In this document: piece after piece, positions 1 through 25,813 of the stretch
How the letters are laid out: each line of letters opens with the position of its first letter
Position numbering within the stretch: position 1 is the first letter of the stretch
IMG/VR virus record: IMGVR_UViG_3300032516_000177
Location: 1 to 25,813 of that record
Strand: one strand, 5' to 3'
Source of the DNA: a virus
Length of the DNA stretch: 25,813 nt
Translations under genes and position numbers: made by a program
Notes under the pieces: generated by a model
Database searches by the model: none
What the model was told of the DNA's origin: nothing
Seen by the model: only the letters and a program-made list of their open reading frames with translations

Positions 1-231
1 GAAGTAAATCGCATTTTAAAAGAGTACGGATTAGGAGAAATTAAATATGTTTGGCATGATGCCTTTAATGCTGAAAAAAGCATTGCTATGTGGTATATTG
101 TACAAACCTATCATAATCCAGATTATGATATAACAAAGGCTTGTATAATTTGGTTTGGCTCTGGCACTCAATGGGATGGAATGACTTGGGTGGGATATCG
201 AGCGAATATTAACGAAATTTTAGTTGAATAA
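1..231 (+). CDS. 3' end of a hypothetical protein (partial)
   Basis: Frame 1 is open from the first base to a TAA at 229-231 and gives the last 76 residues of a protein whose start lies outside the window. The fragment is rich in Trp and Tyr (for example YVWHDAF, AMWYIVQTYH, IIWFGSGTQWDG) and looks like a soluble globular C-terminus. I do not recognise the family. It is followed by the first copy of the conserved promoter-like element, so it closes the preceding transcription unit. The reading frame is convincing from length and codon use; the function is unknown. Confidence 0.6.
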   Translation, partial: EVNRILKEYGLGEIKYVWHDAFNAEKSIAMWYIVQTYHNPDYDITKACIIWFGSGTQWDGMTWVGYRANINEILVE

Positions 232-244
232 AAAAACTGTTATA

Positions 245-268
245 GAACCAAATAATTTTTGTATAATA
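245..268 (+). promoter_or_regulatory. Conserved 24-nt promoter-like element, copy 1 (P1)
   Basis: A sequence beginning GAACCAAATAA and ending GTATAATA is identical here, at 3381 and at 14179. It lies between genes and contains a TATAAT hexamer at 262-267 that could serve as a -10 box, preceded by T5-G. No TTGACA lies 17 bp upstream. The Bacteroidota -7 pattern (TA-N2-TTTG) is only approximated, with one extra base. Invariance over 24 nt is more than a host sigma factor usually needs, so a phage-encoded or phage-modified polymerase may read it. Transcription would start near 274. Confidence 0.7.
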
Positions 269-283
269 AATAAAGAAATTAAT

Positions 284-391
284 ATGAAGGCGGTCATAAG
301 AAAGTGGGTTTTTTGTTTTTCATTTTTCGTTTTGTATTGGTTAAACTGGAGGTCAGAAGTAAGTACACCCCGCCTGGTGGAAAGCTTCTGA
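284..391 (+). CDS. Possible 35-aa hydrophobic leader peptide
   Basis: An ATG at 284, about 10 nt after the expected transcription start of P1, opens a 35-codon frame ending in TGA at 389-391. After a short basic start (MKAVIRK) come about 15 hydrophobic and aromatic residues (WVFCFSFFVLYWLNW), then a polar tail, so the product would be a single-span membrane peptide. Its last 13 codons run through the hairpin at 350-394 and its stop codon is in the 3' arm, an arrangement that would let a translating ribosome open the hairpin. There is no Shine-Dalgarno, as for most genes here. It could also be a chance ORF. Confidence 0.35.
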   Translation: MKAVIRKWVFCFSFFVLYWLNWRSEVSTPRLVESF

Positions 392-398
392 CCTTTTT
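350..398 (+). terminator. Hairpin plus T-run in the P1 leader (terminator or attenuator)
   Basis: AGGTCAGAAG (350-359) pairs perfectly over 10 bp with CTTCTGACCT (385-394), and TTTTT follows (394-398). Inside the 25-nt loop, CACC (366-369) can pair with GGTG (376-379). The layout is that of an intrinsic terminator, yet it sits between promoter P1 and the gene starting at 410. It would either end a small RNA of about 125 nt or attenuate the downstream operon. A second near-copy of the 5' arm (GGTCATAAG, 292-300) could compete for the 3' arm. Confidence 0.55.
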
Positions 399-409
399 AT
401 ACATTAAAT

Positions 410-1000
410 ATGCAAAGAACAAAATTTCCCAATCAAAAAAAGGATATCTTTCATAGTTTTCGTGGGTTTAATTCCGATAATAAAATTATGTTCAGTTTTG
501 TGGTACATCAAGAGATTGACAAGTTGGTTATAAAAACAGCATCCAACAATGTATTATATAATAACTATTCTCTGGATACTAATAATAAAATTAATAAAGA
601 ACCTCGATCAAGCAAAAAGGAACAGAAAGAGATAGAATTTTTACCATTGTCCATGTTACTTTATAAAACAATATCTTCCTATAGAAATATTACCTACAGT
701 AGAAATCAAATTCGATCTTGGGCAAAGGAGATTAGAATTTTAAATGAAGTAAACAAAGTTGATTATGACAGAATAGAAAAAGTTTTAGAGTGGTATTCAA
801 AAAATATAGGGGGTAAATATATTCCAATTATACTTTCTGGATATTCATTAAGAACAAAATTTTTCAGGTTGGAAGATGCCATAGAAAGAAATACAACATC
901 TAAATCTGATAAATATGAATACTTTGACGGAGTTAAATACATAAAGGGGGATGATGGAAGGTATTATCATGCTCGAACAGGAACTTTATATATACCATAA
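410..1000 (+). CDS. Replisome-organiser / helicase-loader-like protein
   Basis: A 196-aa protein whose stop overlaps the start of the helicase gene by one base (TAATG). The C-terminal half carries a pattern seen in phage replication initiators that load helicases: W-A-K-E-I-R-x-L near residue 104, then I-x-x-V-L-x-W-Y (122-129), a proline-containing stretch, and S-G-x-S-L-R-x-K-F (143-151). Residues 1-80 are polar and not recognised. The tail (171-196) is rich in Gly and Tyr. Its position directly before the replicative helicase supports a role in replication initiation or helicase loading. The N-terminus MQRTK matches a motif shared by several other proteins here. The functional call rests on pattern memory and context. 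Confidence 0.5.
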   Translation: MQRTKFPNQKKDIFHSFRGFNSDNKIMFSFVVHQEIDKLVIKTASNNVLYNNYSLDTNNKINKEPRSSKKEQKEIEFLPLSMLLYKTISSYRNITYSRNQIRSWAKEIRILNEVNKVDYDRIEKVLEWYSKNIGGKYIPIILSGYSLRTKFFRLEDAIERNTTSKSDKYEYFDGVKYIKGDDGRYYHARTGTLYIP

Positions 1001-2247
1001 TGATTGAGAGAAAAATTATAATAGGGTTAATTACATCAACGGATTTTTTAAAAAGGATTAAACCCCTTTGGAGTCCAAGATATCTTGAATCTGATATAGC
1101 AAAAAGAATGTCCTCTTGGTGTTGGGAATATTATGATAAATATAATGAAGCTCCAAAGAAAGAGATAGAATCTATATTTTATTCTAAACTTAAAGAAAAT
1201 AAGTTTTCAAAGAGTATAGCAGAGGAAATAGAAAATGATATACTACCAGGGCTAAGCAAGGAATATGAATTAACCACCTTTAATTTAGAATACTTGGTAG
1301 AGGAAAGTGTAAAGTATTTAAATGATAGACATCTTGCTATACACAATGAAGAAATAGAAGCTTTACGAACGGCTGGTAGAATTGAGGAGGCTCAAAAGTT
1401 AGCATGTGAATTTAAACCATTAGGGGGGAATAAAGTTGATGTAAATAATTTTATTTTAGACCGAACTCAAATTGAGGCTAAAAAAACTAAGGCACCCACT
1501 TTATTATTGAAACCTTGGTTAAGAGAAGGTCAGGTAACAATCCTTTATGGTGATGCAGGTACTGGTAAATCATTATTAACAATACTTATTGGTTATTTAA
1601 TTGGATTAAAAGATTATCAGGGTAAAAATTGTCAAATAGGAACCTGGCAAGTTAAAACTCGAACAGGGTGTCTTTACATTGATGGGGAATTAGGATTAAT
1701 AGAGATGGAAGAAAGATTAAGACAGTATAAATGGATGGGTGAACAGCAAGGTTCCTATAGGATAAGAGTATTATCAATACCTGAATATCAAATAGCATCG
1801 GAAGATCCTTTTTCATTATCAACAAGAATTAATCAATTAAAAATAACAAGTTGGTTAAAAGAGCATCCATCATATAAATTGATTATACTTGATAGTATAA
1901 GTACCTTGTTTGGATTAGAGGATGAGAATAGTAACTCCGAGTGGAATAATAAAGTCAACCCTCTTCTGAGAGATCTCAGGGCTTTAAAGGTTGCCTGTAT
2001 ATTATTACACCACTCAGGAAAGGACGGCAAGAGAGGCCTTAGAGGGGCGTCGGCTATGAAGGCAATGGCTCATAATGTATTTAGGATTGCTAATCATACA
2101 GAGAAGGATGTTGATGAAGGAGAGGCGTGGTTTACAATTCAAAAGGATAAGCAACGATCCGGGGGGTTATTATTTAGAACCTTTTCAATACACTTTACAC
2201 AAACAGAAGATAGAAATGAAACACATTGGGAAATTACTAATAATTAA
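1000..2247 (+). CDS. Replicative DNA helicase, DnaB/RepA-type (AAA_25-like)
   Basis: A 415-aa RecA-fold ATPase. Residues 1-140 form a helical N-terminal domain like that of DnaB-family helicases. Walker A is GDAGTGKS (184-191), Walker B is LIILD (294-298) followed by SIS, and VACILLHHSGKDGKRGLRGASAM (331-353 region) resembles the L2/H-loop of RepA-type hexameric helicases. It would unwind the phage fork 5' to 3' and work with the polymerase, clamp and clamp loader encoded downstream. The ATG at 1000 overlaps the stop of the preceding gene. A primase domain is not visible in this gene, and no separate primase is obvious in the window. Confidence 0.8.
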   Translation: MIERKIIIGLITSTDFLKRIKPLWSPRYLESDIAKRMSSWCWEYYDKYNEAPKKEIESIFYSKLKENKFSKSIAEEIENDILPGLSKEYELTTFNLEYLVEESVKYLNDRHLAIHNEEIEALRTAGRIEEAQKLACEFKPLGGNKVDVNNFILDRTQIEAKKTKAPTLLLKPWLREGQVTILYGDAGTGKSLLTILIGYLIGLKDYQGKNCQIGTWQVKTRTGCLYIDGELGLIEMEERLRQYKWMGEQQGSYRIRVLSIPEYQIASEDPFSLSTRINQLKITSWLKEHPSYKLIILDSISTLFGLEDENSNSEWNNKVNPLLRDLRALKVACILLHHSGKDGKRGLRGASAMKAMAHNVFRIANHTEKDVDEGEAWFTIQKDKQRSGGLLFRTFSIHFTQTEDRNETHWEITNN

Positions 2248-2259
2248 AATCTAAAAATT

Positions 2260-2613
2260 ATGTACAAAATTAGAAAAGAATTTCATTTTAGTGCTAGCCA
2301 CATTCTTAATCATTTACCGGAGGATCATCCCTGTTCAAGATTGCATGGTCATAATTACATTATTACTTGTGAGTTTGCAAGTAAAGAACTTAATGATGTA
2401 GGATTTGTAATTGATTATCGTGCTCTTGAACCTATAAAGAAGTTTATTGATGATAACTTTGATCATAGACATTTAAATGATCATATGGCAAGAAATCCTA
2501 CTGCTGAAAATATAGCAAGGCTACTCTTTACCTTGTTTTGTGGTGAGTTCCCAACACTTGTTGCAGTAGAAGTAAGTGAAACTCCTAAAACAAGTGCTAG
2601 ATATGAATGTTAA
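2260..2613 (+). CDS. queD: 6-carboxy-5,6,7,8-tetrahydropterin synthase
   Basis: A 117-aa member of the 6-pyruvoyl-tetrahydropterin synthase/QueD family, close to the usual length. It turns dihydroneopterin triphosphate into 6-carboxytetrahydropterin, the second step of 7-deazaguanine synthesis. Visible residues are the zinc-binding histidines H14 (FSASH), H29 and H31 (LHGH), the catalytic cysteine C25 between them, DHRHLND (68-74), PTAENIA (80-86) and E107 (SETP). It is followed with an 11-bp overlap by QueE, which acts next. The start follows a 12-bp gap with no Shine-Dalgarno. Confidence 0.9.
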   Translation: MYKIRKEFHFSASHILNHLPEDHPCSRLHGHNYIITCEFASKELNDVGFVIDYRALEPIKKFIDDNFDHRHLNDHMARNPTAENIARLLFTLFCGEFPTLVAVEVSETPKTSARYEC

Positions 2614-3373
2614 ACAAATTATATCAGCGGAAGACTATAAGATTAGAAAAGTCTTTCATAAGGAGGGAGGGAACTATCTTAACATCTCTGAATTCTATTA
2701 TGATACTATCCAAGGGGAAGGAATATATCTTGGGCATCCTGCAGCATTTATAAGATTGCAGAATTGTACAATGAATTGTTCCTATTGTGATACTACAGAA
2801 GTATGGAGGTATGGGAGCCCTTATTCCTTTTATGAGATAAATGAATTAATGCTAGCACATGATATTCTTTATCAATTAAAACATGGTCAACATCTGGTTT
2901 TCACAGGGGGGAGTCCTTTATTACAGCAAGATAAGATTAAAAAGTTTCTTATCATGTTTAATAAAACTTTTAACTTTCTTCCCTTTGTTGAAATTGAAAA
3001 TGAATGTACTCTTTTACCAAGTGATAATTTAATTCCCTTTGTTAATTGTTGGAATAACTCACCTAAACTTGCAGAAAGTGGAGTCCCTATTGAGATTAGA
3101 TATCGAGAACAAATAATTAAAAAATTGGCAGGGTTACAAAATTCATGGTTTAAGTTCGTTGTATCTATTGAAGATGAATGGGATGAAATTGATAATTATT
3201 ATCTTTTTAATAAATTGATTAAAAAAGAACAGATTATATTAATGCCATTAGGAACAACAAGAATTGAATTAGAATCAAATCGTGAGGCAGTTCTAAAAAT
3301 AGCCGTGGAACAAGGAGTTAGGTATTGTTCAAGGGAACATATTGTGCTTTGGGATAAGCGCATTGGGGTGTAA
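2603..3373 (+). CDS. queE: 7-carboxy-7-deazaguanine synthase (radical SAM)
   Basis: A 256-aa QueE: it rearranges 6-carboxytetrahydropterin into 7-carboxy-7-deazaguanine (CDG) using a [4Fe-4S] cluster and S-adenosylmethionine. The family signatures are QGEG (37-40), the cluster motif C55-x3-C59-x2-C62 in NCTMNCSYCDT, and GGSP (102-105) in place of the common GGEP. The C-terminus ends in REHIVLWDKRIGV. I chose the ATG at 2603 over a GTG at 2576 because it gives a short overlap with queD and the QGEG motif then sits at a normal distance from the N-terminus. It is the last gene before the second conserved promoter-like element. Confidence 0.88.
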   Translation: MNVKQIISAEDYKIRKVFHKEGGNYLNISEFYYDTIQGEGIYLGHPAAFIRLQNCTMNCSYCDTTEVWRYGSPYSFYEINELMLAHDILYQLKHGQHLVFTGGSPLLQQDKIKKFLIMFNKTFNFLPFVEIENECTLLPSDNLIPFVNCWNNSPKLAESGVPIEIRYREQIIKKLAGLQNSWFKFVVSIEDEWDEIDNYYLFNKLIKKEQIILMPLGTTRIELESNREAVLKIAVEQGVRYCSREHIVLWDKRIGV

Positions 3374-3380
3374 CGGGCGT

Positions 3381-3404
3381 GAACCAAATAATTTTTGTAT
3401 AATA
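3381..3404 (+). promoter_or_regulatory. Conserved 24-nt promoter-like element, copy 2 (P2)
   Basis: Identical over 24 nt to the elements at 245 and 14179, with TATAAT at 3398-3403. It lies 7 bp after queE and about 43 bp before the ATG at 3447. Unlike the other copies, its 3' part is in a palindrome (TATAATA at 3398-3404, TGCG, TATTATA at 3409-3415) that could be an operator or a hairpin at the start of the transcript. It would drive the modification and polymerase genes up to 14175. Confidence 0.7.
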
Positions 3405-3446
3405 TGCGTATTATATTTTTATTGTTTAATTTAAAATTTGAATTTT

Positions 3447-4289
3447 ATGGCAAACGAAAAGCAGTTGCGTAAAGCCGCAGCAGAATTGAATTCCGTATTG
3501 TTTGAGACAGGAGATGAGCAAGCAATTGACATCAAAGCAAGTGTAAAAGTCCTCATCGAGGCTATTAAAGAGGCAGCATCACTTCTTACCCCTGATGATG
3601 ACATCTCTGAAGTTACTCAAGCAGTTATTGATGAACTTGTTCCTCCTACTCCTAAGAAAGGAAAAGTTGGAAAAGCAAAACCTCCTGTGGAGGAAGAAGA
3701 GGATGAGGATGAGGGTGAACCAGAAGATGAGGATGAGGATGAGGATGAGGGTGAACCAGAAGATGAGGAAGAAAAGGATCTCAAAGCGCAAGTTGAAGAC
3801 GCAGAGAAACTAGCTGACTTAAAAATTCTTGTTAAAGAAAACAAAGAGTTTAAAACCCTTAAGGCTGATTTAGCCTCCTACAAGAAGGCTGATGATCTAA
3901 GAGATGACATGCTGGCTATTCTTGAGGAAGAAGAAGAGGAGGATATTCCTGAAAAACTTCACAAGAAAAACATTGCTAAGAAAAAAGTGAATTCTAAGGA
4001 AGATGAAGATGAAGATGAGGAAGAAACTCCTAAGAAGAAAAGAGCCGGTGGTCCTCCAAAAGGTGTAAAACCCAGTTTTAAGAAAGAGGGTTCGATGGCA
4101 CAGTTTATGGATGAAACTGTTAAAGAAGGAGGAACTTGGGAAGAAATATTTGCTGTAATAAGCAAAGAAGCCAAGAAACGTGGTGTGAAAACAACTCTGT
4201 CTACAATTAAAGCACACACAAAATTCCGGCTCAGTAAGGACGCTAAGTTCCTTGGAAAACTCAAAATGAAAGAGGATGGAATTGAGTGA
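3447..4289 (+). CDS. Acidic low-complexity protein with C-terminal basic domain, unknown function
   Basis: A 280-aa protein in three parts. Residues 1-75 look helical and folded. Residues 76-210 alternate between highly acidic runs ([11 protein letters not shown] repeats, then EEEEEE and EDEDEDEEE) and basic patches (KKR, KKKV). Residues 211-280 form a compact, lysine-rich domain with TWEEIF and [13 protein letters not shown] that could bind nucleic acid or protein. The charge pattern resembles the linker of the SSB-like protein at 15928. I start at the ATG at 3447 and not at the in-frame TTG at 3438. It is the first gene after P2, so it is probably made in quantity. Function unknown. Confidence 0.7.
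3708..3770 (+). repeat. Tandem 36-bp-period repeat coding for DEGEPEDE
   Basis: A 26-bp sequence starting GATGAGGGTGAACC at 3708 recurs at 3744, a 36-bp (12-codon) period, with GAT/GAG triplets between. It encodes repeated acidic residues around GEP. Replication slippage is the likely origin, and copy number may vary between related phages. Confidence 0.6.
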
Positions 4290-4827
4290 GACACTCATTC
4301 AATCAATTTTACGACAACTGGGAGAGGATCCTGAGCGAGAAGGTCTTAAGGATACTCCCAGTAGAGTCGTAAAATCCTGGAGTGAATTATATGCTGGGTA
4401 TGGTAAAGACGTATCCAGCATCTTCACTATTTTTACAGATGTTCACGATTATTGTCAAATAGTGATATGTAAAAATATAGAAATGTATTCTATTTGTGAG
4501 CATCATATGTTACCTTTTATTGGAAGAGCTCATGTAGCATATCTACCAGATAAAAAAGTAATAGGATTATCCAAACTTGCACGACTTGTTGATATTTATG
4601 CAAGACGTTTACAAATACAAGAACGAATTGGTGAACAAGTAACCGACGCACTTATGCAATATCTACAACCAAAGGCAGCAGCATGTATCATTGAAGCATC
4701 ACATCTTTGTATGCGTATGCGAGGAGTAGGTAAACAAGATTCAACAATGGTAACTTCTTCAATGAAAGGAGAGTTTCTACAGGATACTGCTATGAGGTCT
4801 GAATTATTACACCTACTTAAACTATGA
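4276..4827 (+). CDS. folE: GTP cyclohydrolase I
   Basis: A 183-aa type I GTP cyclohydrolase, which converts GTP to dihydroneopterin triphosphate and formate and supplies QueD. Zinc and catalytic residues are C74-E-H76-H77 in [10 protein letters not shown], and H143 with C145 in [26 protein letters not shown] (26-35) is also typical. The length is near that of compact bacterial FolE. It overlaps the acidic protein by 14 bp and the next gene by 4 bp. In a phage with QueD, QueE, QueC and a DpdA-like gene, its role is most likely deazaguanine supply and not folate. Confidence 0.93.
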
Positions 4828-5846
4828 TTAATTCACTAACATATCTAACACGTGGCTGTCCAAGACATTGTGAATATTGTGCCCTACGTGAAGCGGTAGG
4901 TATTGGTAAACAGTTAGACGTGCGAGGGTGGAAGGAAGCCTTTCGTATATTACATGAACTTAATGTGGATTTTAATCTTGTACTTGGTAACGAAACATGG
5001 TTGTTAGGTACAGGTTTAATTGATATATTTAAAGATAATAAAATTCCTTACGCCCTTTACACCACTTGCCCAGAACCAATATTTAGTAAACATAAATATG
5101 AATTATTTGACTCAGGAGTTATTGATAATTTATCCTGTGGAATTGATTATCCCATTATCGAGGGATTATTAATTGATGATGATTCCTATGCTAAATCTAA
5201 ATCAGCTTGGTGGGGTTTTAAATGGATTAAACAATTTTACCCAGAGGTTGACACGCAAGGTACTATTACCATTCATAAAAAGAATTTACCATACGTCTTG
5301 GCTCTTGTGAAGTCCTTATCTCAAATAGGAGTCTTTGTAGGGATTAATTTTATACATTGGAATAGAGATGGTAAGTATGATTTCTTTCCAAAGAAGGAAG
5401 AGATTGCCGATTTGTTGTTTACAAAGGATGATTATATTGATGTTACAAGGATAATGTATCAAGTAAGAAACCTACCGGGTAATTTATTACAGAATCCAGA
5501 ATTTATTGCCCAACCCCCTTCCTTATTACTTAATATGGGATGGCACTGCCACGGTAATCCTTATGGTGGACCAACTGTTGATTCCGATGGGAAGTTAAGA
5601 TGTTGTGGTTATAGAAGGGGGGAAGAGACTTCTAAATTATCTATCTTTGATTTACCTAAAAGATTACTTGATTGGAAGTGGGCTGTTTGGGAAGATGCAA
5701 TGCGCTGTCCTGGATGTGCTTGGTCATATCCTTGGATGTATAATTACTGGGAAAGAAATGATCGTGAGTTGGGTAAGAAAGTTTTTTCTCAGCACGCTGG
5801 AAAACATATCGATGAAAATAAATGGTCTAATAGAAAAATAAAATGA
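4824..5846 (+). CDS. Radical SAM protein with extra C-terminal cysteines, unknown substrate
   Basis: A 340-aa radical SAM enzyme. The cluster motif C12-x3-C16-x2-C19 (GCPRHCEYC) lies unusually close to the N-terminus. The C-terminal third has a second set of cysteines ([31 protein letters not shown]) like the auxiliary-cluster region of SPASM or related proteins. It is distinct from QueE. It overlaps folE and the methyltransferase gene by 4 bp each, within a run containing queC, a deacetylase, a glycosyltransferase and dpdA-like genes. Its context suggests it alters a deazaguanine nucleotide or the modified base, but the substrate cannot be read from the sequence. Confidence 0.75.
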
Positions 5847-6517
5847 AAAGTTACGACGAAGAAACTATCGAATTGTTCAACTTATCCATCATAGAAGATG
5901 AATTTGATGATAAATTACAAAACAATGATATCTATGATGGATTTGTTTCTGGGGGTAAAGAATTGGAAAGATTAATTTCTACAAAGGATATTATGACAGA
6001 TAAATCCCCGGATGAACTTCATGTATTAAATGTTGGTGCTGGGCAGGCTGATTTAAAAGTTATATTCCCACCCAATTCATTAATTATTAATTTAGAACCG
6101 TGTCCTCAAAGGGTGACAGAAAATACAATTGAAGGATGGTGTGAGGCAGTACCAGAAGATTTGGTATTACAAGACGTCGTTATATGTTGGGGAGTGCTTT
6201 GCTTTGTAAGAAGCCTGCCTGAAACTCTTATAAATTTTAATCGGGTTTTATTTAGAGGGGGGTATTTAATTGTTGATGTGGTTACATTTTCCACAATGCC
6301 GTTACCACAAACAGTTCATCCTGACTCCTTTATACGATATGTAAGACTATTTGGATTTGAATTAGAAGAAAGAATAAACTTCGGACCAGAGTATCATCAA
6401 AGGGTTGGTTATCGTTTTAAACTGGTAGAGGAATTCAATTACAAGAGATTAAGAATGCCACAATGTGGTGAAAAAATAAATAACTATCTACCAGAAAGGG
6501 ACTGGTTCATGAGATAA
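5843..6517 (+). CDS. Class I SAM-dependent methyltransferase-like protein
   Basis: A 224-aa Rossmann-fold protein. Motif I is VLNVGAGQADL (61-71), followed by the acidic strand IINLEPCP (81-88), then DVVICWGVLCFV, and LFRGGYLIVDVV, the usual motif after the post-motif III helix in class I methyltransferases. There is no DPPY or NPPY motif, so a classical DNA adenine or cytosine-N4 methyltransferase is unlikely; the fold is closer to small-molecule methyltransferases. It lies between the radical SAM gene and queC with a 4-bp overlap and a 1-bp gap. A role in tailoring the deazaguanine base is possible but unproven. Confidence 0.65.
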   Translation: MKSYDEETIELFNLSIIEDEFDDKLQNNDIYDGFVSGGKELERLISTKDIMTDKSPDELHVLNVGAGQADLKVIFPPNSLIINLEPCPQRVTENTIEGWCEAVPEDLVLQDVVICWGVLCFVRSLPETLINFNRVLFRGGYLIVDVVTFSTMPLPQTVHPDSFIRYVRLFGFELEERINFGPEYHQRVGYRFKLVEEFNYKRLRMPQCGEKINNYLPERDWFMR

Positions 6518-6518
6518 T

Positions 6519-7067
6519 ATGAATAAAAAGTATGATTTACTTATCCTCTTTAGTGGGGGATACGATAGCACTTTGCTTGTACAATTGGCAATGAACATGG
6601 ACGCTAATATTCTATGTTTACTATTTGACTACGGACAAAAGCATATTATAGAATTAGAATATGCAAAGGAGTTTTGTTTAAAGAGAAATATTCCTTACGA
6701 GATAATTAAGCTAAGTTTACCAATTGCCTCAAACCTTACGGATGAAAAGAAAACATATGAAGGAGTCAATATACATCATGTACCAGCAAGAAATCTTATG
6801 TTTCTTTCTATCGCAGCAAGTATTGCAGAGAGTAAAGAAATACTTACAATTTGGTATGGTGCTAATTATGAGGATAGAGAAAAACTCTTCCCAGATTGTT
6901 ACCAGGAGTGGATTTTTAAACTAAATGAATTACTTGAGATTAATGGAAGTCTTAAAATTACAGTTGAAGCTCCTTTACTTGGTATGTCTAAAGAAACAAT
7001 AAAAACATTGGCAAAAGTTTTTAATATTAATGATGATAAAGTATTTAGCGGTTATGAAAAAGAGTAA
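6519..7067 (+). CDS. queC: QueC-like 7-cyano-7-deazaguanine synthase lacking the zinc site
   Basis: A 182-aa N-type ATP pyrophosphatase. QueC turns CDG into the amide (ADG) and then into preQ0, using ATP and ammonia. SGGYDST (P-loop-like, 12-18), FDYGQKH (37-43) and VPARNLMFLSIA are clear family signatures, as is YPDC-like FPDCYQEW. Typical QueC is about 220-230 aa and ends with a CY...CGxCxxC zinc site. Here the protein stops at VFSGYEKE: the first cysteine is replaced by glycine and the other three are absent. No cysteine motif appears in the overlapping downstream frame, so a simple frameshift is not the explanation. It may make ADG, act only in part, or use another stabilising element. 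Confidence 0.82.
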   Translation: MNKKYDLLILFSGGYDSTLLVQLAMNMDANILCLLFDYGQKHIIELEYAKEFCLKRNIPYEIIKLSLPIASNLTDEKKTYEGVNIHHVPARNLMFLSIAASIAESKEILTIWYGANYEDREKLFPDCYQEWIFKLNELLEINGSLKITVEAPLLGMSKETIKTLAKVFNINDDKVFSGYEKE

Positions 7068-7437
7068 AGACAAGACGTTTACTAAATTAGTAGACAAACA
7101 GCACAGTCCATTAGTGATACGCAAGTACACTCATTGGGGATTTCCAATCTATGTTGGTTTAATTGCCGACCAAGATTTAACAAACCTTGACAAAAAGGTT
7201 GTTAAGTTTATGAAGAAGTTTAAAAAGAAGAATTGGGTGAACAATATCCAAACACTTCGTAATTTAGCAGGAGCCATGACGGATTATCTAAATGATTCTT
7301 ATGACACCGCAGAAGGTGTAGCAGTTGTTTTCTATGTTGATAAATGTTTTATCTCTTCTTTGTACGGTGACTTTATGAATCATGAATCCTGTAGGATAGA
7401 GTTTTACGGTTTACTTAATATGAGTACAGGAGTATGA
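7054..7437 (+). CDS. Hypothetical protein in the modification cluster
   Basis: A 127-aa protein, unrecognised. It starts MKKSKDKTF at 7054 (14-bp overlap with queC); an upstream in-frame ATG at 7030 is less likely because it gives a longer overlap. It has a basic middle (KKVVKFMKKFKKKNW) and a mixed alpha/beta C-terminus with VAVVFYVDKCFISSLYGDF. No membrane segment or known motif is visible. It overlaps the deacetylase gene by 4 bp. Its location between queC and the deacetylase suggests a part in the same pathway, but that is inference. Confidence 0.65.
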   Translation: MKKSKDKTFTKLVDKQHSPLVIRKYTHWGFPIYVGLIADQDLTNLDKKVVKFMKKFKKKNWVNNIQTLRNLAGAMTDYLNDSYDTAEGVAVVFYVDKCFISSLYGDFMNHESCRIEFYGLLNMSTGV

Positions 7438-7883
7438 CAAAATTTATAATTATAGCACCCCATGCAGATGATGAGGTAATTGGGTGCTACGCTAAATTAG
7501 CCAGATATCAAGTAGCAAAAGTTTTATTTCCAAATAAACCTGCATTAATAGAGGCAAGCGATTCAAGTGAACATTTTAAATTTGGAAGGCAGTTGATTGC
7601 TGATCATAAATATTCAGATAAATATGTCTATCTGTTTCCAGATCCTATATATGAAACGCATCCATTACACAGGGAATTAGGTTCCGACGGGGAACGCCTT
7701 TTGCGAGCCGGTCTGCCTGTTATTTTTTATACAACAAATATGTTAGCCCCATACATTCATGAGGTGAAAGAGGCTGACAAAAAGAGAGATTGTCTATATG
7801 CTTTGTACAATAATAAAAGCAAATTGTGGGAGTATGAACATAAATACTTTTTGTTTGAAGGGTATAATGCCTGGTTGTTATGA
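7434..7883 (+). CDS. PIG-L/LmbE-like N-deacetylase, compact
   Basis: A 149-aa protein beginning with the diagnostic PIG-L/LmbE motif PHADDE (9-14), whose His and second Asp bind zinc and whose first Asp is the catalytic base in this family. A later HPLH (76-79) is a good candidate for the third zinc ligand. Family members remove acetyl groups from N-acetylglucosamine in GlcNAc-PI, mycothiol and bacillithiol precursors and other GlcNAc conjugates. Typical members exceed 200 aa, so this is a short form. It overlaps the glycosyltransferase gene by 4 bp, matching the common pairing of a sugar transferase with a de-N-acetylase. Confidence 0.7.
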   Translation: MTKFIIIAPHADDEVIGCYAKLARYQVAKVLFPNKPALIEASDSSEHFKFGRQLIADHKYSDKYVYLFPDPIYETHPLHRELGSDGERLLRAGLPVIFYTTNMLAPYIHEVKEADKKRDCLYALYNNKSKLWEYEHKYFLFEGYNAWLL

Positions 7884-8806
7884 GTAGACTAATATTAGTA
7901 CCACAATATCCTACTAAACTGAGATATCAGGAATGGTGGTTTGATAGATTCCCTGAGGAGTTTAGTTTCTACTTTAATGAAATCATTGTACTTGGTGGGG
8001 AGGCTCATTATACGATAGAAGACCTTGGTAATAGTTTTGCCCCTGTTGAAGCCTCAATAGCATTTGAATTACTACAAATACAAATTTACAATGAAATGCA
8101 ATTGAAAAAGGATGATATTCTGTTGCTATGTGATTTAAGTTTCCCAGGATTGTTTGCCAATATTTTATTTCATAAACGCCCTAACCGATGTTTTGCTATT
8201 TGTCATGCTACAAGTAAAAATGCACATGATTATTATGCAAAAGATAAGAAAATTAAGTTTCCTATTGAAACTAATCAAGCAAAACTATTTGATGCTATAT
8301 TTGTAGCAACAGAATATCATAAGCATAAATTAAATTGGGGGAATGTTATTGTTCAAGGGTTTCCTAATCCTCCCTTTCCTATCCCTGTACCCACAGCAAA
8401 TAAAGAATATCCAATAATAAGTGTAGCAAGAAATTCAGTACAAAAAAGGACTTTACATATTGAAAAAGAAGTAGAAAAAGCATTTAATACCCAAATAGTT
8501 AGACCAGATGTTCAAACTTGGGAAGAATATTATTCCTTTTTGGCTTCTGCAAAAGTATTATTAATTACTTCAAAGGAAGAGACTTACGGATATCAGGTTG
8601 TTGATGCAGTACTTAATGATTGTATTCCTATTGCCCCGAATCATTTTAGTTATCCTGAACTATTACCTAAAGAATATTTATATAATACGATTGGAGAACT
8701 TATTCAAATAATAATAAAAGCTCTACACAATAAACTATCTGTTCCAGAGTTAAAAGTTCATCCCGATTATTTTTATCAAAATATATATATGTATATGACA
8801 TCATGA
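7880..8806 (+). CDS. GT-B fold glycosyltransferase (GT4-like)
   Basis: A 308-aa protein with two Rossmann-like halves. The C-terminal half has PIISVARNSVQKR (178-190), ASAKVLLITSKEETYGYQVVDAVLND (222-247) and CIPIAPNHFSYPELLP, matching the sugar-nucleotide-binding end of GT4-type enzymes (the E-x-(F/Y)-G-x2-x2-(D/E)-A pattern). The N-terminal half, which would bind the acceptor, includes DDILLLCDLSFPG and an FPNPP linker. It is wedged between the deacetylase and the DpdA-like gene with 4-bp overlaps, so the acceptor may be the modified base in DNA or a precursor. A surface-polysaccharide role is the alternative. Confidence 0.72.
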   Translation: MSRLILVPQYPTKLRYQEWWFDRFPEEFSFYFNEIIVLGGEAHYTIEDLGNSFAPVEASIAFELLQIQIYNEMQLKKDDILLLCDLSFPGLFANILFHKRPNRCFAICHATSKNAHDYYAKDKKIKFPIETNQAKLFDAIFVATEYHKHKLNWGNVIVQGFPNPPFPIPVPTANKEYPIISVARNSVQKRTLHIEKEVEKAFNTQIVRPDVQTWEEYYSFLASAKVLLITSKEETYGYQVVDAVLNDCIPIAPNHFSYPELLPKEYLYNTIGELIQIIIKALHNKLSVPELKVHPDYFYQNIYMYMTS

Positions 8807-9840
8807 AAAAACCAAAAGTAATTTTAGATTCCGGTGCATACACTGCACATAGGAAAGGTAAAAAGATTGACATTGATGACTATGCCGAATACGTAAAAGA
8901 GCATGGTAATGAGTATGATATGTGCTTTAACCTTGATTCAATAGGTAATGCTAAAAAAAGTTATACCAATTGGAAATATCTTCAAAGTAAAGGAGTAGAT
9001 ACTGTCCCTATTTATCACATAGGAACTAATGAAGTTTTCCTCAGGAAGTATTTACGTGAAACTGATTATATTGGCTTAGGAGCAATTGCCAATCTTGAGA
9101 CAACTCAACGATTACTTGGATTAAGTCATATATGGAAAACGTATCTTACAAACAAAGAAGGGATACCCACCGTAAAAGTACATGGATTAGGATTAACGGC
9201 TGTTGATATTATGATTCGTTATCCATGGTATTCCGTTGATAGTTTCACTCCAGTTATTTCTGCGGTATGGGGTAGTGTATTACTACCCAGATTGGATAAT
9301 GATGGTACTCCTCATTATTTTAAACTTGGGATCAGTAAAATATCTGATCAAGGGGACCACAAAGTAGATATGGCAAATAGTTTTCCAAGTCTGCCAGAAA
9401 GGAGTAAAGGAGTTTACTATAAATTGTTTGAAAAGTATGGATTTAAAATAGGGGAAATAGCCTATCAAGTAAAAAAAGATAGGAGAGGAAAACAAGGAGA
9501 AAATGAAAGGAAACCAGTTCCTATGTTTGACTTAATAAAGCCTGCAAATATAAAAACAAGAACGTTAGCAAACAGTTGGGAAGAAAGGATGAGGTGGAAC
9601 CTAACAATGTGGACACACCTTAGAAAAAGGTTACCCATCTATCCAAGACCCTTCGTGGATAAAAATGATGCTTATGAAGAAGAGATAAACAATCATCCAA
9701 AGACAATAATGTATATGGGAGTTTCAACTACAACTCACTTAAACATATTTAATATGATTTCTCCTAAACTTGATATTCTAATAAGTTATGCTTATTTAAC
9801 TGATCCTATTAATAAATTAATTAAAGAGTATATAAAATGA
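8803..9840 (+). CDS. dpdA: DpdA-like DNA 7-deazaguanine transglycosylase
   Basis: A 345-aa TGT-like TIM-barrel protein. Strand-end motifs are VILDSGAYTA (6-15), CFNLDSIGN (41-49), VPIYHIG (68-74), YIGLGAI (89-95), VKVHGLGLTA (124-133) and YPWYSVDSFTP (140-150). DSGA, GLGAI and SVDS are typical of phage DpdA proteins, which exchange guanine in DNA for a deazaguanine base; one of the Asp residues (D9 or D146) would be catalytic. Residues 220-270 are basic and may contact DNA. The presence of all precursor genes in the same operon strongly supports this over a tRNA enzyme. It overlaps its neighbours by 4 bp. Confidence 0.75.
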   Translation: MKKPKVILDSGAYTAHRKGKKIDIDDYAEYVKEHGNEYDMCFNLDSIGNAKKSYTNWKYLQSKGVDTVPIYHIGTNEVFLRKYLRETDYIGLGAIANLETTQRLLGLSHIWKTYLTNKEGIPTVKVHGLGLTAVDIMIRYPWYSVDSFTPVISAVWGSVLLPRLDNDGTPHYFKLGISKISDQGDHKVDMANSFPSLPERSKGVYYKLFEKYGFKIGEIAYQVKKDRRGKQGENERKPVPMFDLIKPANIKTRTLANSWEERMRWNLTMWTHLRKRLPIYPRPFVDKNDAYEEEINNHPKTIMYMGVSTTTHLNIFNMISPKLDILISYAYLTDPINKLIKEYIK

Positions 9841-10520
9841 AAAGGACAAAGGTAAAAGAAATTATTCTTCCACTCTTTACTCTACAAAGGTCAAAAAGAG
9901 TTCTTAAGTCAGGAGTACAGACTTTAAAGGAAGATGTTGAAACTTTTATGATCCCTACCCTACAAAAGTATGGATTTGATGGAAAGTTAGTTCTAGCAAA
10001 GGAGGTAGATAAAAAACATGCTAAGAAAGATTATGAAAGCTATTCACCCGCAAGAACAAGTGCAAGACAATTGTTATATGGTGCTGAAGCAGGGTGGTTT
10101 CTTGAGATTTGGAAGCAAGGTAGGCCAAAGACAAAACTTGTTGTAAAACCATTTGTGAGGGAAGATTTAAAAGCAATAAGAAATTTACCAAGGTATAATT
10201 TAAGAACGATTGTTGCTCAAATGCTAATGACTAATGCCCATCCTCAGGCTCGTATAAAAGCAATATTAGATAAGTTTTATGCATTAGATTTGACATTCTT
10301 AATTATGACAAAAACAGGAATGTTTTGGTTGGGTAAATATCGTTCTATACCATTTGATCAATATGATTTAACCTATCGGAAGGATAAAAAAACATTAGAT
10401 AGATTACGTGTTAAGAATGGTTTTCAAAAAGGAAAGATTCATAGTATTAAAGATTGTTTGGTAGAAGAATTAAAGAAAGAGTTATATTTCTTCAATAAAA
10501 ATAATAAATATGAAAGTTAA
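9837..10520 (+). CDS. Hypothetical basic protein between the DpdA-like and clamp genes
   Basis: A 227-aa lysine- and arginine-rich protein with no motif I recognise. It starts MKRTKVKEI, one of the recurrent M-x-R-T-K N-termini in this window. The middle has aromatic beta-like segments (AGWFLEIWKQ, TLTFLIMTKTGMFWLGKYRS). The pattern is that of a nucleic-acid-binding protein but no fold can be assigned. It overlaps the DpdA-like gene by 4 bp and the clamp gene by 11 bp, which suggests translation coupled to both. It may help DNA modification or replication. Confidence 0.65.
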   Translation: MKRTKVKEIILPLFTLQRSKRVLKSGVQTLKEDVETFMIPTLQKYGFDGKLVLAKEVDKKHAKKDYESYSPARTSARQLLYGAEAGWFLEIWKQGRPKTKLVVKPFVREDLKAIRNLPRYNLRTIVAQMLMTNAHPQARIKAILDKFYALDLTFLIMTKTGMFWLGKYRSIPFDQYDLTYRKDKKTLDRLRVKNGFQKGKIHSIKDCLVEELKKELYFFNKNNKYES

Positions 10521-11532
10521 TAAAGCACAACTACAAAAAGCACTTGAAATTGTCAAGCCAGGACTTGCCAGTAAAGAGCAAATTGAACAATCAACATCCT
10601 TTGCTTTTATAAAGGGAAGGGTGGTTACTTATAATGATGAGATTAGTGTTTCACATCCTGTAAAAGGCCTAGAATTAGAAGGAGCCATTTTAGCAGAGAA
10701 TCTTTATAAGTTTTTAACCAAAATTAAAAAGGAAGAGATTGAATTAGAATTAAAAGACAATGAAATTATTCTAACATCTGAAAAGGCTAAGGCAGGATTA
10801 CTTCTACAAAAGGAAATTAAACTTCCTTTGGAGGAAGGGGTTACTGAAAAGGGGGAATGGTATGATCTACCCGAACACTTTCTAACAGACCTTGCTTTTG
10901 TAATGACAATTTGTGGGAAAGATTTAAGTCGTCCTATTTTAACGGCTTGTCATATAAATAAGGCGGGATTTATTGAAGGTTCTGATGGTTATAGGATAGC
11001 CCGTTGTGAATTAGGAGAGAAATTACCAGTAGATACTTTTCTGTTACCAGCAAAATCCGCAGTTGAGGTAGTAAAAATGAAACCAATTCAGATGGCTGAA
11101 GGAAAAGGATGGATTCATTTTAAAACACCAGCAAGAACAATTATTCACTGTCGTATCCTTTTAGGGGATAGATATCCTACAACAGGATCCTGGTTTAATG
11201 AGGATGGTATTTTAGTTAGGCTTCCAAAAATAACTAATGAAATATTAGCAAGGGCACAGGTATTTGCAAAGAGGGATCATTTACTTGATGAGTCAATTAC
11301 ACTTTCTTTTGAGAAAGGACTTTTTTGTATGACATCCCAATCCGACACAGGTTGGTTTAAAGAGGAGGCAGACATGCGATTTACAAGTACACCTGTTAAG
11401 ATTGATGTAACCCCATACCTGTTAAAAAGTATATTGGAAGAGACAAGCACATTTAAATATACTGAAGATAAACTTACCTTTAAAGGTGAAAGGTGGTATT
11501 ATGTCACAACACTAAGACATCCCAAGAAATGA
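10510..11532 (+). CDS. dnaN: DNA polymerase sliding clamp (beta-clamp-like)
   Basis: A 340-aa divergent beta-type clamp, a little shorter than bacterial DnaN (about 366 aa). Domain 1 starts MKVNKAQLQKALEIVKPGL; the central section LSRPILTACHINKAGFIEGSDGYRIARCEL followed by LPVDTFLLPAKSAVEVVKM is the recognisable domain 2 to 3 region of DnaN; the C-terminal part ends in a short basic tail. It would encircle DNA and tether the polymerase encoded just downstream. The clamp loader is the gene at 14215. Its stop overlaps the next start by 4 bp. Confidence 0.8.
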   Translation: MKVNKAQLQKALEIVKPGLASKEQIEQSTSFAFIKGRVVTYNDEISVSHPVKGLELEGAILAENLYKFLTKIKKEEIELELKDNEIILTSEKAKAGLLLQKEIKLPLEEGVTEKGEWYDLPEHFLTDLAFVMTICGKDLSRPILTACHINKAGFIEGSDGYRIARCELGEKLPVDTFLLPAKSAVEVVKMKPIQMAEGKGWIHFKTPARTIIHCRILLGDRYPTTGSWFNEDGILVRLPKITNEILARAQVFAKRDHLLDESITLSFEKGLFCMTSQSDTGWFKEEADMRFTSTPVKIDVTPYLLKSILEETSTFKYTEDKLTFKGERWYYVTTLRHPKK

Positions 11533-12779
11533 TAGAAGGGTTTTTTACAAAGAAAGAAACGGAATCAAAGTCCCGACCTGCAGGTAAATCTCAATCATGT
11601 GTCTCCTGCGGATTATACAAGGATTGTGACTCCCCAAAAATGGAACCTTATGGTAACTTCAAAAAGAAGATACTTAATATTGGTGAGGCTCCTGGGGAAT
11701 ATGAGGATAGGAATGGAAAACCTTGGCAGGGTAAGATGGGAAGAATGCTACAACAAACCTATGAAGACTTAGATGTTGATTTGTTTGAGGATTGTTTAAA
11801 TATAAATTCAGTAAACTGTCGACCAAAAGATAAGCAAGGTCATAATAGAGCTCCTTCCAATGTAGAGATCGATTGCTGCCGTAAGAGAGTATTCAGTATA
11901 ATAGAGGAATACAAACCCAAGGTAATACTTTTATTAGGAAATGCCCCCTTATATAGCCTTATTGGACATAGATGGAAAAAGGACTTGGGTGGGATTACAA
12001 AGTGGAGAGGATTTACTATTCCTGATCAAGACTTCAAGACTTGGTTATGCCCTACATTTCATCCCAGTTATATTGAAAGGGCTAATAGTATTTCTAACTA
12101 TAAAGGTGAACCTATTGAAAATGTTATTTGGAAACAGGATTTAAAGGAAGCGTTTGGTATGGCAAAGATTCCCTTTCCTGTTTATGTTGAACCTGTAATT
12201 GAAATTATAGAAGACCTATCAGTATTAAAGAAAATAAAATATGAGAGTGCTTTTGATTATGAAACAACTGGATTAAAGCCTCACGCCGTAGGACATAGAA
12301 TTATTTGTGTTTCAATAGCTGATACAGAAAACCATGCGTATGTGTTTTTAATGCCAAAGACAAGAAAAGAAAGGGAGCCATTCATACAATATTTAATAAA
12401 CCCAGAGTTAAAAAAAGTTGCTCAAAATATGAAGTATGAACATTGTTGGAGTAAAGTAAGACTGGGAGTTGACGTACAAGGTTGGGAATGGGATACAATG
12501 CTAGCAACTCATTTGTTTGATAATAGACCTGGGATTTGTGGATTAAAGTTTCAAGTCTATGTACAATTTGGAGTTGTTGATTACTCCAGTGATGTAGATC
12601 CTTACATGAAAGCAGTAGATAATATAAATGCTAATTCATTAAATAAGATGCTTGACTTATTAAAAACACCAAATGGTAAGGAGGTATTATGTAAATATTG
12701 TGGATTAGATAGCATAAATGAATTGAGACTTGCAAATAGACAACGAATGAATTTATTACCTTTTTACTATGTACTATGA
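11529..12779 (+). CDS. Uracil-DNA glycosylase (family 4-like) fused to 3'-5' exonuclease domain
   Basis: A 416-aa two-domain protein. Residues 20-210 are a family 4/5-like UDG: cysteines C24, C27, C97 and C116/C117 are placed to hold a [4Fe-4S] cluster, motif A is GEAPGEYED (52-60) with GKPWQGKMG, and motif B is HPS (178-180). Residues 235-405 are the proofreading exonuclease of family A polymerases: D243-x-E245 (Exo I), N300 region (Exo II, with E304 where Asp is common), D322, and Y390-x3-D394 (Exo III). A polymerase with an N-terminal UDG-like domain is known in SPO1. The frame ends at a 7-bp duplication where the polymerase begins. The start is the ATG overlapping the clamp stop, not an upstream GTG at 11493. 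Confidence 0.82.
   Translation: MIEGFFTKKETESKSRPAGKSQSCVSCGLYKDCDSPKMEPYGNFKKKILNIGEAPGEYEDRNGKPWQGKMGRMLQQTYEDLDVDLFEDCLNINSVNCRPKDKQGHNRAPSNVEIDCCRKRVFSIIEEYKPKVILLLGNAPLYSLIGHRWKKDLGGITKWRGFTIPDQDFKTWLCPTFHPSYIERANSISNYKGEPIENVIWKQDLKEAFGMAKIPFPVYVEPVIEIIEDLSVLKKIKYESAFDYETTGLKPHAVGHRIICVSIADTENHAYVFLMPKTRKEREPFIQYLINPELKKVAQNMKYEHCWSKVRLGVDVQGWEWDTMLATHLFDNRPGICGLKFQVYVQFGVVDYSSDVDPYMKAVDNINANSLNKMLDLLKTPNGKEVLCKYCGLDSINELRLANRQRMNLLPFYYVL
12765..12778 (+). repeat. 7-bp tandem duplication TACTATG at the exonuclease/polymerase junction
   Basis: TACTATG at 12765-12771 is repeated at 12772-12778. Taking out one copy joins the upstream frame (LLPFYY) to the downstream frame (EPEIMNAY) in one continuous UDG-exo-polymerase ORF. 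The duplication creates both the TGA that ends the upstream gene and the ATG-bearing overlap that starts the polymerase. Confidence 0.85.
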
Positions 12780-14175
12780 ACCAGAAATAATGAATGCTTA
12801 TAAACTCCTTCACGAAGGAGTATTAGCCTTCGCCCATGCTGAACAGCAAGGGATTCGTATTGATATGGAGTATGTTACTCTTAAAATGAAACATCTAACA
12901 AGAACTATTGAAAAGTTAGAAGCCAATTTTAGTAAAACCAAATTCTTTAGACATTGGCAACATACTGTTAAGGGAAAAGTCAACATTCATTCTAATGTAC
13001 AATTGGCTAATTTCCTTTATAAAATTAAAGGGATTCAAATAGAAAAGGAAACTGTCTCAGGACAGGGTGCTACGGATGAAGAAGCCCTGCGAAAGATGGA
13101 CATCCCTGAATTAAGTGACTTACTACAAATTCGTAAACTTAAAAAAATACGTGATACTTACCTGGATGGATTTATAAGAGAACAAGTTGATGGATATATA
13201 CATCCTTTTTTCAATCTACATTTAGTTAAAACATATCGTTCAAGTTCTGATAGTCCTAATTTCCAGAATATTCCTAAACGTGATGAGGAAGCAATGATGA
13301 TTGTTCGGAGAGCACTTTGTCCCCGTCCTGGGCATCAGTTATTAGAATTAGATTATTCGGGGCTTGAAGTACGTATTGCTGCCTGTTATCATAAGGATAA
13401 GACTATGTTAGCCTATATAAACAATCCTGCCTCAGATATGCATACGGATATGGCAAAACAGATATTTATCATAGATAAATTTAATAAGGATCTTCCATCA
13501 CATAATGTATTAAGACAAGCTGTCAAAAACGGATTTGTCTTTCCAGAGTTCTACGGGGACTATTATAAAAATTGTGCTGAGAGTATGGCTTGCTCGTGGG
13601 GTAAATTAGGCAGGGGTGTATGGAAACCTGGACAGGGAATAGACATGCCTGAAGGACATTTAGCTGATCATTTTATTAAAAAGGGAATTAAATCATTTCC
13701 AAAGTTTGTTGACCATGTACAAAAGATAGAAAAGGATTTTTGGGGTAGGAGGTTCCCTGAGTATGCTAAGTGGAAAGAAACTTGGTGGAGAGAGTACAAG
13801 AAAAAAGGATACCTTATAATGCATACAGGATTTAGATGTAGTGGAATTATGAGTAGAAATGATGTAATTAACTATCCCGTACAAGGATCTGCATTTCATT
13901 GTTTATTGTGGAGTTTTATTGAGTTAGATAAGAGGTTAGAAAGAAAAGAAATGAATTCCAAAATTGTAGGTCAAGTACATGACTCTATCATAATAGATAT
14001 TGACCCAAGAGAATTGGAAGAGGTTGTCAAACTTGTTTATAAAATTACATGTCAAGATATACAGAAAACCTGGCCTTGGATAATTGTTCCACTTGATATA
14101 GAAATAGAATTATGTCCAATAGATGGTAGTTGGGCAGAGAAAGAGAAGTATGAATTTAGATATTTCTTTAGTTAA
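12769..14175 (+). CDS. polA: DNA polymerase family A, polymerase domain
   Basis: A 468-aa polymerase module. The thumb region (11-140) includes AEQQGIRID; TYRSSSDSPNFQNIPKRD (155-172) is the conserved DNA-binding stretch; motif A is LDYSGLEVR (194-202) with metal ligand D195; motif B/O-helix is R249-x3-K253-NGFVFPEFYG, one residue longer than the E. coli helix; motif C is QVHDS with H404-D405. About 60 extra residues lie between motif B and NYPVQGSA. It overlaps the exonuclease gene by 11 bp. The natural partner domain is the UDG-exonuclease upstream, so the two products probably act together. The gene is followed directly by the third promoter-like element. Confidence 0.9.
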   Translation: MYYEPEIMNAYKLLHEGVLAFAHAEQQGIRIDMEYVTLKMKHLTRTIEKLEANFSKTKFFRHWQHTVKGKVNIHSNVQLANFLYKIKGIQIEKETVSGQGATDEEALRKMDIPELSDLLQIRKLKKIRDTYLDGFIREQVDGYIHPFFNLHLVKTYRSSSDSPNFQNIPKRDEEAMMIVRRALCPRPGHQLLELDYSGLEVRIAACYHKDKTMLAYINNPASDMHTDMAKQIFIIDKFNKDLPSHNVLRQAVKNGFVFPEFYGDYYKNCAESMACSWGKLGRGVWKPGQGIDMPEGHLADHFIKKGIKSFPKFVDHVQKIEKDFWGRRFPEYAKWKETWWREYKKKGYLIMHTGFRCSGIMSRNDVINYPVQGSAFHCLLWSFIELDKRLERKEMNSKIVGQVHDSIIIDIDPRELEEVVKLVYKITCQDIQKTWPWIIVPLDIEIELCPIDGSWAEKEKYEFRYFFS

Positions 14176-14178
14176 TTA

Positions 14179-14202
14179 GAACCAAATAATTTTTGTATAA
14201 TA
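14179..14202 (+). promoter_or_regulatory. Conserved 24-nt promoter-like element, copy 3 (P3)
   Basis: Identical to the copies at 245 and 3381, with TATAAT at 14196-14201, 3 bp after the polymerase stop. The next ATG (14215) is only 13 nt after the end of TATAAT, so a start about 7 nt downstream would give an almost leaderless mRNA. It would drive the clamp loader and recombination genes. Confidence 0.7.
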
Positions 14203-14214
14203 TATAAAACCATT

Positions 14215-15126
14215 ATGAGCCTATACCTAAAATACAGACCAAGGAGATTAGAACGGATTAGAGGTAATATAAATCTAATTAAAACTTTGGGTGCTTTACT
14301 TCAACAGGAAGACTGTCCACGTACCTTTTTACTTCATGGACCTACTGGTTGTGGTAAAACTACCATAGCCAGAATAATGGCGAATAGACTGGGGAGTACA
14401 GGAATTGATATACGAGAAATAAACTCTGCTGACTTTAGAGGGATTGACACAATACGGGATGTCATACAAAAAAGTCAGTATATGCCAGTTGAAAGTAAAT
14501 GTACATTTTGGATAATTGATGAGTGTCATAAACTGACAGGGGATGCACAGAATGCACTATTAAAAATATTGGAGGATACACCAGATCAAGTATATTTCGT
14601 CCTATGTACTACTGAACCCCAGAAACTAATTGCCACTATAAAAGGTAGGTGTAGTCAATTCCAAGTAAAACCTTTGTCAGAGGAAGAGATGCTTTCTTTA
14701 TTAAAAGATGTAGTTTCAAAGGAAGGAGATGAACTTGAGCAAGAAGTATATGATATAATTATAAGGGACAGCACAGGTTTACCAAGGAACGCATTACAAA
14801 TACTTGAACAGGTATTAAATGCTCCAGAGGAAGAGAGATTAAAAGTTGCTGAACAAGCACAGTTTGAATATTCACAAGCTATTGAATTATGTAGAGCTCT
14901 GTTAAATAAATCACCGTGGAAGGTAATAAATAAAATATTGGCAGGGTTAAAAGAACAAGAGGCTGAAACAATTAGAAGGATTGTATTGGGGTATTGTCAA
15001 GCGGTATTATTAAAAACGGATAATTATCAAGCGGGAGTTGTATTAGAAGAATTTATCAGTCCATTTTATGATTCAGGATTTCCACAATTAGTATATGCTT
15101 GTTATTCAATAATTAAAACCAAATAA
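14215..15126 (+). CDS. DNA polymerase clamp loader subunit (DnaX/RFC-like AAA+ ATPase)
   Basis: A 303-aa AAA+ protein. It starts with the typical LYLKYRPRRL box, then Walker A GPTGCGKT (42-49), Walker B WIIDE (99-103) with ECHKL, sensor 1 in VLCTTEPQ (129-136), and the arginine-finger motif GRCSQF (144-149). Residues 150-210 are the lid domain (TGLPRNALQILEQ), and the rest is the collar-like C-terminus. It would load the clamp encoded at 10510. Only one loader subunit is visible, so the ring may be a homo-oligomer or use a second subunit elsewhere. It is the first gene after P3. Confidence 0.88.
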   Translation: MSLYLKYRPRRLERIRGNINLIKTLGALLQQEDCPRTFLLHGPTGCGKTTIARIMANRLGSTGIDIREINSADFRGIDTIRDVIQKSQYMPVESKCTFWIIDECHKLTGDAQNALLKILEDTPDQVYFVLCTTEPQKLIATIKGRCSQFQVKPLSEEEMLSLLKDVVSKEGDELEQEVYDIIIRDSTGLPRNALQILEQVLNAPEEERLKVAEQAQFEYSQAIELCRALLNKSPWKVINKILAGLKEQEAETIRRIVLGYCQAVLLKTDNYQAGVVLEEFISPFYDSGFPQLVYACYSIIKTK

Positions 15127-15127
15127 T

Positions 15128-15286
15128 ATGACAAAAATTGATTTACACATTTTATTTCATCAGGAAACAGGAAAGTATCAACCCTTATTAATAGATGAAA
15201 AAATTCCACTTTCTGCAAGAGCCTCAGAAAAGGAATATATTAAATGGTTAGAAGATAGATTAGTAGTAATAAATAATATGACATAA
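15128..15286 (+). CDS. Small hypothetical protein (52 aa)
   Basis: An ATG one base after the clamp-loader stop opens a 52-codon frame (MTKIDLHILFHQETGKY at the start, WLEDRLVVINNMT at the end) that stops 2 bases before the next gene. The tight fit between two real genes, on the same strand, supports it. The content is beta-strand-like and acidic, then a short helix. No family recognised. Confidence 0.6.
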   Translation: MTKIDLHILFHQETGKYQPLLIDEKIPLSARASEKEYIKWLEDRLVVINNMT

Positions 15287-15288
15287 AA

Positions 15289-15780
15289 ATGGAACTAAAT
15301 TATCAGATTGATATTCAAATTGATGATACTGCTCTTGATGTGGAGTGGTTAGATCAAGCCAATCTTGCTATGAGGTATGGCAGGCACTGGGCACGATGTA
15401 AAAAATTGTTTACTGAGGCTGAGGAAAAAATTAAAGTCATTAGGGCAGAGCTAATAGCACAGGCTAATGGAGACCCTGTTAAATATTGTAGTAAGGAAAA
15501 ACCCAACGCGGCTGACATCGAAGCATTTTACAGGAACTCTAAACGACATAAAGAGGCTAAAGAAGAATGGATTCAAGCACAATATAACTTGGATATGGCT
15601 GAGGTGGCTAAAAATGAAATTAGCTATACAAGAAAGAACGCATTAGAAAATTTAGTAAGACTTCATGCACAACAATATTTTGCTGGTCCGAAAGTACCAA
15701 GAGACTTGAATTGGGAACGAAAAGAAAAGCAAAAGAAAGTAGATGGAGGTATTGCTACACACCTTAAAAGATCAAAATAA
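15289..15780 (+). CDS. Helical protein, possible recombination mediator (UvsY-like role)
   Basis: A 163-aa, mostly alpha-helical, charged protein. Patterns such as RYGRHWARCKKLFTEAEEKIKVIRAEL, AYRNSKRHKEAKEEW-like heptads (124-region EAFYRNSKRHKEAKEEW), and LENLVRLHAQQYFAGPKVPRDLNW resemble a group of phage proteins that I recall near SSB and RecA/UvsX genes. Here too it precedes an SSB-like gene and RecA. A role in loading recombinase onto ssDNA is plausible, but the call rests on neighbourhood and general pattern, not on a diagnostic motif. Its stop overlaps the next small gene (TAATG). Confidence 0.45.
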   Translation: MELNYQIDIQIDDTALDVEWLDQANLAMRYGRHWARCKKLFTEAEEKIKVIRAELIAQANGDPVKYCSKEKPNAADIEAFYRNSKRHKEAKEEWIQAQYNLDMAEVAKNEISYTRKNALENLVRLHAQQYFAGPKVPRDLNWERKEKQKKVDGGIATHLKRSK

Positions 15781-15950
15781 TGTGGATAGATTTACTTTGT
15801 ATAGGAATTGTCTTCCTTTTACTCATGTATATTGGAAGTAGATTGCAAATGAAAGCATGGTTAAAAGAACTTGACTTACATTTGGGTAAGAAGTTTGTTG
15901 ATTATATTAATTCTAAAAAAGAGAAAAATGGTACAGAAGAGAAAAAGTAA
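15780..15950 (+). CDS. Small single-span membrane protein (56 aa)
   Basis: The ATG at 15780 overlaps the preceding stop and the frame ends with TAA at 15948-15950, 23 bp into the SSB-like gene. The N-terminus has a hydrophobic segment (LLCIGIVFLLLMYIG, residues 5-19), followed by a basic, charged tail ending NGTEEKK. It is a membrane-anchored peptide of unknown function. The fit into a gap of about 150 bp between two well-supported genes, with overlaps at both ends, supports it. Confidence 0.6.
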   Translation: MWIDLLCIGIVFLLLMYIGSRLQMKAWLKELDLHLGKKFVDYINSKKEKNGTEEKK

Positions 15951-16995
15951 TTTTAGTTTCAAAGGCAAAGTCGCTGACAATGCTAAGAGTCAAAAAAGAG
16001 CCTCTTCATCCTATGGGTATTTATCCCTTCCAAAAGGAGTAAATATATTTAGCCCAGAAATGAAAGGGAGTGTTTATTTTGATATTATACCCTATGTGGT
16101 ATCAGATTCAAAACATCCTGATAAAAATGTTGATAAAGGAACGGCTCTTGTAGGAGATCCTTGGTGGAAACGACCTTTTAAAATACATCGTAATGTCGGG
16201 GCATCCAATGATGTGGTAGTTTGTTTAACAAGTATTGGTAAAAGGTGTCCTATATGTGAATATAAGGCAAAGAGAGCAAAAGAAGGAGCAGAGAGGGAGG
16301 AACTTGATACAATGAAAGCATCATCAAGATCCTTGTATTTACTAAGACCTAAGAAAAGTAAAAAGTTTGAAGATGATTATCACATCTTTGATATCTCAAC
16401 GTATAACTTTCAAGACCTTCTAACTCAAGAATTAGAAGAGAATGAGGAGCATGAGATTTTCCCATCTCTTGATGAAGGGGAAACTTTAAAGGTAAGATTT
16501 GAAGAAAAAACAATAGCAGGAGGTCAACCTTTTCCTGTTGCAGAAAGAATTGATTTCGTGGAAAGAGAAGAACAATATAGTTGGGATGATTTGGAGGATA
16601 GTCCTAATCTTGATGAAATGCTTATTATTCTTTCCTATGATGAACTACGTGCTAAATTCTTTGAGGAGGAAGAGGAAGAAACTGGAGGTAAATTAAGGGA
16701 AGCTAAGGATGAGGAAGAAGAGGATGAGGATGAGGAAGAAAAACCTGCTCGTAAAAAGAAATCAATTAAGGATGAAACAGAAGAAGAGGATGAGGAAGAT
16801 GAGGATGAAAAACCTCCAATGAAAAGAAAACCAAAAAAGATAGTTGAAGAAGAGGAAGAAGAGGAAGAAAAACCAACTAAGAAAAATAAATGTCCTGAGG
16901 GATATAAATTTGGTGTAGATACTGAAAAGTATGATGAATGTGCCGATTGTGAAATCTGGGACGAATGTCTCGAAGCTAAAAGAAAGAAAAGATAA
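15928..16995 (+). CDS. Single-stranded DNA-binding protein (T4 gp32-like) with acidic tail
   Basis: A 355-aa protein. Residues 30-230 look like a gp32-type OB-fold core with a zinc motif: KIHRNV (H87) and C107-PI-C110 (RCPICEYKA). From about 235 to 318 it is an acidic tail (runs of E and D) broken by basic KKK and KRK patches, as expected for recruiting partner proteins. The end (C322, C338, C341, C347; DECADCEIWDEC) is a second cysteine cluster that may bind metal. The ATG at 15928 is preferred; an upstream TTG at 15871 would lie inside the small membrane-protein gene. Located just before RecA, as gp32-like genes often are. Confidence 0.75.
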   Translation: MVQKRKSNFSFKGKVADNAKSQKRASSSYGYLSLPKGVNIFSPEMKGSVYFDIIPYVVSDSKHPDKNVDKGTALVGDPWWKRPFKIHRNVGASNDVVVCLTSIGKRCPICEYKAKRAKEGAEREELDTMKASSRSLYLLRPKKSKKFEDDYHIFDISTYNFQDLLTQELEENEEHEIFPSLDEGETLKVRFEEKTIAGGQPFPVAERIDFVEREEQYSWDDLEDSPNLDEMLIILSYDELRAKFFEEEEEETGGKLREAKDEEEEDEDEEEKPARKKKSIKDETEEEDEEDEDEKPPMKRKPKKIVEEEEEEEEKPTKKNKCPEGYKFGVDTEKYDECADCEIWDECLEAKRKKR

Positions 16996-18053
16996 TGGAA
17001 AGAACAAAGAAACCAACTTCCCTGAATGATCAGATAAAAAGGAAGGTAGCCAACAGTGGAAAAGATAACATTAAAGAACTGGATGGGAAGTTCTTCGGAA
17101 ACAACATATCAACTGGTTCAACGCTCCTTGACTTGGCGATTAGTGGAGGGAGAGTCAGGGGAGGTGGTTTGCCTTGTGGGATCCTTGTTGAAATATTCGG
17201 ACCAAGTGGAAGTGGGAAAACCGTATTCCTATCTGAAATCGCAGGGGACATTCAAAGAAAAGGTGGGGACTTAATGTTTTATGATCCTGAGGCCAGATTA
17301 AATAAACCCTTTGCTAAAATGTTTGGATTAGATATTACGGATGATAACTATTCACGTCCCAATACTATTCCTCAGGTATTTAGGGCAGTTAGAAAATGGG
17401 AACCAGAAGGAGGGAAGAATACAATTCATGGCATTATGGCTGATTCCCTTGCTGCCCTTTCTACTGATCAGGAAATGGAAAAGGAGGAGGGAGATAAAAT
17501 GGGTATGAGGAGACCCAAAGAATTTAGTGAAGAATTAAGAAGGACTTGTCGTATATTACCTGAGAAAAATTACCTTATGGTTTGTAGTAATCAAGTCCGT
17601 GAAAATATTGATGCAGGCAAGTGGGGGCAAAAGTATTCCTCTCCAGGGGGTTTAGCCATAGGCTTTTATGCAAGTCTAAGATTAATGACTAAAATTACCA
17701 GAAGGATTAAAAAAGAAAAAATATTTCATGGTAAGACAGTTAGTAGAATTATTGGAGTGGACATAGAAGTTGAAGTATTTAAAAATTCTATATGGAAACC
17801 TTTTCGTACTGCACCTGTAACTATAATCTTTGACTATGGAGTTGATGATATTAGACAAAATCTTCAGTTTATAAAAGACTACTCAAAAGGATCTGTCTAC
17901 ACTATTAATGAAGAATCCTTGGATAAGAGTATGGAAATATCCATTAAAAAAATTGAGGAGGATGATCGTGAAGAAGAATTAAAACAAGAAGTTATATTAC
18001 TTTGGAATAAAATTGAAAGGGAGTTTGATAGTCACCGTAAATCAAAAAGATGA
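16995..18053 (+). CDS. recA: RecA/UvsX-like recombinase
   Basis: A 352-aa strand-exchange ATPase. STGSTLLDLAISGG (39-52) and Walker A GPSGSGKT (69-76) are followed by LMFYDPEAR, IMADSLAAL (Walker B) and YLMVCSNQVRENID (L1 and Q-containing switch region). The C-terminus is a charged helical domain. It would form filaments for recombination and repair during replication. The start MERTKK overlaps the SSB stop by one base and carries the M-x-R-T-K motif. The next gene overlaps by 4 bp. Confidence 0.87.
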   Translation: MERTKKPTSLNDQIKRKVANSGKDNIKELDGKFFGNNISTGSTLLDLAISGGRVRGGGLPCGILVEIFGPSGSGKTVFLSEIAGDIQRKGGDLMFYDPEARLNKPFAKMFGLDITDDNYSRPNTIPQVFRAVRKWEPEGGKNTIHGIMADSLAALSTDQEMEKEEGDKMGMRRPKEFSEELRRTCRILPEKNYLMVCSNQVRENIDAGKWGQKYSSPGGLAIGFYASLRLMTKITRRIKKEKIFHGKTVSRIIGVDIEVEVFKNSIWKPFRTAPVTIIFDYGVDDIRQNLQFIKDYSKGSVYTINEESLDKSMEISIKKIEEDDREEELKQEVILLWNKIEREFDSHRKSKR

Positions 18054-19330
18054 TAGTTAGTTTAATTATACCACCTAGTCCTTTCCTTGGGGATCAGAAA
18101 AGAAATACTCCATTAGGAATATTATATATTGCTTCATGGTTAGAACAACATGGGCATAGGGTATTTGTCACAGACTTAAGGAATGTAGACAAAGAGTATT
18201 GGAATTATAAAATTCACTATGGAGAAATATATGGGATAACTGCAACGACACCAGAATATCCTTATGCAGTAGACATAGCCAAAGAAATTAAGTTTTTGAA
18301 TTCTGATAGTATTATTATCTTGGGGGGAGTACATTGTACAGCAACTCCATCTACCATAGATCCTATCTTTGATAAAGTGATAAGAGGAGAAGGGGAAATG
18401 GCTATTCTAGAACTCATATATGATTTAAAGAATGGAAAGGATAGAAGATTTTATACCTGTCCCACTCAAATAGATCGAATAGAAGATATAAATACAATTC
18501 CATTTCCTGCTAGGCATCTACTTCCTGAACCTTCCATTATTAGTTGTACTTCTACCATTATGGGGGAAAGAGCAACCTCCATAATAGGAAGCAGGGGATG
18601 TCCATATAATTGTGCATTTTGTTCTTCTAAGGTAATGTGGGAAAGAAAAGTTAGGTTTAGAAGTCCAGATAATATTATATCTGAAATTAAATATTTAATT
18701 GAAAGATATAATGTAAAACATTTTCGTTTTCAAGATGATACTATGACATTAAAAAGATCATGGATAACGGAACTTTGTGAAAAAATAAAACCTTTAAATG
18801 TTACTTGGAGATGTACCACCAGAGTAGATCAATCAGAACCTGATATTTTACAAATAATGAAAGATGCTGGTTGTTATGAGATAGCATACGGTATTGAAAC
18901 TCTTGAAGATAAGATATTAAAAATGACAAATAAAGACATTACAACAGAACAAATGATACAAGCAATTAAAAATGCTCATTCTGTTGGTCTTAAAACTAGA
19001 TTGTTTTTTATGATTGGTTTACCTGGACAAGATATTAATATTGCAGATAATATAATTAAGTTTATTGAAGAAACTAAACCTTCCGCAGTTGATCTCTCTA
19101 CCTTTGTTCCAATGCCTGGTTCTGATATCTACAATAATCCAAGTAAATATGGGATTGAAATAATGGAACAAGATTGGAGTAAATATACAATGTCAAAAGG
19201 ATTGTATGGAAATGAACTTGAGCATCCCTTTATCTTTAAACATGACATACTTACAGATGATGAATTAAGAATGTTAAGAAGGAAAATATTAGAATATTTT
19301 AATGGTCATAATTTAATACACAATAGATAA
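18050..19330 (+). CDS. B12-binding-domain radical SAM protein
   Basis: A 426-aa protein with the layout of cobalamin-dependent radical SAM enzymes. Residues 1-130 form the B12-binding-like Rossmann domain (NTPLGILYIASWLEQHGHRV, IIILGGVHCTATP, VIRGEGE). The radical SAM core has C184-x3-C188-x2-C191 (RGCPYNCAFC), FRFQDDTM, YEIAYGIET and MIGLPGQD. Characterised relatives methylate or rearrange unactivated carbons. The substrate is unknown. It lies between RecA and RuvC and is translationally tied to them (4-bp overlap upstream and no gap downstream), an unexpected place for a metabolic enzyme. Confidence 0.83.
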   Translation: MIVSLIIPPSPFLGDQKRNTPLGILYIASWLEQHGHRVFVTDLRNVDKEYWNYKIHYGEIYGITATTPEYPYAVDIAKEIKFLNSDSIIILGGVHCTATPSTIDPIFDKVIRGEGEMAILELIYDLKNGKDRRFYTCPTQIDRIEDINTIPFPARHLLPEPSIISCTSTIMGERATSIIGSRGCPYNCAFCSSKVMWERKVRFRSPDNIISEIKYLIERYNVKHFRFQDDTMTLKRSWITELCEKIKPLNVTWRCTTRVDQSEPDILQIMKDAGCYEIAYGIETLEDKILKMTNKDITTEQMIQAIKNAHSVGLKTRLFFMIGLPGQDINIADNIIKFIEETKPSAVDLSTFVPMPGSDIYNNPSKYGIEIMEQDWSKYTMSKGLYGNELEHPFIFKHDILTDDELRMLRRKILEYFNGHNLIHNR

Positions 19331-19801
19331 ATGGAACGCACAAGAAGAAAAGTACCTAATTTACGAATACTTGCATTAGATCCTGCAACACATTGTGGGT
19401 ATGCAATAAGTCGAGATTTATATGGTGTGTGGGATTTAACACCTAAACGTGATGAAAGTATTGGTATGAGATTAATTCGTCTACGTTCTAAGCTAAATGA
19501 AATACTTACCACTGAACATATAAATTTGGTTGTATTTGAACGGTCGGGTGGTCAACATGTCAACGCTGTTATTGTCCAATCTGAAATACAGGGACAAATT
19601 AAAGTTATTTGTGAAGACCATAAAATTGAATATAGGGCATATTCTAGTCAAGAAATTAAGAAGTTTGCTACAGGAAAAGGAAATTGTGGTAAACCATTAA
19701 TGATACAATGTGCTCGGGAGAAGTTAGGTTATCCTGGTAAAAATGATAATGAGGCAGATGCCTTATGGTTGTTAGAACTTGCAAAACACGATTACAAATG
19801 A
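19331..19801 (+). CDS. ruvC: RuvC-like Holliday junction resolvase
   Basis: A 156-aa RNase H-fold nuclease. The acidic residues are D17 in ILALDPATHCGYA, E70 in VVFERSGG, and D139 with D143 in GKNDNEADALWLLELA. The length is close to bacterial RuvC (about 170 aa). It would cut four-way junctions made during recombination-dependent replication, or debranch DNA before packaging. The protein begins MERTRR, the Arg variant of the shared N-terminal motif. Its ATG follows the radical SAM stop with no gap, and it overlaps the SbcC-like gene by 4 bp. Confidence 0.85.
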   Translation: MERTRRKVPNLRILALDPATHCGYAISRDLYGVWDLTPKRDESIGMRLIRLRSKLNEILTTEHINLVVFERSGGQHVNAVIVQSEIQGQIKVICEDHKIEYRAYSSQEIKKFATGKGNCGKPLMIQCAREKLGYPGKNDNEADALWLLELAKHDYK

Positions 19802-20844
19802 TAGAATCTTTACATATAACTAATTTTCAAAGTCATGCAGACACAAACATGGAATTCCACTCTGGAGTCAATATTATTGTGGGAAGCACAGATTCAGGTA
19901 AATCGGCAATCATTAGGGCTATCCATTGGATTTCCAGAAATAGACCTTCTGGTAATGCAATACGATCCTGGTGGGAAGGAGAAACCTCAGTTACTATTAA
20001 AACAGAAGAGAATGCAGTTTCTCGGATTAAAGGTAAGACGGATCTTTATAAACTTACAGGGAGGGAAAGAAGTCTCAAATTTAAGGCTTTTGGTAGTAAT
20101 GTACCAGAAGAGATTACTGAGGTACTCAATCTCAACGAAGTCAACATACAATATCAATTAGATAGTCCTTTCTTATTAAGTGAAACTCCTGGTAAGGTAG
20201 CAGAGCATTTTAACAAGGTTGCTAAACTTGACAAGATAGATATCTCTACAAGTAACATCAATAGTGCCATACGAAAATTAACTTCTGATATTGATTATCA
20301 AGAAGGGCAGGTAGAAACTTTAAAAGAAGAATTAGATAAGTTTATTCACCTTGAGAAGTTTGAAATTGATGTAGAGGTGTTAGAAGAGACAAATAAAAGA
20401 TGGTTATCAAAAATACTCAATAAAAATAGTTTAGATAAACTAATAAGAAACATCAAACATATTGATATATTAATTGATAATTCTAAACCTTTACTTGATT
20501 TTGAAAAACCCTTACACAATATCTTTGAATGGAGAGACCAAAAAGAAGTAAAAGAAAACTCACGTAAAAATTTAGATAATATATTAGACCAAATTGAATA
20601 TGTTAAATCAAAAATAGAAACCCAACAAGACATTCTTAGTATAGAAAAACTTGTAAATAATTTATTGGGATTATATGAGGAGTTAAATACATTAAAATCC
20701 GATAAAATGCTGTTAAATAAGGCACTTTCTTATATAAATAGTACAATTACAAAGTTAAGTATAGCAAACTCCTTAGAAGCTAAATTTCAAACTGAATTAG
20801 ACAAAGTAAAAATATGCCCCTTTTGTGGTAACAAAATAAAGTAA
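19798..20844 (+). CDS. SbcC/Rad50-like ATPase, N-terminal half ending at the zinc hook
   Basis: A 348-aa protein with Walker A GSTDSGKS (29-36) in the usual N-terminal lobe, followed by a lobe ending near 135 and about 190 residues of coiled coil. It ends CPFCGNKIK (C340 and C343), the CxxC zinc hook that normally lies mid-protein at the tip of the coil. Walker B and the signature motif are missing and occur in a separate protein at 22716. So the Rad50-like ATPase is made as two chains. The ATG at 19798 (overlap with ruvC) is preferred over an upstream GTG. It works with the SbcD-like nuclease encoded next. Confidence 0.8.
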   Translation: MIESLHITNFQSHADTNMEFHSGVNIIVGSTDSGKSAIIRAIHWISRNRPSGNAIRSWWEGETSVTIKTEENAVSRIKGKTDLYKLTGRERSLKFKAFGSNVPEEITEVLNLNEVNIQYQLDSPFLLSETPGKVAEHFNKVAKLDKIDISTSNINSAIRKLTSDIDYQEGQVETLKEELDKFIHLEKFEIDVEVLEETNKRWLSKILNKNSLDKLIRNIKHIDILIDNSKPLLDFEKPLHNIFEWRDQKEVKENSRKNLDNILDQIEYVKSKIETQQDILSIEKLVNNLLGLYEELNTLKSDKMLLNKALSYINSTITKLSIANSLEAKFQTELDKVKICPFCGNKIK

Positions 20845-21719
20845 TGGAAAGAACAAAAATAAATAAGAAGCCTGATGCCATTCTTACAAGTGATTGGCAT
20901 TTAAGAGAAGATACCCCAATTTGTTTTATAGGTGATTTTCAAAAGGAACAATGGGATACGGTAATGTTTATAAAAAGACTACAAGAAAAATATGATTGTC
21001 CTATAATTCATGCTGGAGATATGTTTCATCATTGGAAACCATCTCCTTGGTTATTAACTATGACAATAATTTATCTACCTGAAAAATTCTATACCATTTA
21101 TGGACAACATGATTTACCTCAACATAATTTAAATTTAATTGAAAAATGTGGAGTTCATAATTTAGATATTTCCCAAAAATTAACAGTTTGTAATGGTGTT
21201 CATTATGGACAAACACCTTGGTCTGGATTATTTGCTCATTCTACTTTACCTTTATCTATTTTAGTTTGGCATCATCTTACATATTTATCTAAACCATTTC
21301 CAGGGGCAGAAGGAGGAATGGCTGAGGGAATACTTAGAAAATATCCAGAATTTAAATTGATTGTGACTGGAGATAATCATCAAAGTTTTACAACGGAGTA
21401 TAAAGGAAGAAGGTTAGTTAATCCTGGAAACATTACAAGACAGACGGCAGATCAGATAAATTTTAAACCAAGAGTGGCTTTATGGTATGCAGAAGATAAT
21501 TCAATTACATGGATTCCTTTACCTATGCAAGAAGGGGTTATTAGCAGGGAGTATTTAGATATTAAAGAGCAAAGAGATAAAAGGATAGATGCCTTTGTAA
21601 GCAAACTAAATGGAGAATATATGACAGAATTATCTTTTGAACAAAACTTGGAAAACTTCTTTGCCACAAATAATATAAGAGATAATATTAAACAAATCAT
21701 TTATAAATCACTTGAATAA
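20844..21719 (+). CDS. SbcD/Mre11-like metallophosphoesterase nuclease
   Basis: A 291-aa calcineurin-fold phosphoesterase. Metal-binding motifs in order: SDWH (16-19), HAGDMFH (56-62), GQHD (87-90, replacing GNHD), VWHHLTY and VTGDNHQSF (in place of GHxH). Paired with the Rad50-like ATPase it would process DNA ends, as T4 gp46/gp47 do. It begins MERTKINKK, the shared N-terminal motif. It lies between the two halves of the ATPase gene and overlaps each neighbour by one base. Confidence 0.83.
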   Translation: MERTKINKKPDAILTSDWHLREDTPICFIGDFQKEQWDTVMFIKRLQEKYDCPIIHAGDMFHHWKPSPWLLTMTIIYLPEKFYTIYGQHDLPQHNLNLIEKCGVHNLDISQKLTVCNGVHYGQTPWSGLFAHSTLPLSILVWHHLTYLSKPFPGAEGGMAEGILRKYPEFKLIVTGDNHQSFTTEYKGRRLVNPGNITRQTADQINFKPRVALWYAEDNSITWIPLPMQEGVISREYLDIKEQRDKRIDAFVSKLNGEYMTELSFEQNLENFFATNNIRDNIKQIIYKSLE

Positions 21720-21949
21720 TGGAACTTAGAAGAACAAAAATGCCAAGAAAACATCCAATTAGAATACAATTGGAATTCTGTGTCATTGCTTGGAACTCTT
21801 GTCTCAGAGAAGTTGTTTCAACAATGGACCTTATTATTCTATTAAGAAATGCTCACCCGTTATTACGGTCTGATTATGCTTATGAATTAAGAGATGCTGG
21901 TTTTATTACTCCTGAACAAACAAAAGAATTTATAAAACGTGTAGCATGA
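21719..21949 (+). CDS. Small hypothetical protein (76 aa)
   Basis: A 76-aa basic protein, starting MELRRTKMPRKH, with the R-T-K motif shifted by two residues. The C-terminus (LRDAGFITPEQTKEFIKRVA) looks like a small helical domain. It overlaps SbcD by 1 bp and the next gene by 4 bp. No family recognised. Its place inside the split SbcC/SbcD operon suggests a link to DNA-end processing. Confidence 0.55.
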   Translation: MELRRTKMPRKHPIRIQLEFCVIAWNSCLREVVSTMDLIILLRNAHPLLRSDYAYELRDAGFITPEQTKEFIKRVA

Positions 21950-22128
21950 AACCACTTGAATTGTTACAACAAGAATTAGATAGTCTTCTTCGTACCAGAC
22001 AGAAATCATCTGATGCTCTTCTTGAGGGGAAAATAAATATAGAATTACATGAACAACATATTCGTAATCTTACTCCTATGATAGAGGAGTATCAATATGT
22101 AATAAGAGTAATAACCAGATATGCATAA
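21946..22128 (+). CDS. Small coiled-coil protein (60 aa)
   Basis: A 60-aa, nearly all helical protein with heptad-like spacing (LELLQQELDSLLRTRQKSSDALLEGKINIELHEQHIRNL region). It overlaps the previous gene by 4 bp and ends 2 bp before the next. Unknown function; it could be a piece of the returning coil of the split Rad50-like protein or a separate adaptor. Confidence 0.55.
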   Translation: MKPLELLQQELDSLLRTRQKSSDALLEGKINIELHEQHIRNLTPMIEEYQYVIRVITRYA

Positions 22129-22130
22129 TC

Positions 22131-22364
22131 ATGACAGAAAAAGAATTGTTGGATTTAAAAGAAAAAGTTGATGAAGCAAAACAAACTGTCAGTGAACTCA
22201 CAGGACAGAAAAATGCTTTGTTGAATCAACTAAAGGATGATTGGGGGTGTAAAACCCTAAAAGAAGCTAAAGAAAAACTTGAAGAGATGGAAAGTCAAGT
22301 TACAATTCTTGAGAAGAAGATTGAAAGAGGTGTAAAAGAATTGGAGGAAAAGTATAATGTCTAA
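22131..22364 (+). CDS. Small coiled-coil protein (77 aa)
   Basis: A 77-aa protein that is almost entirely coiled coil: LLDLKEKVDEAKQTVSEL, then after a central WGCKT turn, EAKEKLEEMESQVTILEKKI. The turn suggests an antiparallel hairpin. It overlaps the next gene by 8 bp. Located between the two halves of the Rad50-like ATPase. Its function is unknown. Confidence 0.6.
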   Translation: MTEKELLDLKEKVDEAKQTVSELTGQKNALLNQLKDDWGCKTLKEAKEKLEEMESQVTILEKKIERGVKELEEKYNV

Positions 22365-22548
22365 GAAGATAAAAGCAGTTGTTATCATAACACAATTGGA
22401 TTGTGAAATTATTGCAAAAGTACATCTTAAAGAGATAGTTTTTCATATTAAATCAAATTTAACAACAAAGGAACAACAATTGATACATGATGCTTTTATG
22501 GAAAAGAAAGAACTTCAAATAACTATTAAAGATGAAAAAGGAAAGTAG
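22357..22548 (+). CDS. Small hypothetical protein (63 aa)
   Basis: A 63-aa protein with alternating beta-like and charged segments (AVVIITQLDCEIIAKVHLKEIVFHIKS, LQITIKDEKGK). It overlaps the gene before by 8 bp and the gene after by 17 bp. No family recognised. Confidence 0.5.
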   Translation: MSKKIKAVVIITQLDCEIIAKVHLKEIVFHIKSNLTTKEQQLIHDAFMEKKELQITIKDEKGK

Positions 22549-22744
22549 ATTTAAATTAGCACTAATTAGTATGTTGTCCAATCCTAATGTGGTACTTATA
22601 GATATGAATGTTGCAAATGATTTGGAAACTATTCCCCTCGACACATTTGCAGGATACCTTACTCGTACACCGAATGGAATTTCACATTATCAAATTACCA
22701 TATACAATCCTAAAAATGACGGACGTAAAAAGTCTAAGAAATAA
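22532..22744 (+). CDS. Small hypothetical protein (70 aa)
   Basis: A 70-aa protein, basic at both ends (MKKESRFK, NDGRKKSKK), with a hydrophobic beta-like middle (NPNVVLIDMNVANDLETIPLDTFAGYL). Its 3' end overlaps the C-terminal SbcC-like gene by 29 bp. No family recognised. Overlaps on both sides support coupled translation. Confidence 0.5.
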   Translation: MKKESRFKLALISMLSNPNVVLIDMNVANDLETIPLDTFAGYLTRTPNGISHYQITIYNPKNDGRKKSKK

Positions 22745-23333
22745 ATTAGAACAGCAAAAGGGACAAGCCCTTCAAATACAAACATCCCTGTCTGCTTTAC
22801 AAGAACAATTTAAAGAAAAGAAACGTTCTTTAATTCGTCATGAACGAGCCAGGGAGATTGTTCGTAAAGTTGGATTAAAAACTCAACAGCAATTACAGGT
22901 AAATATATCTGATATTACTTCTCTTGCTCTTGAAGCTGTATTTCCCAATCCTTATGAATTAAAAGTAAATTTTGTTCAACGAAGAAACAAAACAGAATGT
23001 GACTTAATATTTGTAAGAGATGGAAATGAGATTGATCCTATTACAGCAAGTGGTGTAGGGGCAATTGACGTAGCATCATTTGCCCTTAGAATAGCAAGTT
23101 GGAGTATGACTAAACCTCATTCAAGAAATACAATTATATTGGATGAACCGTTTAGATTTTTAAGTGAGAATTATCAAGAAAAAGCAAGTATAATGCTCAA
23201 GGAGATAAGTAAAAAATTAAATATTCAATTCATAATAGTCACTCATGAAGAAGTATTGACCAGTTATGCCGATAAGATTTTCAATGTATCAATAAGAAAA
23301 GGAAGGAGTAAAGTAAATGATAAAGAAAATTAA
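22716..23333 (+). CDS. SbcC/Rad50-like ATPase, C-terminal half
   Basis: A 205-aa protein that supplies the part absent from the product at 19798. Residues 1-60 are a short coiled coil. SGVGAIDVASFALRIA (112-127) matches the place of the ABC signature (usually LSGGE), Walker B is TIILDEPF (139-146), followed by the D-loop RFLS, and H177 in IVTHEE is the switch histidine. I chose the ATG at 22716 because residues translated upstream of it lie in another gene's frame. There is no second CxxC. The coil is much shorter than that of the N-terminal half (about 55 against 190 residues). Confidence 0.78.
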   Translation: MTDVKSLRNKLEQQKGQALQIQTSLSALQEQFKEKKRSLIRHERAREIVRKVGLKTQQQLQVNISDITSLALEAVFPNPYELKVNFVQRRNKTECDLIFVRDGNEIDPITASGVGAIDVASFALRIASWSMTKPHSRNTIILDEPFRFLSENYQEKASIMLKEISKKLNIQFIIVTHEEVLTSYADKIFNVSIRKGRSKVNDKEN

Positions 23334-23601
23334 ATTATATTTTAAAACAGCTCGTACTATAAAAATACAACAAGAACTAATTTCCTGGTTGGCTACTTAT
23401 AATAAGGTAATGCAAGATGAACTTGCAGAAACTGGTGGACTTGCTCATGCTCACGGTTGGAGATCTACTCGCTGGGAAGCAGGAATTAAATGTAGAAAAA
23501 TGATTAAAACCTTAACAGATAAATTATATGGAAAAGAAGATCGGGAAACTGAAGGGGAAAGCCTATCCCCCAAAGACTTATTTCAAAATGAAAACAAATA
23601 G
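23317..23601 (+). CDS. Hypothetical protein (94 aa)
   Basis: A 94-aa basic protein (MIKKIKLYFKTARTIKIQQELISWL at the start, an Ala/Gly/His-rich middle LAHAHGWRSTRW, and an acidic end). It overlaps the SbcC-like C-terminal gene by 17 bp and a tiny ORF downstream by 14 bp. No family recognised. Confidence 0.55.
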   Translation: MIKKIKLYFKTARTIKIQQELISWLATYNKVMQDELAETGGLAHAHGWRSTRWEAGIKCRKMIKTLTDKLYGKEDRETEGESLSPKDLFQNENK

Positions 23602-23665
23602 ATTATTTTGGGTAAAGATTAAAATTAGAGATTGGTTTCGTAAACTTAAAAAAGAAAAAGATTAG
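23588..23665 (+). CDS. Very small basic peptide (25 aa)
   Basis: An ATG at 23588, overlapping the preceding gene, opens 25 codons ending at TAG (23663-23665). The peptide is basic and aromatic (MKTNRLFWVKIKIRDWFRK). It is supported only by position and overlap. It may be a random ORF. Confidence 0.3.
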   Translation: MKTNRLFWVKIKIRDWFRKLKKEKD

Positions 23666-23689
23666 AAACAATTACTAAAAAAATTAAAG

Positions 23690-23911
23690 ATGAATTACAA
23701 AAGAATGACCAAAGCTGATCTAATCAAGGAATTAGAAAATGCTCCAAAAACAAACATCTCCAACAATGTATTTAATACAAAAATTTGGGATGAGAAAGCT
23801 ATTATAGCAGTAAATGATATTGCTAAAGCCTTATTAAACATGACTGAACTTTTTAAGTCAGGTGATATATCAGTAACAGGAATTAACATTAAAGGAGATC
23901 AAGTATTATGA
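23690..23911 (+). CDS. Small hypothetical protein (73 aa)
   Basis: A 73-aa protein, MNYKRMTKADLIKELENAP at the start, followed by a longer helix-rich part. The opening helix is like those at the start of many phage proteins and gives no function. It is preceded by a 24-bp gap after the tiny ORF and overlaps the next gene by 4 bp. Confidence 0.55.
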   Translation: MNYKRMTKADLIKELENAPKTNISNNVFNTKIWDEKAIIAVNDIAKALLNMTELFKSGDISVTGINIKGDQVL

Positions 23912-24105
23912 AAATTTTAAAACTTATCTGGAATCAAAAAATTGATTTATTCTTTGCACTCTCTGCATTAGGGGGCTTTCTCTGGTATGCTTTTACTGGA
24001 ATAAATTTGACAGGATTTCTATGGATTGTCACAGGTTATGCCATTGGCGTAATTATATTTAAAGTCAGGTTAAATTTATCAAAGGACAAAGATGGCAGTA
24101 GATAA
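23908..24105 (+). CDS. Small two-span membrane protein (65 aa)
   Basis: A 65-aa protein with two hydrophobic segments, about residues 12-30 (IDLFFALSALGGFLWYAF) and 33-52 (NLTGFLWIVTGYAIGVIIF), separated by a short turn and followed by a basic tail. The topology resembles small holin-like or inner-membrane proteins, but it is outside the lysis cassette and on the other strand. It overlaps its neighbours by 4 and 14 bp. Confidence 0.6.
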   Translation: MKILKLIWNQKIDLFFALSALGGFLWYAFTGINLTGFLWIVTGYAIGVIIFKVRLNLSKDKDGSR

Positions 24106-24286
24106 TACAGAAAAGTTTAAAACCATATTTGGTCCAGAATTTGAAGTTACTGTATATAATGAACCTTCCCAATATAAAGGAAAGATATCTATGTTAGTTC
24201 ATCCCGATGATATAAAAACTGTAAAAGAAATTATAAATGGAGCAACATACGGCGGTAAAGAAAATGATGCTTTCAATAAAACTTGA
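24092..24286 (+). CDS. Small hypothetical protein (64 aa)
   Basis: A 64-aa soluble protein (FKTIFGPEFEVTVYNEPSQ, then ISMLVHPDDIKTVKEII). The beta-alpha look and HPDD sequence suggest a small alpha/beta domain; no family recognised. It overlaps the membrane protein gene by 14 bp and the NUMOD1-like gene by 23 bp. Confidence 0.5.
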   Translation: MAVDNTEKFKTIFGPEFEVTVYNEPSQYKGKISMLVHPDDIKTVKEIINGATYGGKENDAFNKT

Positions 24287-24614
24287 AGAAACTATTCCTG
24301 AAGAATGTTATCCTGATTTAAGAAGGTATCTTGCCCAAATATATGCCGTAGGATTTGATGAGGGAAGAAATGATAAAGCCTTTGAACTAAACCGACATTC
24401 CTGTAAAGCCATAGGACAATATCGTTTAGATGGTTCACTTGTAAGCACTTTTAAAAGTTTACATGAAGCCTGTAGAAAAACTGGATTTAGTAAAAGTGGA
24501 ATACTATATTCTATGCAATATGGAATTCCTACAAGACAACGCTGGGTTTGGAAATATCTACCTATTGTAATAAAAAAGGACTCCACCGAACAGAAAGATA
24601 TGGTGGAGTCCTAA
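24264..24614 (+). CDS. NUMOD1-like DNA-binding protein without a nuclease domain
   Basis: A 116-aa protein. From about residue 46 to 96 it has the pattern of NUMOD1, a helix-turn-helix module seen in homing endonucleases: IGQYRLDGSLVSTF, then KSLHEACRKTGFSKSGILYSM, then a final RWVWKY. The first 45 residues are acidic and unrecognised. No HNH or GIY-YIG motif is present, so it may be a freestanding DNA-binding protein or what is left of a homing endonuclease. I start at 24264 because it lessens the overlap with the previous gene; 24237 and 24267 are also in frame. Its last 12 codons overlap a terminator for the - strand genes. Confidence 0.6.
   Translation: MMLSIKLEETIPEECYPDLRRYLAQIYAVGFDEGRNDKAFELNRHSCKAIGQYRLDGSLVSTFKSLHEACRKTGFSKSGILYSMQYGIPTRQRWVWKYLPIVIKKDSTEQKDMVES
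24565..24611 (-). terminator. Intrinsic terminator of the minus-strand lysis cassette
   Basis: GGACTCCACC (24578-24587) and GGTGGAGTCC (24602-24611) form a perfect 10-bp stem with a 14-nt loop. Read on the - strand, the stem is followed by TTTTTTATTA (24577 downwards), the standard intrinsic terminator form. On the + strand only TAAAACCC follows, so it is weaker there. It lies inside the 3' end of the + strand NUMOD1-like gene and about 34 bp past the end of the - strand gene. Confidence 0.8.
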
Positions 24615-24644
24615 AACCCTAAAAACCAAACACCATGAAAAACC

Positions 24645-25268
24645 CTATCTCTTTTTAAATCTTATTCTAGCACCTACCTTAACTGAATGAAATCCCTCAT
24701 TTCCAAACCGTTGATACATATAACCTACTTCTGTTTCTTTTTTAGTTATAAAGTCAGCTCCTCCCCCAAATAAAAACGAACTTTTATTCCCTCCTGCTGT
24801 ACCATAAATATAAAGGCGATTTGCTGCCGTTTCCACAGGTGTTGGGACATTTACTATGTGAGGCACATAAATTATACTATCTACCTTGACACGTAAGATA
24901 ATCGGTGAATAAACCCAATTTCTACTTAATAGTGTTCCTCTTACTTTAAAATTGTAATGAACATCTATGTCTTTCTTAACTAAACTATCCTTATATTCAT
25001 TAATAGTGGAATCCACTGGATCTGGTATAGACACAGGTGGTTGTGTTGAAGGAACATAAATCGTTGGTCCCTTTTTCCAAAATGTATCTATTCTAACTAT
25101 TGGTGGTTTATTTGCTAAAGCCTGAATTGAATCCCATGTTACTTGTGCTATTAATACCTGTCCTTTAGGAGGACAGGAAGGAGGGTGTTTACACTCCCTT
25201 AGAAAGAGAATGTAAAGCACCCCAATGATTAGGAGTATAATCACCCCATTCTTCCATAAATCTTTCAT
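24645..25268 (-). CDS. Membrane-anchored protein of the lysis cassette, possible spanin
   Basis: A 207-aa protein with an N-terminal transmembrane segment (residues 8-23, VIILLIIGVLYILFL) after a short basic start, then C26 and a proline-rich stretch (HPPSCPPKGQ), a long periplasmic middle rich in Val, Pro and Asp, and a C-terminal part (150-207) of alternating glycine/aromatic beta strands (FLFGGGADFITK, EVGYMYQRFG, FHSVKVGARIRF) like an outer-membrane beta structure. It overlaps the holin-like gene by 4 bp. A protein anchored in the inner membrane with an outer-membrane-like end, last in a lysis cassette, fits a spanin; other virion or host-surface roles are possible. Confidence 0.6.
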   Translation of the reverse strand: MKDLWKNGVIILLIIGVLYILFLRECKHPPSCPPKGQVLIAQVTWDSIQALANKPPIVRIDTFWKKGPTIYVPSTQPPVSIPDPVDSTINEYKDSLVKKDIDVHYNFKVRGTLLSRNWVYSPIILRVKVDSIIYVPHIVNVPTPVETAANRLYIYGTAGGNKSSFLFGGGADFITKKETEVGYMYQRFGNEGFHSVKVGARIRFKKR

Positions 25269-25477
25269 CCCTGAGGAATATGATCTGTTATAAACTTTGA
25301 GATGAATTTAAGTGCAATGCCACCAAAGACAACCCATTGCTTGCCTGGAAATTCCGGACAGACCTCAGCGATCATGGCGATAAGCAATAATACATCCGCA
25401 ATATACTTCACCCACAATGGAGTAGGCTTATTATAATTTAACGGACTAATGTTTAAATTTGAATTTAATACTTGCAT
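25265..25477 (-). CDS. Holin-like small membrane protein
   Basis: A 70-aa protein with two likely membrane segments (about 25-40, YIADVLLLIAMIAEVC, and 47-62, QWVVFGGIALKFISKF), a polar N-terminus and a short charged end. Size, topology and position directly after the endolysin gene (18-bp gap) point to a holin, which would form the membrane hole that times lysis. No family-specific motif was seen, so the call is by context. Confidence 0.62.
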   Translation of the reverse strand: MQVLNSNLNISPLNYNKPTPLWVKYIADVLLLIAMIAEVCPEFPGKQWVVFGGIALKFISKFITDHIPQG

Positions 25478-25495
25478 AGCTTTTACATTTTAAAT

Positions 25496-25813
25496 TTATA
25501 CTTCAAAATAATTAAATGTTTCCCCAGGATTTGGGATAATCTCAAAATGATTAGCATCCCAAAAAGATAAGTTATCATCTACATCATTATCCTTATCCCA
25601 ATCAATACCACAACGAATCTTATGTTTCATAAGATCCATATCATATAGCATCGCTGCAATAGCCATTACCCATCCTGCATAATACGCTGATTGTAATTGT
25701 CCCCAATCAATATGACTTACTTCATAGGGAGCAGAATCAACTGCATTAGCTGGTTTAGTATTATGTACGGTAGGATAATCCACCTTTGATTTATTTTCTA
25801 ATAAATACTGATG
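25496..25813 (-). CDS. Endolysin, peptidase M15 (VanY/L-Ala-D-Glu peptidase-like), partial
   Basis: The frame is open from the window edge (25813) and ends at 25496, giving the last 105 residues. HNTKPANAVDSAPYEVSHIDW fits the H-x6-D zinc-binding part of Peptidase_M15_4 enzymes, and IRCGIDWDKDNDVDD...FWDANHFEI fits their final D-x2-H motif (D-A-N-H), which holds the catalytic Asp and third zinc ligand. Between them is the usual helix (YYAGWVMAIAAMLYD). These enzymes cut cell-wall peptides. The GTG at 25783 is not a real start, since the frame continues upstream with sensible residues. Confidence 0.72.
   Translation of the reverse strand, partial: HQYLLENKSKVDYPTVHNTKPANAVDSAPYEVSHIDWGQLQSAYYAGWVMAIAAMLYDMDLMKHKIRCGIDWDKDNDVDDNLSFWDANHFEIIPNPGETFNYFEV

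Follow-up and report, generated by a model that had tools for sequence, protein, structure and literature searches.

The sigma factor gp36 of phage phiEco32 is without region 4 and reads a single element, tAATGTAtA, from which transcription starts 6-8 nt downstream (PMC8948821). In Bacteroidota, the primary factor sigma-A recognises TAnnTTTG, and leaders are by habit A-rich and mostly without Shine-Dalgarno sequences (PMC9723704). A search for sigma/promoter pairs of Bacteroidota phages found none in the literature covered. Here we describe three identical sequences that are very probably the start signals for the DNA-copying genes of an uncultivated virus. Based on comparison with related phages, we propose, with a probability of roughly 80%, that these are promoters of the middle type, belonging to a phage whose host is Bacteroidota-like, and that the host RNA polymerase reads them with a small sigma factor of the phage. 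Phage sigma factors with promoters of their own are a known kind of system; what is new here is the lineage, together with its host context and its natural range of sigma-promoter pairs.

The repeated element in the window and in related phages

The whole stretch of DNA that was analysed (the window) is a 25.8-kb IMG/VR virus record and probably a genome fragment. Its Pfam and PHROG matches include an AAA helicase, queD/queE/folE/queC-like genes, a uracil-DNA-glycosylase/exonuclease, DNA polymerase A, a clamp loader and UvsY-like, RecA-like and RuvC-like genes, and the window is a module for replication, base modification and recombination. The queD, queE-like, folE and queC genes, found at 2260-3373 and 4276-7067, suggest a 7-deazaguanine modification of the phage DNA. 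Several genes within 7030-11532 match no Pfam family, and a B12-binding radical SAM protein is encoded at 18050-19330 amid the phage recombination genes. Acidic (Glu/Asp-rich) repeat tracts of the GAGGATGAG type are found in two genes (3689-3775 and 16700-16880), the latter tract in a putative single-strand binding protein. Leaders in the window and in its relatives are A-rich and mostly without Shine-Dalgarno sequences; because of these leaders and of host-type promoters in relatives, the host is probably Bacteroidota-like. A host search over genome contigs returned one distant and uninformative match, to a SAR86 genome (23% identity).

The 24-nt sequence GAACCAAATAATTTTTGTATAATA occurs exactly three times in the window, always on the + strand, and in 0 of 100 dinucleotide shuffles of the window. 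All three copies are found in gaps 5' of + strand genes (starts 410, 3447 and 14215), while base 25, directly after the 24-mer, is not shared (A, T and T). A first-pass annotation that had reported three identical elements, oriented with the genes and confined to gaps, was thus correct on each of these points. A search of the remaining window yielded no further copy with up to three mismatches, and one degenerate 3' part inside a gene. The features are as follows.

245-268 (core 258-268), + strand: putative promoter copy 1, followed by the leader RNA and then the gene for the DnaD-like helicase loader; orthologous sites at 9450 in G001, 6969 in G003 and 26376 in G004
283-298, + strand: leader RNA hairpin 1, TATGA-AGGCGG-TCATA, loop 288-293
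349-400, + strand: leader RNA hairpin 2, apical loop CCGCCT (370-375) complementary to the loop of hairpin 1, GAAA on the 3' side, T-run
410-1000, + strand: DnaD-like helicase loader (PHROG 2514, E 1e-9), first gene after copy 1 and the leader RNA
3381-3404 (core 3394-3404), + strand: putative promoter copy 2, at the junction of the queE-like gene with gene 3447-4289, which also carries the element in G001, G002, G003, G008 and G017
3447-4289, + strand: function-unknown gene after copy 2; the genes for GTP cyclohydrolase I and QueC come next
8664-8687, + strand: fourth, degenerate copy, within the 3' end of gene 7880-8806; G001 and G002 have an exact core at the orthologous site
14179-14202 (core 14192-14202), + strand: putative promoter copy 3, between the DNA polymerase and clamp loader genes; GTATAATA at this junction in 31 of 48 relatives
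14215-15126, + strand: clamp loader subunit (PF13177, E 1e-23), after copy 3

The 3' part of the fourth copy (8669-8687) reads AAAGAATATTTATATAATA, with three mismatches over 19 nt, and its exact counterpart TTTGTATAATA is found in two close relatives, at 18822 in G001 and at 7323 in G002.

A DNA polymerase query identified 54 loci in the viral collection, from which 20 records were taken for comparison. A scan of the viral collection with the exact 24-mer gave no match, because conservation is limited to the 3' core, [T/A]T[T/C]GTATAATA, of about 11 nt, with an A/T-rich stretch 5' of it. Across 19 records, [AT]T[TC]GTATAATA is found 50 times on the strand of the replication genes and 0 times antisense, compared with 5.6 in shuffles with both strands taken together. 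The cores are mostly 5-60 nt 5' of start codons and recur at orthologous junctions, namely those that follow the sigma gene described below, precede the DnaD-like gene, separate queE from the gene after it, and separate the polymerase from the clamp loader. A logo of 51 sites reveals a weak A/T-rich block of about 13 nt before the core and no conserved -35 signal 16-18 nt before TATAAT; since the sites were collected by their core, its invariance in the logo is by construction, which does not apply to the flanks, the strand bias or the places. Identity over the 13 nt before the core is 100% among the window copies, and averages 49% within other phages and 45% between phages. The invariance over the full length therefore holds within the window (24 of 24 nt), where it reflects local homogenisation of this phage, but is not a rule, as relatives keep only about 11 nt. 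Two polymerase/clamp-loader junctions without the element, in L033 and L049, have TATATTTG or TATCTTTG in its place. At the copy-1 site of G003 (L071, 6969-7060) and G004 (L083, 6376-6440), the phage-sigma element, as TTCGTATAATA, and a host-type TAnnTTTG box stand in tandem, 5' of the same leader RNA as that of the window. Repeated motifs were also sought on the structural strand, with no convincing result.

A small sigma factor coupled to the element

Many relatives encode a protein that matches PF04542 (Sigma70_r2) above the cut-off. The main family is 150-170 aa long, its gene is located between those for an SNF2-type helicase and a primase, and all 31 aligned members match TIGR02937, the sigma70-ECF superfamily model. 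Region 2 is the only region recognised: Pfam models of region 4 do not match the family, and PF04545 matches only elsewhere. In sequence profile comparisons the family matches sigma region 2 of solved structures (8.5e-9), while single-sequence scans return only self-matches and a comparison with 50,697 phage records a single weak phage match. In an AlphaFold model (mean pLDDT 89.7), sigma domain 2 and the N-terminal part can be superposed at 1.0-1.7 A (probability 1.00), although no Foldseek E-value is below 0.001. The C-terminal 66 residues are modelled as a confident helical domain, which resembles sigma region 4 and other HTH folds only weakly and with tied scores (Z up to 4.9) and, on its own, has no significant match in a fold search; as modelled, it may be a diverged region 4. 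The sigma factor gene that the first-pass annotation had suggested looking for thus exists in relatives, but none is found within the truncated window, which starts downstream of the expected position. G004 also encodes, on the minus strand at 7352-7924, a second sigma factor unlike the first, which is about 190 aa long, has both region 2 and region 4 and possibly serves late genes.

The sigma gene and the element are coupled. Among 47 sigma loci, which include several near-duplicates and three that are cut off, 26 have GTATAATA at the end of the gene, overlapping the stop codon in 2 and starting 3-23 nt behind it in 24. These 26 loci include the distant members L153-L155, whose genes follow Shine-Dalgarno sequences. 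For the 14 records that span the helicase-primase junction, repeated sense intergenic copies are present in 9 of 10 with the sigma gene and 0 of 4 without it (Fisher p 0.005). The exception, G014 (L091-L092), has the sigma gene and, by a post hoc search, only the variant TATCGTWTAAT at three places (9081, 14494 and 24610 in oriented coordinates), which, judged by its sequence, is perhaps this phage's own version of the promoter. In the sigma-less G016, there are instead three close host-type promoters, TTG...TATCTTTG, no more than about 40 nt from the starts of genes. Moreover, the triplet before GTATAATA agrees within phages more often than expected (0.636 vs 0.331; 0 of 20000 permutations), being TTC in G003 and G004, ATT in G011 and TGC or TAC in G015, as co-evolution of factor and site predicts. 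These coupling statistics are overstated, because related phages are not independent.

The coupling bears on the question of what reads the element. Recognition by a primary or alternative sigma factor of the host, which the resemblance of the TATAAT core to the common bacterial -10 would suggest, is improbable. Leaders without Shine-Dalgarno sequences and the TTG-TAnnTTTG promoters of G016 point to Bacteroidota, whose sigma-A reads TAnnTTTG (PMC9723704), but a TAnnTTTG box with TTG about 18-21 nt upstream has no intergenic match in the window; in addition, the element is missing in sigma-less relatives and its copies vary together phage by phage. As specific promoter types, the Bacteroidota sigma-A promoter was rejected, as the window copies do not fit TTG...TAnnTTTG, and so was the E. 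coli-type sigma-70 promoter, as the logo contains no conserved -35 hexamer 16-18 nt before TATAAT. The three sites are also not among the matches listed by a scan with the E. coli-type sigma-70 consensus.

The first-pass annotation had been reminded of promoters for a phage-encoded RNA polymerase, recognised across the whole 24 nt. Such promoters would fit the three identical copies and a conserved block that runs without a break over about 24 nt and has no -35 hexamer, but conservation in relatives is restricted to the 3' 11 nt, and relatives have a sigma gene that is coupled to the element. Furthermore, neither a T7-type RNA polymerase (PF00940; none in nine long relatives, T7 control 1e-109) nor a multisubunit RNA polymerase (PF00623; none in the long relatives, controls matching 14 of 14) was detected, and we regard this suggestion as very unlikely. 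Operators or replication-related binding sites, for which the location amid replication genes might speak, are less likely still, given the strict gene orientation (50 to 0), the TATAAT content and the usual position 5-60 nt before start codons. Recognition by the small phage sigma factor is thus the reading that we develop below.

A leader RNA behind the first element

A conserved two-hairpin RNA occupies 283-400 of the window, between copy 1 and the DnaD-like gene. Its two loops complement each other and covary in 15 aligned phages, in which the stems vary too; complementarity to the own partner loop averages 6.0 nt, compared with 4.4 nt for loops of different phages (0 of 20000 permutations). 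A covariance model built on hairpin 2 alone also recognised instances that had not been used for training, six of which have a complement to the loop, 6-9 nt long, 39-70 nt upstream, and the model matched once per record in 14 of 26 related records, sigma-less phages included. Rfam contains no family for this RNA; weak, sub-threshold matches to the Bacteroides sRNAs RteR and FopS were found in one relative. By its covarying sequence the RNA is a kissing-loop structure, which may act as a leader of the attenuator kind, as a small RNA or as a primer of replication. The first-pass annotation had placed the elements at the starts of helicase/queDE, modification/polymerase and clamp-loader/recombination units. 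Orthologous placement and strand bias in relatives agree with dedicated-factor promoters at the starts of functional units, but copy 1 is not simply the start of a helicase/queDE unit, as the structured leader RNA comes first.

Proposed mechanism and comparison with known systems

The element, the conservation of its strand and place, the sigma factor in relatives and their coupling in sequence are established, and from them we infer the binding, start sites, timing and presence of a sigma factor in the window's own phage. The small phage sigma factor, whose gene in relatives would correspond to a position just left of the sequenced fragment, would be made first, from upstream transcription, because the first element follows the sigma gene. 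This protein, with its sigma region 2 and small C-terminal helical domain, would then replace the host sigma factor on the host RNA polymerase and recognise one extended -10-like element alone, (A/T-rich)TTTGTATAATA, with no -35 hexamer. By analogy with phiEco32 gp36 and T4 gp55, transcription would start about 6-8 nt past the core, at about 274-276, 3410-3412 and 14208-14210, so that the clamp-loader mRNA from copy 3 would be nearly leaderless. The replication, base-modification and recombination genes would be switched on in three blocks, with a presumed middle timing because of the gene content and the absence of the element from the structural strand. A more far-reaching version, which we consider tentative and somewhat less probable than its opposite, is that a minimal co-evolving sigma factor re-programmes the Bacteroidota polymerase from TAnnTTTG to the TATAATA-type element and that from the first promoter comes a kissing-loop leader RNA of a new kind, by which the replication operon is gated or replication is primed.

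This sigma-promoter pair belongs to a phage group for which 50,697 phage records contain no close relative. With the natural variants TTTG, TTCG, ATTG, TACG and TGCG before TATAATA and their cognate sigma factors, it can be tested directly how region 2 selects a -10 element and how a minimal sigma factor acts on the Bacteroidota polymerase. Orthogonal gene expression in Bacteroidota is a further possible use of the pair.

Among known promoters, the Bacteroidota sigma-A promoter (TTG ... TAnnTTTG) is the probable host type and is found at the same junctions in some relatives, whereas the window copies differ from it. Like the new family, phage 7-11 gp47 is a phage sigma factor with dedicated promoters at conserved genome positions (PMC8948821); gp47 differs by its bipartite promoter, GTAAtg-(16)-aCTA, and by a region 4, which is not recognised in the new family. 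T4 gp55, which reads the late promoters TATAAATA, shares sigma region 2 homology and a -10-like element without -35 conservation (PMC7892883), but acts on late genes, with gp33 and the sliding clamp as its activators, while the element described here precedes replication genes and no such cofactors are known for it. Region 4 is lacking in phiEco32 gp36 and is not recognised by Pfam in the new family; the two are similar in a single -10-like element, with GTATA and no -35 (PMC8948821), and the phiEco32 promoters are likewise few and at conserved genome positions (PMC8948821). Beyond region 2, gp36 has no detectable sequence relation to the new family: hhalign of the family against gp36 alone gives a probability of 0.3%, out of register, and gp36 itself matches PF04542 weakly. 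The phiEco32 system differs further in its element, as tAATGTAtA constitutes middle/late promoters that also serve late structural genes, whereas here the element is TTTGTATAATA and the structural strand is without it, and in its host, which is E. coli there and Bacteroidota-like here.

Follow-up and report, generated by a model that had tools for sequence, protein, structure and literature searches.

The deazaguanine bases known from DNA bear small groups; bulky sugars are known as decorations of modified pyrimidines. Cui et al. 2023 reportedly added four further 7-deazaguanine derivatives in phages, along with phage enzymes that tailor deazaguanines, and these derivatives are said to carry small substituents only and no sugar. 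DpdA-dependent modification of phage DNA with preQ0 or archaeosine has been described in CAjan, Rosebush, 9g and Queuovirinae such as R7M (Hutinet et al. 2019, PMC6884629). We checked the R7M cluster and found no glycosyltransferase (GT), PIG-L, SDR or methyltransferase annotated and no radical SAM (rSAM) protein beyond QueE; its QueC is a 468-aa long form, in contrast to the short QueC of the locus described here. Huimycin has a preQ0-derived core with N-acetylglucosamine on the 2-amino group, and its genes comprise FolE, QueD, QueE and QueC homologues, a glycosyltransferase and a methyltransferase (PMC7439116). However, huimycin and dapiramicin (PMC7439116) are natural products that arise without DpdA and are not in DNA, and the likeness to our locus is drawn at the level of gene types. 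The glucosylated hydroxymethylcytosine of T-even phages is similar in that a phage glycosyltransferase decorates a modified DNA base, whereas the base, the acceptor and the enzymes are all different. The MshA/MshB, BshA/BshB and PIG-A/PIG-L pairs likewise combine GT4-type GlcNAc transfer with subsequent PIG-L de-N-acetylation, but on inositol phosphate, malate and phosphatidylinositol, respectively, and the phage proteins are shorter and very diverged. No description of a sugar-extended DpdA system was found in the literature that we searched, which did not cover Cui et al. 2023.

The window analyzed here, a 25,813-nucleotide stretch of viral DNA, harbors an eight-gene run at positions 4276-9840 (folE, rSAM, methyltransferase-like, queC, o7030, pigL, gt and dpdA), embedded among helicase, clamp and polymerase genes. 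A check of the open reading frames placed all eight genes at the coordinates given in an earlier note on this DNA. The genes of the run and its flanks are as follows.

2260..2613, + strand: QueD, 6-carboxytetrahydropterin synthase (Pfam PTPS 4.8e-30; phrog_2389)
2606..3373, + strand: QueE, 7-carboxy-7-deazaguanine synthase, radical SAM (phrog_2076 2.6e-46)
3447..4289, + strand: acidic low-complexity protein, C-terminal part conserved, no assigned role (syntenic homologues)
4276..4827, + strand: FolE, GTP cyclohydrolase I (Pfam GTP_cyclohydroI 1.9e-70)
4824..5846, + strand: radical SAM enzyme, proposed tailoring enzyme (Pfam 6.7e-5)
5843..6517, + strand: class I methyltransferase-like protein (weak family match, 0.005-0.007; orthologues 52-69% identical)
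6519..7067, + strand: short QueC, CDG-to-preQ0 enzyme type (Pfam QueC 8.9e-35)
7030..7437, + strand: o7030, 135 aa, no known family (most conserved cassette gene)
7434..7883, + strand: compact PIG-L/LmbE-type de-N-acetylase, 149 aa (Pfam 0.019; HADDE and HPxH intact)
7880..8806, + strand: putative GT-B glycosyltransferase, GT4-like, proposed base glycosyltransferase (phrog_2170 0.0062)
8803..9840, + strand: DpdA, DNA guanine transglycosylase, TGT superfamily (phrog_887 7.6e-42)
9837..10520, + strand: o9837, no family match (overlaps dpdA by ATGA)

ATGA overlaps join folE to rSAM, rSAM to the methyltransferase-like gene, o7030 to pigL, pigL to gt, gt to dpdA and dpdA to o9837; the methyltransferase-like gene and queC are 1 bp apart, and queC overlaps o7030 by 38 bp. 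The start of QueE lies at GTG 2576 in the list of open reading frames, and we judged ATG 2606 to be likelier. Homologues of the acidic protein occur 5' of folE in six related loci (L002, L004, L005, L006, L008 and L009), and homologues of o9837 in five (L002, L004, L005, L006 and L010). Searched against phages at near identity, the window returned no match.

The identities that the earlier note had assigned to folE, queC and dpdA proved secure on the matches listed above, while its gene list had omitted the upstream queD and queE, the missing zinc motif of QueC and the conservation of o7030. With queD and queE upstream, the synthesis set is complete, and the sequence indicates that the full preQ0 pathway (QueD, QueE, FolE and QueC) is encoded nearby. 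QueE scored down to 1.4e-15 against the NCBIfam QueE models, under the model cut-offs, and its CX3CX2C motif is invariant in 30 relatives. FolE residues C74, H76, H77, H143 and C145 are invariant in 14 sequences. By tblastn, DpdA matched phage DpdA/queuine transglycosylases, and D9-S10-G11, D45, H127-G128, S144 and D146-S147 are invariant across 17 sequences. The window thus combines a TGT-superfamily DpdA with conserved catalytic residues and a nearby preQ0 pathway, as in a DpdA DNA-modification system. No QueF gene was identified.

Singly, the rSAM, PIG-L and GT matches are weak and fall below Pfam cut-offs; these assignments of the earlier note became firmer once relatives were included. 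The GT profile matched the PDB glycosyltransferases 5i45 (0.0018) and 2f9f as well as Glycos_transf_1 (0.0016), a model matched by 5 of the 12 family members, and its C-terminal motif is EX7D in most members, a variant of EX7E. The window PIG-L reached 15.9 bits against the Pfam curated cut-off of 28.2, and the model matched seven of 11 family members at E 0.05 (best 3.2e-7). Its profile matched the PDB diacetylchitobiose deacetylase 3we7; H10, D12, D13, E14 and H79 are invariant where covered, with HPxH in most members. Motif and relatives alone suggest membership of the PIG-L family. Both proteins are remote from characterized members, and their donor and acceptor cannot be read from the sequence.

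The earlier note had called for a neighbourhood search for the same gene set in other phages, and this search found the set to recur across a family of uncultured phages, diverged ones included, which excludes chance as the origin of the grouping. Members of the GT family are present in >40 viral contigs, belonging to two replication types that are unrelated to each other. With obvious duplicates removed, whole-record searches revealed a DpdA or TGT-fold relative in about 36 of 42 GT-bearing records, and about 34 of the 42 loci had one within the fetched 10 kb. Of the six records without one, four are contigs no longer than about 15 kb; the GT-bearing records of useful size in which no DpdA or TGT relative was found are L018 and L037, both fragments. 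PIG-L, o7030 and QueC travel with the GT, and in distant members the gene order is reshuffled and the catalytic motifs are conserved. GT and DpdA are adjacent in most window-type phages, and L052, L064 and L065 keep the set in an altered order.

In a second group of phages, the contigs reach 248 kb and the family B polymerase carries a fused UDG domain. These phages have GT, PIG-L and QueE and, in most records, also QueC and o7030, together with a distinct TGT-fold protein (DSGGFQ...HILGG...YDSS; weak match to phrog_887); FolE was absent in 15 of 15 records. The rSAM homologues of this group lie away from the cassette, beside recombination genes in the large genomes, and may be unrelated in function. 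Through diverged GT homologues we also reached diverged clusters in isolated phages, namely Xanthomonas phages X1 and PhiXhv-12 and Pseudomonas phage PA5oct. In X1, folE, pigL, GT, a TGT-like gene, a QueD-like gene and queE form a single run; in PA5oct, the TGT-like gene overlaps the GT, queE is present and no PIG-L match was found. The tblastn searches with rSAM and with o7030 against isolates gave no match. In an exploratory mirror-tree test, with many pairs, shared ancestry and a small sample, PIG-L and GT distances tracked DpdA beyond polymerase distance (partial r 0.62 and 0.37; permutation p < 0.002), and L076 and L052 contain some tailoring genes that are nearer to the window versions than FolE or DpdA are. 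That the genes keep occurring together in phage groups unrelated to each other, and in isolates too, strongly supports the link between deazaguanine genes and the GT/PIG-L pair that the earlier note had suggested from co-expression.

Collectively, the gene identities, the operon, the co-occurrence and the intact motifs, all of them observed, suggest that the operon probably encodes a 7-deazaguanine DNA-modification system of the DpdA type, to which a branch for sugar tailoring has been added. The near restriction of the GT family to phages bearing DpdA or a TGT relative, its position among replication and deazaguanine genes, its association with both o7030 and QueC in each of two phage groups unrelated to one another and the absence of a recurrent surface-sugar gene beside it make it unlikely that the DNA contains ordinary dPreQ0 (or dADG) while GT and PIG-L act elsewhere, for instance on phage proteins, teichoic acid or the surface polysaccharide of the host. 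Such a division would be in keeping with the frequency of both gene types in surface-sugar pathways, with the minimal FolE/QueD/QueE/QueC/DpdA sets known to yield dPreQ0 (PMC6884629), and with L018 (record G001), where o7030-PIG-L-GT is present and DpdA was undetected.

The short QueC retains SGGxDS, YxQxHxxE, VPxRN, FPDC and SGY by alignment and signature check, and the C-terminal C(x)8CxxCxxC zinc motif is absent from it and from 17 of 21 family members; by the signature of PMC13329287 it is a zinc-less variant, not a canonical QueC. Its FPDC stands where the canonical signature has YPDC, and E. coli QueC Y131F is partly active (PMC13329287). Loss of the zinc cysteines with the substrate and ATP motifs kept could point to an ATP-dependent ligase that couples CDG to the free amine on an amino sugar produced by GT and PIG-L; DpdA would then insert the conjugate. 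A precedent is Cap9, which at about 185 aa resembles the short QueC in length but retains the Cys motif, and which uses CDG with a different amine, joining 7-carboxy-7-deazaguanine to a protein amine (PMC13329287, PMC13279940); PIG-L would provide the primary amine here. However, we consider a ligase decidedly improbable: in L008, L050, L072 and L044 the same GT/PIG-L/o7030 genes stand alongside a QueC of the zinc type, and two QueC genes were found in none of the viral records searched, so that the two forms look interchangeable.

Queuosine in vertebrate tRNA is naturally glycosylated. A glycosylated queuosine-like base in tRNA, instead of DNA, would also accord with the proposal that some phages with preQ0 genes and without DpdA act on tRNA (PMC6884629), but it is very improbable in a cassette surrounded by helicase, clamp and polymerase genes whose transglycosylase matches the phage DpdA family phrog_887 and not the Pfam tRNA TGT model PF01702. 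That model matched only cellular enzymes in our search and, not detecting DpdA, is useless as a DpdA test here. It is scarcely credible that GT and PIG-L serve a small-molecule pathway to a glucosaminide such as those of the bacillithiol or mycothiol kind, unrelated to the base, as GT4 and PIG-L pairs do in making GlcN-malate (BshA/BshB) and GlcN-inositol (MshA/MshB) and as the PhiXhv-12 PIG-L annotation, N-acetylglucosaminyl-malate deacetylase, might imply, since no cysteine-adding partner gene was recognized in any cassette and the linkage is strong to DpdA, not to thiol or redox genes.

Within the favored DNA-modification system, further genes are candidates for tailoring. The rSAM protein has CX3CX2C plus C242, C261, C295 and C298, all seven cysteines being invariant in 15 sequences, and the four extra ones point to an auxiliary-cluster (SPASM/twitch-like) type. 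Its AlphaFold model (pLDDT 72.9) gave SkfB, viperin and MoaA as best Foldseek matches, followed by DesII and BlsE, with modest TM-scores; the pairing of a diol dehydratase with an SDR known from apramycin (AprD4/AprD3) offers only an analogy for its role. The methyltransferase-like assignment of the earlier note stays weak by family score, but the gene has orthologues at 52-69% identity, with homologues in L004, L006, L009, L054 and L072. Unrelated methyltransferases fill this slot in L005 and L010 (in L010, Methyltransf_24, 1.5e-17), and across relatives the variable slots hold SDR dehydrogenases and methyltransferases that are not homologous. The o7030 protein is 64-76% identical in near relatives and has a predicted beta-beta-alpha-alpha-beta-beta-alpha arrangement; fold searches of PDB and BFVD gave nothing below E 0.001 (best 0.57 and 0.039, respectively). 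A T-fold would fit the strand order, and dihydroneopterin aldolase and urate oxidase rank high in the PDB list, but at E 0.7-0.9 they are not evidence. A QueF-like reading was dropped, the QueF-recalling GDF...C stretch following the last strand and not lying in the helical part.

In the proposed pathway, FolE, QueD, QueE and the short QueC would convert GTP to preQ0, which DpdA would exchange for guanine in phage DNA. The deazaguanine, either in DNA or as the free base, would next receive a hexose from the GT4-like enzyme, GlcNAc donated by UDP-GlcNAc being the likeliest, and deacetylation by the PIG-L-like enzyme would turn this into a glucosamine with a positive charge. Further changes to the sugar or the 7-substituent may come from the rSAM enzyme, which many relatives pair with an SDR, and from the interchangeable methyltransferases, with o7030 as a conserved partner. 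Guanines, or a sequence-specific subset, would then be present as a bulky 7-deazaguanine that bears the sugar and blocks nucleases of the host. From gene content we infer which sugar is used, where it is attached and in what order the steps run, as well as what rSAM, methyltransferase and o7030 do and the protective function. As preQ0 offers no obvious hydroxyl acceptor, the GT would need N2, an amide, or an amine from an unrecognized step. The earlier note had suggested an amino-sugar deazaguanine: the sugar-bearing base is the best explanation, and the amino sugar is plausible because PIG-L is present, whereas the PA5oct group, with a TGT-like gene and GT but without a PIG-L match, makes the amino-sugar step look optional. 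Its GlcNAc-to-GlcN conversion, as in known pathways, remains an analogy.

More tentatively, and with somewhat more doubt than belief, the family might represent a widespread and previously undescribed class of DNA hypermodification, an amino-sugar 7-deazaguanine (glucosaminyl; variably deoxygenated, epimerized or O-methylated), built by a mobile cassette of rSAM, SDR, methyltransferase, zinc-less QueC, o7030, PIG-L and GT that is linked to at least two types of TGT-fold DNA transglycosylase, and in which o7030 and rSAM perform new base or sugar chemistry.

If the sugar-tailoring reading is true, the product would be a new kind of DNA base in which the sugar on a deazaguanine unites the two strategies of deazaguanine substitution and sugar decoration, and GT4 and PIG-L enzymes would gain a new type of substrate. 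Of further interest in the cassette are the QueC without its zinc motif, the conserved but unclassified o7030 and the rSAM enzyme, whose chemistry may be new. Related clusters occur in phages already in culture, which makes the central claim open to test. For the phages themselves, such a base would provide a bulky, possibly positively charged guanine, which may be relevant to the evasion of Type IV restriction and CRISPR.

The IMG/VR virus record is linear, 25.8 kb long and approximately 33% GC, with nearly all genes on one strand and the following landmarks around the cassette.
410-2247: helicase loader and DnaB-like helicase
3447-4289: acidic low-complexity protein whose C-terminal part is conserved, encoded upstream of folE in near relatives
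7030-7437: o7030, a protein of 135 aa
11493-12779: fusion of a uracil-DNA glycosylase (UDG) domain with a 3'-5' exonuclease; a separate family A polymerase comes next

The helicase is followed by queD, queE, the acidic protein, folE, a radical SAM (rSAM) gene, a methyltransferase-like (MT) gene, queC, o7030, a PIG-L-like gene, a GT4-like glycosyltransferase (GT), dpdA and an unknown gene, and downstream of the cassette lie a clamp, the UDG-exonuclease fusion, the polymerase and a clamp loader. The earlier note had placed eight genes in one overlapping run at 4276-9840; these genes and their coordinates were right. The overlap is ATGA at six junctions between folE and o9837 (the gene at 9837-10520), and the addition of queD and queE makes the preQ0 pathway complete in the window.

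Because evidence for the rSAM, PIG-L and GT proteins of the window was weak from single sequences, protein families were built from relatives in IMG/VR. In near relatives, the order QueD-QueE-o3438-FolE-[SDR]-rSAM-[MT]-QueC-o7030-PIG-L-GT-DpdA (SDR, a dehydrogenase) was kept wherever the contig covers it, with the exception of L008, where QueC lies upstream of FolE. A larger alignment returned 43 viral loci and two contigs filed as cellular genomes, and the loci form two groups. In group 1 the polymerase is of the window's type; distant members of this group (L050, L052, L054, L064, L065, L072 and L076), in which polymerase identity falls as low as 27% and GT identity lies at 30-54%, carry the same genes, reshuffled in some, as in L052 (PIG-L-GT-SDR-rSAM-GT2-DpdA) and in L064 and L065 (GT-FolE-DpdA). 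Cassette contigs were binned with cellular genomes in the case of L076 (PUNT01000062.1, a Halanaerobiales MAG) and L077 (a Woesearchaeota MAG); the binning of L076 is a hint that group 1 phages may infect an anaerobic Firmicute. Group 2 comprises phages, on contigs of up to 248 kb, whose family B polymerase carries a fused UDG domain, whereas the window fuses UDG to an exonuclease. These phages carry PIG-L, GT, QueE, QueC and o7030 together with a different TGT-fold protein. FolE was absent from all 15 group 2-type records searched (L038, L044, L060, L063 and others; four exceed 180 kb), so that dihydroneopterin triphosphate would have to come from the host.

DpdA or a TGT-like relative was found in the fetched flanks of 41 of 50 GT-bearing loci. 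With obvious duplicates removed, it accompanied the GT in approximately 34 of 42 loci by flanks and in 36 of 42 by whole records; the remaining six comprise four contigs no longer than about 15 kb and two fragments (L018 and L037). By tblastn the window DpdA matched 186 of 50,697 phage records, a sensitivity-limited figure that serves as a rough base rate only. The group 2 TGT-fold protein matched phrog_887 in 6/10 members (best 1.4e-6) and aligned to DpdA by profile with an E-value of 1.9e-4, yet with a probability of only 48%; bearing the TGT-style motifs DSGGFQ, HILGG and YDSS, it is probably a DpdA-like enzyme.

Cultured phages carry diverged homologues of the cassette. Xanthomonas phage X1 encodes folE, a PP-loop protein, PIG-L, GT, a TGT-like protein, a QueD-like protein and queE in one run, PhiXhv-12 encodes a Gat-QueC-like protein, PIG-L and GT, and Sinorhizobium phage Phosso encodes GT, FolE and queE. 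In the Pseudomonas PA5oct group, a TGT-like protein (540 aa in PA5oct) overlaps the GT4-like gene (the pair at 222985-225668 in PA5oct), with a QueD-like gene, an NAD-epimerase and queE nearby; no PIG-L match was found in the PA5oct record. The QueD-like labels in X1 and PA5oct rest on our reading of the sequences and on the proteins sharing a PHROG whose function is unknown. The transglycosylase-like proteins of both phages carry DSGG(F/L)Q and ISFDAA or ISYDST. The annotated PIG-L start in X1 (OQ427096, 70631-71278) excludes the active-site motif HVDDE, which is present when the open frame is followed further upstream.

Active-site motifs are conserved in the following cassette proteins: metal and cluster ligands in FolE, QueD and QueE, CX3CX2C plus four further invariant Cys in rSAM, HxDDE and HPxH in PIG-L, TGxxxGxG and YxxxK in SDR, the Asp residues of DpdA and, for most GT members, an EX7D variant of the GT4 motif. 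The most conserved cassette protein, o7030, was present in 15 of 16 records searched; fold and family searches with it gave no match. QueC retains all catalytic motifs defined for the canonical enzyme (PMC13329287) except the zinc Cys motif, which is missing in 17/21 members. The clade of QueC proteins without it takes in the window (6519-7067), L002, L004-L007, L009, L052, L054, L064, L065, L076 and group 2. Since the catalytic motifs are kept, a zinc form takes the place of the short QueC in four members (L008, L050, L072 and L044), and no viral record searched has two QueC genes, we take the short form to be a functional preQ0 synthase; that it is a ligase, as for Cap9, which joins CDG to a protein amine, is a minor alternative.

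Gene content, linkage and motif conservation were observed directly. For relatives it is established that FolE, QueD, QueE and QueC together with DpdA yield dPreQ0 in DNA (PMC6884629). The GT would transfer a sugar, for which GlcNAc is the first guess, given that N-acetylglucosaminyl compounds are what PIG-L enzymes work on; PIG-L would then free the amine of the sugar, and rSAM, SDR and MT could edit the product further. The least secure part of this scheme is the acceptor, as preQ0 has no hydroxyl. In huimycin, made by a minimal cluster with a glycosyltransferase gene, the 2-amino group of a preQ0-derived core bears GlcNAc (PMC7439116); the acceptor here may be that group or an amide or amine at C7. 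The open-access papers searched, a set with few subscription papers and no preprints, describe neither a glycosylated deazaguanine in DNA nor a link between PIG-L and such a base, and the proposed sugar-decorated deazaguanine pathway is provisionally undescribed.

A Nudix-like protein (GX5EX7REXXEEXG by eye) directly follows dpdA in L004 (8549-8962) and L009 (12807-13202), where it possibly clears modified nucleotides from the pool. Slots within the cassette vary: SDR, absent from the window, occurs in most distant members as well as in L002, L006, L008 and L009, and one methyltransferase family is common to the window, L004, L006, L009, L054 and L072, its slot being occupied by unrelated proteins in L005 and L010 (in L010 a Methyltransf_24 protein weakly matching the sugar O-methyltransferase TylF). 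An extra GT2-type glycosyltransferase between rSAM and DpdA in L052 (12572-13363) suggests a disaccharide or an alternative sugar. Collectively, the GT/PIG-L core stays constant while SDR, MT and the additional GT are exchanged, a pattern that we infer to represent sugar tailoring.

Follow-up and report, generated by a model that had tools for sequence, protein, structure and literature searches.

In family-A DNA polymerases, proofreading and synthesis normally reside in one chain. This is also the case for the SPO1-type enzymes (Bacillus phage SPO1 gp31, Thermus phage phiLo, PDB entry 9qhs, Lysinibacillus phage LysYB1 and Edwardsiella phage ZHS), in which a uracil-DNA-glycosylase (UDG), an exonuclease and a polymerase domain follow each other. 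Such fused enzymes are already known, as is a GenBank record with two such genes (MW202554). Here, we describe a viral stretch of 25,813 nt (IMG/VR record IMGVR_UViG_3300032516_000177, analyzed as a whole and called the window below), which also encodes UDG, exonuclease and polymerase in this order, but on two open reading frames lying in different frames. The features of the locus, numbered from the first base of the window, are as follows.

10510 to 11532, + strand: sliding clamp (processivity factor), directly upstream of the UDG-exonuclease gene; phrog_947, E = 6e-28
11529 to 12779, + strand: UDG-exonuclease subunit, 416 aa, stop codon TGA at 12777-12779; PF03167 and PF01612
11646 to 12092, + strand: uracil-DNA-glycosylase domain (type 4-like), residues 40-188; PF03167, E = 1e-19, with matches to type-4 UDGs
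12225 to 12530, + strand: 3'-5' exonuclease domain match, residues 233-334; PF01612, E = 2e-6
12756 to 12776, + strand: C-terminal tail LPFYYVL of the UDG-exonuclease; the chain of relatives mostly ends right after LPF
12765 to 12778, + strand: tandem pair TACTATG TACTATG, the second copy being codons 2 and 3 and the first base of codon 4 of the polymerase
12769 to 14175, + strand: family-A DNA polymerase subunit, polymerase domain only, 468 aa; PF00476 (DNA_pol_A), E = 9e-49
14215 to 15126, + strand: clamp-loader ATPase, directly downstream of the polymerase gene; phrog_5846, E = 2e-64
15928 to 16995, + strand: gp32-like ssDNA-binding protein, without an LPF tip in this phage; profile A4 match to gp32 structures

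The matches to PF03167, PF01612 and PF00476 agree with a preliminary description of this DNA, which had called a UDG-exonuclease and a DNA polymerase. In the UDG domain, Cys27, Cys97 and Cys117 are invariant and Cys24 is conserved in at least 90% of the sequences (alignment A1); the UDG fold and these four cysteines, predicted to bind an Fe-S cluster, assign the domain to type 4. Asp243, Glu245 and Asp394 of the exonuclease are invariant among 29 aligned sequences. The same holds for Asp195, Arg249, Lys253, Tyr262, His404 and Asp405 of the polymerase (23 sequences), and all of these except His404 are presumably the catalytic carboxylates and finger residues of a family-A enzyme. The DNA_pol_A domain, the invariant key residues and the Pol I fold place the second chain in this family.

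Both chains are modeled by AlphaFold2 as complete domains, with a mean pLDDT of 90.5 for the UDG-exonuclease and 86.6 for the polymerase; the tail of the former is disordered in the model (pLDDT below 50 at residues 411-416). Its best fold match in PDB is the phiLo polymerase 9qhs, a longer single chain, and the polymerase aligns over its whole length (about 460 columns) to the large fragments of Taq and Bst Pol I. Based on the fold matches and the confident models of both chains, the break lies at the boundary between the exonuclease and the polymerase domain. Both genes evolve under purifying selection, with pN/pS values of about 0.20-0.30 against four relatives.

The surroundings are those of a replication module. 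Clamp homologues were found in 66 of the 80 loci of the tree described below, mostly directly upstream of the UDG-exonuclease, and the clamp loader is kept downstream of the polymerase; this synteny is seen in split and fused relatives. The gp32-like protein had no Pfam match and is assigned by weak profile matches, as four of the five matches of profile A4 are gp32 structures (2a1k, 2atq with E = 0.017, 8gme and 1gpc). In this lineage, Rad50/SbcC is likewise divided between two genes, with the break at the zinc hook.

Searching with the polymerase yielded 54 related viral loci. The alignment of the UDG-exonuclease matched at least 446, of which the 80 best were added; with the locus of the window itself and nine segments taken from phage records, the set comprised 144 loci. 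One partner is absent from 18 of them; removal of 31 sequence duplicates from the 126 loci with both parts left 95 distinct loci. UDG-exonuclease and polymerase are separate genes in 76 of these, the window included, at the same domain boundary, and fused in 19. This ratio still counts near-duplicates (e.g., L018/L019) and is not a population estimate, since the relatives are metagenomic contigs and the UDG-exonuclease scan contributed its 80 best of at least 446 matches. The fused loci comprise 14 IMG/VR contigs (of 90 distinct IMG/VR loci) and five GenBank phages (L059, L060, L062, L063 and L064). SPO1 (L063) has one gene with an intron; L011 is split. A scan of bacterial genomes gave mostly distant matches and a few MAG contigs, namely L145 (split, with LPF), L149 (split) and L150 (fused).

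The distance between the separate genes ranges from −20 to more than 2000 nt and their relative frame varies as well. Among the 76 split loci, the gap is at most 10 nt in 27, 11-99 nt in four, 100-499 nt in 23 and at least 500 nt in 22, and the larger gaps often hold whole other genes. More than 10 nt separate the genes in 49 of the 76 split loci, and 500 nt or more in 22, so the splitting is independent of the junction sequence.

A tree of 80 rows was calculated, from which 19 named loci were excluded as partial, intein-bearing or near-duplicate (SPO1 as intron-bearing); L075, L076, L090 and L102, which overlap or are near-identical to some of the excluded loci, were retained. In this tree, the window clusters with L002 and L003 (SH-aLRT 100), joined by L005 and L065 (SH-aLRT 99), and all of these are split. 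At least nine changes between the split and the fused state are required, and a single clade of the fused rows inside the lineage is rejected (AU test, p = 3e-39; quick tree, LG+G4), so transitions between both states recur. The four outgroup rows are all fused, but sit on long branches. As 76 of 95 loci are broken at the same place and the window is nested in a split group, we conclude that the break is inherited. A two-gene polymerase passed on throughout the lineage, accompanied in the window by a coincidental heptamer repeat, is therefore the reading we hold to be very probable.

The C-terminus of the first chain deserves attention. It is exactly Leu-Pro-Phe in 53 of the 76 split loci; among the 54 split loci that bear LPF, only the window has further residues behind it. 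The remaining 22 loci have no such tip, which is accordingly not essential everywhere. LPF and the following stop codon are spelled by 20 different strings: Leu is encoded by five codons, Pro by four and Phe by two, and each of the three stops is used. Hence, LPF is conserved as protein and not as a DNA signal. Ends of the type [LIVM]PF are found in 54 of 1599 distinct ORF ends (at least 80 aa) of these loci, and all but eight belong to split exonucleases. The exceptions comprise four fused polymerases (L034, L064, L096 and L105), three gp32-like proteins (L042, L047 and L083) and a small ORF without family assignment in L108, which ends with DVPF. In fused proteins, LPF is gone from the inner joint, and it is at the polymerase end that the four named above carry the tip. 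Position −5 is Asp or Asn in 29 of the 53 tips; other positions are mixed.

According to PMC10143822, the bacterial single-stranded DNA-binding protein (SSB) ends with the C-terminal tip DDDIPF, of which IPF is needed for partner binding. The relatives' terminal Leu/Ile-Pro-Phe resembles the tip described there, as does the disorder of the tail in the model of the window's chain; in contrast to it, the tip is found here on an exonuclease or polymerase chain, it seems less acidic, and in the window four residues follow it, so that [I/L]PF is not last as in an SSB-type tip. By analogy, the LPF tip could be an SSB-like docking peptide, for which we see a somewhat less than even chance. The main rival to this reading is a sliding-clamp-binding peptide. 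C-terminal clamp-binding peptides occur in other polymerases, and the clamp gene adjoins that of the UDG-exonuclease. However, the usual clamp-binding motif has Gln at its first position, whereas Gln is found at the matching position −6 in just four of the 53 tips. Further, the tip is strictly terminal, is also present on gp32-like proteins, and is carried by the polymerase of Yersinia phage P744, which has no annotated clamp. Clamp binding thus appears rather unlikely as the role of the tip.

Returning to the docking peptide, its distribution allows a tentative extension. Among 62 distinct loci whose gp32-like gene is complete, 41 carry the tip on exonuclease or polymerase, and none of these has one on the gp32-like protein; of the other 21, three do (Fisher p = 0.035). 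This mutual exclusion is only suggestive, since two of the three positive loci (L042 and L044) are near-identical. Additional gp32-like relatives added no new tip lineage, and the tip is labile among them (L230 ends with DIPY, L229 with DIDA). It is conceivable, if doubtful, that the tip is a movable docking peptide of the replication machinery, located on the split exonuclease, shifted to the polymerase end upon renewed fusion of the genes, or located on the gp32-like protein; it would thereby mark the chain that has to recruit a common partner, and the window would be a natural variant with a capped tip. The same doubtful reading includes the idea that this lineage may separate multi-domain DNA enzymes at their joints, as in the polymerase and Rad50/SbcC.

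As to how the split arose, a homing endonuclease, intron or intein might have divided the polymerase gene and left later. The gap does receive other genes in relatives, among them an insert in L027 that looks GIY-YIG endonuclease-like by eye, and polymerase inteins exist in the lineage (L049, L050 and L051). On the other hand, no intron, intein or endonuclease is present at the junction of the window, and most ORFs between the split genes, again read by eye, are methyltransferase-like, radical-SAM-like, lysozyme-like or small, and not endonucleases. We consider such an origin unlikely.

At the junction of the window, the ATG of the polymerase gene overlaps the UDG-exonuclease ORF by 11 nt in another frame. 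Between the last LPF codon and a conserved Ala codon of the polymerase lie 31 nt, compared to 13-41 nt in 18 other close-spaced loci, with 32 nt in six of them. L072 and L121 show the same spacing as the window, but with TAA and TGA, respectively, in place of its TAC; this first TAC of the tandem pair occupies the position of the relatives' stop codon. Polymerase codons 2-4, filled in the window by the second TACTATG, are also present in relatives, and alignment with the close-spaced relatives reveals no extra heptamer. On the simplest account, the stop after LPF was lost and reading would continue up to the TGA that lies in the start region of the polymerase gene. With the codon after LPF no longer a stop, the exonuclease would extend by four residues into this start, and it is this apparent stop loss which is unusual in the window.

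A sequencing or assembly error would offer another explanation: the true phage would stop right after LPF, with the genes split as in relatives. The window is indeed the sole locus of its kind with a non-terminal LPF, and its junction sequence was found in no other viral contig searched. As the junction is seen in a single contig, an erroneous base in the stop codon has to be reckoned with. However, both genes are otherwise intact and under purifying selection, and such an error would alter the four-residue tail and not the split. We regard it as improbable.

Far less credible is the cause assumed in the preliminary description, namely that a 7-bp tandem duplication recently divided a formerly fused gene. 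Its observations are sound: TACTATG does occur twice in a row at 12765-12778, and it follows from the coordinates that 7 nt fewer would bring both ORFs into one frame. An exact repeat with a unit length that shifts the frame, together with the existence of fused relatives, would fit a duplication. The comparison with homologues, which had been suggested as a check, speaks against it, since the nearest relatives (L002, L003, L005, L065, L004 and L007) are all split, the junction has a typical length without a 7-nt excess, and the pair TACTATGTACTATG, found once in the window, occurs in none of the other 54 loci compared. Moreover, tandem 7-mer pairs are expected by chance. In 200 dinucleotide-preserving shuffles of the window, at least one such pair was present in 180, and the mean number of non-simple pairs was 2.87 (sd 1.76, maximum 8), compared to five in the window. 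All tandem pairs of 6-8-mers number 32 in the window versus 12.9 in the shuffles; short tandem pairs are thus frequent in this DNA. An expected count of 0.00 applies to an exact word picked post hoc and is the wrong test. Split relatives, junction length and shuffles refute the duplication as the cause of the split; the repeat is real but at chance level and has no part in the splitting of the gene.

Equally remote is a programmed +1 frameshift at the overlap giving a fused polymerase besides the short exonuclease: the polymerase frame is +1 to that of the exonuclease and open back to 12751, but no junction feature is conserved for it, as gaps and frames differ among the split loci and 45 of the 76 gene pairs lie at least 100 nt apart. 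Of the three alternatives offered in the preliminary description, a polymerase made of two chains therefore stands, whereas neither the +1 shift nor an assembly error is needed.

Under the inherited two-gene arrangement, we propose that a tailed-phage-like lineage passes on its family-A polymerase as two genes for two predicted chains. The subunit from the first gene would combine uracil-glycosylase with proofreading 3'-5' exonuclease, and that from the second would be a Klenow-like polymerase domain. Tandem translation is presumably made possible by the overlap of stop and start, and the two chains probably work jointly at the clamp. The LPF tip would normally dock the exonuclease subunit, and YYVL may cap this tip in the window. 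A large phage lineage with separate and sometimes re-fused genes offers natural pairs for testing the purpose of the covalent link. Should the LPF tip prove to be a docking peptide of the SSB type, it would also show how, and by which pocket, an unlinked proofreading subunit stays at the fork.

Our search of open-licence papers found no report of a family-A polymerase split at the exonuclease/polymerase boundary, nor of any phage polymerase or exonuclease that ends with an SSB-like tip. Compared to known systems, the SPO1-type phages share only 22-27% identity with the UDG-exonuclease of the window, and in the fused Edwardsiella phage ZHS the polymerase is, as in the window, preceded by a clamp gene, with a gamma/tau gene following shortly downstream. 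The Caudoviricetes isolate MW202554 (ctLwi270) carries two adjacent genes annotated as "DNA polymerase", a UDG-exonuclease (1727-2986) and a polymerase (3138-4364). Its split point is the same, but it belongs to a far lineage (24-32% identity to the best query), lacks an LPF tip and is split without a known link in descent. According to PMC10580990, the OM43 phages MEP401 and MEP402 have PolA in two ORFs with the break inside the polymerase domain and a small ORF between the parts, for which an intron is suspected. These phages resemble the window in encoding a family-A polymerase on two ORFs, whereas the break in the window lies at the boundary between exonuclease and polymerase instead.

In the related loci with split polymerase genes, mostly metagenomic viral contigs, the gap between the gene of the UDG-exonuclease (uracil-DNA glycosylase and 3'-5' exonuclease domains on one chain) and that of the family-A polymerase subunit reaches approx. 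2.3 kb, with a putative 5.3 kb in L093. Other genes have landed in this gap in L003, L015, L017, L027, L032, L035, L037, L041 and L045.

Inteins, identified by eye from a Cys at the start and HN-Ser or KN-Cys at the end, are carried by the polymerase subunit of L049, L050 and L051 at two insertion sites (approx. residue 158 and approx. residues 201-222). The polymerases of L094 and L101 are of similar length to these long intein-bearing ones. The UDG-exonuclease ORF of L143 (6004-8314) exceeds the usual length by approx. 1 kb, possibly an intein inside the exonuclease domain.

Besides the polymerase, a second enzyme, Rad50/SbcC, is encoded by two genes in the window and in L228, L229, L234, L236, L237 and L238. 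The window carries:

19777-20841, Rad50/SbcC N-half, stopping just past a CPxC zinc-hook-like motif
20844-21719, SbcD-like gene, next after the N-half
22608-23333, Rad50/SbcC C-half, a gene of its own after the SbcD-like gene

The N-half is complete in nine distinct loci, one of them the window, and in seven of the nine the stop lies just past CPxC; the motif is absent from the N-half in L231 and L235. The C-half was an ORF of its own in all eight loci where it was found, the window not counted.

Another gene set lies in the window:

2260-7067, QueD-like PTPS, radical SAM, GTP cyclohydrolase I and QueC-like genes

Since this set resembles 7-deazaguanine genes, a modified guanine may be present in the phage DNA.
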